Source: Nitrosomonas sp. Nm132
GTDB lineage: Bacteria; Pseudomonadota; Gammaproteobacteria; Burkholderiales; Nitrosomonadaceae
Reading direction: 5' to 3'
Length of the DNA stretch: 64,000 nucleotides
Assembly: GCF_900100485.1 (NCBI RefSeq)
Contig: NZ_FNDH01000011.1
Coordinates: 1-64,000, forward strand
Shown: in pieces, positions 1 to 64,000 of the stretch
How positions within the stretch are numbered: position 1 is the stretch's first letter
Layout of the letters: each line of letters begins with the position of its first letter
The notes under the pieces: model-generated
Told to the model about the DNA's origin: nothing
Databases searched by the model: none
The model's input: the letters and a program-made list of their open reading frames with translations, nothing else
Program-made: the position numbers and the translations under genes

Positions 1-41
1 TCCGCACGTCCCATGGAGTGGCGCTTTACGAATGATGACGC

Positions 42-70
42 TCGGGTAAAATTGAAGAAACTTTACCCGA
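42..70. repeat. Inverted repeat over the 3' end of the oxidoreductase gene
   Basis: A 9-bp perfect stem (TCGGGTAAA / TTTACCCGA) with an 11-nt loop spans the stop codon of the minus-strand oxidoreductase gene. No T-run follows on the minus strand, so it is not a clear intrinsic terminator; it could protect the 3' end of the mRNA. Confidence 0.4.
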
Positions 71-1016
71 CTTTAGAAGAATGACTGAGTACTAGGTTAA
101 AGGTATGTGCTATCTCAACCGTTAGTTTATTTTCATCGAATAAAGCCGCACAGTGTCGCAATATCTCACCTTGATGCAGCTTTGCCTCTTCCAGATCCAT
201 CAGCGCAGGTGTCAGCATCAGCTCAAGACTGAAACGCACATTGCGCTTCCGCGCTTCGCTCCAATCGGTAGCAGGCGTAGGCTGTAAAATGGTTACTACG
301 TCACCATAAGGCTTGACACAATTAAAGCAGCTTTGTAATACATCCGGACCGACCGTATCAAATGCAATATCCACACCATTACCAGCAGTCCACTGCGCTA
401 CCTCTGCCACCACATCTTGTGTTCTATAATTTATTATTTTGTCGACACCCAATCGTGCCACGAAGGCAGCTTTTTCTTCGCTACTCACTGTTGTTATTAC
501 TTTAGCATCGGCAAGTTTTGCCAACTGAATGGCCGCATGACCTACACCACCCGCACCTGCGTGAATTAATACTGTTTGGCCACTGATTACGTGGGTTCGG
601 TCATGCAAGGCTTCCCACGCAGTAATAAAAACCAGCGGTGCTGCAGCCGCTTGTACAAATGATAAAGAACGTGGTTTCAATGCCAGCAAACTAGCATCTA
701 CTAGCGCATACTCGGCATAAGTGCCCTGGCGTTGATTAAAACCCGGCTGTGAAAAATAAACCTCATCCCCGGCTTTGAAATTCTGCACAAGAAAGCCAAC
801 AGATTCCACGATGCCTGCACCATCACAACCTGGAATAACGGGAAAAGAAACAGGAAAGCGCTCGGGCGCAATTCGAATCTTGGTATCAATCGGGTTGACA
901 CCGATAGCTTTGATACGAACAAGAACTTGATTCTTACCGCAATGACTGGGAGTCTCTATATCACCGTACTGCAAAACACTAGACGAACCACCTTTTTCAA
1001 AATATACCGCTTTCAT
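63..1016 (-). CDS. Zinc-free MDR family oxidoreductase (quinone oxidoreductase-like)
   Basis: Medium-chain dehydrogenase/reductase of 317 residues, cytoplasmic and probably NADPH-dependent, acting on quinones, enones or similar carbonyl compounds; the substrate cannot be told. The N-terminal GroES-like domain has GVNPIDTKIR and PGCDGAGIVESVG; the Rossmann domain has HAGAGGVGHAAIQLAK and AFDTVGPD, typical of the quinone oxidoreductase branch. No catalytic-zinc cysteine cluster is visible. The family usually runs to about 330-340 residues and ends with a segment like LxSGxxxGKIVL. Here the reading frame stops early, but another frame of the next bases reads LKSGKVSSIL, so the last residues may have been lost to a frameshift. 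It stands alone, transcribed away from the window interior, with no operon partner visible. Confidence 0.8.
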   Translation of the reverse strand: MKAVYFEKGGSSSVLQYGDIETPSHCGKNQVLVRIKAIGVNPIDTKIRIAPERFPVSFPVIPGCDGAGIVESVGFLVQNFKAGDEVYFSQPGFNQRQGTYAEYALVDASLLALKPRSLSFVQAAAAPLVFITAWEALHDRTHVISGQTVLIHAGAGGVGHAAIQLAKLADAKVITTVSSEEKAAFVARLGVDKIINYRTQDVVAEVAQWTAGNGVDIAFDTVGPDVLQSCFNCVKPYGDVVTILQPTPATDWSEARKRNVRFSLELMLTPALMDLEEAKLHQGEILRHCAALFDENKLTVEIAHTFNLVLSHSSKVG

Positions 1017-1335
1017 AACAGCTCCAGCATTATCTTTTTATTGGGTATTAAATATTGGTCAGACCATTCCAGCAGTTTGATTTATTCTGCAGCGCAGAAA
1101 TATCATTTAACAGATTAGTTTCCAAATAGTTTAACCACAGTCATTCAGAATACCGTCTTTTTGTTAATTTTTTATTTTAATTTCAAAATATTATATAAAA
1201 AAATACCATCACTTATGCCAAATTCAGGTGATAGTATGCATTAAATTTATGGTATCAACAATTTGGGATGCCATCAACAATACCAATAAAAATGAGCACT
1301 TAAGGATGCTTCTAATTTCCGAAAATTGCCAAACA

Positions 1336-1363
1336 CAAAAAACCCCGATTTCTCGGGGTTTTT
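1336..1363 (-). terminator. Rho-independent terminator of guaBA
   Basis: A GC-rich hairpin (ACCCCGA / TCGGGGT around a TTTC loop) is flanked by A and T runs on both sides. On the minus strand the stem is followed by TTTTTTGTG, about 45 bp past the guaA stop. It could also work in the plus direction. Confidence 0.85.
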
Positions 1364-1408
1364 CAGTGATTTCTTGCTTCTATATGCGAGTAGTTGCCAG
1401 ACTAGGAA

Positions 1409-2968
1409 TCATTCCCATTCAATTGTAGCGGGCGGTTTGCCAGAGATATCATAGACAACCCGGTTAATACCGCGTACTTCATTAATAATTCGGTTAGAAA
1501 CCTTACCTAGCAAGGTATAGGGCAATTCTGCCCAGTGAGCAGTCATAAAATCCTGAGTTTGGATGGCACGCAGTGCGATGACATACTCATAACTTCGACC
1601 ATCGCCCATTACCCCTACTGACTTTACTGGCAGAAATACCGCAAAGGCCTGTGAGGTTCGTTCGTACCAACCAGAAGCTTGGAGTTCTTCAATAAAAATC
1701 GCATCCGCCTGGCGCAACAGATCGGCATATTCATGTTTCACTTCACCCAAAATTCTGACGCCTAATCCAGGTCCCGGAAAGGGGTGACGAAAGACCATAT
1801 CGTGAGGTAAGTCCAGTACCAAACCTAATTCACGAACTTCATCCTTAAATAACTCACGCAGTGGTTCGAGCAATTTAAGGTGTAACGTGTCCGGGAGCCC
1901 TCCTACATTATGATGAGACTTGATGGTATGTGCTTTCTTGGTTTGACTGCCTGCTGATTCAATCACATCAGGATAAATGGTTCCCTGCGCCAACCATTTG
2001 GCATCGGTAATTTTTGCTGATTCACGTTGGAATATCTCGACAAATTCCCGACCTATAATACGGCGCTTTTGCTCGGGATCAGTAACACCCTGTAATTGCT
2101 CCAGGAATTGTTTGCTCGCATCAATGTGAATCACTTTAACATTGAGATTCTTGGTGAATATTTCCATGACCTGTTCAGCTTCATGCAAGCGTAATAAGCC
2201 GTTATCCACAAAGACACATGTGAGTTGATCGCCAATTGCCCGATGAATCAGTACGGCTGCTACAGAAGAATCGACACCGCCTGACAGGCCCAGGAGCACT
2301 TTGTCGTTGCCAACCTTAGCCTGAATTCTGCTAATCGATTCTTCTACATAATCGGGCATATTCCAATCATAGCCAGCGGCGCAAATGTTATGAACGAAGT
2401 GCTCAATAATAACTTTGCCCTGTAAGGTATGCGTTACTTCCGGATGAAATTGCAGACCGTAAAATTGCCGCACCTCATCAGCCATCGCTGCGATCGGTGT
2501 CGCAGCATTACTTGCAATGACTTTAAAACCCGTGGGTAATCCAACCACATTATCCCCATGGCTCATCCATACATCGAGGACTATTTGGCCTTCTGGGCTG
2601 GTACGATCACGAACTTCATCAAAGAATTTACAATCTTGGAGATATAGTTCGGCATAGCCAAATTCACGCTTTTTAGCGCTTTCTACATATCCGCCCAATT
2701 GCGCAGCCATTGTCTGCATACCATAGCAGATGCCCAAAACAGGAACACCCAGCTCAAAAACAATTTGTGGCGCGCGCGGAGTATCTTCAATGAAAGCAGA
2801 CGCAGGCCCCCCCGACAAAATAATGCCTATGGGAGAGAAATCTATAATAAACTGAGGATTGACATCATAAGGATGTAGTTCACAATAAACATTGGTTTCT
2901 CGAACACGACGAGCGATTAACTGGGTATATTGGGAACCAAAATCCAGAATAAGAATTTTCTGGTGCAT
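1409..2968 (-). CDS. guaA: GMP synthase (glutamine-hydrolysing)
   Basis: Converts XMP, glutamine and ATP to GMP in purine synthesis, in the cytoplasm. The 519 residues match the usual length. The N-terminal class I glutamine amidotransferase has LSGGPAS, the nucleophile in GICYGMQ (Cys near residue 81) and the FHPEVTHT His-Glu pair. The ATP-pyrophosphatase domain follows, with its P-loop [14 protein letters not shown], and the C-terminal dimerisation domain ends in KPPATIEWE, the usual GuaA ending. It lies 14 bp downstream of guaB on the same strand and is followed by a strong terminator, so guaB-guaA form a two-gene operon for the IMP to GMP branch. Confidence 0.97.
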
Positions 2969-2982
2969 AAAGAGATTTGCTT

Positions 2983-4521
<1,539 letters not shown>

Positions 4522-4612
4522 TTAACCGCATTAAGCATACTGATAAAGTAACTCCCCTCATTTTCTAAATTGCTTGCTAAATGACCAGATAGCGATCATC
4601 ACCAGCGTATTC

Positions 4613-5698
4613 TCAAGAAGCAACGCTCACTTTCGAAGCCAGATCTTCAGCCAGTTTTACAAGACTCGCGCCCTCTTCAAGACTATCAAGAAAGCGCTGA
4701 GGAATTCCAGATAAACCAGTTTGGGCACCTGTGAGCGCGCCCGTTAGAATCGCACGCGCCTGGTTTTGCCCTCCGCCATTAATCGCATGAAGGACGGCTG
4801 ATTCAAAATCATTATGAAACCGGGCCGCCAAGTAATAAGCAGCCGGTAACTGATGATAGATAGCGCACGGCATGCCATAGACAATGGACACTTTCCACGC
4901 GGGCGCTATGCGGATTTCTGGATCTGCTACAGCTGCGGCCATATAAGAAGGGGTAAGCAATGCATCCGGAGAAGCAAAGCGGCCCGCGCGTGGAGGATCA
5001 GGATCGCCAAGGCGTGGCGGCTGCAAATCGTCGTGCGTCACTGCATGAAAAGGTAGTGCACCATTTTTCACTAGCTCCATAAGCTTTCCTGACAATTCAG
5101 TATCAAGCGCATGCCCTTGAACCAAAAGACCCAGCACAGCACCATAAGCTACGGTCATCGAAACCACCGTATCATCAACCTGGGTTAGCGTGGTATTGCC
5201 TGTAATAGCTGCTGCGAGCTGACTTGGTTGAAAAGCGTAGCGCACAGCGATCGCCAACGTGCGCTCGATCGCTTCGGTCGTATCCGCATGACTACCTGTT
5301 TGTCCCCATGGCCGCTTCTGCTGTACGCGGCGCCGCCATGCTTCACGGATCGATTGACTGGTGTAACCGCCCGGCCCGCACACGGGCGTGCCATCGAGCA
5401 GTGGAAACAGCTCTTCATCCATTCGCTGGCAGAAGTCATCTTGATCGTAGCCACCGCAATCGACCAGCGAGCGAACCGTCAAAGCCAGAATAAAACCTGC
5501 CTGTGATAATTGACCAGCCTTACAGCCTACATGATAGCGATTGGGCTTGGGATCAGTGTAACCATCAATCCAATCACCGTAATCATTACGCAGTTCGTCG
5601 AGATTGTAATACCAATGAGGGCCTAGACCCAAAGCATCGCCAATGAACGCACCCATGATGGCGCCCATGGCACGATCTTGAATATTTTTGTTTGGCAT
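4613..5698 (-). CDS. ADP-ribosylglycohydrolase-fold protein with altered metal sites
   Basis: A 361-residue protein of the ADP-ribosylglycohydrolase (DraG / crystallin J1) fold. The N-terminus AMGAIMGAFIGDALG is the family signature, and the helical C-terminus with GALTGAQTGLSGIP is also typical. Active members bind two Mg2+ or Mn2+ ions through a TDDT-like motif near residue 50-60 and a GGDxDTxA motif near the C-terminus. Here the first region reads HVGCKAGQLSQAGF and the second GGGQNQARAILTGA, so the usual acidic ligands are missing. It may be a non-catalytic or divergent member; its target is unknown. AGGAG lies 6 nt before the ATG. It is downstream of the class I aldolase gene with about 215 bp between them. 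Confidence 0.8.
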   Translation of the reverse strand: MPNKNIQDRAMGAIMGAFIGDALGLGPHWYYNLDELRNDYGDWIDGYTDPKPNRYHVGCKAGQLSQAGFILALTVRSLVDCGGYDQDDFCQRMDEELFPLLDGTPVCGPGGYTSQSIREAWRRRVQQKRPWGQTGSHADTTEAIERTLAIAVRYAFQPSQLAAAITGNTTLTQVDDTVVSMTVAYGAVLGLLVQGHALDTELSGKLMELVKNGALPFHAVTHDDLQPPRLGDPDPPRAGRFASPDALLTPSYMAAAVADPEIRIAPAWKVSIVYGMPCAIYHQLPAAYYLAARFHNDFESAVLHAINGGGQNQARAILTGALTGAQTGLSGIPQRFLDSLEEGASLVKLAEDLASKVSVAS

Positions 5699-5707
5699 GT
5701 TTTTCTC

Positions 5708-5908
5708 CTATTGCCTCTCAGATGGTGTGAAGAAATCGGTAGCGAGTGTCCCACGCACAAATCGGACAGAACGCAGCGACAAAAAAACGAATAGGGTAAG
5801 TTTAGATGAATTTCGATGAAATCCCATATCAAATATGATGGGTAGGGAAACAAGCACTGCCAACACAGCGATCAGGGTGCGCAGTATATTATCGAAACTC
5901 GTTTTCAC
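5708..5908 (-). CDS. Possible small membrane protein
   Basis: A 66-codon frame starting at GTG fills the gap between the aldolase gene and the glycohydrolase-like gene, 6 bp after the aldolase stop. Its N-terminal half, with TLIAVLAVLVSLPII, would form one membrane helix; the rest is basic. There is only a weak ribosome-binding site and I recognise no family. It may be a real small membrane protein of the operon or chance coding. Confidence 0.3.
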   Translation of the reverse strand: MKTSFDNILRTLIAVLAVLVSLPIIFDMGFHRNSSKLTLFVFLSLRSVRFVRGTLATDFFTPSERQ

Positions 5909-5914
5909 AACATC

Positions 5915-6964
5915 TCAGGCGACAGTGATTTCTTGGGATCGATACACATCCTGGATGGCATTCAACAATTTGACACCTTCATCGAAGGGTTTCTGGAAAG
6001 CCTTACGCCCGGAAATCAGTCCCATTCCGCCTGCTCGTTTATTGATTACAGCCGTACGCACTGCCTGATGCAAGTCATCTTTTCCAGATTCTCCGCCTGA
6101 ATTAATCATCCCGACACGACCCATATAGCAGTTGGCTACCTGATAACGCACCAGGTCGATGGGATGATCACTGGTAAGATCGCTATATACCTTGGTGCTT
6201 GTTTTACCAAACTTAAGCGCAGTAAAGCCACCATTGTTTTCTGCCATTTTTTGTTTAACGATATCCGCTTCGATCGTCACGGCAAGATGATTGGCTTGGC
6301 CCGTCAGGTCGGCGCTAACATGGTAGTCTTTTTCTGCGGTCTTGAAAGCAGCATTGCGCATATAAGCCCACAGGATCGTTACCATTCCAAGGTCATGCGC
6401 ATGCGCGAATGCTTCAGAAATTTCCTGTATCTGCCGGCGTGACTCCTCTGAACCGAAGAATACCGTCGCCCCAACCGCACATGCCCCCATGTCGAATGCT
6501 TGATCTACACTCGCAAATAAGGTTTGGTCATACTTATTAGGGTAGGTCAGTAATTCGTTATGATTGATCTTAAGAATAAAAGGAATTTTATGTGCGTAGC
6601 GGCGTGCCACCATCCCTAGCACACCCAGTGTGGAAGCCACTCCATTACATCCCCCTTCAATCGCCAATCTGACGATATTTTCAGGATCAAAGAACATGGG
6701 ATTGGGAGCAAACGAAGCTCCTCCTGAATGCTCCACACCCTGATCGACTGGCAAAAGAGATAAATAACCCGTTCCTGCCAAGCGACCATGATTGTATAAA
6801 GCCTGAAGATTCCGTAACACACCCGGCTTACGATCACCAGCGGCTACTACCCGATCGACAAAATCTGGCCCAGGAACATGCAATCCTGCCTTAGGAATAC
6901 CCTGACATACGTGATTGAGCAGTTTATCTGCTTCACCTCCCAATAATCCGGCAATATCAGTCAT
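5915..6964 (-). CDS. fbaB: Class I fructose-bisphosphate aldolase (FbaB/DhnA type)
   Basis: Cleaves or forms fructose-1,6-bisphosphate by a Schiff-base mechanism, in glycolysis, gluconeogenesis or the Calvin cycle. The 349 residues match the archaeal/bacterial DhnA-type class I aldolase: [11 protein letters not shown] near residue 70, then the barrel strands [18 protein letters not shown] (likely the Schiff-base lysine) and [11 protein letters not shown] for phosphate binding. A strong AGGAGGT site precedes the ATG by 6 nt. It is upstream of and co-directional with the glycohydrolase-like gene. In an autotroph it would serve hexose synthesis. Confidence 0.92.
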
Positions 6965-6985
6965 TTCAACCTCCTTTATAAATTC

Positions 6986-7846
6986 TCAAGAAAAATTGCT
7001 TGATCTTGACTCTTTTTTCATCTTTCGTTGACGAAAATAACGCTGGTTATCATAGTACGATGAATCAGTATTATCAGATGACCAGCCTGGATAGCCTAAC
7101 ACAGGCACGGGTGTTAAATCAGCCGATGTCAAATATTCGCGCGCTAGAAAATTATCAAGCCAAATATCAATCATGGTAATCTGATCGATCAATCCCCGTT
7201 CAAAAAAAGCTTCATTGACATGAAACAGAATACCTTTGCCTGTCATACCGAGATAAGGGCATAGCGCTTTCTCGTACAACCCATGGCCAAACAGAAAAAA
7301 CTTCATTTGTTCAATGACTGCATCACGTTTCTCCCAGAACAAGGTTTTCCATTCAAAATTTTTTAGTAGTGTGATCAAGTCATCGTTGCTACTGGCGACG
7401 ATGACTCCGGACTCATCAAGGAGCGTAGCCGCATCACGCAATGGACTACGCATTACTTTCTGATGCACGCTCTCCTGCAGCAAAGCACGATAATGCAACT
7501 GATTCAATGCTGCTTTAGAACGTGGGTAAGTTAACCAGACAAGGGCATTGAATAGATCATGCCAGTTGTGTTCGCGGGTTTGTATTTCTCCAGTCAAATA
7601 GATTCGAGGTTCATATCGTTGCACAAATTCGCGCGTAGCTTTTGCTTGTGGAACAAAACGTATTCGCTTGCCTGATTTTGTTGCAATCGCCCTAATGGGA
7701 TCAGTATTCAATTGATTCAGGCATTCAATTCCAGGCCAATGATCAAGCTTCTCGAACGATTTCCCCGCTTCACGCACGGGCTCGAACATGGGCGAGGTCT
7801 GCAGAAAGCCTGAAACCCACTCATCTGAATGAGAACGCATCATCAT
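6986..7846 (-). CDS. DUF3025 family protein
   Basis: A 286-residue protein of the uncharacterised DUF3025 family, recognised from HNWHDLFNALVWLTYPRSKAALN (quoted here only in part as WHDLFNALVWLTYPRSK) and the downstream FFLFGHGLYEKAL and PYLGMTGKGI segments. No signal peptide or membrane helix is seen, so it is probably cytoplasmic; the function is unknown. Its ATG overlaps the stop codon of the MFS gene upstream (ATGA), so the two are translationally coupled. The last residues, rich in Lys, Arg and Ser, look disordered. Confidence 0.82.
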   Translation of the reverse strand: MMMRSHSDEWVSGFLQTSPMFEPVREAGKSFEKLDHWPGIECLNQLNTDPIRAIATKSGKRIRFVPQAKATREFVQRYEPRIYLTGEIQTREHNWHDLFNALVWLTYPRSKAALNQLHYRALLQESVHQKVMRSPLRDAATLLDESGVIVASSNDDLITLLKNFEWKTLFWEKRDAVIEQMKFFLFGHGLYEKALCPYLGMTGKGILFHVNEAFFERGLIDQITMIDIWLDNFLAREYLTSADLTPVPVLGYPGWSSDNTDSSYYDNQRYFRQRKMKKESRSSNFS

Positions 7847-9108
7847 TCCTGATGATTATTGACTTTAACTGCCAGCAAAATACTGAGTATCGTTGCAATG
7901 GCCGCAATGATTCCTACTGAATCATAATGGGTCAGCGCGCCATTTGCCGAAATTCCCATGATAGAACCAGCAAGTAACGAAGCCGAACCTGCTGACAATT
8001 GTTGCACCGATATATTGAAGCTCAAAAAACTGCCCCGCAGATGAGGTGTCACACTTGCAGTCACCAGCGCCATGGCCGGAACAAACCGGCCAGAAACCAG
8101 CATCATGAACAGTGTCGAAATACCCACCGCAAAAACTGTTGGCACCGGTGATAAATGCGTCACCATCAGGATAGGAAAAACTGACAAGGCCGCCGCCACC
8201 CCAAATATTTTTCTTTTGCCGTGGTAATCAGCCAGCTTCCCAAAGAAATGGGCAGTAAAGAAGGTTGCTAATCCACCAAAAAAATAAAGATAAGGCAAAT
8301 CGACTTCTGCCATACCTATATTGATCACCATATAAGTGCTGATGAAAGGGCTCACAGAAAAGCCAGCAAACATCAGCGTAGCAATTAAAGCAAAGGCATA
8401 TAAGTGATTGCGCACCCAGAAGATTGCGCGTAACTGCCGGAATGGGTGGCGTTCCTGATGATGGAGCAGATGACCGCGTAGTGGCGGCAACACACGCAGC
8501 ACCACGATCACCATTACACAGCTGAGAGCGGTCAGCAGAAAATAGGAAGCGCACCAATCGATCAGATTGGCAAGCAACATGCCTATTGGCATGCCGATCA
8601 CTGCCGCCATTGAGAAAGCCGACATGATGGTACCTGTCGCCACACCCCGCCGTTGCGCTGGAATAACGTCCGCAACAATCGCAAAGATAATGGCACTCAG
8701 GATGCCACTAACACCGCCTGCTACCGCACGCGCTAGCAGGAGCATTTTATAATCGATTGCCAGCGCACAGATCAGCGTGGCAATGCCCATGCCGCCACAA
8801 AGTAACAGCAAGATGATCTTGCGATCAAACCGATCAATGACAAATGAAGCGAAGAAACTGCATATTGCAGCACTGAATGCATAGGCCGAAATGAGTGTGC
8901 CGAATTGCTGCGGCGTAATAGCAAACAACTTCATGAACTGCGGACCCAAAGGCAGCATCATCATGAAATCCATAATATGCATGAAATGCGCACCTACCAA
9001 CACAGCCAGAATAGGCTGTTCCCGCATGACTGGCCGCTGCGGGCTAATACCGCACTCAATTCGCTCAGTGCTGCTGCCCGCCTGGAGAATATCTTCAGTT
9101 TTTTCCAA
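7843..9108 (-). CDS. MFS transporter (drug:H+ antiporter-like)
   Basis: A 421-residue inner-membrane carrier with about 12 hydrophobic segments. After a polar 27-residue leader the first helices contain GAHFMHIMDFMMMLPLGPQF, and the loop between helices 2 and 3 has FASFVIDRFDRKIILL, the MFS motif A (variant of GxLaDrxGrk). FGKLADYHGKRKIFG between helices 8 and 9 repeats it. This pattern is common in the Bcr/arabinose-efflux-like group; the substrate is unknown. The start is TTG with TTAGGT upstream; a later ATG (residue 28) is possible. It overlaps the DUF3025 gene by 4 bp. Confidence 0.82.
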   Translation of the reverse strand: MEKTEDILQAGSSTERIECGISPQRPVMREQPILAVLVGAHFMHIMDFMMMLPLGPQFMKLFAITPQQFGTLISAYAFSAAICSFFASFVIDRFDRKIILLLLCGGMGIATLICALAIDYKMLLLARAVAGGVSGILSAIIFAIVADVIPAQRRGVATGTIMSAFSMAAVIGMPIGMLLANLIDWCASYFLLTALSCVMVIVVLRVLPPLRGHLLHHQERHPFRQLRAIFWVRNHLYAFALIATLMFAGFSVSPFISTYMVINIGMAEVDLPYLYFFGGLATFFTAHFFGKLADYHGKRKIFGVAAALSVFPILMVTHLSPVPTVFAVGISTLFMMLVSGRFVPAMALVTASVTPHLRGSFLSFNISVQQLSAGSASLLAGSIMGISANGALTHYDSVGIIAAIATILSILLAVKVNNHQE

Positions 9109-9386
9109 AATTCAACCTAATTAATCAATAATCAATGATTACGTTCCGCAAATATCATGACAGACACATCTAAGATCGCTCATGCCAGTCTGCGTGAATC
9201 TAAATATTTTTCGTGAAACAGCTTTCTAAGAGAAGCCTATTTTAAATTGGTTCGATTTGTTTTGAATGGGGGAAAGGGACTAAAATTTTCCGCTATCGAC
9301 GGATTCTCCAAAGAGGTCCATTCATTGACTATGAGAAAGCGTATTTTCCTTTACCCACAGACTGGCAGATCTGAGCTTTTCTCACC

Positions 9387-9974
9387 TTGTTGGCAGGGTC
9401 TTTGATTATGAAGGTCTATCTTTCTTCTACCTTGGATGATCTCGATCCCGAGCAGCAAGCGGTCAAGGATACGCTGGGCAGTAAGCGTGATGTGGTTAAA
9501 TTTGAAAAATCAGATTTATTTAGGGAAGAAGCTTTTGTAACTGAAAAGCAGAAAAGAATAGGAAAGGAAAAAGATGATTTAAATATACTCAAGCAGCAAG
9601 AACGGCCGATTGCAAAGCCTTTGCCTGAAATTGCGACGCAATACAAAGACCACAAAATGGCGATTATTGCTGCTTACAAAACAGGCGCATACAGCCAGCG
9701 AGAAATCAGAGCGTTTTATCAATTACGCCCAACGACGATTGGGGTTATTGTGCGCAAGAATAAGAATTCTGGATCTGGCCTCTTATGCCTCCGATGTTCA
9801 CCATCAAGCATTGCTGACTATAAAAACTGTTTGGGTTTATCTCCTCGTACGCAACTTCCGTTATATGCTTGTCCGGGTATCTTGAGAAGTTACTGCTTTC
9901 TATCAAAAAAAGAATCCTTAAACTTGAGTAAGAAAAATTACGAGTACGGAAATTTTCTTTGCCTTTTTACCTGA
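9387..9974 (+). pseudogene. Chimeric remnant: DUF4062-like start joined to a RAYT-like tail
   Basis: The frame has an N-terminal piece (KVYLSSTLDDLDPEQQAV) resembling the start of DUF4062 domains. It is followed by a segment (RPIAKPLPEIATQYKD, then AYKTGAYSQREIRAFYQL and TTIGVIVRKNKN) resembling the C-terminal helix-turn-helix of REP-associated tyrosine transposases (RAYTs). The catalytic part of neither family is present. The last 65 residues resemble nothing and are probably out-of-frame sequence. I read this as debris of two genes fused by deletion. The 280 bp before it (9109-9386) hold no recognisable gene. Confidence 0.45.
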
Positions 9975-10062
9975 TATCAACATGCATTCACTACGAATAT
10001 AATTTACTACTTAGGCAAACGATTGAGCACAGCGAAAATAACCGTATACAGAGGTATGGAAA

Positions 10063-10797
10063 ATGACAATTAAAAGAAGAGAACGTGATTATCTGGATGA
10101 TTTAGATAATCCTTTACTTGAGCATGGTCGCCGTCTAGCATTAATATTGCTTACATATGTCCGAGATCTGGAAGCGGTGAGTGCATATGTAAACGACGAA
10201 TCTTTGGATTTTGATCGAGAGATCGCTGAATTCGTGGATACCTTAAAATGTGTCAATTGCAGCAAAGAAATCAATATCGAAGGCTCTGTAATATATTGCT
10301 CAGAGTATTGTCAACAAATTGCAGGAACTATCCGATATGTTCGGCGTGGTCGTATTAACCAAAGAGAATCAGAGATTGAATTTCAAGTAGGGCTTGGCGA
10401 TCGACTAAACCATTTACCTAATGGCGGCTATCCTGCACGTGATAGGCTTTTATCAAAGGAATTACGCGAAACAATTTTCAAACGCGATAATTATACCTGC
10501 CGTATTTGCGGCAAGAAAGCAGCCCAACAAATTGACCACATCAAAGGATCATCCAATGATCCTACAAATCTTCAAGCTGCATGCTCGGATTGTAACCGTG
10601 AAAAAGCATTCTTGAATCGGAGATTGATAACACCAGAAGAGAGAGAAGCTATAGAAAAATTGTATTTCAATATGGCAATGCGCATAGCTACTCCCTTTCC
10701 TTTGTTGGCTTGCGACGATCACGAGCGCTGGCAAAAAACTGAGCCAAAAATTCGAGGAGCACGTAAGAAGACTATAAAAGAAGCCTTGAACCCTTAA
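10063..10797 (+). CDS. HNH endonuclease with an extra zinc-ribbon-like motif
   Basis: A 244-residue protein. Residues about 140-185 form an HNH nuclease core: FKRDNYTCRICGKKA, then QIDHIKGSSNDPTNLQ and CSDCNREKAF, with two CxxC pairs and the DH of the active site. A second cysteine set lies earlier, CVNCSKEI followed by VIYCSEYC (near residues 63-84), which looks like a separate zinc-binding finger. The N-terminal 60 residues are helical and acidic. The substrate is unknown; homologous nucleases occur in phage, homing and defence settings. It sits alone between a transposase remnant and a miniature inverted-repeat element, consistent with an accessory gene. The start follows AGAGGT. Confidence 0.78.
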   Translation: MTIKRRERDYLDDLDNPLLEHGRRLALILLTYVRDLEAVSAYVNDESLDFDREIAEFVDTLKCVNCSKEINIEGSVIYCSEYCQQIAGTIRYVRRGRINQRESEIEFQVGLGDRLNHLPNGGYPARDRLLSKELRETIFKRDNYTCRICGKKAAQQIDHIKGSSNDPTNLQAACSDCNREKAFLNRRLITPEEREAIEKLYFNMAMRIATPFPLLACDDHERWQKTEPKIRGARKKTIKEALNP

Positions 10798-10968
10798 GGC
10801 AATGGAATGAACTCCTGCAACTAAAAAATACGATGATAGACCTTTTCTACGTGTGCAATATAAGCAAAGCCGGATGAGGTGTCAAACTCGCAATGGCATG
10901 CTTAAAAATGACAAAACAGTGATAAGCTCATTCTTCATTCCGCTGCGAGTAGAATTGAATCCGTCTAA

Positions 10969-11069
10969 TTCCATTTCCAAATCAAAACTGACGCGAAGGC
11001 GAGCCGCGGACAGTATAAATAATATGGCAAGGAGATGCCGACAAAGTCAGTTTTGATTTAGAAATGGAA
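10969..11069. mobile_element. Correia-like miniature inverted-repeat element, 101 bp
   Basis: Terminal inverted repeats of 24 bp (10969-10992 and 11046-11069) match with one mismatch: outer end TTCCATTT, inner end AAAACTGAC. Both sides are flanked by TAA (10966-10968 and 11070-11072), a likely target duplication. The interior contains GAAGGCGAGCCGCGGACAGT and AAATAATATGGCAAGG. This order and size recall the short form of the neisserial Correia element, judged from memory. It has no coding capacity and lies in the 320-bp gap between the HNH gene and the carbonic anhydrase gene. Confidence 0.75.
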
Positions 11070-11118
11070 TAACTTTCTTCTAGCCACTATTTGATCTGAA
11101 TTGAGGGGAATTATCAGC

Positions 11119-11922
11119 ATGTGTGAAAAATGCCACTCTGCAACGTCTCGTAATCTCAAAAAAAGCTATCATGATCAAATTCATTATGCACAGAAAGACC
11201 CGAGCAAACGCTTATTTTTGAAACAAGCTGCCGTCACTGCGCTGAGTTTGGGTTTCGCAAGCGCAGGTCTTGCCGGTGACAAAGATAAAACTATCTCCGA
11301 AGCCCCTACCCCGTTAATCCCCAAACCTGAAAATATCCTAACACCTGATCAAGCGCTGGAACGATTGATAGCTGGCAATGAACGCTTTGTCTCGGGCAAA
11401 TCGGAGCCATTGGATTTTCATGATGTGGAAACCCCGCTCACCAAAGGACAGAACCCTTATGCCTCCATTTTAGGCTGCTCCGATTCAAGAGTTAGTCCCG
11501 AGCATTGTTTCGATGAGGCACTCGGCGATCTCTTTGTCGCGCGTGTCGCAGGCAACTATCTGACGCACGATAATCTGGCCACGTTGGAATATTCAGTCGC
11601 AGTGCTGAAAACCCCTTTGATCATGGTGCTCGGTCACGAAAGTTGTGGCGCAGTCAAAGCGGCAATCGATGCGGTCGATCATCACCAGGATTTTCCTGGT
11701 CACATCCAGTTACTGGCGAGTGCGATCGCGCCTGCCGTCAGAGCGGTGTCCGATACCTCCAGCAGCCGCCTGGTCAATGTGATCAAAGCTAACGTCATCA
11801 TGACGGTCGAAAAGCTGAGAACCAAAACGCCCATACTAGATTATTATCATGATCGCAAAAAAATACGCATCGTGGGCGGGTTTTACCATCTTAAAACGGG
11901 CAGGGTTGAGCTCATCGCCTGA
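11119..11922 (+). CDS. Beta-class carbonic anhydrase, probably exported
   Basis: Interconverts CO2 and bicarbonate. The 267-residue protein starts at the ATG preceded by GAGGGG, six codons inside a longer TTG frame. Beta-class zinc ligands and the Asp-Arg dyad are visible in LGCSDSRVSPEH and in LGHESCGAV; RVAGN is also conserved. Before the enzyme domain there is a leader with SKRLFLKQAAVTALSLGFA and an Ala-Gly-Leu-Ala-Gly end, which resembles a twin-arginine (Tat) signal with Lys-Arg instead of Arg-Arg, after about 30 residues of Cys/His-containing N-terminus. Export to the periplasm is likely. It could supply bicarbonate or CO2 in an autotroph. Confidence 0.88.
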   Translation: MCEKCHSATSRNLKKSYHDQIHYAQKDPSKRLFLKQAAVTALSLGFASAGLAGDKDKTISEAPTPLIPKPENILTPDQALERLIAGNERFVSGKSEPLDFHDVETPLTKGQNPYASILGCSDSRVSPEHCFDEALGDLFVARVAGNYLTHDNLATLEYSVAVLKTPLIMVLGHESCGAVKAAIDAVDHHQDFPGHIQLLASAIAPAVRAVSDTSSSRLVNVIKANVIMTVEKLRTKTPILDYYHDRKKIRIVGGFYHLKTGRVELIA

Positions 11923-11944
11923 ATAGGGCAATGATGGTCGATTT

Positions 11945-12520
11945 CTAGGGGGAATGCTTCAGCGCTTGCGGAATAGCTGCTTTCAAATAATAAATCATCG
12001 ACCACAGTGTCAAGATTGCAGCCAGGTAAATCAGCCAGGTACCAATGACCTGCGAATCAAAATGCTCGCCGATTTTTTCGTGATAGAGCAATAGCGGAAT
12101 CGCAATCATTTGCGAAGCTGTTTTTATTTTTCCCAGGAAGGAAACGGCAACGCTTTTGGCTTTACCGATATGCGCCATCCATTCACGTAAGGCCGAGACG
12201 GTAATTTCACGACCAATGATGATCAGTGCAATCGGCGCATCCAGTCTTTCCAGATGCACCAGCACGATCAAGGCGGCTGCGACCATTAATTTATCTGCGA
12301 CTGGATCAAGAAAAGCACCAAAGGCTGACATCTGATTAAGCGTACGGGCTAGATAGCCATCTAGCCAGTCAGTGATGGCTGCCCCGCTAAAAATGATGGT
12401 AGCAATCAGATTCTGGCCAAACGGCGATAACCAGGTCGGCGGCAAATAAAAAATCCCGACAAATAAGGGGATCGCGAGTATCCGTAGCCATGTCAGCAGA
12501 TTAGGAAGATTCATTGGCAT
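11945..12520 (-). CDS. pgsA: CDP-diacylglycerol-glycerol-3-phosphate 3-phosphatidyltransferase
   Basis: Makes phosphatidylglycerophosphate, precursor of phosphatidylglycerol and cardiolipin, in the inner membrane. The 191-residue length is normal. The CDP-alcohol phosphotransferase signature is complete: DWLDGYLAR, then GAFLDPVADK (D-x2-DG-x2-AR-x8-G-x3-D-x3-D). Several hydrophobic helices follow. It lies about 70 bp downstream of uvrC on the same strand, a pairing common in proteobacteria. The start could be at either of two closely spaced ATGs (MPMNLPNLLT). Confidence 0.93.
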   Translation of the reverse strand: MPMNLPNLLTWLRILAIPLFVGIFYLPPTWLSPFGQNLIATIIFSGAAITDWLDGYLARTLNQMSAFGAFLDPVADKLMVAAALIVLVHLERLDAPIALIIIGREITVSALREWMAHIGKAKSVAVSFLGKIKTASQMIAIPLLLYHEKIGEHFDSQVIGTWLIYLAAILTLWSMIYYLKAAIPQALKHSP

Positions 12521-12591
12521 AAATATAAAAATATCAGTTCTGTTGTTTAATATGCAGCAGCCACTTCACTACGTTTATTTTAGGGGCAAGC

Positions 12592-14409
12592 TCAATGGAG
12601 TTCACGGTAAATCTTCTCTGCCAGCGCCCGGCTGATGCCCTCTGTCTGTTGCAACTCTTCAACGCTTGCAGTCAGTACGCCTTTTAGTCCTCCAAATCGC
12701 CCCAGCAAGCTCTGGCGCCGTTTTGCACCAATGCCAGAAATCTGTTCCAGGCTTGAAACAGTACGTGATTTATTACGTCTGGCGCGATGCCCCTGAATGG
12801 CAAAGCGATGTGCTTCATCGCGAATCTGCTGAATCAGATGTAAACCAGCATGATCTGCCGGTAATTTTAACGGCTTTTCAGTCGACGGAAAAATCAATTG
12901 CTCCAAACCGGGTTTACGCCCCCCCCCTTTAGCTACGCCAAGAAAGGGTATGTCATTGAGTCCCAGCTCAATCAATACTTCCTGCGCCACACTTACCTGC
13001 CCCTTTCCACCATCGATCAGAATCAGATCCGGTAGCTTGCTCTCCTCCTCAGCCATTTTTGCATAGCGCCGTAGAAGCACCTGCCGCATCGCCCCATAAT
13101 CATCACCAGGCATGATGTCAGCGATATTGTAACGGCGATACTCATTATTGCGTAGAGAGAAATTGTCATAAACCACACAGGAAGCCACCGTTGCTTCACC
13201 CATGGTATGACTGATATCGAAACACTCGATACGGGCCAGGCTCGGCAAATTCAAGGCAAGCTGTAAAGCTTGCAAGCGCTCTTCCTGACTGGCTTGCCTT
13301 TGCAGCCTCTGCTTCAGCGCTAACCGAGCATTCTCAGTCGCCATATTCAGCCATACACGCCGCTCACTGACTGGGTTGAGCACGATCGCTATCTTACGGC
13401 CGGCCTGCTCGGACAGCAAAGGTTGCAGAATATCCAAGTGGATTTTTTCACCGATTACAATCAATGGTGGAACATGTCGATTGAGATAGTGCTGTGTAAT
13501 GAACGCTTCCAGGACATCCGGTAGCTCATAGCCCTGCACATTTTGTGGAAAAAAGCTCTTATCACCCAAATGCCGCCCCCCTCTGATCATGACCAGATTG
13601 ACGCAAACTTCCTCAGCACCATCATGCAGGGAAGTGCAGGCGATGACATCCGCATCCAATGCCTTGCCGCTATCCACAAACTGTTTTTCTTGTATTTTTC
13701 GCAGTGCCTGCATCTGATCGCGGAAAATTGCCGCTTGCTCGTATTCCGTACGATCGGATGCGATCTGCATTTTTTCAGCGATATCTTTCAGCACCTCATT
13801 TTGCTTGCCTTGTAAAAAAAGCGAGGCGCTTTTGACGTCTTCACAATAATCCTCTGGTGAAATAAGGTTGACGCAAGGTCCGCTACAACGCTTGATCTGA
13901 TAAAGCAGGCAAGGTCGAGTACGGTGATTGAACACGCTATCTTCGCAGGTACGCAAGCGAAACACTTTCTGCAAAAGATGAACGCTTTCTCTGACAACAC
14001 CCGCATTGGGAAAAGGGCCGAAATACTGATGCTGATTATCCAGCGCGCCCCGATAAAAGGCCAATCGGGGATAAGCATGCTGACTCAGCATTAAATAGGG
14101 ATAAGACTTGTCATCCCTGAATAAGATATTGTAGCGAGGCGCCAGGCTCTTGATCAGATTGTTCTCAAGCAGCAAGGCTTCCGACTCCGAACGCGTCACG
14201 GTCGTTTCGATTCCCGTAATGTGCGAAACCATGAGCTGGATACGCGGACTCAGATTGGATTTCTGAAAATAAGACGACACCCGTTTCCTAAGATCAATCG
14301 CCTTACCGACATAAATAACTTCCCCAGCTGCGTTCAGCATACGGTACACGCCCGGCAGAGCGGGCAAAGTCGATGAGAAGACCTTGCCGTCAAATGCTGT
14401 TACTGACAA
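12592..14409 (-). CDS. uvrC: UvrABC system protein C
   Basis: The dual-incision nuclease of nucleotide excision repair. The 605 residues show an N-terminal GIY-YIG domain ([22 protein letters not shown]), the cysteine cluster around [15 protein letters not shown], a UVR motif near residue 205-235, the RNase H-like C-terminal nuclease ([25 protein letters not shown]) and terminal helix-hairpin-helix motifs ([28 protein letters not shown]). The start is TTG, preceded by CAGGAAAT. It is upstream of pgsA and probably co-transcribed with it. Confidence 0.96.
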
Positions 14410-14424
14410 AACGCTTATTTCCTG

Positions 14425-14613
14425 TTATTCATCATCACCGAGCAAAGTTCCGCCAATCGCCCAGTTTTCATGGGGCATTTCATCAAAAGAAATATAGGTA
14501 TAAGACTTGGGTTTATTGCCTACACGCTCCAGAGTATCGGTAATTTCCTCGGCAATCTGCTTTTTCTGTTCTCGGCTCCATGTGCCGGCAATACGGATAT
14601 TGACATAGGGCAT
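14425..14613 (-). CDS. 4-oxalocrotonate tautomerase-family protein
   Basis: A 62-residue single-domain tautomerase. After removal of Met the chain starts with Pro (MPYVNIRIAG), the catalytic base of the family. The region WSREQKKQIAEEITDTLERV matches the long helix of 4-OT-like proteins. The C-terminus is slightly shorter and more acidic than in the pathway enzyme, so the substrate is unknown. It lies just upstream of uvrC (15 bp) and downstream of the uracil-DNA glycosylase gene, same strand. Confidence 0.85.
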   Translation of the reverse strand: MPYVNIRIAGTWSREQKKQIAEEITDTLERVGNKPKSYTYISFDEMPHENWAIGGTLLGDDE

Positions 14614-14637
14614 CTCAGTTTCTCCAAAATAAATTGA

Positions 14638-15318
14638 TCAGGTTGGTAATGCCAGATCTGCACACACTCTGGCAATGACTTGCTCGAACATTTCCGCTGT
14701 CAAGCGTTTGGTTTGTGTATTGTAACGACTACAGTGATAGCTGTCATAGAGTCTCAATCCATTGGGCAGACTGTGTATAGCCCCATGACTGAAAGGAAAG
14801 TCTTTTATTTTATATCCTTGCGCCATCAATCCCGCCTGATGAGCCACATTACCCAAAGCCAGGATGCCCTGTCCACCATGCGCTGCAAACTCGGCTATTT
14901 CAGCCGACAAATAGACATTACATTGCCGTACCTCGCTGGGTTGCGGCTTGTTTGCAGGTGGCAAGCACTTGACAGCATTGGTAATACGGCAGTTGAGCAA
15001 ACGTAAATCATCATCCACTGAAATCGACTCGCAATGACTGGCCAAGCCAAACTTATAAAGCGTTTGGTAAAGCAGAATACCGGCAAAATCACCGGTAAAA
15101 GGCCTGCCCGTACGGTTTGCACCATGCATACCTGGGGCGAGACCAATGATCAGCAGCTTAGGGGATAAATCACCGAATGCCGGTACCGGTTTGGCATGGT
15201 AGTCTGGATATTGGATTCTGACCGTATCCAGAAATTCAGCCAGGCGAGTACACTGCCGGCACTTCTCAAGAAAAGAAGCGGGTGTGGGATTACAAGCTTT
15301 TTGATGTAGAATGGTCAT
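14638..15318 (-). CDS. Family 5 (UdgB-type) uracil-DNA glycosylase
   Basis: Removes uracil and other deaminated bases from DNA; it should carry a [4Fe-4S] cluster. The ATG at 15318 gives 226 residues (MTILHQKACNP...). The longer frame upstream runs antisense through efp and is not coding. Visible motifs are FLEKCRQCTRLAEF (cluster cysteines), the active-site loop GLAPGMHGANRTGRPFTGD and the C-terminal YHCSRYNTQTKRLT, which corresponds to the HPSxxNT-type motif of family 5. Family 4 enzymes have a different first loop (GEAPG). Only 18 bp separate its start from the divergent efp start, so its promoter must lie in the efp coding region. Confidence 0.82.
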   Translation of the reverse strand: MTILHQKACNPTPASFLEKCRQCTRLAEFLDTVRIQYPDYHAKPVPAFGDLSPKLLIIGLAPGMHGANRTGRPFTGDFAGILLYQTLYKFGLASHCESISVDDDLRLLNCRITNAVKCLPPANKPQPSEVRQCNVYLSAEIAEFAAHGGQGILALGNVAHQAGLMAQGYKIKDFPFSHGAIHSLPNGLRLYDSYHCSRYNTQTKRLTAEMFEQVIARVCADLALPT

Positions 15319-15336
15319 TTTTATAAGAAAAAAGCA

Positions 15337-15903
15337 ATGGCAAAAGTTCTTGCAACTGAAATTCGTGTTGGCCATTTGATCGAATGGGACAAACGGATCT
15401 GGCGTGTACTGAAATGTTACCATGTTCATGTCGGCGGTCGTGGCGGTGCCTTTATGCAGGTTGAGATGAAGGATATCGAAGCCGGTACTAAAACCAATCA
15501 GCGTATTCGCACTGAAGATAAAGTCGAATGTGCCATTATCGAACCACGGGAAATGACCTTTCTTTATCAGGAAGGGAACGACTATATTTTCATGGACAAG
15601 CAAACCTACGAACAAATGAGTTTGTCGCAAGATTTCCTTGAAGGACAAAGCGAGTATCTGCTTCCCAATACCGATGTGCTGGTTAACTTCCATCATGATC
15701 GCCCGATTGGTGTGCAACTTCCCCCGAGTGTCATACTCACCATCGTGGATACCGAACCCAATCTCAAAGGTGCAACGGCTACCAGTTCCTATAAACCTGC
15801 AACTCTGGAAACCGGATTGGTCGTCATGGTACCCTCTTTTGTAACTCAAGGCGAAAAGATTAAAGTCAACACTGATAATGGCGAATATATCGAACGTGTC
15901 TGA
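15337..15903 (+). CDS. efp: Elongation factor P, atypical loop
   Basis: Relieves ribosome stalling at polyproline stretches. The 188 residues have the three-domain EF-P layout, with a C-terminus (VNTDNGEYIERV) of the usual kind. The tip of the domain I loop, where Lys or Arg is modified, reads HVGGRGGAFMQVE with Arg at the apparent tip, not the PGKG seen in E. coli or the SGRN type common in betaproteobacteria. The central and C-terminal parts (TATSSYKPATLETGLVVMVP) resemble alphaproteobacterial EF-P by eye. A modification enzyme (EarP, EpmA) is not in the window. It is divergent from the uracil-DNA glycosylase gene. Confidence 0.92.
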   Translation: MAKVLATEIRVGHLIEWDKRIWRVLKCYHVHVGGRGGAFMQVEMKDIEAGTKTNQRIRTEDKVECAIIEPREMTFLYQEGNDYIFMDKQTYEQMSLSQDFLEGQSEYLLPNTDVLVNFHHDRPIGVQLPPSVILTIVDTEPNLKGATATSSYKPATLETGLVVMVPSFVTQGEKIKVNTDNGEYIERV

Positions 15904-15996
15904 AACAATTTAACAAACTGAAAGATTAAGTTATCTGGATTGACATGAACAATTGGAGATTAAATTCGATCGATATTGAATTGCCACCCTTTATAA

Positions 15997-17820
15997 ATGG
16001 CGATCGATTATCCGACCCAATCTCCTGTTAGCTTTCCGATCTCCTTTTATGGTGTATGTTGGCTATTTATTACGCTGTTTGCTGTCTTATGCTTATGCGC
16101 GCTTAGTCCTGTCGTTATCGCAGCCCAAGCCAATCAAAACTCAAACAGCGAATCAGAATCGGCTGCCGTAGTCGAACTCTCTGCGCCGAAGTCCGTCAAG
16201 AAGCTCATAAAAAAACACATCCCCCTTCCTGAGGAACCCTTTGCCCATGACATTGCGCAGGCAGCTTTTGTTCGCAAGATAAGGCAGGAGATCAAAGAAT
16301 TACTAGCAACTGAAGGCTATTTCACTGCTACTGTTACACTAGAAGATCATTTAACTGGAGAAAAACCCACCCTGAAAGTGGTTCCTGGGCCGCGCACTAG
16401 AGTGACTGAAGTAACGATTGAATTTCAGGGGGATTTGGCAGTAGAGACACCTGAGCATCACCAGCGAATCGAGCAGTTACGCGCTAGCTGGCTATTAACA
16501 CCACGCAAATTTTTTCGTAGTTCTGCCTGGGAAGAAGCCAAAGCAGCCTTGTTATCCAGCGTAGCCGAGCGTGAATATGCGGCTACCCAAATTGTCAGCA
16601 GTCAGGCTGAAGTTGATCCTGCGGCAGCAAATGCAAAATTGCGCATAGTGATCGATTCTGGACCAGTATTCTACTTCGGTGACTTACAGATTACTGGGCT
16701 GGAACGATACGATCAAAGCCTGATAAGCAACTATGCTTCTTTCCAAAAGGGTGATCCTTATCACCGGGATAAACTGCTCGCTTTCCAGGCCGCGTTACAG
16801 AATATCCCTCACCTTAGCTCTGCCTCAGTCAGTATCCGTCCCGATATTGCGTATCACCAGGCCATTCCGGTAGAAGTCATACTGACCGAGGCGCATTCCC
16901 GGCGGATCGCCATAGGTGCTGGCTATAGCACCAACACTGGCGCTCGAGGAGAAATCAATTATCGTAATTACAATTTCCTGAACCGGGCATTGAATATGAG
17001 CAGCCTGCTCCGTTATGAACAAAAGCGGCAGATCTTCTCGGCAAAAATCGACACGGTCCCAGACGAAAACAATTATCTCTATAGCCTGGGAGCACGAGTC
17101 GAGCGGACCGACATCGAGGATCTAAGAACATTCAATCAAAAAGTCAGCCTCACCCGAGACCGAACTATGGAAAAAATGCGAACACAGCTCGGTATCGCTT
17201 GGCAAAGGGAAGAAAGGCAGCCGGTAGGCGCACCCGATACCACAGCCCATGCATTAGCACTTGACACATGGTGGCGTTATCATAATGTAGATAACCCTCT
17301 ACATGCCAGACGTGGCCATATTACAGAAATGCGCATTGGCGGTGGCAGCCAATATCTGCTTTCAAAACGGGATTTTGTGCGCACGTACGCACGACATCAG
17401 CACTGGTGGCCAATTGGAGCGCGTGACGTGCTGTTTCTACGTGCTGAAGTGGGTTATACCCTGGCTTCATCACGTGATGGCATTCCTCAGGAATATTTAT
17501 TTCGTGCGGGCGGCATTCAATCAGTACGGGGATATGATTTTCTAAGCTTGGGGGTACGTGAAGGCGATGCCATTGTGGGTGGACGCACACTGGGCACGGG
17601 GACACTCGAATATGTGCGCTGGTTTACTGAGAATTGGGGCACCGCTTTGTTCGCGGATGTGGGTGATGCGGCAGACTCTTGGCGGTCTTTCAACCCATCA
17701 CTCGGCTATGGTAGCGGTATTCGCTGGCGCAGTCCCGCTGGCCCGCTGGCGCTCGATTTAGCCAGACGGCATGACACCGGCACGCTGCGGGTACATTTCT
17801 CGATTGCGGTAGCTTTCTAG
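15997..17820 (+). CDS. tamA: Translocation and assembly module outer-membrane subunit TamA
   Basis: An Omp85-family protein of 607 residues that works with TamB in lipid transport and outer-membrane protein assembly. An N-terminal hydrophobic segment (WLFITLFAVLCLCALSPVV) precedes about three POTRA domains (roughly residues 60-280) and a C-terminal 16-strand barrel. The Omp85 signature GGIQSVRGYDF is at about residue 510, and the chain ends in Phe (FSIAVAF), as required for BAM recognition. tamB starts 12 bp downstream on the same strand, confirming the pair. The N-terminus is long for a signal peptide, so a later start is possible. Confidence 0.92.
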   Translation: MAIDYPTQSPVSFPISFYGVCWLFITLFAVLCLCALSPVVIAAQANQNSNSESESAAVVELSAPKSVKKLIKKHIPLPEEPFAHDIAQAAFVRKIRQEIKELLATEGYFTATVTLEDHLTGEKPTLKVVPGPRTRVTEVTIEFQGDLAVETPEHHQRIEQLRASWLLTPRKFFRSSAWEEAKAALLSSVAEREYAATQIVSSQAEVDPAAANAKLRIVIDSGPVFYFGDLQITGLERYDQSLISNYASFQKGDPYHRDKLLAFQAALQNIPHLSSASVSIRPDIAYHQAIPVEVILTEAHSRRIAIGAGYSTNTGARGEINYRNYNFLNRALNMSSLLRYEQKRQIFSAKIDTVPDENNYLYSLGARVERTDIEDLRTFNQKVSLTRDRTMEKMRTQLGIAWQREERQPVGAPDTTAHALALDTWWRYHNVDNPLHARRGHITEMRIGGGSQYLLSKRDFVRTYARHQHWWPIGARDVLFLRAEVGYTLASSRDGIPQEYLFRAGGIQSVRGYDFLSLGVREGDAIVGGRTLGTGTLEYVRWFTENWGTALFADVGDAADSWRSFNPSLGYGSGIRWRSPAGPLALDLARRHDTGTLRVHFSIAVAF

Positions 17821-17832
17821 TTAGTTGAAAAA

Positions 17833-20800
17833 ATGCAGAATAATGATACCAATCCGAAACCAAGGAAAAATAGCAAAAAATCCTGGTTATTCATTTTTTC
17901 TCTCTCGTTGACGCTTACTCTGGCAGCAAGCAGCATTTGGGTAACCACCAGCACCACTGGCCTAAGATTCCTGCTGTCTACGGTGTCCCACTTCAGTGGT
18001 GAGCGTATTATATTTGAGGACGTTAATGGCACATTACGTGCTTTGAGCATAAAAAAGATTAGCTATACCAGTGACGATTTGCGCTCCACCATTGACGACA
18101 TCGAACTACATTGGCAACCTCAGTTATTATTCTCCAAGCAATTATCGATCGATATGCTGGCAGTCAACGCGATTGAGTTGCAGTCTTCGCCCTCCACAGA
18201 ACCATCGGTTTTGCCGGAAAGTTTGCGGCTGCCTCTCTCAATAGCCATCCAAAAGCTGGAAATTGGCGTTTTGCAGATATTGACCATCGGAAAAGAGACG
18301 CCGGATTTGACGGTCACAAATATAGCAGCAAGCGTCGAAAGTGATGCTCACCGCCATCTCCTGCAGAAAATTTCGCTTGATCTGGAACTTGGAAAACTGA
18401 CTGGGTTAGTTCAGCTGAGCCCAGATCGGCCTTTTAATCTGAATGCCCAGATTACGCTCGATAATCAGCAACACGCTGCCAATAGCGCTATACCTGAAGC
18501 CTCTGTCTCAATCAATCTGATCGGCAACCTGGAAGAAATCAATGGAACCATCACCGGAATGAGCGCAGGTGCTCAAGGTAAGGGAGAATTTGTAGTGCGC
18601 CCGTTTGCAACCATGCCGCTTGCCAAGCTTCAGCTATCGCTAGACCAACTGAATCCTCAAGCCTTTTGGGTTGATATGCCCAAAGCCAATCTGTCCATTG
18701 ATGCCCATTTGCTTGAGAATACTGCCGGAAAGCTGCAGGGAAGCATGATCATCAAAAATGGTCTTCCACTACCACTTGATCAGAATGGCCTGCCTGTGAT
18801 GGAAGTCCGCGCGCAGTCTTCCATTTCGATGGAGGAAATCCAGCTTGACGGTATACTGCTGAAATTAGCCGATAATGCCAGTATTACGGGTCATTTCGCC
18901 TGGCAAATAGCTCAAGCGACAGGATCTGCGGATCTCAAAGTCAATCAGCTCAACCCCGCCGCACTGGATACACGACTGAAAGCTGCAAAAATCAATGGCT
19001 CTCTCAAACTCGCGGGTGATACCGCAACGCAGCAAGGGATGATCTCTCTCCGCGATAAGGCACTATCCCTTGAAGCGAGTCTAACTCGCACAGAAGCTGC
19101 CGTCAGTCTGGAAAAATTGACGCTGCGCCATGATACCTCTACGCTGACTGGGCGAGGTCAACTGAATCTGAAAGAATCTCAATCTTTTCATTTTGAAGGT
19201 ATGCTCGGTCAGTTTAATTTGGCTTCGTTCATGCAGGCGCCGCCCTCAAATTTGAACGCAACACTCAAATTTTCGGGAAAACTTGCCCCACAAATCAGTG
19301 GCGTCGCGAGTTTCACCGTGACGAAAAGCCAGTTCGCCCAGCAGCCAGTGATAGGTAAAGGTCAGCTAGCGTTTGATGATACCAAGCGAATCAAAAGCGA
19401 AGTCAGCTTACAAATTGGCAGCAATCAACTCAGCACTCAAGGTGCTTTTGGTAACAAAGGGGATCGGTTATTACTGAATATTGCCGCACCCGCACTGGCA
19501 CAGTTGGGGTTAGGGCTGGAAGGCGATCTCAATGCACAGGTAACCCTGGCCGATACCTTAGATTCTCCCCGGCTACTCATTGAAAGCAGCGCGAAGCGCT
19601 TGATGATTAGCAACCACCACCTATCGAATTTTACCATCACAGGAAATCTGCACGAAACAGCTGTGGCACTCGATATCAAAACTGAAAACTATCGTTTGGA
19701 TACCGAAGATTATCTGAAAAGCTTAACGATCACATTGTCCGGCAATAAGGCCCGGCATACGCTAAGCATAGAAACGGGTTTACCAAAGGATTCACATCTT
19801 GCATTTCAGACTACAGGAAAACTCGCTCTTCCTACAGAAAACCCACAGCATTTTCAATGGAATGGCGAACTGGAAAAATTATCGGCGACTGGCTTGCTGC
19901 CCTTTCACTTCTTAAACCAGCCCACACTCAGCATCAGTCAAAAACGGATTACCTTGGGGCCGGCCAGAATTTCTGTTGCTGAAGGTGAAATCAACATACT
20001 CGACACCCATTGGACCCCACAGCAATGGTCAACCCGTGGAACATTAGCGGGTATTACCCTGAAATCAGAAAATGCACTGCCTCAAAGCGTTCAAGCATTG
20101 CAAATGGGAGGTGAATGGGATATCACCGCCAGCAAGCAGTTGAGGGGTCATCTACGCATCGCTCGCGAAAGGGGCGACTGGGCATTCTTGCTCGAAGACT
20201 CTCCCCTTCAACTGGGCTTGCAACAATTTCAATTCGATGCGCGTGCCCAGAATGGTAGCTTGTCAGCAGATTTGGTAATTCATGGTGAACGAATTGGGGA
20301 AACAGTGGCAAACGGAATTATCCCTTTAGTCTATAAAGATGGCGTCTGGCAAATAGCTCATGACCTGCCGCTGAGTGGCAAAATAAACGTCAATGTTGCA
20401 GATTTATCCTGGATTGGGCCAATAGTAAACAGTAACCTGAAAAGTAATGGTCGATTTTCCATCCAAGCCAATGTAGCCGGCACGTTTAATCACCCTCGCC
20501 TAGACGGCTCTATCCTTGGAGAAGAACTGGCGATTGCCCTGCTGGATCAAGGTATGCATCTGCAACAAGGAAGCCTCAAAGCCCATTTCAATCAAACCTT
20601 ATTGCAAATCAACACCCTTACTTTCGTTGCCCCCCATCAATCTCCACCCGGTGATCCCCTCTTATCCAAAATAAAATTGCCCAAAGAGTCAGGACAACTT
20701 ACGGTAATGGGGGCCATCGATTATCAAGACCAACGCAGTCATTTAACGATTGACATAGATCACCTCCCCTTAGCGCAACAGCCTGATCGGTGGATCGTGG

Positions 20801-21807
20801 CTTCTGGAAATGGCCAGGTGAGCCTAAATAAGCAACAACTCACGATCGATGGAAAATTGACAACCGATGCCGGTTTTTTACTCCAGCCTGAAGCTGGACA
20901 ACCACAATTATCTGATGATGTGGTCATCATTGGGCAGTCTGCTCTCCCTGCCAATTCTCAGAAGATTCTGGTAAATCTGGACGCTACATTGGATTTAGGG
21001 GAACATTTCTACTTGCGCGCGTCTGGGTTAGAAGGCCGATTAGCTGGGCAATTGCATTTAAGCAGCAAACCTGGACGAGCACTGCATGCAATCGGAACGA
21101 TTGCTGCTCGTGATACGCTCTTTAATGCTTATGGCCAACGCTTAACGGTGCAACGCGGTATCGTCAGCTTTGATGGCCCCCTCGACGATCCAGCACTGAA
21201 CGTACTGGCAGTCCGCAAGGATTTACCTGTGAACGCAGATGCTAGCGCCTATTATGATCGACGCTTGGGCGCAGGCAGCATCGCTAGCTCTGATAGCCCC
21301 GGGCTCAACGCACTGTCAGCCCGCAAGGATCTGGCTGTGGAAGCAGGTGTTCAAGTCACGGGTACGGTACGCCATCCGATTATTAAGCTGGTATCCACCC
21401 CCAACGTCCCCGATTCTGAAAAGCTATCTTGGATCGTATTGGGACGTGCGCCTGATGCCAGCGGCGTGGATACTTCATTGCTGATCGCTGCTGCTAGCTC
21501 TATTCTAGGTGGGCAATCCGGCGGTGGTGTGATTGATCAAATCGGTCAAGCGCTGGGTGTCGATGAGTTTTCGATTAGACAACAGCAGGCGACCGGGAGT
21601 ACAACCGACAGCGCATTAAGCAGCCAGATCGGCGTTGTCGGTAAGCGTCTTAGCTCGCGTGCCTATCTTAGTTATGAACGAGGACTCACCACCGCAGCCG
21701 CGGGTATCACCAAACTCACCTACAGCCTGACACGAAATATTACTCTAGTGACCCGCGCAGGTGACGATAATGCAATCGATCTGTACTATACTTTTCAGTA
21801 TGATTGA
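17833..21807 (+). CDS. tamB: Translocation and assembly module inner-membrane subunit TamB
   Basis: A 1324-residue AsmA-like protein that spans the periplasm as a long beta-taco groove and moves phospholipid or protein between membranes together with TamA. One N-terminal membrane anchor (SWLFIFSLSLTLTLAASSIW) is followed by about 1000 residues of beta-rich repeats and the C-terminal DUF490 domain, ending in YYTFQYD. In that domain LNVLAVRKDLPVN (from 21196) is repeated as LNALSARKDLAVE (from 21304), offset by exactly 108 bp, an in-frame internal duplication of 36 codons. It is co-transcribed with tamA. Confidence 0.93.
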   Translation: MQNNDTNPKPRKNSKKSWLFIFSLSLTLTLAASSIWVTTSTTGLRFLLSTVSHFSGERIIFEDVNGTLRALSIKKISYTSDDLRSTIDDIELHWQPQLLFSKQLSIDMLAVNAIELQSSPSTEPSVLPESLRLPLSIAIQKLEIGVLQILTIGKETPDLTVTNIAASVESDAHRHLLQKISLDLELGKLTGLVQLSPDRPFNLNAQITLDNQQHAANSAIPEASVSINLIGNLEEINGTITGMSAGAQGKGEFVVRPFATMPLAKLQLSLDQLNPQAFWVDMPKANLSIDAHLLENTAGKLQGSMIIKNGLPLPLDQNGLPVMEVRAQSSISMEEIQLDGILLKLADNASITGHFAWQIAQATGSADLKVNQLNPAALDTRLKAAKINGSLKLAGDTATQQGMISLRDKALSLEASLTRTEAAVSLEKLTLRHDTSTLTGRGQLNLKESQSFHFEGMLGQFNLASFMQAPPSNLNATLKFSGKLAPQISGVASFTVTKSQFAQQPVIGKGQLAFDDTKRIKSEVSLQIGSNQLSTQGAFGNKGDRLLLNIAAPALAQLGLGLEGDLNAQVTLADTLDSPRLLIESSAKRLMISNHHLSNFTITGNLHETAVALDIKTENYRLDTEDYLKSLTITLSGNKARHTLSIETGLPKDSHLAFQTTGKLALPTENPQHFQWNGELEKLSATGLLPFHFLNQPTLSISQKRITLGPARISVAEGEINILDTHWTPQQWSTRGTLAGITLKSENALPQSVQALQMGGEWDITASKQLRGHLRIARERGDWAFLLEDSPLQLGLQQFQFDARAQNGSLSADLVIHGERIGETVANGIIPLVYKDGVWQIAHDLPLSGKINVNVADLSWIGPIVNSNLKSNGRFSIQANVAGTFNHPRLDGSILGEELAIALLDQGMHLQQGSLKAHFNQTLLQINTLTFVAPHQSPPGDPLLSKIKLPKESGQLTVMGAIDYQDQRSHLTIDIDHLPLAQQPDRWIVASGNGQVSLNKQQLTIDGKLTTDAGFLLQPEAGQPQLSDDVVIIGQSALPANSQKILVNLDATLDLGEHFYLRASGLEGRLAGQLHLSSKPGRALHAIGTIAARDTLFNAYGQRLTVQRGIVSFDGPLDDPALNVLAVRKDLPVNADASAYYDRRLGAGSIASSDSPGLNALSARKDLAVEAGVQVTGTVRHPIIKLVSTPNVPDSEKLSWIVLGRAPDASGVDTSLLIAAASSILGGQSGGGVIDQIGQALGVDEFSIRQQQATGSTTDSALSSQIGVVGKRLSSRAYLSYERGLTTAAAGITKLTYSLTRNITLVTRAGDDNAIDLYYTFQYD

Positions 21808-21937
21808 GCAAAACGAGAGTAGATCGGCTTCGACAGTCCTCGGTTAACTTTACCTGTTCGCTCCAAGATTATTTGTAATATTTATTCATGAATCCAACCA
21901 ACGACTACTACTACTCAGAACAGAAGTAATACTCTAA

Positions 21938-22099
21938 CCCTAATATTTCATAAATTCGCGTGATGATCACGCAGGATTTTGATTAATAGGGAAGTTTTGA
22001 GAAGGAGGGGTGTAGTGATTCATACACCCGACTGAGCAAAATCTTTCTTATTAATCAAAAGACAAGTGAGGGCACGCGCCAATTTATGAAATATTCGGG
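21938..22099. mobile_element. 162-bp miniature inverted-repeat element, copy 1
   Basis: The ends are inverted copies of CCCGAATATTTCATAAAT-type sequence (left end CCCTAATATTTCATAAATT, right end AATTTATGAAATATTCGGG). Flanking bases are CTAA (left) and CTAG (right). The interior holds nested hairpins: GCGTGAT-G-ATCACGC, GGGTGTA with TACACCC, and a 12-bp pair TTTTGATTAATA / TATTAATCAAAA. Bases 21968-22061 are identical, on the opposite strand, to the copy at 38338-38499. No coding capacity. It fills most of the 310-bp gap between tamB and the lysozyme-inhibitor-like gene. Confidence 0.88.
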
Positions 22100-22117
22100 C
22101 TAGCTGCGGAGGTTTTT

Positions 22118-22777
22118 CTATCTGCTTTGTGCATGTGCTTCCGATTTCCTGATGCAGCGTACTGCTGAGCTGCCATATCCCCAAGTGATGAGCGCCTCCC
22201 CCTTATGCTCCCATAGGGACTCGTTACGGCCCTGATACTTCGAGCCGCTGGCACTCGGCTGCAGATACATCAGCGATACCTGATCACCGCGCTCAGCAAT
22301 CAGCGTAGGAGGATCGGTCTGGAAGAAGGTGGTCACAATTTCATATTTTGAATCGGAATTACAGGCATAGAAGAAAGGTCCATTGCTGGCAACCAGGCGA
22401 TATCTTGCTTGCAACTCGGCAATGCGAAGCTGATAGCTATCCTCGACACACTTATGCTGATCTTCACTTTTCCAGCAATCGTTCCGTCCCTTGACCCAAC
22501 CACGCTGTTCCGCCTTAAGTACAGGCGGATGTTCATTGACTGCTTTCCTGGACGCCGCAGCGTAAGCCTCAGAAAGCTTCTGGTCCAGCTTAGCCAATTC
22601 TTCATCCTTGCAGATTATCTCTTCGATACTGCCGTTCTTCGTTTTCCTACAGTCGAAGGATGGGATATCAGCAAGAGCTGCGCCAGATGACAAACAAAAG
22701 ACTGAGACCAGCACAACAGGAAAACCAAGCATTGTCATGCTAAGAAAAAAGTATTCATGAGTGCATTGTGCATTCAT
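22118..22777 (-). CDS. LprI/MliC two-domain putative lysozyme inhibitor
   Basis: A secreted 219-residue protein. The N-terminal hydrophobic stretch (LGFPVVLVSVFCLSSGAALA) is a likely signal peptide. Residues about 40-125 match LprI/DUF1311: FDCRKTKNGSIEEIICKDEE, LDQKLSEAY and the Cys-containing RNDCWK. The C-terminal 85 residues resemble the MliC/PliC c-type lysozyme inhibitor fold (FYACNSDSKYEIV, ERGDQVSLMYLQPSASGSKY, WGYGSSAVRC). Both families are linked to lysozyme inhibition in the envelope. GGAGG lies close to the first ATG, so a slightly later start (residue 14) is possible. Confidence 0.8.
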   Translation of the reverse strand: MNAQCTHEYFFLSMTMLGFPVVLVSVFCLSSGAALADIPSFDCRKTKNGSIEEIICKDEELAKLDQKLSEAYAAASRKAVNEHPPVLKAEQRGWVKGRNDCWKSEDQHKCVEDSYQLRIAELQARYRLVASNGPFFYACNSDSKYEIVTTFFQTDPPTLIAERGDQVSLMYLQPSASGSKYQGRNESLWEHKGEALITWGYGSSAVRCIRKSEAHAQSR

Positions 22778-22803
22778 TGCCTCCTATTGGAATGATCCCG
22801 AGC

Positions 22804-23244
22804 CTAGCGGTGATCTCCTCTACCGTAAGCAGCACGCTCTACCTTGCTTACCTGCCAAAGTCCATCTTTCCCCACCTTAAGGTAAAGTATAAATTGTTCC
22901 CCATTCAGTGAATCATCAGCATATCCCAGGAACTCTACTGTCACAACGGCTTCAGAGTAGGGTTCTTCTCCTTTTCCAAATTTCGCCAAGATTTTTTGCT
23001 CTCGCCCTGCTATGGCTGTGCCCATTGATTCAGTTGCTAAATAGAGCGCAGTTTTGTAGGCCAGAATCATGGGTTGGTGAAGCAATGTCTTGTCTATCTT
23101 CGCTGCGACCGAGATCTCTTCCTGAACTTGAGCAAGGTCAACCAAGGTAGCTGGTTTCCAGAAATCTTCCGCTTTGGCAATCGATATCCAGAGGATGGAG
23201 GTGACGAGACTGATTATGATCACTTTCAAGTAATGGGATTTCAT
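22804..23244 (-). CDS. Secreted protein of unknown function
   Basis: A 146-residue protein with a clear signal peptide (VIIISLVTSILWISIAKA, cleavage after AKA) and a good AGGAG site 9 nt before the ATG. The mature part is a mixed helix-strand domain with VVTVEFLGYADDSLNGEQF and LYLKVGKDGLWQVSKVER, which suggests a small NTF2/DUF4864-like fold, but I cannot name a family with confidence. No cysteines or metal motifs are seen. It lies 26 bp upstream of the lysozyme-inhibitor-like gene on the same strand, so the two are probably co-transcribed and both act in the envelope. Confidence 0.7.
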   Translation of the reverse strand: MKSHYLKVIIISLVTSILWISIAKAEDFWKPATLVDLAQVQEEISVAAKIDKTLLHQPMILAYKTALYLATESMGTAIAGREQKILAKFGKGEEPYSEAVVTVEFLGYADDSLNGEQFILYLKVGKDGLWQVSKVERAAYGRGDHR

Positions 23245-23459
23245 TGTCTGTGCTCCTTATCCTTTTACGTAAGCCTCGCTAAGCTATATGGAGTCATCTG
23301 ACGATACGCCATTGAGTCATGCAATCTGGTAATTCAGGTATTTCGGCAATAAACAGCTTGTCTTTTTCACTCGAATAAATAATAGTTTCGTATTTATACA
23401 TCACTATTTACCTGCCAATGAACTCCTTTGTATTCATTTCATCATCTTTTGACAAATAA

Positions 23460-26400
23460 CTACTCTGATTTTTCTTTTGCAGAAAAGGAATCATCGGCCT
23501 CAATTTGTTTGGTTTCAGATACTGCTTCAGACACGGAATGTTCAGCTTGTCGCTTGATTTTTCCAATCAATACGAAAAATAGCGGCACAAAAAAGATCGC
23601 TAGAAATGTGGCGGCCAACATACCGCCGAATACGCCCGTTCCGATGGAGTTCCGGCTCGCTGCGCCCGCTCCCGATGCAATCACCAGCGGAAATACACCG
23701 AGAATGAAGGCCATGGAGGTCATGATGATAGGCCGGAAACGAAGGCGTGCCGCCTCAAGCGCTGCGTCGACTAGGGATACACCTTCGGCATAGCGTTGAT
23801 TGGCAAACTCGACGATCAGGATTGCATTTTTAGCAGCCAGTCCGATCAGGGTGACTAAGCCGATTTGAAAATAAATGTCATTGCTCAGTTCTCGCGTCCA
23901 GATGGCTAGCAGCGCTCCAAAAATCCCAAAAGGTATCGCAAGAATAACCGCAAATGGAATAGACCAACTTTCGTATAAAGCAGCCAATACCAGAAAGACC
24001 ATGAGTAGCGCAAAAGAAAATACCAGCACAGATTGTCCCCCAGCTTTGCGCTCCTGGAAGGATATCCCGCTCCAATCAAGCGTGTAGCCCTTTGGAGTCA
24101 GAATTTCATTCGCTACCTGCTCCAGTGCATCAAGCGCCTGCCCTGAACTATAACCGGGCGCAGCGCCTCCCAGCACGAGCGCTGAATTGAAGCCGTTGAA
24201 ATGGGTCACCGGGTCTGACCCGCTGTTAAATTCAGTGGTTACAACGGAACTCAGCGGAATCATGGTGCTTGTCGTGCCATCCTGGGCGCGTACATAGATT
24301 TTACTAATGTCATCCGGGTTAGACCGGTATTCGGGCAATGCTTCCGTTTGCACCCGGTAGATGCGGCCAAATTTCACAAAATCATTGATATACAGATTTC
24401 CAAAATAAGCCTGCATAGTATCGAAAACTTCAGAAATAGGTACACCCAATGCTTTGGCCCGTTCCCGGTCTACCTGAGCGTAAAGCCTGGGGGCGCTTAC
24501 ACGAAAACTGGTGCTGGCAACGGCGATCGCAGGATGTTCCATGGCTTTAGTCACAAATTCCTGAGCGACCGCAGCAAATTCGGAAAAATCGCCCCCACTC
24601 GGATCTTGCAATTGAACCGAGAAACCTCCAGTAGAACCCAGCCCACTGATCGAGGGCGCATTAAAGGCCAGGATCAAGGCCTCAGGGATTTTGGCAAACT
24701 CCTGAAAAGCTGCCGCAATCAGACTGGGGACCTGCTCATGCGCATTTTTGCGGGTATCCCAATGGTTTAATGGGATGAACATCGTTGCCTGATTGGTTCC
24801 ACGGGTTCCGAACACAAAATTCTGACCAGCCAGCGTATCCGTTGAATGCACTGCCGGAATCGATTGGAAGTAGCTTTCTATCTTACTCAGTACTTCAGTG
24901 GTTCGCGTCAAAGAAGCACCGTCTGGCAACTGGACGATGGTAATAAAATAACCTTGGTCTTCTTCCGGAAGAAAACTACCTGGAATGGTTCTGAATAGGC
25001 CAAGGATAATGAATATCAATACCAAAAAAATGGCTATCGACATCACCGACCGCTTAAGGATGATGCTGACAGCCCCGACATAGCGTGTTTGCATCCAATC
25101 AAATGACCGATTAAATATTTCCCAGAACCGATTGGAGGAACCATGGCTCGGCTTGAGAACCAAGGCGCACAGAGCAGGACTGAGGGTTAGCGCCACGAGC
25201 CCGGAAATCGCAACGGACAACGCAATGGTAATCGCAAATTGTTTATACAATTCACCGGTAATTCCCCCCAAAAAGGCGGCGGGTACAAACACAGCAGTCA
25301 GCACCAGAACGATCGCAATCACCGGCCCGGTCACCTCCCCCATCGCTTTTTTTGCTGCATCCTTTGGCGATAGCCCACTCTTGGCCATATGCCGCTCAAC
25401 ATTCTCGACTACCACAATCGCATCGTCCACCACGATACCAATGGCCAGGACCATACCGAACAGAGTAAGCGTATTAATAGAAAACCCCAGCGCTTCCATA
25501 CCCGCGAGCGTTCCAATCAGCGAAACAGGAACGGCAAGAGCCGGAATGAGCGTCGCACGCCAACTCTGCAAAAAAAGAAAGACGACCAGGATGACTAAGA
25601 GCAACGCCTCACTGAGGGTCTTCACGACCTCTTTGATGGAAACATCAACGAATGCAGTAGTGTCGTAGGGGATGTCGTAGGACACGCCTGCCGGAAAACT
25701 TTTGGTTAGCTTGTCCATTTCCTGGCGGACTCGCTGAACGGTATCGAGCGCATTAGCGCCCGGGGAAAGAAAAGTCAAAATAAACGTATTGGGTTTTCCA
25801 TTCCACCGTCCTGCAAGATCATAGGATTGCGCCCCCAGCTCCACCCGCGCGACATCGCGCATTCGCACCATGGAGCCATCCGGATAAGCGCGAATAATCA
25901 TGTCTTCAAATTCCTTGACCTCGCTCATCCGGCCGCGCGTAATGACCGGGATAGTAAGTTCTGTCCCTTGCGGCGTAGGTTCACGGCCTATCCTGCCAGC
26001 CGGGAAATCCCGATTTTGCTCTCGAACGACAGCCGCAATTTCGGTCGGTGTAAGATTAAGCTGCGCCATACGAATAGGATCGAGAATTAACCGCATGGAA
26101 TAATTCTGACCACCAAAAATAATGGCGTCGCCGACGCCAGGCAGCCGTTTCACGTTATCGAGAATTCGCAGCAGCCCATAATTCGACAGATAAACAGTAT
26201 CATGCTTAGGATCGGTGGAGCTCAACGCAATGACCGCCAGCAAATCAGGCGATGTCTTTTTTACCGTAATGCCCTGACGAATGACTTCATCCGGCAGTTG
26301 AGGCTCGGCAAGACGCTGCCGGTTCTGCGTTTGCACTTGGGCAATATCCACATCCGTTCCGATCTCGAATGTGAGCTTCATTGTCATGTGCCCATCGTTC

Positions 26401-26651
26401 GTACTGGTCGATTCGTAATACAGAAGGTTATCGATACCAGGCAGTTGCACCTCAATTGGGCGCGCTACGGCTTCTGCGACCACTTCTGCACTGGCACCGG
26501 GATAATCCGCATCGATTTGCACCATGGGCGGGGTAATTTGCGGAAACTGTGCGATGGGTAACGCCTGCAACGCAACCAGACCCATTAGGACAATGATGAT
26601 CGATAAGACCGATGCAAAAATAGGCCGGTCAATAAAAAAGTGTGAACTCAT
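23460..26651 (-). CDS. RND efflux pump inner-membrane transporter (HAE1 family)
   Basis: A proton-driven multidrug or hydrophobe exporter of 1063 residues, close to AcrB/MexB (about 1045). It starts FFIDRPIFASVLSIIIVLMG, as in the family. The TM4 proton relay is seen in MVLAIGIVVDDAIVVVENVER (the paired Asp), with large periplasmic loops after TM1 and TM7. The C-terminal tail has a short polar extension (SAKEKSE). The start codon overlaps the stop of the membrane-fusion-protein gene (ATGA). Order of transcription is outer-membrane channel, adaptor, pump. Substrates cannot be predicted; no local regulator is present. Confidence 0.94.
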   Translation of the reverse strand: MSSHFFIDRPIFASVLSIIIVLMGLVALQALPIAQFPQITPPMVQIDADYPGASAEVVAEAVARPIEVQLPGIDNLLYYESTSTNDGHMTMKLTFEIGTDVDIAQVQTQNRQRLAEPQLPDEVIRQGITVKKTSPDLLAVIALSSTDPKHDTVYLSNYGLLRILDNVKRLPGVGDAIIFGGQNYSMRLILDPIRMAQLNLTPTEIAAVVREQNRDFPAGRIGREPTPQGTELTIPVITRGRMSEVKEFEDMIIRAYPDGSMVRMRDVARVELGAQSYDLAGRWNGKPNTFILTFLSPGANALDTVQRVRQEMDKLTKSFPAGVSYDIPYDTTAFVDVSIKEVVKTLSEALLLVILVVFLFLQSWRATLIPALAVPVSLIGTLAGMEALGFSINTLTLFGMVLAIGIVVDDAIVVVENVERHMAKSGLSPKDAAKKAMGEVTGPVIAIVLVLTAVFVPAAFLGGITGELYKQFAITIALSVAISGLVALTLSPALCALVLKPSHGSSNRFWEIFNRSFDWMQTRYVGAVSIILKRSVMSIAIFLVLIFIILGLFRTIPGSFLPEEDQGYFITIVQLPDGASLTRTTEVLSKIESYFQSIPAVHSTDTLAGQNFVFGTRGTNQATMFIPLNHWDTRKNAHEQVPSLIAAAFQEFAKIPEALILAFNAPSISGLGSTGGFSVQLQDPSGGDFSEFAAVAQEFVTKAMEHPAIAVASTSFRVSAPRLYAQVDRERAKALGVPISEVFDTMQAYFGNLYINDFVKFGRIYRVQTEALPEYRSNPDDISKIYVRAQDGTTSTMIPLSSVVTTEFNSGSDPVTHFNGFNSALVLGGAAPGYSSGQALDALEQVANEILTPKGYTLDWSGISFQERKAGGQSVLVFSFALLMVFLVLAALYESWSIPFAVILAIPFGIFGALLAIWTRELSNDIYFQIGLVTLIGLAAKNAILIVEFANQRYAEGVSLVDAALEAARLRFRPIIMTSMAFILGVFPLVIASGAGAASRNSIGTGVFGGMLAATFLAIFFVPLFFVLIGKIKRQAEHSVSEAVSETKQIEADDSFSAKEKSE

Positions 26652-27889
26652 GGCACGTTTTGGGTAATTGGTTCTTCCGAATGAATGGAAGAGGAGATTT
26701 TTTCTTTCTGGTTTTCAATGGCATCCACTCGCGTTCCTGGCAGGATTCGATGAAAGCCGTCTACCACCACCCGCTCTCCTACATACAGCCCCGCTTCGAT
26801 CAACCATTCGTTACTATGCCACGCGCTGGCTTGAATCGGCCGGAGCTCCGCTTTCTCTTCCTCGTCAATCACATAGACAAATGAACCACTCGTTCCCTGC
26901 TGAACGGCACGCTGGGGGATGAGAATAGCGTTGCTCCGAATGTAGCCCTTGATACGAATCTTGACGAACTGGCCAGGGTAAAAATAGGACTGTCCAGGTT
27001 CTTTTGCTCCTTCTGGATTGGGAAATTTGAATCGCCCTTGCAGGGTACCCGTTTCAGGTCGCAAGGCAACATCCGAGAAATCCAGCATGCCTTCCTCTGG
27101 ATACACGCTCCCATCCGAAAAAGTCATCACCCCGCGTAATTGAAAGAGATCGGGCCTCTGGACTTTAAGTGCAGCAAGTTCGCGACGGCGCCGCAGGAGA
27201 TAGCTTTCAGGAACGCTCACATTGACATACATGGGATCGAGCTGATCGATCGTGGCTAACAGGGTGGTCTGGGCAGAGATCAATCGCCCTTCGTAGAAAT
27301 GGCTCCTGCCGATGCGGCCGTTCACCGGCGCAGAGATCAGGGTATTGTCGAGATCGAATTTTGCCTTGATCAGATCATTTTGTGCAGCCTCCCGAGCAGC
27401 TTTGGCTGCCAGCACTTCCGCCTGAGCATCATCAACATTTTTTTTGCTGACAGCCTGTTTCTCAAGCAGCGGTTTCACACGCGCCAAATCTTGTTTAGCC
27501 TGAGTCAGTCGGGCCTGAGCCTCGGCCACTTTGGCTTTGCTACTGAGGTAAATGGCTTTAAATGGCACGGGATCAATCAGGTACAGCCGGTCTCCTTTTT
27601 TTATATTCCGGCCCTCGGTAAAATAAACTTGTTTGATGATGCCACTGACCTGCGAGCGAATCTCCACCGGGCGGAAAGCTTCAGTCTGCCCGATAAATTC
27701 CGCTTCATCTTCAATCGCCCGGGCAGCCACAGTAATGACCCCCACTTGAGGAGCAGGTGGGGATGTGCTTGTAGACGCCTTCTCTGAGCAACCAGCAAGC
27801 AGAACCAGGAACAACCCGATACTCATGCCTGTCATGGCACGCCCTATTCGAGCGGTTAATGCGGTTAGCCATTGAATAGTTTGATGCAT
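26648..27889 (-). CDS. RND efflux periplasmic adaptor (membrane fusion protein)
   Basis: A 413-residue AcrA/MexA-like lipoprotein linking the inner-membrane pump to the outer-membrane channel. The lipobox is LVLLAGCSEK. The barrel-sandwich hybrid segments VEIRSQVSGIIKQVYF and LISAPVNGRIGRS flank a helical hairpin (about residues 125-185). The C-terminal beta-barrel and membrane-proximal domain (FVKIRIKGYIRSNAILIPQ, ERVVVDGFHRILPGTRV) complete the family pattern. Translationally coupled to the pump gene downstream; about 120 bp separate it from the channel gene upstream. Confidence 0.93.
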   Translation of the reverse strand: MHQTIQWLTALTARIGRAMTGMSIGLFLVLLAGCSEKASTSTSPPAPQVGVITVAARAIEDEAEFIGQTEAFRPVEIRSQVSGIIKQVYFTEGRNIKKGDRLYLIDPVPFKAIYLSSKAKVAEAQARLTQAKQDLARVKPLLEKQAVSKKNVDDAQAEVLAAKAAREAAQNDLIKAKFDLDNTLISAPVNGRIGRSHFYEGRLISAQTTLLATIDQLDPMYVNVSVPESYLLRRRRELAALKVQRPDLFQLRGVMTFSDGSVYPEEGMLDFSDVALRPETGTLQGRFKFPNPEGAKEPGQSYFYPGQFVKIRIKGYIRSNAILIPQRAVQQGTSGSFVYVIDEEEKAELRPIQASAWHSNEWLIEAGLYVGERVVVDGFHRILPGTRVDAIENQKEKISSSIHSEEPITQNVP

Positions 27890-28010
27890 AGATTCAACTC
27901 TTAGTTATTCTTGAAAAAGAAAAGATCTTTGAAAGACAGGTTATATGATAATCAAATATCTGTCGAAAATATCAGCTTCTGGTAAAGTTCAACTCGACTA
28001 CTCCCCATCA

Positions 28011-29405
28011 TCACGGCATCCATCCGCCACCCAAGGCTTTATAAAGCTGAACGACCGATACCAAATGAAGACGGTGCGTTGCCATGAGCGCGAATTCGGC
28101 ATCGAATAGCGTACGCTTGGCAAGGAGCACATCCACATAACTAGTAATTCCTCCTTCGTAACGAAGGTCGGCTACACGCAAGGCTGAGCGTAACGACTCG
28201 ACCTGTTCTTGCTGCGCTTTACGCTGATCATTGGCGGTACCAATGGCCACCAGCGCATCTTCCACTTCCTTGAACGCCACAAGAATGGTTTGTTCGTATT
28301 GTGCCAGCGCCTGCTTCGCTCGCGCTTCCGCAGCCCGTTGCTCAAAACCCAGGCTTTGTGCGTTCAGCAGTGGACCGGCCAGCCCAATTCCACCCACACC
28401 GAACTCGCTATCAGAGAGTAACAGATTGGATAACTCCGGGCTGGCCACTCCCAGAAAACCTGTCAGCGAAAACTTGGGAAATCGTTCCGCTTTGGCCACG
28501 CCGATTCTGGCAGTGGCAGCCGCCAAGGTTTGTTCGGCCTGAAGGATATCAGGACGCCGTTGCAACAACTCGGAAGGCAAACCCGCCGGCACTTCGGGTG
28601 GTATCAGCTGTTCTGTCAGGGGATAGCCGCGCGCAATCGACGCCGGATTCCTTCCCAGCAACACACTGAGTTCATTTTCCTTCTGAATCATGAGTCGCTT
28701 GAGTTCGGCTACCCGCGCGGCAGCATTCGCACGCTCCGCTTCGAATTGATCCAGATCGAGGCGGGAAATGACCCCTTCTTGCAACTGCGCTCGGGAAATG
28801 GCCACCGATTCTTCCCACGAAAACAATGCGCGCCGCGCGATATCCAGCTGCATATCAAATTGCAAAAGATCAAAATAAGCCTGCGCCACTGCGCTGATTA
28901 GCGTCAGAATGACTGCACGGCGGTTTTCCTCACGCGCCAGCAGATCGGCACGAGCGGCCTCATTGGAGCGACGGATCCTGCCCCAGATATCCAGCTCCCA
29001 ATTAAGGGTTGCCCGACCGTAATAATTGAAAGGTGTCGCAAATCCGGGAACAGAGAATCCTCCGAGCTTACCTGCCGCAGGAGCATTGGCATCTATTTCT
29101 ATTTTGGGCAGAAAATCCATGCGCGCAGTATCTAGACGGGCTTGAAGCTCCTCAACACTCGCTACGGCCTGCTTGAGATCTTTATTCTCCTGTAAAGCCT
29201 GGTTGATGAGCCGCTGCAGTTCTTCATCATGGAGAAGCTCCCACCAGGGGAGATTGGCGATGGACTGTCCTTCCGTCCGGGTCATACGAAAATTATCGGC
29301 GGTATCGAGACGAGGCCGTGAATAATCGGGTCCCATGGCGCAGGATACCATCAACAAGCTCGGGAGTAACCACACCATACGGAACCAGCAGTGATGGCGT
29401 TTCAT
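28011..29405 (-). CDS. Outer-membrane efflux channel lipoprotein (NodT/OprM family)
   Basis: A trimeric TolC-like channel for the RND pump. The start is placed at the ATG giving MKRHHCWFRMVWLLP, because this makes a compact lipoprotein signal with lipobox SLLMVSCAMGPDYSRP; the open frame continues upstream to 29597 and the ribosome-binding site near this ATG is poor, so the start is uncertain. From it the protein has 464 residues, the normal size. Two repeated OEP domains are visible, including ELDIWGRIRRSNEAARADLL and the C-terminal VADLRYEGGITSYVDVLLA. First gene of the efflux operon. Confidence 0.88.
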   Translation of the reverse strand: MKRHHCWFRMVWLLPSLLMVSCAMGPDYSRPRLDTADNFRMTRTEGQSIANLPWWELLHDEELQRLINQALQENKDLKQAVASVEELQARLDTARMDFLPKIEIDANAPAAGKLGGFSVPGFATPFNYYGRATLNWELDIWGRIRRSNEAARADLLAREENRRAVILTLISAVAQAYFDLLQFDMQLDIARRALFSWEESVAISRAQLQEGVISRLDLDQFEAERANAAARVAELKRLMIQKENELSVLLGRNPASIARGYPLTEQLIPPEVPAGLPSELLQRRPDILQAEQTLAAATARIGVAKAERFPKFSLTGFLGVASPELSNLLLSDSEFGVGGIGLAGPLLNAQSLGFEQRAAEARAKQALAQYEQTILVAFKEVEDALVAIGTANDQRKAQQEQVESLRSALRVADLRYEGGITSYVDVLLAKRTLFDAEFALMATHRLHLVSVVQLYKALGGGWMP

Positions 29406-29605
29406 CCTTGATAAACAAGCGATTAATGACGTTTTTCTGAATCGAGCAAAAGCCATGCTGGCTGTATCAACCTGCTTAAGATTCACAACTGAAGCAACTA
29501 CCCCCATCAGACGAGAATGCCTTAATTGCAACAACATGCCATTTCCTATTTCTGCCTCTTGGAAAGTGTAAAAAAACTGAGTTATGTCCTTGTTCACATA
29601 CCTGA

Positions 29606-30034
29606 TTAAGACGACTCAGCAGCAACGTTAATCATCCAGCTGATGCTAAAGCGGTCGGTGAGCATGCCGAAACGCGATGACCAGAACGTTTTGGTCAGCG
29701 GCATCTGTACTTCACCATCATCGGCAAGTGCAGCAAAAACACGGTCAACCTCGGCTTCTGTGGGTACGGTAAGCGACAGGGAAAAGCCACTAAACTTCGA
29801 ACCTTCCTGACATCCGTCGGAAGCCATCAGTGTACTTCCACCGATACGGAAAGTAGTATGCATGATTTTGTTTTCAAAGTCTGGTTGAAGCATGCCGGGC
29901 GGGGGAGATTCAGGGCTGTCTTTGTGGCGCAAAAATATCTCCACCTGTGCACCGAGTGCTGTACGGTAGAAATCGAGCGCCTCTTCGCAGCGCCCACCGA
30001 AAAATAGATAAGGTTGGATGACAGTGTTTGGCAT
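29606..30034 (-). CDS. VOC-superfamily protein (PhnB/YjdN-like)
   Basis: A 142-residue glyoxalase/bleomycin-resistance-fold protein. NTVIQPYLFFGGRCEEALDF and YRTALGAQVE form the first beta-alpha-beta unit; KIMHTTFRIGGSTLMASDG and the C-terminal WSSRFGMLTDRFSISWMIN are typical of the PhnB/YjdN subgroup, often annotated as 3-demethylubiquinone methyltransferase by error. The real substrate is unknown. It is followed upstream by a broken AHSA1 gene; the two families often neighbour each other, so this is probably the surviving half of a pair. Confidence 0.85.
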   Translation of the reverse strand: MPNTVIQPYLFFGGRCEEALDFYRTALGAQVEIFLRHKDSPESPPPGMLQPDFENKIMHTTFRIGGSTLMASDGCQEGSKFSGFSLSLTVPTEAEVDRVFAALADDGEVQMPLTKTFWSSRFGMLTDRFSISWMINVAAESS

Positions 30035-30110
30035 GGTAGCTCCTTGAATTTAAGATTCATCAAATGATACCTGGTTCGGCAGATGAGTTCCTCCAACCTG
30101 CCTAACGAAA

Positions 30111-30430
30111 TTACAGCTGCGCCAGGAGAGCCGTCCGCTGATCAGGTATTGCGCCCGGCCTTCATAAAAACCCATTTTTTCGTACTGCTCACAATCAGCA
30201 ATCGTTCCATGCCAGACCCATGCCGTGTATTCTAACTTGCCATCCCTGTTCTCAAAAGTCAAGATTACCGTCATGCATGGCTTCGCCGATAGCGCCATGC
30301 GTGGGTATAGATGTTGGTAGCCACCAGGGCGCTCGTTCTTGATCACTCTAAGAGAGGCGCCTCAGTTTGGATATTCATTGCCATCCGGATCGCGCATGGT
30401 GTTTTGAAATCGAAATGATCCAACTTTCCT
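30111..30430 (-). pseudogene. Broken AHSA1/SRPBCC-domain gene
   Basis: Read on the minus strand, one frame gives FRFQNTMRDPDGNEYPN, then an in-frame TGA, then GASLRVIKNERPGGYQHLYP and TVILTFENRDGKLEYTAW, ending near YEKMGFYEG. This is the order of the AHSA1 (activator of Hsp90 ATPase) domain. After EG the expected ending appears in another frame as DQRTALLAQL and a stop. So there is one nonsense codon and at least one frameshift, and the 5' part is missing. The remaining 98-codon open frame (30050-30346) is not a functional gene. Confidence 0.75.
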
Positions 30431-30562
30431 CCCTGAGTTGCAAGTTGGCGATGATTCAAAGGTATCGTGTCATAACTGCACAGTCAATCCTGGCGCAATA
30501 CGTTGTGCTTTTTGCATATATAGACTGAATACTTCGCTTATCCATAAAATGGGACAGGCAGG

Positions 30563-30618
30563 TTAACCCGAATATTTCATAAATTGGCACGTGCCAATTT
30601 ATGAAATATTCGGGTTAA
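30563..30618. mobile_element. Collapsed copy of the miniature element: perfect palindrome
   Basis: The two element ends are joined head to head without interior (element 30567-30614, 48 bp), flanked on each side by TTAA. Including flanks, 30561-30620 is a 60-bp perfect palindrome: GGTTAACCCG, then AATATTTCATAAATTGGCAC and its exact complement. It lies in the 390-bp gap between the broken AHSA1 gene and the DUF5995 gene and could form a cruciform or an RNA hairpin. Confidence 0.85.
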
Positions 30619-30735
30619 CCAGACTTCGGCAGGAAAATCGGGTAAATTCCGTTATGAAGTCAGCAAGGCTACCTACAGGTAACCAACTAGTCAATTTTTA
30701 AAGCCAATACCTGATGAAGGTTAAAGAGAGGTGAT

Positions 30736-31515
30736 ATGTCTGACACACGTTTTCCGGCTTCAATTGCAACACCCGCAGAAACGATCGATGATGTCGCTCA
30801 TCAATTAATCGCGATTATTGAATGGTCAAAGCAAAATAATTCCCGCCTGGGTTATTTTGCGGCGCTCTATCGTAAAGTCATTTTCCAGACCAAAAAAGGA
30901 ATCGAGCAGGGCTTTTTTGATGATGGGCCGCGCATGGCGCGTCTGGTTGTGATTTTCGCCAACCGCTATCTTCACGCTTGTTATCAATATCAGGCAGGAC
31001 GGATGCCAACCCAGTCCTGGGCACGTGCCTTCGATGAAACCAAACATTGGTGGCCCATCGTCTTGCAGCATCTATTAATGGGCATGAACGCTCATATCAA
31101 CCTTGATCTGGGCATAGCCGTTGCAGAAACGGTGCCGCCCGAAGAATTACCCGACCTGAAAGGCGATTTTGACAAAATCAATCAGATACTGGCCAGCCTG
31201 GTGGGCGGCGTTCAGAACGAACTGGCTGAGATATGGCCATTGCTGGGATCGTTGAACCGTTATCTTGGTAGCGTGGAAACAACCATTATCAATTTCAGTA
31301 TGGAAAAAGCACGGGATGCCGCCTGGTTATTTGCCAAGACATTGTCGCCTTTATCCACGGAACAGCGTCAGCAGGAAATTGCGGAGAAGGATACAGGGAT
31401 TGCCTTGTTTTCCAACGTGATTTCTCATCCCGGCTTTTCCGGCTCATTAGTCAACAAAATTATCCGTCTAGGTGAGAGGGGAACAATCCGTCAGCGTATT
31501 GAGATACTGGAGTAA
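30736..31515 (+). CDS. DUF5995 family protein
   Basis: A 259-residue, mostly helical, soluble protein. It matches the uncharacterised DUF5995 family by VVIFANRYLHACYQY and LLMGMNAHINLDLGIAVAE, the most conserved segment. No signal peptide is seen. Histidines and acidic residues in the conserved segment (NAHINLDLG) might bind a metal, but that is a guess. It is a single gene with GAGAGGTGAT upstream of the ATG; its promoter region carries the perfect palindrome described above. Confidence 0.78.
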   Translation: MSDTRFPASIATPAETIDDVAHQLIAIIEWSKQNNSRLGYFAALYRKVIFQTKKGIEQGFFDDGPRMARLVVIFANRYLHACYQYQAGRMPTQSWARAFDETKHWWPIVLQHLLMGMNAHINLDLGIAVAETVPPEELPDLKGDFDKINQILASLVGGVQNELAEIWPLLGSLNRYLGSVETTIINFSMEKARDAAWLFAKTLSPLSTEQRQQEIAEKDTGIALFSNVISHPGFSGSLVNKIIRLGERGTIRQRIEILE

Positions 31516-31658
31516 TTCATTAAACTGGAAAAATTTAGGGTAAAAAAATAATTGGATATCTCATCATCTGTAACATTATGAGTTCTGATAAACATATAAT
31601 TCATTCACACAGCTAGAGTAAATTATGTTCACCGCTGTTATTCAGGCCCTCTTAAAGT

Positions 31659-33725
31659 TCATGCCCGCAGATATTCCTTTTTCTCCCCCAGCCAGCGCTG
31701 AAGATGGCGTTGCGCAGCTTCAGAATGATGACGCAGCAGATACTCAGCAGCAGCCCGCGCCGCTTCCAGTAACTCCATATCCTTCTGGAGGTCGGCAAAA
31801 CGCAGCATCGGAATGCCGCTCTGGCGGGTGCCGAGAAATTCTCCTGGACCCCGCAGTTTGAGATCTTGCCTGGCAATCTCAAAGCCATCGGTATGCTCAA
31901 AAATGATGCGCAACCGTTCACGCGCAATTTGAGACAATGGTTTCTGATACAACAGCACACATATCCCTGCCTCACTGCCACGGCCAATCCGGCCACGCAA
32001 CTGATGGAGCTGTGACAATCCCATGCGCTCTGCGTGCTCAATCACCATCAGCGAAGCATTCGGCACATCAACCCCGACTTCTATCACGGTAGTCGCAACC
32101 AGTAGCTGAAGCTCTCCCTGGTTGAATGCAGTCATGATGGCTGATTTATCCTGGGCATTCAGTCGCCCGTGTACTAGACTAATCTTTAAATCAGGAAAAG
32201 TCTGGCTGAGTACTTCATAGGTTTCAACGGCCGTTTTAAGCTGCAATACTTCAGACTCTTCGATCAACGGACAGACCCAATAAGCCTGCTTTCCCGCATG
32301 GCACGCTTCTCGAACGCGTGCAATCACTTCATTACGCCGGCTTTCATCGATCAGCTTAGTGATGACGGGGGATCTGCCCGGTGGTAATTGATCGATGACC
32401 GATACATCCAGATCAGCGTAATAACTCATCGAAAGCGTACGCGGAATGGGAGTTGCACTCATCATCAATTGATGGGGAAGCCAGTTTGCCTGATTTCCTT
32501 TGAGCCGCAAAGATAATCGCTGATGAACGCCGAAGCGGTGCTGCTCATCGACAATTACTAACCCCAATCGGAGAAACTGGACTTGCTCCTGAAACAAGGC
32601 GTGCGTGCCCACAACCAGCATGGCATTACCCGAAGCAATTTCCGCCAGTTCGTGTTCACGCTGCTTCTTTTTCTGGCTACCGGATAACCATGAGACGGTA
32701 ATACCGAGTGAAGTAAGCCAGGACAGAAATTTTTGATAATGCTGCTCAGCAAGAATCTCGGTTGGCGCCATAATGGCGACTTGATAGCCGTTTTCGATTG
32801 CCTGCAACGCCGCCAAGGCAGCTACGATCGTTTTACCACTGCCCACATCGCCTTGTAACAGGCGTTGCATCGGATTTGCAGTCGCAAGATCGCGCTTGAT
32901 CTCCGCAAGCACTTTTTTCTGCGCATCAGTCAGGCTGAAAGCAAGCGATGCGAGTAAGGTTTGCGTCAAATGATTTTTCTCCTGCAAAGCAGGTGCCTGG
33001 TAACTTCGTCGCTGACGATAATGCATGCGCATGGATAATTGCTGCGCTAATAACTCATCGAACTTGATTCGACGCCAGGCTGGATGAGTGCGAGATTGCA
33101 GTAAAGTCATGGCGGCATCGGGAGCAGGCTGATGCAGCAACCAGACACTCTCTTTAAATCCTGACAGCCGATATTGTGCCAGTACTGTTTCCGGAAGTGT
33201 TTCTGCCAGGCATTCGGCGCCATGATTATTCTTCAGCGCTTGCTGAATCAGTTTGACGAGGGTTGTTTGCGTAACCCCGGCTGTTGTTGGATAGACAGGT
33301 GTCAATGTGTCAGCCAGAAGTGCTTGCTCATGAACAATCCGACACTTGGGATGAATCATTTCTGACCCAAAGAAACCGCTGCGTACTTCGCCAAACACCC
33401 TTACCCGAGTTCCTACCGAATAGGCTTTCACCTGACTAGGATAAAAATTAAGGAAGCGGATATAAAGGATTCCAGTGAAATCCTTTATCTGGCATACCAG
33501 CTGCCGTCGTGGGCGCGTGATGATCTCACAATGAATAATCACCCCTTCGACCTGAACAGTCTTCCCATCAGGGATATCCTTGATGGGATAAAGCCTTGTC
33601 TCATCTTCATAGCGAAGGGGTAAATGCAGAATCAGATCTAATTCATCACGAATACCCAGCTTGAGAAGCTTTTGCTGCAGTTGCTGATTAATACAAGAAA
33701 AGAGATTACTTTCGGGCGTATTCAA
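31659..33725 (-). CDS. recG: ATP-dependent DNA helicase RecG
   Basis: Reverses stalled replication forks and migrates Holliday junctions. The 688 residues are normal. An N-terminal wedge/OB domain (about 60-160, with VQVEGVIIHCEI) precedes the helicase core: Walker A GDVGSGKTIVAALAAL, the DEQH variant of the Walker B box in IVDEQHRFGVHQRL, MSATPIPRTLSMS, and C-terminal QLRGRIGRGSEAG. The start codon is TTG. It sits downstream of ridA on the same strand (about 70 bp), an arrangement known in betaproteobacteria. Confidence 0.96.
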   Translation of the reverse strand: MNTPESNLFSCINQQLQQKLLKLGIRDELDLILHLPLRYEDETRLYPIKDIPDGKTVQVEGVIIHCEIITRPRRQLVCQIKDFTGILYIRFLNFYPSQVKAYSVGTRVRVFGEVRSGFFGSEMIHPKCRIVHEQALLADTLTPVYPTTAGVTQTTLVKLIQQALKNNHGAECLAETLPETVLAQYRLSGFKESVWLLHQPAPDAAMTLLQSRTHPAWRRIKFDELLAQQLSMRMHYRQRRSYQAPALQEKNHLTQTLLASLAFSLTDAQKKVLAEIKRDLATANPMQRLLQGDVGSGKTIVAALAALQAIENGYQVAIMAPTEILAEQHYQKFLSWLTSLGITVSWLSGSQKKKQREHELAEIASGNAMLVVGTHALFQEQVQFLRLGLVIVDEQHRFGVHQRLSLRLKGNQANWLPHQLMMSATPIPRTLSMSYYADLDVSVIDQLPPGRSPVITKLIDESRRNEVIARVREACHAGKQAYWVCPLIEESEVLQLKTAVETYEVLSQTFPDLKISLVHGRLNAQDKSAIMTAFNQGELQLLVATTVIEVGVDVPNASLMVIEHAERMGLSQLHQLRGRIGRGSEAGICVLLYQKPLSQIARERLRIIFEHTDGFEIARQDLKLRGPGEFLGTRQSGIPMLRFADLQKDMELLEAARAAAEYLLRHHSEAAQRHLQRWLGEKKEYLRA

Positions 33726-33794
33726 GTGAGTTGCTTGATTGTTCTTCGTTCTTCGTTATTCCCTGTCTGCCTGGATGGTTGCACTATCGCCTTA

Positions 33795-34184
33795 TTATTT
33801 AGGTAACACCATCACCGCATCCATTTCCACCAGTGCACCTCGTGGAAGGGCTGCCACACCAATCGCTGCCCGTGCTGGATAGGGCTGACTAAAATGATTG
33901 GCCATGATTTCGTTAACCTTGGCAAAATTGGCAAGGTCTGTTAAATAAACGTTTAGTTTAACGACATCACTCAGGCTACCGCCGCTTGCCACTGCAACTG
34001 CTTTCATATTGAGTATGACACGTACAATTTGTGATTCGACGCCTTCTACCATTTGCATAGTCGATGGATCCAGTCCAATTTGCCCGGAAAGATAGACCGT
34101 CTCTCCTCCACTCACGCGTATTGCCTGAGAATAAGTACCAATAGCCTGCGGTGCGTCAGTCGTCTGGATAATTTGTTTATTCAT
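33795..34184 (-). CDS. ridA: RidA/YjgF-family enamine/imine deaminase
   Basis: Hydrolyses reactive enamine/imine intermediates such as 2-aminoacrylate made by PLP enzymes. The 129 residues match the trimeric Rid family: [20 protein letters not shown] at the N-terminus and the C-terminal signature [20 protein letters not shown] with the substrate-binding Arg. GAGGAG precedes the ATG. It is upstream of recG and divergent from murA, with about 120 bp of shared promoter region. Confidence 0.93.
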
Positions 34185-34302
34185 TCTATCTCCTCAAATA
34201 TTAAGATAATATAACTTCAGTTAATAATTTTCACTGAGATGCTTGATCATATTTCAATGAATCATTCTTTATTACAGCAATTCTGATTACTCAAACAAAT
34301 TC

Positions 34303-35556
34303 ATGCAAAAACTCGTTATTCACGGTGGTAAGCCACTTTGTGGTGAAATTAACATTTCTGGCGCAAAAAATGCAGCATTACCTACTCTATGCGCTTCATT
34401 GCTGACAAATGACACGCTCAAGCTCAGAAATGTCCCCGATCTCAAAGATGTTTCGACCATGTTGAGTTTGTTAAAACAAATGGGCGTATCCATCTTAGCA
34501 AATGACCAGTCAGAAACAGAATTGTCAGCTGTCCATCTTACCAATCCAACCGCTCCTTATGAAATGGTTAAAACCATGCGCGCTGCCATTCTTGTACTTG
34601 GACCACTACTTGCCCATAAGGGGGAAGCGATGATTTCCTTGCCTGGAGGCTGTGCCATCGGTCTGCGTCCTGTAGACCAGCATATTAAAGGTTTGCAAGC
34701 CATGGGTGCAGAAATCATGATCGAGCATGGTTATATCCATGCCAAAGCAAAAAAATTGACTGGAACACGTATTGTCATGGATATCGTGACTGTAACCGGA
34801 ACCGAGAATCTTATGATGGCAGCCAGCCTCGCTTCTGGTGTGACGATACTGGAAAACGCTGCGCGTGAGCCTGAAATCGTCGATCTGGCGCAGTGTCTGA
34901 TTAAAATGGGCGCAAAAATTGAAGGGGCAGGAACAGATATCATCACCATTCAAGGAGTCAAGGCATTGCATGGTTGCACGCATGATGTCATGCCTGATCG
35001 TATTGAAACAGGCACCTTCCTGACCGCAGTAACTGCCAGTAGCGGAGAAATCCATCTTAAAGGTGTGCGGGCAGATACACTGGACGCAGTTATCGATAAA
35101 TTGCTCGAAGCGGGGGCCATCATCAATTCAGGAGAAAACTGGATTCATCTCAACATGAACAAGCCGCCCAAATCTGTGAATTTGCGCACAGCACCCTACC
35201 CTGCTTTTCCAACGGATATGCAGGCTCAGTTCATGGTGCTCAACAGTGTGGCTGACGGAACTGCCATCATTACTGAGACAATTTTTGAAAACCGCTTCAT
35301 GCATGTGCAAGAATTGAAACGCATGAATGCGAATATCACGGTAGAAGGCAATACCGCTATCGTGCACGGTATCCCTCGGCTTGATGGAGCGGGTGTCATG
35401 GCGACTGATTTGCGGGCATCAGCCAGTCTGGTTATCGCGGGATTGATTGCACAAGGTGAAACGGTCATTGACCGTATTTATCATCTTGATCGAGGTTATG
35501 AGCGAATCGAGGAAAAATTATCGCAACTGGGTGCGCAGATAGAACGCATAAACTAA
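34303..35556 (+). CDS. murA: UDP-N-acetylglucosamine 1-carboxyvinyltransferase
   Basis: Transfers enolpyruvate from PEP to UDP-GlcNAc, the first step of peptidoglycan synthesis and the target of fosfomycin. The 417 residues match Mur[21 protein letters not shown] near the N-terminus, the catalytic-loop Cys in [16 protein letters not shown] (so fosfomycin sensitivity is expected) and the C-terminal [13 protein letters not shown] and [13 protein letters not shown] are all present. It is monocistronic, ended by a hairpin shared with the convergent downstream gene. Confidence 0.96.
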
Positions 35557-35587
35557 AAAACCCCAGTAAATCAATTACTGGGGTTAG
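35555..35587. terminator. Bidirectional terminator between murA and the membrane protein gene
   Basis: A 9-bp perfect stem (CCCCAGTAA / TTACTGGGG, loop ATCAA) lies between convergent genes. On the minus strand it is followed by TTTTTT, a good intrinsic terminator; on the plus strand the T-run is weak. Confidence 0.8.
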
Positions 35588-35612
35588 ATTCTTAAAATTT
35601 GAAGTAAACGTA

Positions 35613-36281
35613 TTAGCTGCCAGATAATGGAGCGTGCTTATAGCTAATAACTACTGTAGCTAAGCGGGTATTCAACCCCATAACTGGAACAATCAGCAAT
35701 TTCTTACCATTAACATCCGACATGACAGTAATTTTACGTTGTTGAAGTACATCGGCCGGATAGAGATCTTTCCCTTCTGCTTCTTCCAGCTTTTTATCTG
35801 TCGATACCAGTAATTTACCTTCATCACTGATTAAAACAACGCGCTCCGTATCTTTCAGTTTAACCAGTTCATTCAAATATTGACTGACCTGATCAAGATT
35901 GTTGCGAATCAATTCGCCACGCACTGCCCATGATAAAACTTGACCAAAGCGGGTTTCTTCCTTGTTATATTGACTGTCAGCATACTCGCGTGCTTTTCTA
36001 ATCAATATTGAACGCTCAGTCTCAAGGCTCTGAGTCATTTCGGCGCGCTCTTTTTCCAAACGGGATTCAGCTTGATTGACTGAGATTTGTTTCCATGCGA
36101 AAACTAATAATAGTATCCCTAGAAAAACCAAAAGCGACCATGCTGGCAATTGCATATGCTGAATTTTAGCGATGGGAGCAAATTTCTCGCTCAGTATATT
36201 AAATAGTGAAGCAGGTTTAGCCCACTCAATTTTGCTTTTTTCGTTTTGATCGCCTTCATTTTGTTTGTACTGATCTGTCAT
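35613..36281 (-). CDS. Single-pass membrane protein with a periplasmic sensor-like domain
   Basis: A 222-residue protein counted from the ATG opening MTDQYKQNEGD, which has AAGGAG at the right distance. A polar cytoplasmic N-terminus of about 40 residues is followed by one helix (WSLLVFLGILLLVFAW), a coiled-coil (RLEKERAEMTQSLETER) and a domain containing RVVLISDEGKLLVSTDKKLE and GKKLLIVPVMGL, which has the look of a PAS/Cache-like sensor fold. No output domain (kinase, cyclase, MCP) is present. The family is not recognised. It is monocistronic and ends at the shared terminator. Confidence 0.7.
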   Translation of the reverse strand: MTDQYKQNEGDQNEKSKIEWAKPASLFNILSEKFAPIAKIQHMQLPAWSLLVFLGILLLVFAWKQISVNQAESRLEKERAEMTQSLETERSILIRKAREYADSQYNKEETRFGQVLSWAVRGELIRNNLDQVSQYLNELVKLKDTERVVLISDEGKLLVSTDKKLEEAEGKDLYPADVLQQRKITVMSDVNGKKLLIVPVMGLNTRLATVVISYKHAPLSGS

Positions 36282-36509
36282 GAAATAGCTCCTTGTTGAT
36301 GTGACAGGAAAGAAAGGCTCCAATTATCCACTATTCCGGATTGAAGGAAAAGAAAAGTTCATTATATTTTGTATGGATGCGCAAAGTATGCTGTAAATTA
36401 AATTATTTTGTTCTAATCGATAAATAACGAAATAAAAGATTAAATTTTGGGGAATTACAGAAAACTTGCTAAGGTGAAAATTTATGCTCTTATCTTATTA
36501 ACCCAAATG

Positions 36510-36811
36510 GGCTGTCGGTGATGGTGCGCTGGGGTTGGGAAGCCTGTAAGCCAAAGCTTTGGCCTAGAACTGATCAGCAGCGTTGCTCGGTGCATGAGAT
36601 TGCCAATGTATTGGAAAAGCTGCCAAAAGCAATGGAGTGTCTGGACAAAGACAGAATTTCCATGTTGGCTATGGCATTCAAATTAATGGAAACAGCGCAG
36701 AAAGAAAGGCTTCGGTTAAGAGTCTATAAGCTGTTAATTGAGGCCATCTCCAGCGTTAAATTTGTTGACAGCATTAAACAAACAGGAGATCAGAAACAAG
36801 TAGTCGCTTGA
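36510..36811 (+). pseudogene. IS256-family transposase remnant, C-terminal part
   Basis: The frame contains TDQQRCSVHEIANVLEKLPK, which matches the RCWVHKxANVLxKLPK segment of IS256 (Mutator-like) transposases, and ends in RLRVYKLLIEAISSVKFVD like the family C-terminus. Just before it the bases encode GDGALGL in another frame, corresponding to the family GDGALGFW, so there is a frameshift. About 60 residues of the normal central C-terminal part are missing. Not functional. Confidence 0.65.
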
Positions 36812-37129
36812 GTTTCCATACACCAGATTCGACTATAGTTCCATTTAAACTAATTTAATTGCAACTCTCAGGATGACGGCCTTTAGCGACTCATTCTTTA
36901 TAGTATTTTGGTGTCATTATTGTGACTCCATTGTACATTGAAGGTGAGGAGCTATTTCTTGACAAAAAAAACTAAATGTAACATCATTCCCGGCTTGTTG
37001 CGAAGAATCGTCTGGTAAAGAATTTAAAGGTGGATGTTTTAATTTTTTACTAATGGTTTGATATAATGATGTCCTGTTAACTAGTCGTAAGAGCAGCAGT
37101 AGAAACATGTTAGGGAAACTAGTATAGTA
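36812..37129. other. 318-bp stretch without a gene, upstream of the tRNA genes
   Basis: AT-rich sequence with no convincing coding frame. A TATAAT at 37062-37067 about 65 bp upstream of tRNA-Arg could be its -10 box, with TTTAAT-like bases 17 bp before; this is only suggestive. Confidence 0.35.
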
Positions 37130-37206
37130 GCGCCCGTAGCTCAGTTGGATAGAGTACTTGGCTACGAACCAAGGGGTCGTGGGTTCGAATCCTGCCGGGC
37201 GCGCCA
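37130..37206 (+). tRNA. tRNA-Arg (anticodon ACG)
   Basis: A 77-nt cloverleaf with acceptor stem GCGCCCG / CGGGCGC, D-loop AGCTCAGTTGGATAGAGT, anticodon stem CTTGG / CCAAG around loop CTACGAA, T-arm GTGGGTTCGAATCCTGC, discriminator G and encoded CCA. Anticodon ACG (wobble A read as inosine) decodes CGU/CGC/CGA. Confidence 0.97.
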
Positions 37207-37286
37207 CTTTTTGCTTTTTTCCTAACTAGTTATAGTCATAAGGAAATATATTATATTTTTATTGTATAGTAGCATTAGGTAAGAGA

Positions 37287-37362
<76 letters not shown>

Positions 37363-37464
37363 ATAAAAACAATATGTTACTTATGAATCCAATCTGTTAT
37401 TTGCTCCACAATCGCCCTACTTAGTAGGTGTAAATTCTCGCACTACTTGGTATTGTTTTTCCCT

Positions 37465-37845
37465 TTATTTGGTACTGCTGATTACCTCTTCAAAGCGATT
37501 GTAACTCGCCAGCCCTGGAAAATAAGACCGCTCATTCCTCAATACCTGATTCAGGTAATAGTCCTTAGTCCGGCATCCGGGCAGATGAAACCCCACCACG
37601 ATCGCCATGACTTCACTAAGACACAGTTCCCCTCGTTGCCGATGCAGCTTTAGCGAGGATTCCAGCAAGCGCTGCTCCTACTACGACTCAAACTCCTGAC
37701 AAAAGTCGTCAATCGCACAAAAATCGCTATAGTATCCATCGGAATCTGACTCTTCTCGTGATGAAGCTCTTTCCCAAAATCGATTCATCATAAGAAATTC
37801 GGATTTCTTTTACAGCTTTTCTTACGTCGAACTCACGTTAATTTA
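37465..37845 (-). pseudogene. IS982-family transposase remnant, N-terminal part
   Basis: The minus strand encodes CLSEVMAIVVGFHLPGCRTK and SYFPGLASYNRFEEV, matching the N-terminal third of IS982 transposases. Upstream, the family start IDDFCQEFES is readable in a different frame and ends at a stop, so there is at least one frameshift plus loss of the catalytic part. It is placed directly next to the IS256-type fragment at 37846-37953, as if one element had landed in the other. Confidence 0.6.
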
Positions 37846-37953
37846 ACTTCAATGGCCACAGCCAGCATCTTGCAGACTCCTTCCCGCAGAATTTCTCTGC
37901 AGGAGATCATGCACATCTGGTTTACTCAACCTAAAAAGATTACTATCTGTCAT
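37846..37953 (-). pseudogene. IS256-family transposase remnant, N-terminal part
   Basis: From an ATG at 37953 the minus strand reads MTDSNLFRLSKPDVHDLL, then after a frameshift EILREGVCKMLAVAIEVKLT and a stop. This is the order of IS256-type transposase N-termini (DPLxEILRxGAxxLLAxAIEAE). It is the opposite strand from the C-terminal remnant at 36510-36811. The sequence from 37954 to 38337 shows no convincing gene. Confidence 0.55.
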
Positions 37954-38337
37954 AGTGGCGTGTTCCTTCTCTTGGTGGTTGATCTGGCGGGATCTTTGCC
38001 AACAGGTTACACCGCTTCCTTCTCCCGCCAACACCAGAAATGATTGTAGATCCCACCCTGAAAGGAATACCTTTAAGCATAAGCAATTAATGATCATCTT
38101 TATATAGCTTTGCAGCAGTTTCGCTAGCATCGAATAGATCAGGCAAGCAAGGTTGCGTACTTTATCGAAACAAGCGCACAATCTCTGGTAATAAGCACCT
38201 CGTACTGGCTGACTGATTCATAAGACGGCCGTTGCTATATGCGTAATGCTTATGCCGCGTGGTTAATTATCCGTTTGACTATTTCTGGCTGCACCTTGTC
38301 GTTTCATATAAAAAATAAAAATTTTTGGTATGTTAAA

Positions 38338-38499
38338 CCCGAATATTTCATAAATTGGCACGTGTCCTCACTTTCCTTTTGATTAATAAGAAAGATTTTG
38401 CTCAGTCGGGTGTATGAATCACTACACCCCTCCTTCTCAAAACTTCCCTATTAATCAAAATCCTGCGTGATCATCACGCGAATCTATGAAATATTCGGG
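38338..38499. mobile_element. 162-bp miniature inverted-repeat element, copy 2 (inverted)
   Basis: Same length as copy 1 and in the opposite orientation. Ends are CCCGAATATTTCATAAATTG and its near complement; flanks are TAAA (or TTAA plus A) on the left and TTAA on the right. The 94-bp core is identical to copy 1, including the three nested hairpins, while the outer 30-40 bp differ at a few positions. It lies 80 bp upstream of the PTS EIIA gene and could affect its expression. Confidence 0.88.
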
Positions 38500-38581
38500 T
38501 TAAAGACGGAATAGGATAATCTCGGCAATGATAAAATTCATAACTTGGTTTCTAAATTTTAAACATAAATAAAAAGGTTGG

Positions 38582-38974
38582 ATGATCGGAATTTTAATTA
38601 TTTCTCATGATAAGCTGGGTGAAAGTTTTACTCACTGTGCAACTCATATTCTGGGAGAAGAACCACAAAAACTGATATATCAAGCTATTTCCATTCAAGA
38701 TGAACCTGATGAAGTTGTTACTCAAGCTAAGGAATTGATTAAGGAGCTTGATCAAGGTGATGGTGTATTGGTAATGACGGATATTTATGGCGCAACTCCC
38801 TGTAATATTGCTAGTCGATTGATTCAATCTGGAAAAGTAGAATGCCTTACAGGTATGAACTTACCCATGCTTGTTCGCGCATTAAATTATCGGCATGAGT
38901 CGCTTTCAGTTGTTGTAGAGAAAGCACTTGCTGGAGGTAAAGAAGGGATCATGCATATTTTCCGTGGATGCTGA
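38582..38974 (+). CDS. PTS EIIA component, mannose/fructose family
   Basis: A 130-residue EIIA-Man-type domain. IGILIISHDKLGESF carries the phosphorylatable His (residue 9), and VLVMTDIYGATPCNIASRL is the other conserved block. No EIIB, EIIC or EIID gene is near. Together with HPr and EI downstream it makes a phosphorelay that probably regulates rather than transports sugar, as in many betaproteobacteria. The HPr start codon lies 1 bp after its stop. Confidence 0.92.
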   Translation: MIGILIISHDKLGESFTHCATHILGEEPQKLIYQAISIQDEPDEVVTQAKELIKELDQGDGVLVMTDIYGATPCNIASRLIQSGKVECLTGMNLPMLVRALNYRHESLSVVVEKALAGGKEGIMHIFRGC

Positions 38975-38975
38975 G

Positions 38976-39245
38976 ATGCTACTTAAAGAAATTACCATTA
39001 TTAACAAACTCGGTCTGCATGCTCGCGCTTCTGCAAAACTTACACGTTTAGCAAGTCAATTCCAAAGTGAGGTATGGCTCATACGTAACGGTCGTAGAGT
39101 CAATGCAAAAAGTATTATGGGTGTGATGACACTCGCTGCAAATAAAGGATCGACAGTTGAAATTGAAATAACCGGAACCGACGAGGCTGAGGCCATGCAG
39201 GCATTGATTGCCCTCATCAATGATTACTTTGGGGAAGGCGAATGA
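38976..39245 (+). CDS. ptsH: Phosphocarrier protein HPr
   Basis: An 89-residue HPr that passes phosphate from EI to EIIA. The ATG used (MLLKEITIINKLGLHARA) lies 2 nt past the EIIA stop and gives the standard N-terminus; the longer frame is not needed. The active His is in LGLHARASAKL (residue 15) and the regulatory Ser in NAKSIMGVMTLA (near residue 46), so control by an HPr kinase is possible. Its stop overlaps the EI start (ATGA). Confidence 0.95.
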   Translation: MLLKEITIINKLGLHARASAKLTRLASQFQSEVWLIRNGRRVNAKSIMGVMTLAANKGSTVEIEITGTDEAEAMQALIALINDYFGEGE

Positions 39246-40969
39246 GCTTCATATTGCATGGCGTAGGCGCCTCCGACGGCATTGCTATTGGACATGCGCA
39301 TCTTGCTTCTCCTGCCGCACTTGATGTAGCACATTATTTAATCCCTAAGAACCAAATAGACAAAGAAATAGCACGATTGACCAATGCGTTCGCAACTGTA
39401 CGCAAAGAGCTGGAGAAACTACAATCGTCGGCAAATCAAGGACTCGCATTTGCTGAATTCAATGCTTTTCTTGAATTGCATCATATGATTCTGGATGATC
39501 CAACACTTAGTTCTGCAGCAATCACTTGTATTGCTCAGACGCAGTGTAATGCAGAATGGGCTGTTACTCAGCAGATGGAAGTATTACTTGCTCAGTTTGA
39601 AGAAATTGAAGATGCTTATTTACGAGAGCGCAAAACTGATGTTATTCAGGTTGTCGAACGGGTATTGAAAGTTTTATTGGGGCACCCGGGTTACATTCCC
39701 CCTCCCCTAAAGCACGATGGTAACAGTATCCTGGTTGCCCATGATCTAAGCCCGGCAGATGTCATGCAATATAAACAGCATCAATTTGCTGCTTTTCTTA
39801 CCGATTTAGGAGGGGTGACTTCTCATACTGCAATCATAGCTCGCAGCCTGAATATTCCTTCAATCGTAGCAATGCAGCATGCACGCCAACTTATTTACAA
39901 TAATGACAATTTAATAGTAGATGGTGGTCAAGGAATTGTAATTGTTAATCCTGATAAATATGTGCTTACCGAATACCGTTTAAAGCAGAACCAGCTGGAT
40001 CTGGAAAAACGTAAGCTCAAACGCCTCAGATCTATTCCCACTACGACGCTCGATGGTACTTTTATAGAATTGCATGCCAATATTGAGTTACCTCAAGATG
40101 TTGAGCAGGTCAAAGAGAGTGGTGCCACAGGTATTGGTTTATTTCGCAGTGAATTTCTTTTTCTCAATCGAGATGATTTACCCAGCGAGGATGAGCAGTT
40201 TGAAGCTTATTCCACTGTCGCACAAAGTATGCGTGGATTGCCAGTTACGATACGCACCTTCGATCTAGGTGCTGATAAGAATCTTAAAAATAGCTATCGA
40301 TCTGCAATCAATCCTGCGCTGGGATTACGTGCAATTAGACTGAGCTTAGTAGAGCAAGCCATGTTTCTAACTCAATTACGCGCCATATTGAGAGCTTCTG
40401 CCCATGGTCAGATTCGCATTCTAATCCCAATGCTCTCAAGCGATTATGAAATCAATCAGACTTTACAGCATATCGAGCATGCCAAACAAAGCTTGCATGA
40501 TGAAAAAAAAGCTTTCGATGAGAATATTAAGATCGGAGGAATGATTGAAATTCCAGCTGCAGCACTATGCCTTGAAATGTTCATGCGTAAACTGGATTTT
40601 TTATCCATTGGTACTAATGATTTGATCCAATATACGCTGGCTATTGATCGAGCGGATGACACTGTTGCTCATCTCTATGATCCATTGCATCCCTCTATAC
40701 TTTGGCTATTGGCACGAATTATTTATACTGCCAATCGCGCCAATATGCCTGTTTCCATCTGTGGAGAGATAGCAGGTGATATTCAATACACTCGATTACT
40801 GCTAGGACTAGGATTACAACAATTCTCCATGTATCCGGCACAAATCCTAAATGTTAAGCATGAGATTCTGAAAAGTCATTTACCAAACATCATGCCGATA
40901 ATCCAAAAAATTCTTAGAACTGATGAATCTGAAAAAATTCATGGATTATTATCAAAGTTAAATAATTAG
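39242..40969 (+). CDS. ptsI: PTS enzyme I (phosphoenolpyruvate-protein phosphotransferase)
   Basis: Autophosphorylates with PEP and donates phosphate to HPr. The 575 residues match EI. The active His is in LGGVTSHTAIIARSLNIPSI (near residue 190), and the PEP-binding barrel follows with GIGLFRSEFLFLNRDDLPSE, RTFDLGADK, LSIGTNDLIQYTLAIDR and SICGEIAGD (proton-donor Cys). Overlaps ptsH by 4 bp; last gene of the three-gene operon. Confidence 0.96.
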   Translation: MSFILHGVGASDGIAIGHAHLASPAALDVAHYLIPKNQIDKEIARLTNAFATVRKELEKLQSSANQGLAFAEFNAFLELHHMILDDPTLSSAAITCIAQTQCNAEWAVTQQMEVLLAQFEEIEDAYLRERKTDVIQVVERVLKVLLGHPGYIPPPLKHDGNSILVAHDLSPADVMQYKQHQFAAFLTDLGGVTSHTAIIARSLNIPSIVAMQHARQLIYNNDNLIVDGGQGIVIVNPDKYVLTEYRLKQNQLDLEKRKLKRLRSIPTTTLDGTFIELHANIELPQDVEQVKESGATGIGLFRSEFLFLNRDDLPSEDEQFEAYSTVAQSMRGLPVTIRTFDLGADKNLKNSYRSAINPALGLRAIRLSLVEQAMFLTQLRAILRASAHGQIRILIPMLSSDYEINQTLQHIEHAKQSLHDEKKAFDENIKIGGMIEIPAAALCLEMFMRKLDFLSIGTNDLIQYTLAIDRADDTVAHLYDPLHPSILWLLARIIYTANRANMPVSICGEIAGDIQYTRLLLGLGLQQFSMYPAQILNVKHEILKSHLPNIMPIIQKILRTDESEKIHGLLSKLNN

Positions 40970-41098
40970 CTTTTTTATTTTAAAATAATCACGACGTTAA
41001 AAATGCTAAATCCTATAAGGATTTTTGACGATATAATGCTTACTTGATATAAGTATTTGATAATTTTACATAGAACTTCCTAAAATCTTCTCATCTTC

Positions 41099-42226
41099 AT
41101 GCATGATTCAGACTCTATCGGCATCGTTACACCACAACGGGTTTGCTTCGACACACCACTTAGTTTGGAAAGCGGCGCAATTTTGGATAATTACGAGCAA
41201 GTCTATGAAACCTATGGTGAATTGAATGCAACCGGATCCAATGCTGTATTAATTTGCCATGCACTCTCTGGCAATCATCATGTTGCGGGTGTTTATGCTG
41301 ATAATCCAAAGAATGTAGGTTGGTGGAATAACATGATTGGCCCTGGAAAACCTATTGATACACGTAAATTTTTTGTGATTGGTGTAAACAACATAGGTGG
41401 TTGCCATGGATCAACCGGTCCCGCGAGTATCAATAAAAAAACGGATAAGCATTATGGTGCCGATTTTCCCATGGTGACAACGATAGATTGGGCCGAAACT
41501 TATGTGCGATTGGCTGAGAAGCTTGGCATTGAACAATTTGCAGCAGTTGTTGGTGGAAGTCTTGGGGGTATGTCGGTTATGCAGTTAGCACTCCATGCGC
41601 CTGAAAGAATTCGGCATGCTATCGTTATTGCTGCTGCAGCCAAATTGACGGCACAAAATATCGCATTCAATGATGTTGCACGTCAAGCGATCATTACCGA
41701 TCCCGATTTTCACGGTGGTGATTATTATTCTCATGGCACACTACCGCGCAGGGGGCTGCGCCTTGCTCGCATGCTGGGGCACATTACTTATTTATCCAAT
41801 GATTCCATGGCGGAGAAATTCGGACGCGAGTTGCGAACAGGATCGCTTAGCTTCAACTTTGATGTTGAATTTCAGATTGAATCTTATTTGCGCTATCAAG
41901 GAGACAAATTTGCAGATCAGTTTGATGCTAACACTTATTTACTCATGACGAAAGCATTGGATTATTTTGATCCCGCACGAGATTATGATGACAATTTAAG
42001 TGCAGCCTTTCATTGTGCCAAGGCGAACTTTCTAGTGCTTTCATTTAGTTCTGATTGGCGTTTCTCACCTGAGCGCTCACGCAGTATTGTTAAGGCATTA
42101 CTGGATAATAAACTTAACGTGAGTTACGCAGAAATACACACCAGGCATGGTCACGATTCCTTTCTCATGAAAGATGAGCACTACCACCAATTGGTACGGG
42201 CTTATATGAACAAAATCATCATATAA
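41099..42226 (+). CDS. metX: Homoserine O-acyltransferase
   Basis: An alpha/beta-hydrolase-fold enzyme that acylates homoserine for methionine synthesis. The 375 residues have [13 protein letters not shown], the nucleophile elbow [16 protein letters not shown] (Ser), the Asp in [12 protein letters not shown] and the His in [14 protein letters not shown]. MetX of betaproteobacteria may use succinyl-CoA rather than acetyl-CoA; I cannot settle which here. metW follows 20 bp downstream, a conserved pairing. Confidence 0.94.
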
Positions 42227-42246
42227 AATCTTTCAACGGAAACTCA

Positions 42247-42855
42247 ATGGTTAAAATACTCTCTTCCCTTTCCCTCTCGCGACCTGACTTTGCTACCATT
42301 GCCGCCTGGATCAGACCAGGATCGAAAGTGCTCGATCTTGGGTGTGGTGATGGCACATTGCTCCAATATTTGCAAGAGACGCTAGGTGTGCATGGTTATG
42401 GCGTGGAAATTGATGATGCCAATGTACTAGCGTGCCTCAATAATGGAATTAATGTCATCCAGAGCGACTTGGAATCAGGTTTATCAGGTTTTGAATCAGA
42501 TTCATTTGATTACGTTATTCTGTCGCAAACATTGCAAGCGATGAAAAACACGGAAAATATCATTCAGGAAATGCTCCGTGCAGGCAAAGAAGGTATCGTC
42601 ACCTTTCCTAATTTTGGCTACTGGAAAAATAGATTGCAAGTTTTATTGGGTCATATGCCCGTTTCACAAACCTTGCCTTATGAGTGGTTTGATACGCCCA
42701 ATATTCACTTATGTACCTTAGGTGATTTTGAACAATTTTGTCATCAGCATGAGGTGCATATTCTGGAACGACGGGTTATGAGTGGTAACCGGCAAATTAC
42801 CCTTGCCCCCAATCTTTTTGGAATGCTTGCATTTTACCGCTTTACCCGAAGATAA
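42247..42855 (+). CDS. metW: Methionine biosynthesis protein MetW
   Basis: A 202-residue SAM-methyltransferase-fold protein that pairs with MetX in proteobacteria and is needed for its activity in some. The SAM motif is KVLDLGCGDGTLLQYL; FDYVILSQTLQAM and VTFPNFGYWKNRLQVLLG are family signatures. It is co-transcribed with metX and convergent with the ampG-like gene. Confidence 0.94.
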   Translation: MVKILSSLSLSRPDFATIAAWIRPGSKVLDLGCGDGTLLQYLQETLGVHGYGVEIDDANVLACLNNGINVIQSDLESGLSGFESDSFDYVILSQTLQAMKNTENIIQEMLRAGKEGIVTFPNFGYWKNRLQVLLGHMPVSQTLPYEWFDTPNIHLCTLGDFEQFCHQHEVHILERRVMSGNRQITLAPNLFGMLAFYRFTRR

Positions 42856-42883
42856 TTTGCCTAAGGAATGATATAGATCACGC

Positions 42884-44263
42884 TTACGATGAGACCGGTG
42901 TTTTAAATTCGATTCGTCCCACCATCCATACCAAAATCAGCACCGGCAAACCGAGTAATGCAGTTCCCATAAAAAATAGCGCATACCCATAAGCATCTAC
43001 AAATTGCCCACTAAAGCCGGCAATAAATTTGGGTAACAGCAACATCACTGAACTAAATAACGCGTATTGCGTCGCTGAATAGGCAGAATTGGTCAATCCC
43101 GAAAGATAGGCGATAAACGCTGAAGAAGCAATGCCAGCAGAAAGATTATCTGCGGAAATAGTAAATATTAATCCAACGATATCGTGCCCTCGCAGAGATA
43201 GCCAGACAAATAACAAATTCGTCGCTGCGGATAAGACTGCACCAAGGAATAGAGTTTTAATCACACCCAATCTGGCGGTCAATACCCCCCCTACTGCCGC
43301 GCCTAAAAGTGTCATGATGACACCGTATACTTTAGAAACAGTTGCCACTTCATCCTTGGTATACCCCATATCGACATAGAAGGGGTTGCTCATCACGCCC
43401 ATTACTACATCCGAGATACGGTAAACAGCAATCAGTGTCAGTATCAAGAAGGCATGATAGCCGTGCCGCACGATAAAGTTTTGGAAAGGTGCAATCATTG
43501 CGCTATATAGCCAGGTCAGTAATCGCGTAAGGCGCGCATTCAAATTCCAACGGGTAATCATTTGACTGGCCTGCCTTTCATTTTCTGCGGCAAGGTGATT
43601 AATTGGAACATCAGGCTCTTGAATAATCAATGTAGTAATGATGCCAATCGCCATACAGGCAGCCATGATCAGATAGGCAATCTGCCATGATTGATAGTCG
43701 TAATCAGTTGGGGAAGCATCCAGCGATGCCGCAATCCACAGCACACCTGCTGAAGCCAGTATCATCGCTAAACGATAACCTCCTTGGTAAGTAGCCGCCA
43801 TTGCGCCTTGCAGCCTTAATTCAACGGCTTCGATCCGATAAGCATCTAGTGCAATGTCTTGTGTGGCGGAGGCAAAAGCCACTGCCAATGCAAAAAAAAC
43901 CATGTGTGATAGATTCTCGAGTGGATCAGTACTGGCCATACCTACCAATGCGATCGCTATCGTGATCTGCGAAAGCAGCAACCAGGCACGGCGTCGACCC
44001 AATAACCGCGTCAGTAGCGGCAATGGCAGACGGTCAACCAAGGGCGACCACATCCATTTAAAACCATAAGCAAGACCAATCCAGCTCAAATGACCTATGG
44101 TGGCACGATCGATACCTGCCTCTCTTAGCCAGAAGGATAAGGTACCCAGTATCAGTAACAAGGGCAATCCGGCTGAAAAACCTAATGCCAACATTCCAAC
44201 CACTCTGGGGTGGGCATAGATACGGCATATGCTCAACCAGCTAGCAACGGTGGTATTAATCAT
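42884..44263 (-). CDS. ampG: AmpG-type muropeptide permease (MFS)
   Basis: A 459-residue inner-membrane carrier with 12-14 helices. LGFSAGLPLLLILGTLSFWL and WIGLAYGFKWMWSPLVDR match the N-terminus of AmpG, which imports anhydromuropeptides for cell-wall recycling; ASATQDIALDAYRIE in helix 5 is also typical. Recycling enzymes are not adjacent, so the assignment rests on sequence. Its start overlaps the xthA stop by 4 bp. Confidence 0.88.
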   Translation of the reverse strand: MINTTVASWLSICRIYAHPRVVGMLALGFSAGLPLLLILGTLSFWLREAGIDRATIGHLSWIGLAYGFKWMWSPLVDRLPLPLLTRLLGRRRAWLLLSQITIAIALVGMASTDPLENLSHMVFFALAVAFASATQDIALDAYRIEAVELRLQGAMAATYQGGYRLAMILASAGVLWIAASLDASPTDYDYQSWQIAYLIMAACMAIGIITTLIIQEPDVPINHLAAENERQASQMITRWNLNARLTRLLTWLYSAMIAPFQNFIVRHGYHAFLILTLIAVYRISDVVMGVMSNPFYVDMGYTKDEVATVSKVYGVIMTLLGAAVGGVLTARLGVIKTLFLGAVLSAATNLLFVWLSLRGHDIVGLIFTISADNLSAGIASSAFIAYLSGLTNSAYSATQYALFSSVMLLLPKFIAGFSGQFVDAYGYALFFMGTALLGLPVLILVWMVGRIEFKTPVSS

Positions 44264-45033
44264 AGATGATGATCGTAATCAATAATTAACGGAGCATGAT
44301 CCGAGAAGCGTTCCTGCTTGTAAATGGAAACGCTGGTCGCTTTGTCGGCAATCGAGGGTGTAGCAATCTGGTAATCGATACGCCACCCTACGTTTTTAGC
44401 CCATGCCTGCCCGCGATTTGACCACCAGGTATATTGTTCCGGCGATTGATCAATTTTCCGGAATACATCAATGAATTTCAATTCTTCAAAAACTGTTGTC
44501 AACCAGACACGTTCTTCCGGCAGGAAACCAGAATGCTTTTGGTTGGCGCGCCAGTTCTTCAGATCAATTTCCTTGTGAGCAATATTCCAGTCTCCACACA
44601 AAATAATCTCCCTGCCACTGTGAGCCAGTGCCTGCAAAATCGGGAAAAATCGCTCCATAAAAAAGAATTTGATAGCCTGCCGGTGTTCACCACTCGACCC
44701 TGAAGGAAGATAAATCGATATGATGCTCAAATCACCAAAATCGGCACGCAAATATCGTCCTTCTGAATCGATTTCCGGGATTCCTACGCCTTCAATGATT
44801 TTGTCAGGCTCATGACGAGAATACAATCCCACTCCACTGTAGCCTTTTTTATCTGCGCAATGAAAGTAACCGTGATAACCATCTGGGACTTTCATTTCAC
44901 TCGTCATATCATCAGGTTGAGCTTTCAGTTCCTGAACGCACACGATATCAGCCTGCTGCGTAGGCATCCATTGAAAAAAACCTTTATTAGCTGCAGCACG
45001 TATACCATTCAAGTTAGCCGTTATAATTCGCAT
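44260..45033 (-). CDS. xthA: Exodeoxyribonuclease III
   Basis: An AP endonuclease and 3' exonuclease of base excision repair. The 257 residues show the EEP-family motifs ITANLNGIRAAANKGF, DIVCVQELKAQ (catalytic Glu), LCGDWNIAHKEIDL (Asp-Asn), and the C-terminal RFSDHAPLIIDYD (Asp-His). Translationally coupled to the ampG-like gene; divergent from pyrE with 20 bp between the start codons, so the promoters overlap the coding regions. Confidence 0.95.
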   Translation of the reverse strand: MRIITANLNGIRAAANKGFFQWMPTQQADIVCVQELKAQPDDMTSEMKVPDGYHGYFHCADKKGYSGVGLYSRHEPDKIIEGVGIPEIDSEGRYLRADFGDLSIISIYLPSGSSGEHRQAIKFFFMERFFPILQALAHSGREIILCGDWNIAHKEIDLKNWRANQKHSGFLPEERVWLTTVFEELKFIDVFRKIDQSPEQYTWWSNRGQAWAKNVGWRIDYQIATPSIADKATSVSIYKQERFSDHAPLIIDYDHHL

Positions 45034-45053
45034 TTTTATGAGTTATTAGAACC

Positions 45054-45695
45054 ATGTTAGATTTTAAGCAAGCTTTTATTGAATTCGCCATTGAACGCAA
45101 CGTACTTCGCTTTGGTGAATTCATCACCAAAGCAGGACGTCTTTCGCCCTATTTTTTTAATGCGGGATTATTTAATGATGGCAATTCATTACATAAACTC
45201 GGGCAATTCTACGTGAAAGCCATCTTGGCTGCCCAGCTTCCGTTTGATATGTTGTTTGGCCCGGCATACAAAGGCATTCCGCTCGTCAGCGCTATTGCTA
45301 TCGCACTGGCTGAAACCGACCATAATCACCCCTTCTGCTTTAATCGTAAAGAAATTAAAGATCATGGCGAAGGTGGCAATATCGTAGGGGCGCCACTGAC
45401 AGGTCGTGTTCTGATAGTCGATGATGTCATCACTGCTGGAACATCGATACAAGAATCCGTCAATCTTATCCGTGCTGCTGCGGCGACGCCCTGTGGTGTC
45501 GTTGTGGCACTTGACCGTATGGAGCGAGGTCGCCATCAGGCATCTGCCATACAAGAGGTTGAGCAGGCGCACGGCATTCCAGTCATCAGCATTATCAATC
45601 TAGATAATATTACGGATTATCTAGAAACCAGAAGTGATATGGCGCATAATTTACTGGCAATTAAACGCTATCGTGCACAGTATGGTGTTGCTTAA
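45054..45695 (+). CDS. pyrE: Orotate phosphoribosyltransferase
   Basis: Converts orotate and PRPP to OMP in pyrimidine synthesis. The 213 residues match PyrE: GRLSPYFFNAGLFNDG near the N-terminus, the PRPP-binding VLIVDDVITAGTSIQES and the flexible-loop RKEIKDHGEGG. The xthA-pyrE divergent pair is common in proteobacteria. No attenuator is visible. Confidence 0.96.
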   Translation: MLDFKQAFIEFAIERNVLRFGEFITKAGRLSPYFFNAGLFNDGNSLHKLGQFYVKAILAAQLPFDMLFGPAYKGIPLVSAIAIALAETDHNHPFCFNRKEIKDHGEGGNIVGAPLTGRVLIVDDVITAGTSIQESVNLIRAAAATPCGVVVALDRMERGRHQASAIQEVEQAHGIPVISIINLDNITDYLETRSDMAHNLLAIKRYRAQYGVA

Positions 45696-46018
45696 CCTTT
45701 ATCTATCTGGTTGAGCATATTATGTGAGGAGCGGTCAATTGAAGAACCCAGCATTAATCCTTCATCAAGTGATCGCTTTAATGCAAAAGAACCCTGTATT
45801 GATTCAACAAATTTCCGTTCTTCACTAATGCTATTTCATTAGAAACATTGCACTTCAGCAAGATAAAGAAAGTAATCATCATACCAAAACATGCTATCCC
45901 TTATAGCTTGATAAGATACCTTTTAACGATATAAATTTGTTTTTCTAGAAAAGATATGTTAGTTTTATTTATGAAATCGTTTCTTAGTATTATTAACTAT
46001 TGAGAGGCGTCACTGAGT
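45696..46018. other. 320-bp stretch upstream of the guanidine riboswitch
   Basis: No convincing gene. It must hold the promoter of the guanidine operon; I could not pick a clear -35/-10 pair. A short open stretch on the minus strand (about 45 codons, 45711-45850) has no standard start. Confidence 0.4.
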
Positions 46019-46034
46019 TGTATAGATCTATACA
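46019..46034. promoter_or_regulatory. 16-bp perfect palindrome before the riboswitch
   Basis: TGTATAGATCTATACA is a perfect palindrome directly upstream of the riboswitch core. It could be an operator for a regulator or an extra hairpin in the leader RNA; the sequence alone does not decide. Confidence 0.45.
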
Positions 46035-46039
46035 GCTGA

Positions 46040-46178
46040 TGTAATAGCAAACTAGGGTTCCGACTTCTTATATAAGGAGTGTCTGGTCCAAGAGTTTCTG
46101 GCTTCGGTAATAACGAAGCTCCACGGAGGGATAAAAGCCCGGGAGATTGTGTAATGTGTCAGCACATTACAACTCTCG
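46040..46178 (+). ncRNA. Guanidine-I (ykkC) riboswitch with expression platform
   Basis: The conserved core of the ykkC/guanidine-I class is present in order: ACTAGGGTTCCGAC (46051 onward), TCTGGTCCAAGAG, and ACGGAGGGATAAAAGCCCGG followed by GAGA. The distal hairpin arm between them is TCTGGCTTCGGTAATAACGA. Right after the core, a second hairpin (GTAATGTG-TCAG-CACATTAC, extended by flanking GAGA/TCTC bases) is the likely expression platform. Binding of guanidinium normally turns expression on. It lies upstream of the guanidine-degradation operon, which fits the ligand. Confidence 0.93.
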
Positions 46179-46212
46179 GTACTTGACCTGATGACTTAAA
46201 GGAGACTTCGTT

Positions 46213-46440
46213 ATGGACGCGCAAATCTTATATTCATTTCTTTTCTACCTTCCCCTCGGTATCACTGGAAAAGCGCTAACATTTTCCGCTTATAGGTTAT
46301 TCATACGAATCAGCGCTAATGGCTCGTCAGGAAACAATAAGCGGTGCCTGACCGATCAATTTTCCTCGTACTATCCTCATGCCTGTGAAACACTGGCAAT
46401 AAAGACTAAGCCATTTAGTGACCATCAGGTTCTCAGTTAA
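46213..46440 (+). CDS. Small ORF between riboswitch and permease
   Basis: A 75-codon frame with an excellent AAAGGAG site 8 nt before its ATG, directly after the riboswitch. The N-terminus (MDAQILYSFLFYLPLGITG) is hydrophobic, like the start of a membrane protein; the rest is polar and resembles nothing I know. It may be a leader peptide, a small membrane protein, or the truncated start of a lost transporter gene. It belongs to the riboswitch-controlled transcript. Confidence 0.45.
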   Translation: MDAQILYSFLFYLPLGITGKALTFSAYRLFIRISANGSSGNNKRCLTDQFSSYYPHACETLAIKTKPFSDHQVLS

Positions 46441-46494
46441 CAGCAAGTTTTGACTTGGGTTGAATAATCTTTCATTACATTTACGAGGTATAGC

Positions 46495-47925
46495 ATGTCA
46501 ACCGCTCAAAATCCCAAAAGCTTTTCATCTGAAATGAAATCAGCTGATCCCAGTATGCTTAACCGTAGCATGGGTATCTGGAATAGTTTTACGCTTGGCT
46601 TTGCAGTGGTTTCTCCAGTAGTTGGACTTTATGCCATTGTGGGGGTGCAAACCAATGTGACTGGTGGAGGCTGGTTCCCAGCTCTCGTGAGCTGTTTAAT
46701 CATGCAATTACTGGTTGCAACCGTCTATGCCGAATTATCTTCCCAATTTCCCATTGCTGGCGGCGCTTACAAATGGGCGCGTCAACTCGGTGGAACCATT
46801 TTAGGCCAGTATGCTGGCGCGATTTATATCAGTTCAACCATCGCTATGCTGACAACAACCGCTTACACCGGGGGAATCTGGCTTGCCATTCTATTTGATT
46901 CTCCAAGTGAAACAGGCGCTATGATGGTACTTTGGGGTGCGGCTTTTCTGCTCATTTGCATGCTGCTCAATCTTGCTCATGTGAATGTGTTTAAGTCGGT
47001 CATTGCCCTCGGTGTATATGCCGAAATCATTGGATCGTTCGGCATGGCTCTGTTACTTTTCCTGTTCTTTAGAGAACATCCCTTCTCTGAATTATTCCAG
47101 CACCTGGGTACCGGTACAGCGCCAGATGAGCTATCTGCTTTTCTCGCTGCACTTGCCATTGCCGGTTGGGCATTCATCGGATTTGATGCTTGTTCAACGA
47201 CTTCAGAGGAAACACATCAACCCACACGCATGGTGCCACGGGCAATTTTCTTCTCGTTATGCGCGGTAGGTACCGTGGTTGTTTTCAACTCTGCTGCACT
47301 GACATTGTCATTTGATCATGCTACCTTGGCAAAAACCAGTGCTACGTTTGATCCAATCACTCCTCTAATTACGACGCATATTGGAGATTGGTTCGAGAAG
47401 CCCTTTCTGGCGATTGTCGTAATCGCTTTTCTTGCTTGCGGTGCGTCCGTCGTCAAATATACCTCGCGCATCGTGTTTTCCATGGCACGTGAAGGCAATA
47501 TGCCTGTATCGCTCAGTCGCGTAACCGCTGCTAAAGCACCCCGGAATGCGATTCTTTGTACAGTATTTCTGGCAGGCCTGGGACTGTTGTTTGGACTGAA
47601 TAATGAAGCCGTCGCGACCATCATCGCCTTTGGTACAGGAGGACTCTATGCTATGTTTTCCATGACTACGGGAGTTGGTTTATATACTCGACTGACGGGT
47701 CGCTGGGATCCGGCACTCGGTGAGCTGAGATTAGGGGTATGGGGTCTGATCATCAACATTGCCGCCTTTCTCTGGTCATTATTTGAGCTGATCAACATAG
47801 CCTGGCCGCGTACCTATTTGGCTTCACCTGATGCACCCTGGTGGCAGCTCTGGGCGGTGCCACTGGTTTTGGGAAGCATTCTGGGAGTAACTACATTGAC
47901 TATTCTGATAAGGAGGAGCAAATGA
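46495..47925 (+). CDS. APC-family permease, probable guanidine transporter
   Basis: A 476-residue inner-membrane amino acid-polyamine-organocation carrier with about 12 helices. GFAVVSPVVGLYAIVGV in helix 1, FPIAGGAYKWARQLGG and GWAFIGFDACSTTSEETHQP are family motifs. It is the first main gene after the guanidine-I riboswitch and overlaps the next gene by 4 bp, so guanidinium (or a guanidino compound) is the most likely substrate; related carriers are often labelled as amino acid permeases in urea carboxylase clusters. Specificity is inferred from context only. Confidence 0.85.
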   Translation: MSTAQNPKSFSSEMKSADPSMLNRSMGIWNSFTLGFAVVSPVVGLYAIVGVQTNVTGGGWFPALVSCLIMQLLVATVYAELSSQFPIAGGAYKWARQLGGTILGQYAGAIYISSTIAMLTTTAYTGGIWLAILFDSPSETGAMMVLWGAAFLLICMLLNLAHVNVFKSVIALGVYAEIIGSFGMALLLFLFFREHPFSELFQHLGTGTAPDELSAFLAALAIAGWAFIGFDACSTTSEETHQPTRMVPRAIFFSLCAVGTVVVFNSAALTLSFDHATLAKTSATFDPITPLITTHIGDWFEKPFLAIVVIAFLACGASVVKYTSRIVFSMAREGNMPVSLSRVTAAKAPRNAILCTVFLAGLGLLFGLNNEAVATIIAFGTGGLYAMFSMTTGVGLYTRLTGRWDPALGELRLGVWGLIINIAAFLWSLFELINIAWPRTYLASPDAPWWQLWAVPLVLGSILGVTTLTILIRRSK

Positions 47926-48653
47926 ATCAAAATAACGTATTTCTGTGGGAAGAACATATCCCGGGCGGATGCCATTGGTCAGGAATTATACGCCGTGGCC
48001 TAACCTTACGCTTAGCTGATGTCGCTGGCGGTGCTAACGCTGCGGTCTTGTTTTTCAACCAGGAAGAAAAACTGGAGCGCTATAACATGGCCGATACCTT
48101 GAAGGCGCAGCATACCTTCCGTTTGACTAAAGGGCATGCCTGTTATTCCGATATGGGACGAATATTCTGCTGTATTACTGCCGATACGGTAGGTTGGCAT
48201 GATACCGCATGCGGTCTGAGCGATCGCAAACTGATCCAGCAAAAATATGGTGCCGCCCGCTACCAGGAGCATCGCAATCAAATGTATCGCAGTGGCCTGG
48301 ATGGAATGCTCATCGAACTCGGTAAATGGGGATTGGGAATGCGTGACATCGTCTCCAACATTAATTTCTTCAGCAAAGTATCCGCAAACGCTGCGGGTGA
48401 ATTAACGTTTCATCGTAACCATAGTAAAGCGGGCGACTATGTTAATCTGAGTTTTGAAATGGATACGTTGGTTATCCTTTCCGCTGCACCTCATCCGCTT
48501 GATACCAGTACAACCTATCAACCCGGCGATATCCATCTGGTAGCATTTACTACACCGGTCGCAACAGTTTCGGAATGCCAGCAGATTGCTGAGAACGTAC
48601 GGGGATTACACAATACTCATCGGTTATATCACCCCTGTGGAGGTGCATTATGA
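47922..48653 (+). CDS. DUF1989 protein, carboxyguanidine deiminase subunit (first)
   Basis: A 243-residue protein of the DUF1989 (urea carboxylase-associated) family. In riboswitch-controlled clusters the paired proteins CgdA/CgdB form a deiminase that converts carboxyguanidine to allophanate plus ammonia. The start is the ATG overlapping the permease stop, with AGGAGGAG before it; the longer frame is in the permease. Conserved parts are [20 protein letters not shown] (with Cys and His as likely metal ligands) and the C-terminal substrate region SNINFFSKV. It overlaps its partner by 4 bp. Which of A or B it is cannot be told. Confidence 0.87.
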
Positions 48654-49318
48654 ATACGTCTCTATTGATAGAAAGCAAACTCAATCCCGATCTCGCCATC
48701 ATCGATGAAATTTGTGCGGCAGGTGAGCCTTGGGTCAAGATCGTTAAACAAGGGCAAATTTTCCGCATTGTCGATCTGGAAGGCAATCAAGCTGTCGATA
48801 CGCTATTTTTTAATGCCAACCACGCATTGGAGCGCTATAGCGTAACCGATACGATACGTGCCCAGAATAAGCTGTATCTGACCACCGGCAGCAAGCTCTG
48901 CTCCAATCTGGGTAATGCCATGCTCACGATCATCGCGGATACCTGCGGGCGTCATGACACACTCGGGGGTGCCTGTGCAGCAGAAAGCAATACGGTACGT
49001 TATGCACTGGAGAAATATCCCATGCACAGTTGCCGGGATAGCTTCCTTCATGCGCTGGCTCACGAGGCTGCTTGCGAGCAGCTCGGCATGAGCAAGCGCG
49101 ATATACCGAGCAACATCAATTTCTTTATGAATGTTCCTGTCACTGCGGAAGGTAACCTGGAATTTGTCGACGGCATTTCCGCCCCCGGCAAATACGTTGA
49201 AATGCGAGCTGAAATGGATGTGCTGGTATTGATCTCGAATTGTCCGCAGCTGAACAACCCCTGTAATGCCTATAACCCGACACCGATCCGTTTACTGATC
49301 TGGGATTCTCAGCAATGA
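48650..49318 (+). CDS. DUF1989 protein, carboxyguanidine deiminase subunit (second)
   Basis: A 222-residue partner of the preceding DUF1989 protein and homologous to it: both share a YxxTDTxxAQ-like stretch ([17 protein letters not shown]), the cysteine-containing [20 protein letters not shown] and the [11 protein letters not shown] block. Here the motif continues [11 protein letters not shown], with an extra Cys absent from the first subunit (TACGLSDRK), so the two probably form a heteromer with one fully equipped metal site. It starts inside the stop of the first gene and ends 57 bp before the carboxylase gene. Confidence 0.87.
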
Positions 49319-49375
49319 CAATACCCTGCGCAATTAAATTCGGCTGATCATTTCACTTAGGAAGAGGATAACGCT

Positions 49376-52300
49376 ATGTTCGATAAAATCCTGATTGCCA
49401 ACCGCGGCGCCATTGCCTGCCGGATTATCCGTACGCTCCGCCGCATGAACGTCACAAGCGTGGCAGTTTACACGGAAGCCGACGCCCTATCGCGACATGT
49501 CACCGATGCAGACGAGGCTTACTGCATCGGCAGTGGTCTCGCAGCCGAAAGTTATCTGCGCGCAGACAAAATATTAGAGATTGCTCAGCAAACCGGTGCA
49601 CAAGCGATCCATCCCGGTTATGGCTTTCTCAGTGAAAAAGCCGATTTTGCCGAGCAATGCGCTGCGCATGGGATTTGTTTTATCGGCCCTACGCCGCAGC
49701 AAATGCGCAACTTTGGCTTGAAACATACTGCACGGGCCTTGGCGCTGGAAAATCAGGTGCCGCTCCTGCCAGGAACCGACTTACTGGAAAATATTGAAGC
49801 GGCTTGCCATCAAGCCAAACATATTGGTTACCCCGTCATGCTGAAAAGCACCGCCGGAGGTGGTGGCATAGGCATGCGCCTCTGCTGGAATCAAGATGAG
49901 CTGATCGGCGCTTATGAATCTGTCAAAACGCTCGCACAAAATAATTTCAAGGATGCCGGTCTCTTTCTTGAAAAATATGTCGACCGGGCCCGCCATATTG
50001 AGGTACAGATTTTTGGTGATGGTAAAGGCCAGGTTGTCGCATTAGGTGAGCGTGATTGTTCCATGCAACGGCGTAACCAGAAAGTCATCGAGGAAACGCC
50101 TGCTCCCAACCTTGCACCGCATCTGCGCCAGGCACTGCTTGAGACGGCGGTACGCCTTGGCAAAGCCGTCAACTATCAATCCGCTGGTACGGTCGAATAT
50201 ATTTTCGATGCCGCGAATGGTCAGTTTTATTTTCTCGAAGTCAATACCCGCCTGCAAGTGGAACATGGCGTGACTGAGGAAGTCACCGGCATAGATCTGG
50301 TGGAATGGATGGTGCGTCAGGCAGCTGGGGATCTCCCTCCCCTCGATTCTTTCACGATCAAACCCAGCGGTGCCTCCATCCAGGTTCGGGTGTATGCGGA
50401 AAATCCTGCAAAAGACTTCCAACCTTCCAGCGGCACACTGACTGCGGCAGAATTTCCTGCGGCAGCCCGTATTGAAACTTGGGTCGAGCGCGGCATCGAA
50501 GTTTCAGCATTTTATGATCCCATGCTGGCTAAAATCATCGTGCATGCGCCTGATCGAGAAAAAGCCATCGCAACCTTACTCGCCGCACTGGATAACACGT
50601 CATTGCATGGGATTGAAACCAACCTGGCTTACCTCAAACAAATTCTGCAAAGCACTGCGTTCTGTAGTGGGCAACCGAACACGCAATTCCTCAATGGGTT
50701 TCATTATCTGGCGGACAGTATCGATATCCTGAATGCCGGGGTGCAAACCATGATACAGGATTATCCGGGACGAATTGGTTACTGGAACGTAGGTGTTCCC
50801 CCTTCTGGGCCGATGGATAGCTTGGCTTTTCGTCTTGCCAACCGGCTGGTAAACAATACCGAAGATAGCGCTGGGCTGGAAATCACCGTGGCAGGCCCGA
50901 CGCTGCGTTTTAATTGCGATAGCATCATTGCCATCTGCGGCGCGCCCATCGATATATTGCTGGACAGTGAACCGTTGTCCCAGTGGCAATCTCATTTCGT
51001 CAAAGCGGGTGCGCTCTTGCAGTTTGGTAAAGTTAAACAATCCGGCAACCGGGTTTACTTAGCCGTGCACGGTGGTTTTCAGGTACCTGATTATCTTGGC
51101 AGTAAATCTACCTTTACGCTAGGTCAGTTCGGCGGGCATGCAGGACGTGTACTGCGTGCCGGGGATGTGCTGCATATTCAACCCATTCAGCCTTTCCAGC
51201 ACCCAGCACCTCAATATCTACCCCAGCAGTCGATTCCTCATTACACGGATCGCTGGGAAATCGCAGTATTGTATGGACCCCATGGCGCGCCTGATTTCTT
51301 TACCGCAGCTGATATCGAACAATTTTTTGCCGCTGAGTGGAAAGTCCATCATAACTCCAGCCGAACGGGGGTACGCTTGATTGGCCCTAAACCCCAGTGG
51401 GCGCGTCCCGATGGCGGTGAGGCCGGTTTGCATCCCTCCAATATCCACGATAATGCTTATGCAGTTGGCGCAGTCGATTTTACCGGGGATATGCCGATCA
51501 TCCTTGGCCCCGATGGCCCTAGTCTAGGTGGCTTCGTCTGTCCGGCCACCATTGCTCATGCGGAGTTGTGGAAAATTGGACAACTCAAACCCGGTGATAG
51601 CATTCGCTTTCATCCGATATCGATGGAAGATGCGCTTAAACTGGAAGAACAACAGAATCAATTGATCCAGCATCTGGGGGCTGATGGAAGCTCGTCAACC
51701 TATTCTCAACCTGCAAAACTAGAAAATCCTATTTTGCATTGCATTCCTGAGAGCAAAGAGCGTGTGCAGGTGACTTACCGTCAATCCGGTGATAAATACC
51801 TATTAATCGAGTATGGAGCGCCCGTACTCGATCTGAATTTGCGCTTTCGTGCTCATGCACTGATGACATGGCTGCAGCAGCGCATTAACGGCGGCGAGCT
51901 TGCCGGTATTCTGGATCTGACCCCTGGCATTCGTTCCCTGCAGATTCATTTTGATTCACGCCGGCTGGCGCGCGATACTTTGCTGGATCTTCTAATCGCA
52001 AGTGAAAGCAAGCTGCCAGCGATCGATGACATGGAAGTCCCGTCCCGCATCATCCATCTGCCTTTATCCTGGGATGATGCCGCCACGCGATTAGCCATCG
52101 AAAAATACATGCAATCGGTACGCAGCGACGCCCCCTGGTGCCCAAGCAATATCGAATTTATCCGCCGCATTAACGGGCTGGAAAGCATTGAGGAGGTTCA
52201 GCATATTGTATTTGCAGCCAGTTATCTGGTCATGGGATTGGGCGATGTCTATCTGGGCGCGCCCGTGGCAACCCCCCTCGATCCGCGTCATCGCCTGGTC

Positions 52301-53002
52301 ACCACCAAATACAATCCGGCACGCACCTGGACACCCGAAAATGCCGTCGGGATCGGTGGCGCCTATCTCTGCGTGTATGGCATGGAAGGTCCGGGAGGTT
52401 ATCAATTTGTTGGCCGTACCCTACAAATGTGGAATCGTTACCGCCAGACAGCCGATTTCAAGGATGGCCAACCGTGGTTATTGCGTTTCTTCGATCAAAT
52501 CCGTTTCTATCCGGTCAGTGAAAGCGAGCTGCTCAAACTGCGCAAAGATTTCATTGCCGGGCGCTTCAAGCTGCGTACGGAAGAGACTGTTCTAAGCCTG
52601 AAACAATACCATACCTTCCTGCAACAACATGCTGCCAGCATTGATGTATTCAAAGCCAGACAACAGGCTGCCTTCGAAGCCGAGCGGCAACGCTGGCAAG
52701 CCAATAATCTGACCCATTATGTCAGTGAAGATACACTGGATGAAGCAGACACACAGTGTGAACTGGACTTGCCAGAAGGCGCACAAGCTGTCAGTTCCCA
52801 AGTAACGGGTACGGTTTGGAAGTTACTCGTCACGGAAGGCGACCATGTGGAAGCAGGCAAGCCTGTCATCATGATCGAATCCATGAAAATGGAATTCTCG
52901 GTAGATTCCTCTGTCACCGGCACAGTGCGGCAATTATTCTGTAAACAAGGCGGATATGTATCTGCCGGGCAGGTGCTGCTCATCATCCAGGAACAGGAGT
53001 AA
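49376..53002 (+). CDS. Biotin-dependent guanidine carboxylase (urea carboxylase family)
   Basis: A 1208-residue single-chain carboxylase. Residues 1-450 are biotin carboxylase ([23 protein letters not shown]-grasp [31 protein letters not shown]). About 460-1000 are the KipA/KipI-like carboxyltransferase region ([40 protein letters not shown]). The C-terminal biotinyl domain has [10 protein letters not shown] with the biotin Lys near residue 1171. The family includes urea carboxylases and guanidine carboxylases; the riboswitch and the two DUF1989 genes point to guanidine. GAAGAGG precedes the ATG. The allophanate hydrolase gene follows after 9 bp. Confidence 0.92.
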
Positions 53003-53011
53003 GGAGTAACT

Positions 53012-54829
53012 ATGCAAAAACTTCTCCCGCTGGGTGACGTTTCATCTTTGCTGCAACGCTATGCGCGCGGTAAACTCTCCCCGACCCAAATGGTCGAAGC
53101 CATTCATGCCGAGATTAAAAATGACCCAGATCATGTTTGGATTGCCACACTTTCACTGGAGTCATTACAAGGTTACGCTCGCAAGGTGGAAGCACAAGGG
53201 ATGGCATCATTGCCGCTGTATGGCGTACCCTTCGCCATCAAGGACAATATTGATCTGGCAGACATACCAACCACGGCTGCTTGCCCAGCTTTTGCCTACA
53301 TGCCATCATGCAACGCAACTGTCGTGCAGAGACTGATCGATGCCGGTGCGATCCCCATCGGCAAAACCAATCTTGATCAGTTCGCCACCGGACTAAATGG
53401 CACACGGTCTCCCTATGGGGCTTGCCGCAATGCATTCAATCCCCTTTATATTTCCGGCGGCTCCAGTTCAGGTTCGGCCGTTGCTGTCGCCAAGGGGCAG
53501 GTATGTTTCAGCCTCGGCACCGATACTGCAGGTTCCGGCAGAGTTCCCGCCGCTTTTAATAATCTGATCGGATATAAGCCCACGAAAGGTTGGCTTTCGG
53601 CGCATGGCATGGTACCGGCTTGCCGCTCTCTCGATACAGTATCCATCTTCGCATATACTGCTGCGGATGCGGCGCGCGTCCTGACAATTTGTGCTGCTTA
53701 TGACGCAGCGGATATCTATTCAAGGAAAAGAGAAGAACACGGCCTCGATTTTGGCGCTGCCCCACATTTCCGCTTTGGTATCCCGCGTAAACGGCAACTG
53801 CAATTTTTTGGTAATCGTGAAAGTGAACGCTTGTTTAACGATGCAATAACCCGCATGCAAGTGCTGGGTGGAGAAGCGACCGAGATAGATTTTGAGCCCT
53901 TTCTCGAAGCTGCCCGCCTCCTTTACGAAGGGCCCTGGGTAGCCGAGCGTTATGCAGCGATTCAATCATTCTTCGAGTCGCACAGTGAACAGGTCATTGC
54001 ACCGGTACGTGAAATCATCGCGACTGCGAAACGGCACTCTGCCGCGGACGCCTTCAATGGGTGCTATCAATTACGCCAAATCAAACAACAGACAGACCAG
54101 ATTTGGGCAGATGTTGATTGCCTGCTGACGCCCACTGCCGGGACGATCTATCCCATTCAAGCCATACAGCAAGATCCCATACGCCTCAATGCCAACTTGG
54201 GCTACTACACCAATTTCATGAATCTGCTCGACTATGCTGCGGTTGCCGTTCCTGCTGGCTTCCAGAATGATGGGTTGCCTTTTGGCATCACGCTGGTAAC
54301 ACCGGCTCACCAGGACGAACCGTTGCTGCATCTTGCTCATCGGCTGCAGCAAGCTTATTCGCTCCCGCTGGGTGCGACAGGCATTGCACTACCTCAGAAC
54401 ATTCCCTTTCCTGCCGCATCCCGGTCTGGTCAGGTACAAATAGCCGTCTGTGGCGCACATTTATCTGGCTTGCCATTAAATCGACAATTGACCAGCCGCC
54501 AGGGGCGATTAGTGGCACGCACCACTACCTCAGCAGACTATAGACTCTATGCTTTGCCAGGAGAACCACCGCAACGCCCTGGGCTAATTCGAGTCAATCC
54601 AAATGAGCAAGGTGTTGCGATCGAGGTGGAGGTCTGGGAACTGCCGATGCACGAATTGGGCAGTTTTGTGGCCAATATTCCAGCACCGCTAGGAATCGGC
54701 ACCCTAACCCTGGCAAATGGTGAAACAGTGCAAGGTTTTCTCTGCGAGCATTACGCTATCGAAAATGCAAAAGATATCAGTTGTTTTGGCGGGTGGCGCG
54801 GCTACCTCCAACAACTAGCCAATCCCTAA
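53012..54829 (+). CDS. atzF: Allophanate hydrolase
   Basis: Splits allophanate into two ammonia and two CO2, the last step of the guanidine or urea carboxylase route. The 605 residues contain an amidase-signature domain with the Ser-cisSer-Lys triad: Lys in VPFAIKDNIDLAD, cis-Ser in GGSSSGSAVAVAKG and nucleophile Ser in GTDTAGSGRVPAAF. The C-terminal 160 residues form the second domain seen in AtzF/DUR1-type enzymes (GAHLSGLPLNRQL). It is separate from the carboxylase here, unlike fungal urea amidolyase. A miniature-element remnant begins immediately at its stop codon. Confidence 0.93.
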   Translation: MQKLLPLGDVSSLLQRYARGKLSPTQMVEAIHAEIKNDPDHVWIATLSLESLQGYARKVEAQGMASLPLYGVPFAIKDNIDLADIPTTAACPAFAYMPSCNATVVQRLIDAGAIPIGKTNLDQFATGLNGTRSPYGACRNAFNPLYISGGSSSGSAVAVAKGQVCFSLGTDTAGSGRVPAAFNNLIGYKPTKGWLSAHGMVPACRSLDTVSIFAYTAADAARVLTICAAYDAADIYSRKREEHGLDFGAAPHFRFGIPRKRQLQFFGNRESERLFNDAITRMQVLGGEATEIDFEPFLEAARLLYEGPWVAERYAAIQSFFESHSEQVIAPVREIIATAKRHSAADAFNGCYQLRQIKQQTDQIWADVDCLLTPTAGTIYPIQAIQQDPIRLNANLGYYTNFMNLLDYAAVAVPAGFQNDGLPFGITLVTPAHQDEPLLHLAHRLQQAYSLPLGATGIALPQNIPFPAASRSGQVQIAVCGAHLSGLPLNRQLTSRQGRLVARTTTSADYRLYALPGEPPQRPGLIRVNPNEQGVAIEVEVWELPMHELGSFVANIPAPLGIGTLTLANGETVQGFLCEHYAIENAKDISCFGGWRGYLQQLANP

Positions 54830-54856
54830 CCCGAATTTATGAAATATTCGGGCTAA
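54826..54856. mobile_element. 23-bp remnant of the miniature element with CTAA flanks
   Basis: CCCGAATTTATGAAATATTC followed by GGG (54830-54852) is one short left end joined to the right end of the repeat family. Both sides carry CTAA (54826-54829 and 54853-54856), a clean 4-bp duplication. The left CTAA contains the TAA stop codon of the allophanate hydrolase gene. Confidence 0.75.
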
Positions 54857-54997
54857 ACTTACGGTCAAAATTCTGCGTCAGCTATAACTGAGTACCTGAG
54901 AAACACCTCAAAAGATTCATGGCTTTCAATTGACTAACCCACTATACTCATATTTCTAATCTCTAGCCGAAACTATTTTCAAGGAAAGGAAATACCT

Positions 54998-55864
54998 ATG
55001 ATAGCCAGCATGACAGGTTATGCCGTTATGTCTAGGGAGATCCCGGAAGGCTCCTTAACGCTAGAACTACGTTCAGTCAATAATCGCTATCTCGATATTC
55101 AGTTCCGCTTACCTGATGAATTCCGCTTACTGGAATCCGCAATGCGAGAACTTTTGAATACTCAGTTAAAACGCGGAAAAGTTGATTGCCGCTTGACCTT
55201 CATACCCTACGCAAATACAGATCTGCCACAAAAATTCAATGAGCAGTTACTAAACAAATTACTGGAATTAAACAATGCGGTTAAATCAGCTCTTTCGGAT
55301 GCGAAGAGCCTGACTGTAGCAGACATTCTACGTTGGCCTGGCATACTGAGTAGTGATACCTTATCGACTACAGCATTGCATGAATCTTGTATGGAATTAC
55401 TGCAAGCTACTTTGAATGAATTTACCGCTACACGGGTGCGTGAAGGAGAGAAACTTAAAAATGCACTACTCGAACGCTTGCGCCAATTACGTCAGTTGAC
55501 TACGGAACTGTCACCGCGCATCCCAATGTTACTTGCAAATTTCCAGGAAAAATTAGTGGCGCGTTTACAGGAAGCGAAAATAGATGGTAATGATGAGCGC
55601 ATTCGACAAGAGTTAATACTATTTGCAAGCAAGATAGATATAGATGAGGAATTATCACGCTTACAAACTCATCTGGATGAGGTGGAACACACGCTGCTTA
55701 AGGGCGGCCGTGCTGGCAAGCGCCTCGATTTTCTAATGCAAGAACTTAACCGGGAAGCTAATACTGTCGGCTCCAAATCTGTAGACGCGGAAGTTTCGAA
55801 AATTTCCGTAGAGCTAAAAGTCTTGATCGAACAAATGCGCGAGCAAGTTCAGAATATTGAATAG
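54998..55864 (+). CDS. yicC: YicC/YloC family endoribonuclease
   Basis: A 288-residue protein of the YicC family, reported to act as an endoribonuclease and in RNA turnover. MIASMTGYAV at the start, TLELRSVNNRYLDIQFRLPD and the C-terminal GKRLDFLMQELNREANT and GSKSVDAEVS are strict family signatures. AAGGAAAGG lies before the ATG. It is monocistronic with a terminator 40 bp after the stop. Confidence 0.94.
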   Translation: MIASMTGYAVMSREIPEGSLTLELRSVNNRYLDIQFRLPDEFRLLESAMRELLNTQLKRGKVDCRLTFIPYANTDLPQKFNEQLLNKLLELNNAVKSALSDAKSLTVADILRWPGILSSDTLSTTALHESCMELLQATLNEFTATRVREGEKLKNALLERLRQLRQLTTELSPRIPMLLANFQEKLVARLQEAKIDGNDERIRQELILFASKIDIDEELSRLQTHLDEVEHTLLKGGRAGKRLDFLMQELNREANTVGSKSVDAEVSKISVELKVLIEQMREQVQNIE

Positions 55865-55900
55865 CATTTCATCCTGAATCAGCCAGTTTCATAAAACCAC

Positions 55901-55928
55901 CAAAAACCGCTAACCATGCGGTTTTTTT
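55901..55928 (+). terminator. Intrinsic terminator of yicC
   Basis: Hairpin AACCGC / GCGGTT with loop TAACCAT followed by TTTTTTT, 40 bp after the yicC stop. Confidence 0.85.
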
Positions 55929-56348
55929 CATTTCATACCGTTCAAACAAGCCGAACCTCTGATCGCAAATCAAATACTAAATTTGTGTCTGTACGGCGCC
56001 AACCTCGCCATCCCTTTGCGCTTCACAGCGTGTAATAAGCTTTGTTCACCGCTGCGTAGCTTAACCAACTTCCTCGGCAATTCGTATTCTTGCATGACCT
56101 TTTTCCAAAGATCATCAGACTTGCAAAATGCAAGAAATTCAATCTATTTGCGGGCTGATCCATAGTGGCAAGCTTGCCAGAATTGCTTGTTATTGCAGTC
56201 TTGAATTAACCTGGAAATCACTGGATGGCGTTCCAAATAATACCTTTCTAGCAGCCTATTCACCTAATAATGCGGGAAAACAAAGCAATACAATGCAGGG
56301 AAAACGCGCCAGAAGCATTCTGAGCAAAATAACAAATAAGGAAGCAAC
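55929..56348. other. 420-bp stretch upstream of the type III-A operon
   Basis: It must hold the promoter of the csm operon. On the minus strand an open stretch (55970-56143) reads FCKSDDLWKKVMQEYEL and PRKLVKLRSGEQSLLHAVKR, basic and plausible as the tail of a decayed gene, but without a good start. The short plus-strand frames here have no ribosome-binding sites. Nothing else is recognised. Confidence 0.35.
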
Positions 56349-58997
56349 ATGAATTTACTTGATGCCACTACCCGCGTAGCACTAAGCGCATATTTGCACG
56401 ATCTGGGCAAGCTGGCGGAACGCGCTAACATCGATCATGAGGGGCGACTTGATGCGCACAAGAACCTGTACTGCCCTTGGCAATATAATGGCGGCTATCA
56501 CAGCCATATCCATGCCGCCTACACCGGCATCGCCTGGGATGAGCTGGAAGCCACCGGTCATTTTCCTGATCTCAGGGGAAACTGCCCTCCCTTTGTATCG
56601 ATCGAAACAGATGCCAACTTGCCAGACTCGGTTGTCAATGCCGCGGCTGCACATCATAAACCGGATACCTTCCTGCAATGGGTGGTAGCGACCGCCGACC
56701 GCGTCGCCTCCGGTTTCGAGCGTGATGAATTCGATAGCCAATATAACAGCGCACGAGAACGTGAGAACCATTATCGTGCTCGTTTGCTGACCCTGTTCGA
56801 GCAAATCGACAAAAGAGAAATTGAAGAAGGAAAGCTTAATTGGCGTTATCCGCTGGAACTGCTCTCGCCCCAATTTCTGTTTCCGCGCACTGATTGCACC
56901 CCGTCCGACGATGCCACTGCCCGTGCACAATATCATCAATTATGGGAAGCACTTCTAGACGATTTAAAACGCATTCCCCGCTCACACCGCGATAATCTGC
57001 CATTATGGCTCGATCATTTCGATACGCTGTGGTTGGCCATCTGCCACGCGATACCGGCCGCTACCGCCTTTGGCGTTAAACCGGAGGTATCGCTTTACGA
57101 TCACTCCAAGGCAACCGCCGCGCTGGCTGCTGCGCTCTGGCGCTGGCATCATGAGCTGGATAAGCAAACTGTCGCCGATCTGAAAGATGGCTGGGAGAAA
57201 GAAAAATTCCTGCTCATCCAGGGTGATTTCTTTGGTATCCAGAATTTCATCTTCGCTGAAGGCGGCGAAACCAACAAACATGCGCACAAGCTGTTGCGCG
57301 GACGGTCTTTCCAGGTCGCCTTGCTGGCCGAATGCGCCGCGCTCACGCTGCTGGATATGCTGGCACTACCCCCTACCAGCCAGATCATCAATGCTGCTGG
57401 TAAATTTCTCATTGTTGCGCCCAATACTGCAAAAACGCGTGAAGCGGTTGAGAATGTACAGCGCACGTTCAATCACTGGTGCTTGGAGCATACCTATGGC
57501 GAAATCGGCATCGGCCTTGCCGTCACGCCTGCCAGTTGCAACGATTTTGCCCAGAAGCGTTTCAGCGATCTGGTCAAGCGTCTGTTCGAAGCGCTGGATA
57601 TTGCCAAGCATCAGCGCTTCAATCTTTGTGGTGCCAATAGTCCTGCGGTATTCAGCGATTTTCTGGATCGTTTCAACAACGAGCTTGGGGTCTGTGAGAT
57701 CAATGGACGTTACCCTGCTGAATCGAAAGCACCGGATTATGCCATTAGCCATCTGACCAGAGATCAAATTCGCATCGGCGAATCACTGACCAAATGCGCT
57801 AGAGTGCTAATCAGCCGCGATGCTGACTCATTGCAGCAAAAATCGCTGGCGTTGGATTACTTTGGCTGGCGCATCGCGTTTGTCCATGATGCTGAAGAGT
57901 CCGGCAACTACGGGCAACTGGCAAAAGAACGCAAGCTGATTCGCTGCTGGGATTTCAGCCTGCCTGAAAAAAATGGCAAAGTATTTCACGGGCTCGCGCG
58001 ACGGTTCGTCAATACCTATGTGCCACGCTTTAATCAAACTGATGTGGATACTCAAGACAAGTATGAGTGTTTACAGAAAGAGGATGAATTTGGTTTGGAT
58101 TCCATCAAAACCCTGCATCACCTGGCCTGCGAAGACCGGCAACTCAAAGAAAGTGACCGCTGGCGCGGTGAAATCGCACTGGTCACGCTCAAGGGTGATG
58201 TCGACAATCTTGGCACACTGTTCCAGAAGGGGTTGGAGAAGCCAACTTTCGCCAAATGGGCATCGCTCTCCCGCCAGATCAATTTATTTTTTGCACTATG
58301 GCTGCCGTGGTTCTGTGAACATGGCAAGGACAGTAAAGATATCGCTCGCTACCGCAATACCTATACCGTGTTTGCCGGTGGGGATGATTTCTTCCTGATC
58401 GGCCCGTGGCGCTCAACCATCGCGCTGGCTGGGGAAATGCAAAAGCACTTTGAACGCTATACCACCAACCCAGGTATAACCTTTTCCGCGGGCCTGAGCA
58501 TGACCCAGCCCAAAGTGCCGGCACGGCATCTGGCACGATCGACTGAGGCCGCGCTGGAACGATCCAAAGCATACCAGGATAAAGCAGATAAGCCCAAGAA
58601 TGCCGCCACCCTCTGGAACCAGACCGTGAGCTGGCAAAACTGGCATGCGCTGCTGACTGAACGGGCTGATAAATTGGAAGCGCTGCTGGCGGAAGCGGAG
58701 TCGCATGGCGCTAAACTTTCCACCGGTTATCTCTATGACCTGCTGCAACTGGCAGACAAAGCAGAGCGGGCCAGACTTGGCAGAAATCCAGAGGATAGTC
58801 TGTGGCGCGCACAACTCGTATACCGCACCACCCGGTTCATCGGAGACCGGATGAAATCGAATGGCGACGCCCATACCAACAACCGGCGCAGACAGTTACT
58901 GGAAGCGATCAATCAGGAATTTACCAAAGCACTCGACCACCATCACGGCGCTTACCGCCTGCCGCTATCCATCTTGCTCTATGGCAGGCGCGAGTGA
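56349..58997 (+). CDS. cas10: Type III-A CRISPR-associated protein Cas10/Csm1
   Basis: The 882-residue large subunit of the Csm complex. Target RNA binding turns on its HD-domain DNase and its Palm-domain cyclic oligoadenylate synthase. The HD motif is in SAYLHDLGKLAERA (residues 13-25), with NAAAAHHKPDTF following. The Palm domain has TLKGDVDNLGTLF and the GGDD catalytic site in VFAGGDDFFLIGPW (near residue 677), so both activities look intact. The C-terminal helical domain ends in LPLSILLYGRRE. GGAAGC precedes the ATG. First gene of the cas operon. Confidence 0.94.
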   Translation: MNLLDATTRVALSAYLHDLGKLAERANIDHEGRLDAHKNLYCPWQYNGGYHSHIHAAYTGIAWDELEATGHFPDLRGNCPPFVSIETDANLPDSVVNAAAAHHKPDTFLQWVVATADRVASGFERDEFDSQYNSARERENHYRARLLTLFEQIDKREIEEGKLNWRYPLELLSPQFLFPRTDCTPSDDATARAQYHQLWEALLDDLKRIPRSHRDNLPLWLDHFDTLWLAICHAIPAATAFGVKPEVSLYDHSKATAALAAALWRWHHELDKQTVADLKDGWEKEKFLLIQGDFFGIQNFIFAEGGETNKHAHKLLRGRSFQVALLAECAALTLLDMLALPPTSQIINAAGKFLIVAPNTAKTREAVENVQRTFNHWCLEHTYGEIGIGLAVTPASCNDFAQKRFSDLVKRLFEALDIAKHQRFNLCGANSPAVFSDFLDRFNNELGVCEINGRYPAESKAPDYAISHLTRDQIRIGESLTKCARVLISRDADSLQQKSLALDYFGWRIAFVHDAEESGNYGQLAKERKLIRCWDFSLPEKNGKVFHGLARRFVNTYVPRFNQTDVDTQDKYECLQKEDEFGLDSIKTLHHLACEDRQLKESDRWRGEIALVTLKGDVDNLGTLFQKGLEKPTFAKWASLSRQINLFFALWLPWFCEHGKDSKDIARYRNTYTVFAGGDDFFLIGPWRSTIALAGEMQKHFERYTTNPGITFSAGLSMTQPKVPARHLARSTEAALERSKAYQDKADKPKNAATLWNQTVSWQNWHALLTERADKLEALLAEAESHGAKLSTGYLYDLLQLADKAERARLGRNPEDSLWRAQLVYRTTRFIGDRMKSNGDAHTNNRRRQLLEAINQEFTKALDHHHGAYRLPLSILLYGRRE

Positions 58998-59070
58998 CGG
59001 CAAGCTTGCCGCATAATGGGAATTTTGCATAACACAATAGAATAATCAATCAAATAAAGGAAAACAACTT

Positions 59071-59523
59071 ATGTCACAACTCTTCCCTCCGAAACATCGG
59101 CGAGAAAAACAACCACATGAAGAAGCCAACTCTACTATCCGGGAGGCAGCTTCCAAACTTGCATTTTCCAGTGATCCTGTCCCTGGTGATTTGTTCGACT
59201 CAACTGCCAGAACGATTGCTGAAGAGCTGGCTAATGCCAAGGAAAAATTCAATAGACCCACCCAAATTCGGCGCTTCTATGACGAATTGGTCAACTGGCA
59301 GCAGCGCATCAAGGATGATGAAGCAGCATTCAAGAAATATGAAGCCTTCATCCGCATGATGAATGCCAAGGTTGCTTATGCGAAGGGGCGAGAACTCGTC
59401 GATGCCAATTTCGAGCACTGGTTCAAGGAAGGCATCGAGGCGACCACCAGCGCCAGAGCGCTCAAACATTTCCAGTTTCACTTCGAGGCGGTACTCGGTT
59501 TTCTAAAAGGCTTACGCGGCTAA
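59071..59523 (+). CDS. csm2: Type III-A small subunit Csm2
   Basis: A 150-residue helical protein, the small subunit of the Csm filament. The characteristic part is TQIRRFYDELVNWQQRI and FIRMMNAKVAYAKGREL, with FKEGIE and a C-terminal helix FQFHFEAVLGFLKGL. The first 45 residues are polar and probably disordered. AAAGGAAAA lies before the ATG. It follows cas10 by 73 bp and precedes csm3 by 24 bp. Confidence 0.92.
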   Translation: MSQLFPPKHRREKQPHEEANSTIREAASKLAFSSDPVPGDLFDSTARTIAEELANAKEKFNRPTQIRRFYDELVNWQQRIKDDEAAFKKYEAFIRMMNAKVAYAKGRELVDANFEHWFKEGIEATTSARALKHFQFHFEAVLGFLKGLRG

Positions 59524-59547
59524 ACGTCGTTAAAAAGGACAGAAAAA

Positions 59548-60273
59548 ATGCAATTGACCCAAATCAAGCAAATCACAGGTACGCTGGCACTGAAGACCGG
59601 TCTGCACATTGGCGGCGGCGATAGCGAAATGCGTATCGGTGGCATCGATAATCCGATCATCAAGGATCCAGTTTCCGGACTGCCCTACATTCCCGGTTCA
59701 TCCCTCAAAGGTAAGATACGCAGTCTGCTCGAATGGCGGTTTGGCCTGGTTACCGCTACGGATGGCAAGCCATTCTCATTTCAGCATTTAAAAGCAATCG
59801 ATTCACCGCAAGCGCGCGACCTGCTCAAGCTGTTCGGCGGCGCGCCGGGAAGCGAAACTGGCGCAATTGCGAACGAAATCGGCCCTACCCGGCTGGCGTT
59901 CTGGGATTGCCCATTGAATATGCAATGGAAGCAAGGCGAGTTGGGTGAGCACACTTCAGCAACCGAAGCCAAAACAGAAAATAGCATCGATCGTATCAAA
60001 GGTGTTGCGGCCAATGGTGCAATCCGCCAAACCGAACGCGTGGTCGCAGGCGCACAATTTAACTTCCGTCTGAGCCTCAAGGTGCATGATGAGGAAAATC
60101 TGCTGGATAGGGTACTGACCGGCCTCAAGCTACTGGAATGCGATAGTCTGGGCGGTTCCGGCTCACGAGGCTATGGCAAGATCAAGTTCCTCGATTTGCA
60201 AGTGGATGGCGAACCGCTGCAAGCCAATTTCGAGCAGATTCAGCCCTTTTCCAATGCGACCAGGGTTGCCTGA
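59548..60273 (+). CDS. csm3: Type III-A RAMP protein Csm3
   Basis: The 241-residue backbone subunit that binds crRNA and cuts target RNA every 6 nt. LKTGLHIGGGDSEMRIGGID, then LPYIPGSSLKGKIRSLLEWR, and the C-terminal GGSGSRGYGKIKFLDL glycine-rich loop are the Csm3 signatures. The catalytic Asp should be the one in the GIDNPIIKDP stretch. It follows an AAAAGGAC site. csm4 starts 1 bp after its stop. Confidence 0.95.
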   Translation: MQLTQIKQITGTLALKTGLHIGGGDSEMRIGGIDNPIIKDPVSGLPYIPGSSLKGKIRSLLEWRFGLVTATDGKPFSFQHLKAIDSPQARDLLKLFGGAPGSETGAIANEIGPTRLAFWDCPLNMQWKQGELGEHTSATEAKTENSIDRIKGVAANGAIRQTERVVAGAQFNFRLSLKVHDEENLLDRVLTGLKLLECDSLGGSGSRGYGKIKFLDLQVDGEPLQANFEQIQPFSNATRVA

Positions 60274-60274
60274 C

Positions 60275-61225
60275 ATGGCCCATACCCTTTACCGTGCGAG
60301 CTTGCGGTTGCACAGCGCCTTTGGCACCCTGCTGGTGGGAGACACGCTGTTTGGTCAGTGTTGCTGGGCGGTACGTGAACAGTGGGGTGAGTCTGAATTG
60401 CAGCGATTGCTCAATGGTTATACCACCGGCAACCCCTGGCTGGTTGTCTCCGACGGATTTCCGGCAGGATTTTTGCCCAAACCTACCTTGCCCCAGTCAT
60501 TCGAATCGGCATCAAGTGCTGAAGAACGCAAAGCGATCAAGCATCAGCGCTGGATACCGCTTGAGGTGGTGGGCAAACCGCTCAAGGGCATGCTGGCAGA
60601 AGCGAAATCAGATGACGAGGCCTACACAAAGAAACCTGTGGAAGCTGTTCAGCCGCACAACACCTTGAACCGGTTGACCGGCACTACCGGTACGGGTCAA
60701 TTTGCCCCCTATACACAAAGGCAAATCTTTTATGCGCACAATCAAGCCATTGATCTTTACCTGGCGCTGGATGAATCCCGTCTGCCGATCGAAAAAATGC
60801 GAATCCTGCTTGAGGCCATCGGCATGCAGGGCTATGGACGGGATGCCAGTATCGGTTTAGGTAAATTCGGCGTCAACAGCATCGAGTCACATCATTTTGC
60901 TCCGGCCATTTCACCAGAAAAAACCAATGCTTTCTGGACACTCGCCCCCTGCGCGCCGCAGGGACTGGGTTTCGACGCTGACAAAAGCTACTGGCGCGTG
61001 ATCACCCGTTTTGGCCGGCATGGTAGCCACCAGGCGCTCGCCGCCAACCCTTTCAAGAATCCAGTGCTGCTGACTGCCACCGGCGCCATTTTTGCAGCAG
61101 ACAAGCCCGCTGATACGCTGTTCATCGGCCAGGGCCTGGGCGGTAACGGACAACTTTCAAAAAGCGAGCCAGCCACTGTCCAGCAAGGCTATGCGCCAGT
61201 GGTGAGCTTAAATAGGGATGACTAA
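60275..61225 (+). CDS. csm4: Type III-A RAMP protein Csm4
   Basis: A 316-residue RAMP that caps the 5' end of the crRNA and binds Cas10. The start chosen is the ATG after the csm3 stop (MAHTLYRASLRLHSAFGTLL); the longer frame lies inside csm3. TLFGQCCWAVREQWGE and GYGRDASIGLGKFGV, the glycine-rich loop, identify it. The sequence after residue 230 (PCAPQGLGFDADKSYWRVIT) is the usual Csm4 C-terminus. It overlaps csm5 by 1 bp. Confidence 0.93.
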   Translation: MAHTLYRASLRLHSAFGTLLVGDTLFGQCCWAVREQWGESELQRLLNGYTTGNPWLVVSDGFPAGFLPKPTLPQSFESASSAEERKAIKHQRWIPLEVVGKPLKGMLAEAKSDDEAYTKKPVEAVQPHNTLNRLTGTTGTGQFAPYTQRQIFYAHNQAIDLYLALDESRLPIEKMRILLEAIGMQGYGRDASIGLGKFGVNSIESHHFAPAISPEKTNAFWTLAPCAPQGLGFDADKSYWRVITRFGRHGSHQALAANPFKNPVLLTATGAIFAADKPADTLFIGQGLGGNGQLSKSEPATVQQGYAPVVSLNRDD

Positions 61226-62832
61226 TGACTATGGATAAAATCGATTGCCGTTCGATCACCTTAACCACCCTCTCGCCGATTCATATCGGCAGTGATGAGG
61301 ATTATGTCCCGACCAATTTCGTGATCAAGGACAACCTGTTGCACTATCTGGACATGGCCGTGCTGGCCGATGTGCTGGATGATAACGAGCGCCGCGAGCT
61401 CAATGCGAGGCAGACCATCGGTGCGATTCAACAGTTTTTCAAATCCAGGCGAGATCGCTTTGCGCCGCTCGCCAGCCATATTATCGGCGTAGCAAGTGAT
61501 ATTGCGCAGGAATATGAGGTCAAGGCTGGCCAGCCAGTGCAACGAGGCGTTGGCGGTGAGCTCACCTACAATATGTTTCCAATTACCCGCACGGCGTACC
61601 GGACTATTGATTTTTCACCTTACCTGCCAGGCAGCTCGCTCAAAGGCAGTATCCGCACTGCCTGGCTAGATGCCCTCAACAGCGGAAAGCCGCTGCAACA
61701 AATCGCAGGAAAAGGTAAGGAAACCAATCAGGCACTTCAGCAGAGGCTATTGGGCTACACTGCTGGCAAATTCGAGAATGACTCATTGCGCCATCTGCAT
61801 TTAGCGGATGCCCATCATGACGATGAACCCATGCCCACCCATATTCTCTACGCGGTCAGCAAGAAAAAGCGGCCAGGCGAACGTAACGCATCCGAACTAA
61901 AGGTTTTTCTCGAAACCATTCCCGGATTGCTGAGCGATGCCTTCACTGGAGAAATTCGTATCAAAGATGAAAACAGTCTGACATGGCAGCAGCTTTGTGA
62001 TGCCTGCAATGCTTTCTACTGGCCACAACTGGAAGCCGAGCTTGAGCATGCGCATCTGGCGGACATGCTTGATGCGACATGGCAGCAAACCATGCAAGAT
62101 TTACTCAATAATGAGTTCGATGAGTTAGGCAAAAACCATCAGGGCTTTCTGCTGCGTGTCGGCAAGCACTCTGGTGCAGAATCAGTAACACTCAATGGTG
62201 TGCGCGATATTAAGATTCTGGGTAAAAAAGGCTCCCCTCCCACCTATCATAGAGAAACCACCGAAAAACGCTTTGCCAGCGAAAGCAGAGAAGCTGCCAG
62301 CGGTCTGCTGCCATTCGGCTGGCTATGGGTCGAGTCCTGCCAGGATGAATACCAGTATCTCTCCATCGCCGTGCGCGACAAACTCCGGCCATATACAGAT
62401 ACTCTACGCGATGCACAGCGTGAACGCCTTGAACAGGTCAAGCAGGCACGCGCAACCTGGCAAACCGCCAAACAGGCAGCCGAACAGAAACGTATTGAGG
62501 AAGAAGAAGCCACTCGCAGGGAAGCGGAAGCTGCACAGGCAAAAGCAGCCGAATTGGCCAGCATGAGCGAAAACATGCGGCAAATCGCGCGGCTGCGTGA
62601 CGAAATCGATAAGCGCCTGGCAATGGGCCGGAAAATTAATGTATCCGATCAGTTCTATGGTGGAACGATGAAAAAACTGGCGCAACAAGCGCTGGAAAGT
62701 CTTGATTGGAGCACAGAAGAAAAAAGCGCACTGGCCAATATGCTCGAAGACCGGGCTGGCAAACTCATGAATCTCGATGCCAAAGATCTGCGCAAACAGC
62801 TCAAACTGACTGCCTTGCGCGGACAGGCATAG
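61225..62832 (+). CDS. csm5: Type III-A RAMP protein Csm5 with a long coiled-coil tail
   Basis: Caps the 3' end of the crRNA and helps recruit trimming nucleases. Residues 1-400 are the RAMP part: LTTLSPIHIGSDEDYVPTNF, FSPYLPGSSLKGSIRTAWLD, and the C-terminal SGLLPFGWLWVES. The protein then continues for about 134 residues from LEQVKQARATWQTAKQAAEQ through a run rich in Glu, Ala and Arg, which should form a coiled coil, and a small helical end (LNALDAKD-like KDLRKQLKLTALRGQA). With 535 residues it is well over the usual size of about 350-400. cas6 starts 15 bp downstream. Confidence 0.9.
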   Translation: MTMDKIDCRSITLTTLSPIHIGSDEDYVPTNFVIKDNLLHYLDMAVLADVLDDNERRELNARQTIGAIQQFFKSRRDRFAPLASHIIGVASDIAQEYEVKAGQPVQRGVGGELTYNMFPITRTAYRTIDFSPYLPGSSLKGSIRTAWLDALNSGKPLQQIAGKGKETNQALQQRLLGYTAGKFENDSLRHLHLADAHHDDEPMPTHILYAVSKKKRPGERNASELKVFLETIPGLLSDAFTGEIRIKDENSLTWQQLCDACNAFYWPQLEAELEHAHLADMLDATWQQTMQDLLNNEFDELGKNHQGFLLRVGKHSGAESVTLNGVRDIKILGKKGSPPTYHRETTEKRFASESREAASGLLPFGWLWVESCQDEYQYLSIAVRDKLRPYTDTLRDAQRERLEQVKQARATWQTAKQAAEQKRIEEEEATRREAEAAQAKAAELASMSENMRQIARLRDEIDKRLAMGRKINVSDQFYGGTMKKLAQQALESLDWSTEEKSALANMLEDRAGKLMNLDAKDLRKQLKLTALRGQA

Positions 62833-62846
62833 AGGTAGATCTCATC

Positions 62847-63806
62847 ATGATCACTACCTACCCCCTTGCCCGCTATCGCTTCGATTTCGAGGTCACTACC
62901 CCATTACGGCTGCCGGAATATGCCGGCTCGACGCTGCGCGGCGTATTTGGGCGCGCATTACGGCAACTGGCCTGCGTCACGCGGGCAAAAGACTGTCACG
63001 GCTGCCTGCTGCAGCGCAACTGTCCCTACCCCGCCGTTTTTGAGCCACCCAAACCAGAGATGGCCTCGCTGAAAAACATTGCCACTGCCCCCGTGCCCTA
63101 TGTCATCGAGCCGCCGGCCTGGGGAATCAAGGATTATGCACCGGGCGAAACCCTTTCTTTTGGTTTCATACTGATCGGCAACGCGCAGCAGTATTTACCG
63201 TTATGCATCATGTCATGGCAGCGTGCTTTTGCGCGTGGTGTCGGCGCAGGTGACGGCACGGCGGAACTGCTCGGTGTAAGCGTTATCAATGAGCATACTG
63301 GTGGTCAAGAGGCCGCCCGATTGATTCACCAACCGGGTCAGAGCCTGGCCGAACATCCGCGGCATGTAACTCTGCGCATAGATACGCTACCGGAGCACAT
63401 CACCTTGCAGTTCGAGACGCCGCTCAGATTGCAGCACGAAGGCCACGCCCTGCCTCCCGCCAAAGTCAGTGCACGCGCCCTGCTCATGGCGCTGGTCCGC
63501 CGGGCGAGCTTGCTGGCCGAGATCCATGACGGCAAACCGCTCTATACTGCGGGTAAATTTTCCAGAATGACGGAGATTGCGAATCAGATTGAAAGCAAAC
63601 ATAATCTGACATGGCGTGACTGGACACGGCATTCATCGCGCCAGCAGCGTACCATGCAACTGGGCGGCTGCATCGGCAACTGGCAACTGCGCGGTAATCT
63701 TGCGCCATTCCATGATGCACTGCGCCTGGGATCATGGCTGCATGTCGGCAAGGAAACCAGCTTCGGGCTAGGAAAATATCGTATTCTGATGGAACACGGA
63801 ACATAA
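62847..63806 (+). CDS. cas6: CRISPR-associated endoribonuclease Cas6
   Basis: A 319-residue RAMP nuclease that cuts the pre-crRNA within each repeat. The ATG giving MITTYPLARYRFDFEV is used; the longer frame is in csm5. STLRGVFGRALRQLACVTRA, a CHGCLLQRNCPYP cysteine group, and the C-terminal glycine-rich loop LHVGKETSFGLGKYRIL match the Cas6 family with the C-terminal DUF2276-like domain. The CRISPR array starts 75 bp after its stop on the same strand. Confidence 0.92.
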   Translation: MITTYPLARYRFDFEVTTPLRLPEYAGSTLRGVFGRALRQLACVTRAKDCHGCLLQRNCPYPAVFEPPKPEMASLKNIATAPVPYVIEPPAWGIKDYAPGETLSFGFILIGNAQQYLPLCIMSWQRAFARGVGAGDGTAELLGVSVINEHTGGQEAARLIHQPGQSLAEHPRHVTLRIDTLPEHITLQFETPLRLQHEGHALPPAKVSARALLMALVRRASLLAEIHDGKPLYTAGKFSRMTEIANQIESKHNLTWRDWTRHSSRQQRTMQLGGCIGNWQLRGNLAPFHDALRLGSWLHVGKETSFGLGKYRILMEHGT

Positions 63807-63881
63807 CTATGACGCACCTGAAAAATCTTGTGAATGCCCCTGATAATCATTTGATCGGAAAGGGAAAAATGACAGTAATGA

Positions 63882-64000
63882 GTAGCAACACAGCCCTGAT
63901 TTAAAAGGGATTGAGACTTGACTGTTTGCGAGGATCCCCATGTGGCCGTAAGTAGCAACACAGCCCTGATTTAAAAGGGATTGAGACATTGGCTCGTCAT
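63882..64000 (+). CRISPR. CRISPR array, start only (two repeats in the window)
   Basis: Two identical 36-nt repeats at 63882-63917 and 63952-63987 begin GTAGCAACACAGCCCTGATT and end AAAAGGGATTGAGAC. The spacer between them is 34 nt (63918-63951); a second spacer begins at 63988 and is cut by the window end. The 3' end ATTGAGAC would give the usual 8-nt crRNA handle, so transcription runs with the cas genes. CCCT and AGGG can pair as a small hairpin. The 75 bp after cas6 may be the leader. Confidence 0.93.

What the first reader, a model, noticed from the sequence alone, without database searches (positions are those of the whole stretch)
46019..54829. Complete riboswitch-controlled guanidine degradation operon
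A guanidine-I riboswitch, an APC permease, two DUF1989 deiminase proteins, a 1208-residue biotin carboxylase and allophanate hydrolase form one tight transcript (three 4-bp overlaps). This is the carboxylase route from guanidine to ammonia and CO2, commonly annotated as urea carboxylase. If the host is a Nitrosomonas-type ammonia oxidiser, guanidine would be an energy source giving three ammonia per molecule, not only a nitrogen source.
Basis: partly seen in the sequence, partly recalled or inferred. Interest (0 to 1): 0.85.

Follow-up and report, generated by a model that had tools for sequence, protein, structure and literature searches.

The report
Guanidine-eating operon behind relay riboswitch
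An ammonia-oxidising bacterium carries a complete, already described set of genes for turning guanidine into ammonia; what looks new is that its guanidine-sensing RNA appears to open a small extra reading frame placed before the first gene, rather than that gene itself.

Summary
The operon is real: guanidine-I aptamer, APC permease, two DUF1989 proteins, a 1208-aa carboxylase, allophanate hydrolase. It has two 4-bp overlaps, not three. The carboxylase has Asp at both positions used in print to call guanidine carboxylases. The host has amoCAB and Nitrosomonas relatives; no urease was found. The pathway in betaproteobacterial ammonia oxidisers was published in 2024 (Palatinszky et al.: guanidine genes in 135 of 145 genomes). 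That paper speaks against 'energy source': none of five such strains used guanidine alone; three used some, only with ammonium.

Not in the papers I found: the riboswitch looks like a translational ON switch whose anti-Shine-Dalgarno helix shows compensatory changes across relatives. In 34 of 79 loci the gated start is the permease start. In the window's clade, the Nitrosospira group and others the same start opens a separate short ORF (75 aa here) before the permease. That frame is open to the permease in 14 of 16 hand-picked representatives (4.4 expected); its stop overlaps the permease start by 10 nt in 14 of 34 leaders, though not in the window. A relay through this ORF is likely but untested. 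Metabolic part: already known. Leader: new variant of a known kind.

The parts
46041..46147 (+). guanidine-I (ykkC) riboswitch aptamer
   Evidence: RF00442, 90.2 bits, gathering 63
46110..46122 (+). anti-Shine-Dalgarno strand inside the aptamer (ATAACGAAGCTCC)
   Evidence: pairs with 46201-46214 in the minimum-energy fold; compensatory changes among 73 riboswitches
46139..46179 (+). hairpin after the aptamer, without a following U-run
   Evidence: fold; no terminator-like site found, 0.4 expected
46201..46215 (+). riboswitch-gated Shine-Dalgarno sequence and start codon (GGAG...ATG)
46213..46440 (+). upstream ORF, 75 aa, inferred to be a translated leader
   Evidence: no Pfam family up to E = 1
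46495..47925 (+). APC-superfamily permease, putative guanidine importer
   Evidence: PF13520 120.8 bits; TIGR03428 162 bits, below its cut-off
47922..48653 (+). UAAP1 / DUF1989, carboxyguanidine deiminase subunit
   Evidence: TIGR03425 334.5 bits, cut-off 206
48650..49318 (+). UAAP2 / DUF1989, carboxyguanidine deiminase subunit
   Evidence: TIGR03424 346.4 bits, cut-off 285
49376..53002 (+). guanidine carboxylase (annotated class: urea carboxylase), 1208 aa
   Evidence: TIGR02712 1970 bits; Asp701 and Asp957
53012..54829 (+). allophanate hydrolase, 605 aa
   Evidence: TIGR02713 823.6 bits, cut-off 511; Amidase plus AH_C domains

Best explanation
This is the guanidine carboxylase operon of a Nitrosomonas in which no urease was found. 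Guanidine enters by the APC permease (inferred), is carboxylated with ATP by the biotin enzyme, deiminated by the two DUF1989 subunits to allophanate and one ammonia, and split by allophanate hydrolase to two more ammonia and CO2; the ammonia can feed nitrogen assimilation or ammonia monooxygenase. Regulation: without guanidine, aptamer bases 46110-46122 pair with the Shine-Dalgarno sequence and start codon at 46201-46214; guanidine holds those bases inside the aptamer hairpin and frees the start. In this clade that start belongs to a 75-codon upstream ORF, not to the permease. Inferred: translation of this ORF lets expression pass on to the permease and the rest, either by keeping Rho off the untranslated leader or by delivering ribosomes to the permease start. 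Supported by sequence comparison: gene content, guanidine-type residues, no urease match, the sequestering helix, an ORF longer than expected. Inferred: ligand response, transport, the relay and its kind. My probability is about 0.95 for the pathway, 0.85 for the translational ON switch, 0.6 for a functional relay through the ORF.
For: Gene and RNA families. Guanidine-type residues Asp701/Asp957, with Asp at both positions in 85 of 85 aligned rows of fetched relatives (the window is counted twice). amoCAB; no urease with two models. Helix: SD pairing probability at least 0.99 in the predicted fold. Among 56 distinct anti-SD/SD combinations (73 switches), the three positions before the start codon give 159 of 168 standard pairs against a shuffle mean of 146 (sd 2, 0 of 2000 reach); slid registers 5/56, 56/112, 40/168, 55/168; the pairs to the start codon itself are 49 and 52 of 56; double changes A-U to G-C in 19 rows and C-G to U-A in 4 rows of 73. 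The gated start is the permease start in 34 and opens a separate ORF in 37 of 79 loci; in 8 the rule found no start. ORF: frame open to the permease in 14 of 16 representatives against 4.4 (sd 1.6) expected; in 15 of 17 Nitrosospira-group leaders against 4 and 3 in the other two frames; stop overlaps the permease start by exactly 10 nt in 14 of 34 leaders (all three counts include G110, which has no start codon). Window clade: 62-89 codons after the start in 7 of 7 genomes, P 0.012-0.078 each. Literature.
Against: Nothing here was measured. In the window's clade the ORF stops 30-95 nt before the permease (54 nt here), so direct coupling is not obvious there; its indels are often not multiples of three (4 of 12 in the seven pairs of that clade, against 10 of 10 in the nine other pairs) and dN/dS reaches 0.91 (0.28-1.08 over 12 pairs). 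The permease has its own possible Shine-Dalgarno (GAGG). G110 has ATA where the start should be; G092, G114 and G056 have early stops; in the permease leaders of G021 and G036 no gated start was found. A rule that also admits TTG and ATA picks other starts in some leaders, for instance G117 and G119. Predicted opening of the permease start when the ORF is covered is inconsistent between genomes. Related genomes are not independent, and uORF and permease starts were picked by hand. The C-over-G stretch that a Rho site might show is modest (97.7th percentile of all 78-nt windows). No Pfam family was found for the ORF.
Confidence: 0.8

Rival explanations
1. The upstream ORF has no function: the SD-like GGAG and the AUG are kept only because they are the partner strand of a regulatory helix, and the riboswitch acts through RNA structure or termination.
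For: GGAG pairs with aptamer bases CTCC that hardly vary, so it could be conserved for pairing alone; ORF sequence is poorly conserved and frame-breaking indels occur in the window's clade; G110 lacks the start codon.
Against: An ATG or GTG within 3-9 nt of the SD-like sequence is found in 71 of 79 loci; the frame is open to the permease more often than shuffles give (14 of 16 against 4.4); stop-start overlap recurs in the Nitrosospira and N. europaea groups; no terminator-like site follows the aptamer (where 0.4 was expected by chance).
Confidence: 0.3
2. The enzyme is a true urea carboxylase that stands in for the missing urease, and the operon is for urea.
For: No urease was found in the genome and the best family model is named urea carboxylase.
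Against: Asp, not Asn, at K. lactis position 1330; guanidine riboswitch and carboxyguanidine deiminase genes in the operon; literature passages. Some urea activity is not excluded.
Confidence: 0.04
3. Guanidine is a sole energy source for this organism.
For: Complete gene set to three ammonia plus amoCAB.
Against: Five AOB strains with this gene set did not use guanidine alone; three used part of it only with ammonium (Palatinszky et al., legend read). The route costs ATP.
Confidence: 0.1

Closest known systems
Guanidine carboxylase pathway of betaproteobacterial ammonia oxidisers (Palatinszky et al. 2024, PMC11410670; passages read)
   Same: Guanidine carboxylase, carboxyguanidine deiminase, allophanate hydrolase, APC permease nearby in most, guanidine-I riboswitch shown for Nitrosospira multiformis; guanidine degradation genes in 135 of 145 betaproteobacterial AOB genomes.
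   Different: The passages read do not describe the translational helix or the upstream ORF. No urease was found here, as reported there for N. communis Nm2.
Guanidine carboxylase / carboxyguanidine deiminase / allophanate hydrolase route of other bacteria (review PMC12186494 and PMC11410670, passages)
   Same: Same three enzymes.
   Different: In Pseudomonas syringae and three enterobacteria an ABC importer, and in those enterobacteria a guanidine-II riboswitch before the carboxylase; here an APC permease and one guanidine-I switch.
M. tuberculosis ppe2 B12 riboswitch with translated uORF (PMC11260477; abstract and two sections read)
   Same: The switch controls the start of a short upstream ORF; downstream gene reached mainly by termination-reinitiation.
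   Different: OFF switch, other ligand; coupling shown by reporters there, only inferred here; there stop and start overlap (AUGA), in the window they are 54 nt apart.
M. tuberculosis pe20 Mbox with uORF and Rho-dependent termination (PMC12810186, abstract)
   Same: Translational platform acting on a small upstream ORF, with Rho as the second step.
   Different: A magnesium-sensing switch; Rho shown there, not tested here.
S. meliloti metA SAM-II riboswitch controlling translation at a distance (PMC9373788, abstract)
   Same: The SD controlled by the switch acts on a start further downstream.
   Different: SAM sequesters the SD (OFF); the second start is in frame, with no separate ORF described in the abstract.

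Membership tests
Guanidine-I riboswitch | Score above the curated RF00442 threshold over the whole aptamer | tested here: met
   90.2 bits, positions 1-107 of 107
Guanidine-I riboswitch | Binds guanidinium | not testable with these tools
   needs in-line probing or calorimetry
Guanidine carboxylase | Full-length urea-carboxylase-family enzyme (BC, CT, BCCP) | tested here: met
   TIGR02712 1970 bits over 1-1201; domains
Guanidine carboxylase | Asp at K. lactis 1330 and Asp at 1584 | tested here: met
   Asp701 and Asp957; criterion taken
Guanidine carboxylase | Prefers guanidine to urea | not testable with these tools
   needs enzyme kinetics
Urea carboxylase (strict) | Asn at K. lactis 1330 | tested here: not met
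   Asp701
Carboxyguanidine deiminase (two DUF1989 subunits) | Both UAAP1 and UAAP2 models above cut-off | tested here: met
   334.5 and 346.4 bits
Allophanate hydrolase | TIGR02713 above cut-off with AH_C domain | tested here: met
   823.6 bits; AH_C 171.5 bits
Ammonia-oxidising host | amoCAB | tested here: met
   amoC, amoA, amoB side by side on G000:C99
Ammonia-oxidising host | Hydroxylamine dehydrogenase | not tested
   no search was made
Riboswitch with translational expression platform | Helix sequestering the Shine-Dalgarno, supported by compensatory changes | tested here: met
   independent events were not counted on a tree
Riboswitch-gated translated uORF (ppe2 type) | uORF is translated and needed for downstream expression | not testable with these tools
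   only comparative evidence
Riboswitch-gated translated uORF (ppe2 type) | Stop of the uORF overlaps the start of the next gene | tested here: not met
   54 nt apart in the window; in relatives a 10-nt overlap in 14 of 34 leaders

The most novel reading that the evidence does not exclude
In many ammonia oxidisers the guanidine-I riboswitch does not act on a structural gene but on a fast-evolving upstream ORF whose translation relays the signal to the permease: by stop-start coupling in the Nitrosospira and N. europaea groups, and probably by keeping Rho off or by loose reinitiation in the N. communis clade to which the window belongs. This would be a guanidine ON-switch counterpart of the few uORF-gating riboswitches found in print.
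Probability: 0.55. Interest if true: 0.55.

Novelty: new variant of a known kind. Interest (0 to 1): 0.4.

Why it matters
It places one more ammonia oxidiser among those that could draw ammonia from guanidine, here apparently without urease. If the relay is real, it adds an ON switch to the small set of riboswitches that work through an upstream ORF, in a family where a direct and a relayed form of the same switch can be compared (34 and 37 of 79 loci). Whether it bears on the published weak use of guanidine by AOB is open.

Tried and rejected
Considered and rejected: urea carboxylase (Asp at K. lactis 1330); a terminator-type platform in the window (no terminator-like site; by eye, the Gallionellaceae relatives L156/L157 have a CCCGGG stem followed by a T-rich stretch); a rule that every carboxylase genome has either allophanate hydrolase or urease (18 of 79 good genomes have neither above cut-off; of these G011 has the hydrolase in two pieces, and G002 and G116 have short urease fragments); RNA opening of the permease start by uORF translation as a general mechanism (inconsistent).

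Coverage and dropped rows: one search lists 112 riboswitch places in 101 of 125 genomes; 82 of these were on stretches fetched (count). One search used the 79 of 82 with a permease or carboxylase as first gene (L031, L033 and L034 left out). Searches used 73 of 82: the 71 with a gated start, plus L031 and L034. One search aligned 71 of these 73 (L037 and L043 left out). One search used 34 of the 38 permease leaders that have a separate ORF or no start by the rule; left out were G001, G021, G036 and G085. In the N. europaea group the gated start of the permease leader lies nearer the aptamer, about 31 nt, in 5 of 7; in G021 and G036 none was found. part A used 16 hand-picked representatives of the 27 leaders outside the window's clade. 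uORF pairs compared: 12, 16. The genome table uses G000-G119 only, and leaves out G049, whose carboxylase is broken (90% complete, so not among the 79). Loci L097-L176 served for names and outgroups, and L097 (Nm33) also for the uORF pairs. Protein structure prediction was not run.
Full report
WHAT IS THERE. The window holds one guanidine-I riboswitch at 46041-46147 (90.2 bits, gathering score 63), the only match in the genome, followed on the same strand by an APC-type permease (46495-47925), UAAP1 (47922-48653) and UAAP2 (48650-49318), both DUF1989, a 1208-residue biotin enzyme (49376-53002) and allophanate hydrolase (53012-54829). Every enzyme passes its curated family cut-off (UAAP1 334.5, UAAP2 346.4, carboxylase 1970, hydrolase 823.6 bits). 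The permease matches AA_permease_2 but stays below the cut-off of the named urea-carboxylase permease model. Terminator-like sites inside the operon are no more frequent than in shuffles (12 on both strands against 8.7, sd 3.4).

GUANIDINE OR UREA. In the comparison with the solved K. lactis enzyme the window residue Asp701 lies at Asn1330, and Asp957 at Asp1584. Palatinszky et al. 2024 (PMC11410670, passages read) used Asp at both positions to call guanidine carboxylases. In an alignment of the carboxylases fetched from relatives, 85 of 85 rows have Asp at both (the window is counted twice and 12 rows are shorter proteins). With the riboswitch and both deiminase subunits this makes guanidine the likely substrate. 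Kinetics cannot be tested here.

THE HOST. amoC, amoA and amoB stand side by side on another contig; hydroxylamine dehydrogenase was not searched. The nearest named carboxylases listed are those of Nitrosomonas sp. Nm33 (91%) and then several Nitrosomonas at 89%, among them an N. communis assembly. No urease alpha subunit is found with two models (the assembly is given as 100% complete, 135 contigs). So in this organism the last two nitrogens of guanidine would reach ammonia through the allophanate hydrolase, as far as the searches show.

WHAT WAS KNOWN. Palatinszky et al. report guanidine degradation genes in 135 of 145 betaproteobacterial AOB genomes, exclusively of the carboxylase route, mostly with an APC permease in the same region, and show a guanidine-I-controlled arrangement for Nitrosospira multiformis. 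They tested five AOB strains: none used guanidine as sole substrate; three used part of it with ammonium, one of them N. communis Nm2, which lacks urease. The operon is therefore not new, and 'energy source' is at best co-substrate use.

THE SWITCH. Window bases 46110-46122, part of an aptamer hairpin, can pair with 46201-46214, which holds a Shine-Dalgarno sequence and a start codon; in the predicted ligand-free fold the SD is paired with probability of at least 0.99. I collected 73 such switches from the family, 56 of them distinct. At the three positions just before the start codon 159 of 168 pairs are standard; dealing the partners out anew gives 146 (sd 2; 0 of 2000 reach), and sliding the strands gives 5/56, 56/112, 40/168 and 55/168. 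The two pairs that involve the start codon hold in 49 and 52 of 56, the four GGAG pairs in 54 to 56 of 56. Double changes are A-U to G-C in 19 rows and C-G to U-A in 4 rows of 73. The middle of the helix was not counted, because its register varies by one base. No terminator-like site follows the aptamer (0.4 expected by chance). This supports a translational ON switch. The shuffle control ignores kinship, and I did not count independent events on a tree.

WHAT THE SWITCH OPENS. In 34 of 79 loci the gated start is the start of the permease itself. In 37 of 79 it opens a separate short ORF (30 before a permease, 7 before a carboxylase in the N. europaea group), and in 8 my rule found no gated start: seven permease leaders of the N. 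europaea group, in five of which a start lies nearer the aptamer, and G110 with ATA for ATG. In the window the ORF runs from 46213 to 46440, 75 codons, and the permease begins 54 nt later. In the Nitrosospira group the gated frame is open up to the permease in 15 of 17 leaders, the other two frames in 4 and 3. Over 16 hand-picked representatives outside the window's clade 14 are open, against 4.4 (sd 1.6) in dinucleotide shuffles. In 14 of 34 leaders the stop overlaps the permease start by exactly 10 nt (11 Nitrosospira group, 3 N. europaea group), the arrangement expected for stop-start coupling. G110, which has no start codon, is counted in the 15 of 17, the 14 of 16 and the 14 of 34. In the window's clade the ORF has 62 to 89 codons after the start in 7 of 7 genomes, longer than shuffles with P 0.012 to 0.078 each, not independent. 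dN/dS over 12 pairs is 0.28 to 1.08. Indels: 10 of 10 are multiples of three in the nine pairs outside this clade, only 4 of 12 in the seven pairs within it. The ORF matches no Pfam family up to E = 1. So the case for a functional ORF is good for the family and weaker for the window's own clade. Starts were chosen by hand as ATG or GTG; a rule that also admits TTG and ATA picks others in some leaders.

HOW IT MAY WORK. Guanidine frees the start; ribosomes translate the upstream ORF; that allows the permease and the rest to be expressed. Where stop and start overlap, termination and reinitiation is the simplest route. In the window, 54 nt apart, protection from Rho or loose reinitiation are the candidates; a C-over-G stretch at 46217-46294 is at the 97.7th percentile of all 78-nt windows, which is suggestive only. 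Structure predictions for the permease start were inconsistent.

COMPARISON. The kind is known: an M. tuberculosis B12 switch controls a uORF with termination-reinitiation (PMC11260477, abstract and two sections), an Mbox controls a uORF with Rho (PMC12810186, abstract), and a SAM-II switch acts at a distance (PMC9373788, abstract). My searches of the held library for guanidine riboswitches with leader peptides, coupling or uORFs (16 of 16 listed, 20 of 21, 14 of 14, 20 of 244) and for Nitrosospira with riboswitch and guanidine (9 of 9) listed none that describes this by title or start of abstract; most subscription papers are not held.

FAMILY PATTERN. Of 79 carboxylase-bearing genomes at least 95% complete and at most 5% contaminated, 39 lack allophanate hydrolase above cut-off; 21 of those 39 have urease, 18 have neither above cut-off (from; three of the 18 have pieces of one or the other). 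Eleven genomes carry a second carboxylase without the biotin carboxylase domain (a twelfth, G109, is cut by a contig end); it keeps both Asp and the biotinylation motif, is set apart from the full carboxylases by one branch with SH-aLRT 100 in a quick, unrooted tree, and in all eleven genomes the hydrolase is missing above cut-off.

VERDICT. Pathway: already known, here in a member without detected urease. Leader: a new variant of a known kind, with a clear test.

Noticed in passing
L017:11161-13521, L029:6837-9158, L028:11961-14282 and 8 further loci: A carboxylase paralogue of about 780 aa with carboxyltransferase and biotin carrier domains but no biotin carboxylase domain, in the same genome as a full carboxylase and, in 10 of 11, behind permease, UAAP1 and UAAP2 (the 11th is cut by a contig end); N. 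europaea group and some Nitrosospira, all without allophanate hydrolase above cut-off. A transcarboxylase using allophanate as donor is a speculation worth a test.
   Followed up: partly
family Nitrosomonadaceae, 79 good genomes: 39 of 79 carboxylase genomes lack allophanate hydrolase above cut-off, 18 of them also urease, so many AOB would release only part of guanidine's nitrogen by known steps.
   Followed up: partly
L029:15439-16350 and L028:2437-3333: A biuret-hydrolase-like isochorismatase (NF050097, below its cut-off) directly follows the guanidine carboxylase in these two Nitrosospira-group genomes that lack allophanate hydrolase.
   Followed up: partly
L028:7793-11761 and L029:9155-11502: Genes that look like biotin synthesis genes (radical SAM/BATS and methyltransferase in both; aminotransferase and alpha/beta hydrolase in L028) lie between the two biotin carboxylase genes (the link to biotin synthesis is my inference).
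   Followed up: no
L034:2598-2703: In G052 a guanidine-I riboswitch stands directly before an allophanate hydrolase gene, with none of the other operon genes on the 10-kb stretch fetched, supporting its part in the guanidine route.
   Followed up: no
L156, L157: Sideroxydans and Gallionella relatives have a guanidine-I switch upstream and a guanidine-II switch directly before the carboxylase.
   Followed up: no
window 56349-63987: A type III-A CRISPR locus (Cas10/Csm1, Csm3, Csm4, Csm5, Cas6) and two 37-nt repeats 70 nt apart lie downstream of the operon.
   Followed up: partly
L040 (G011) 1656-2959: The allophanate hydrolase of this assembly is split into two frames, either a real disruption or an assembly error.
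   Followed up: no
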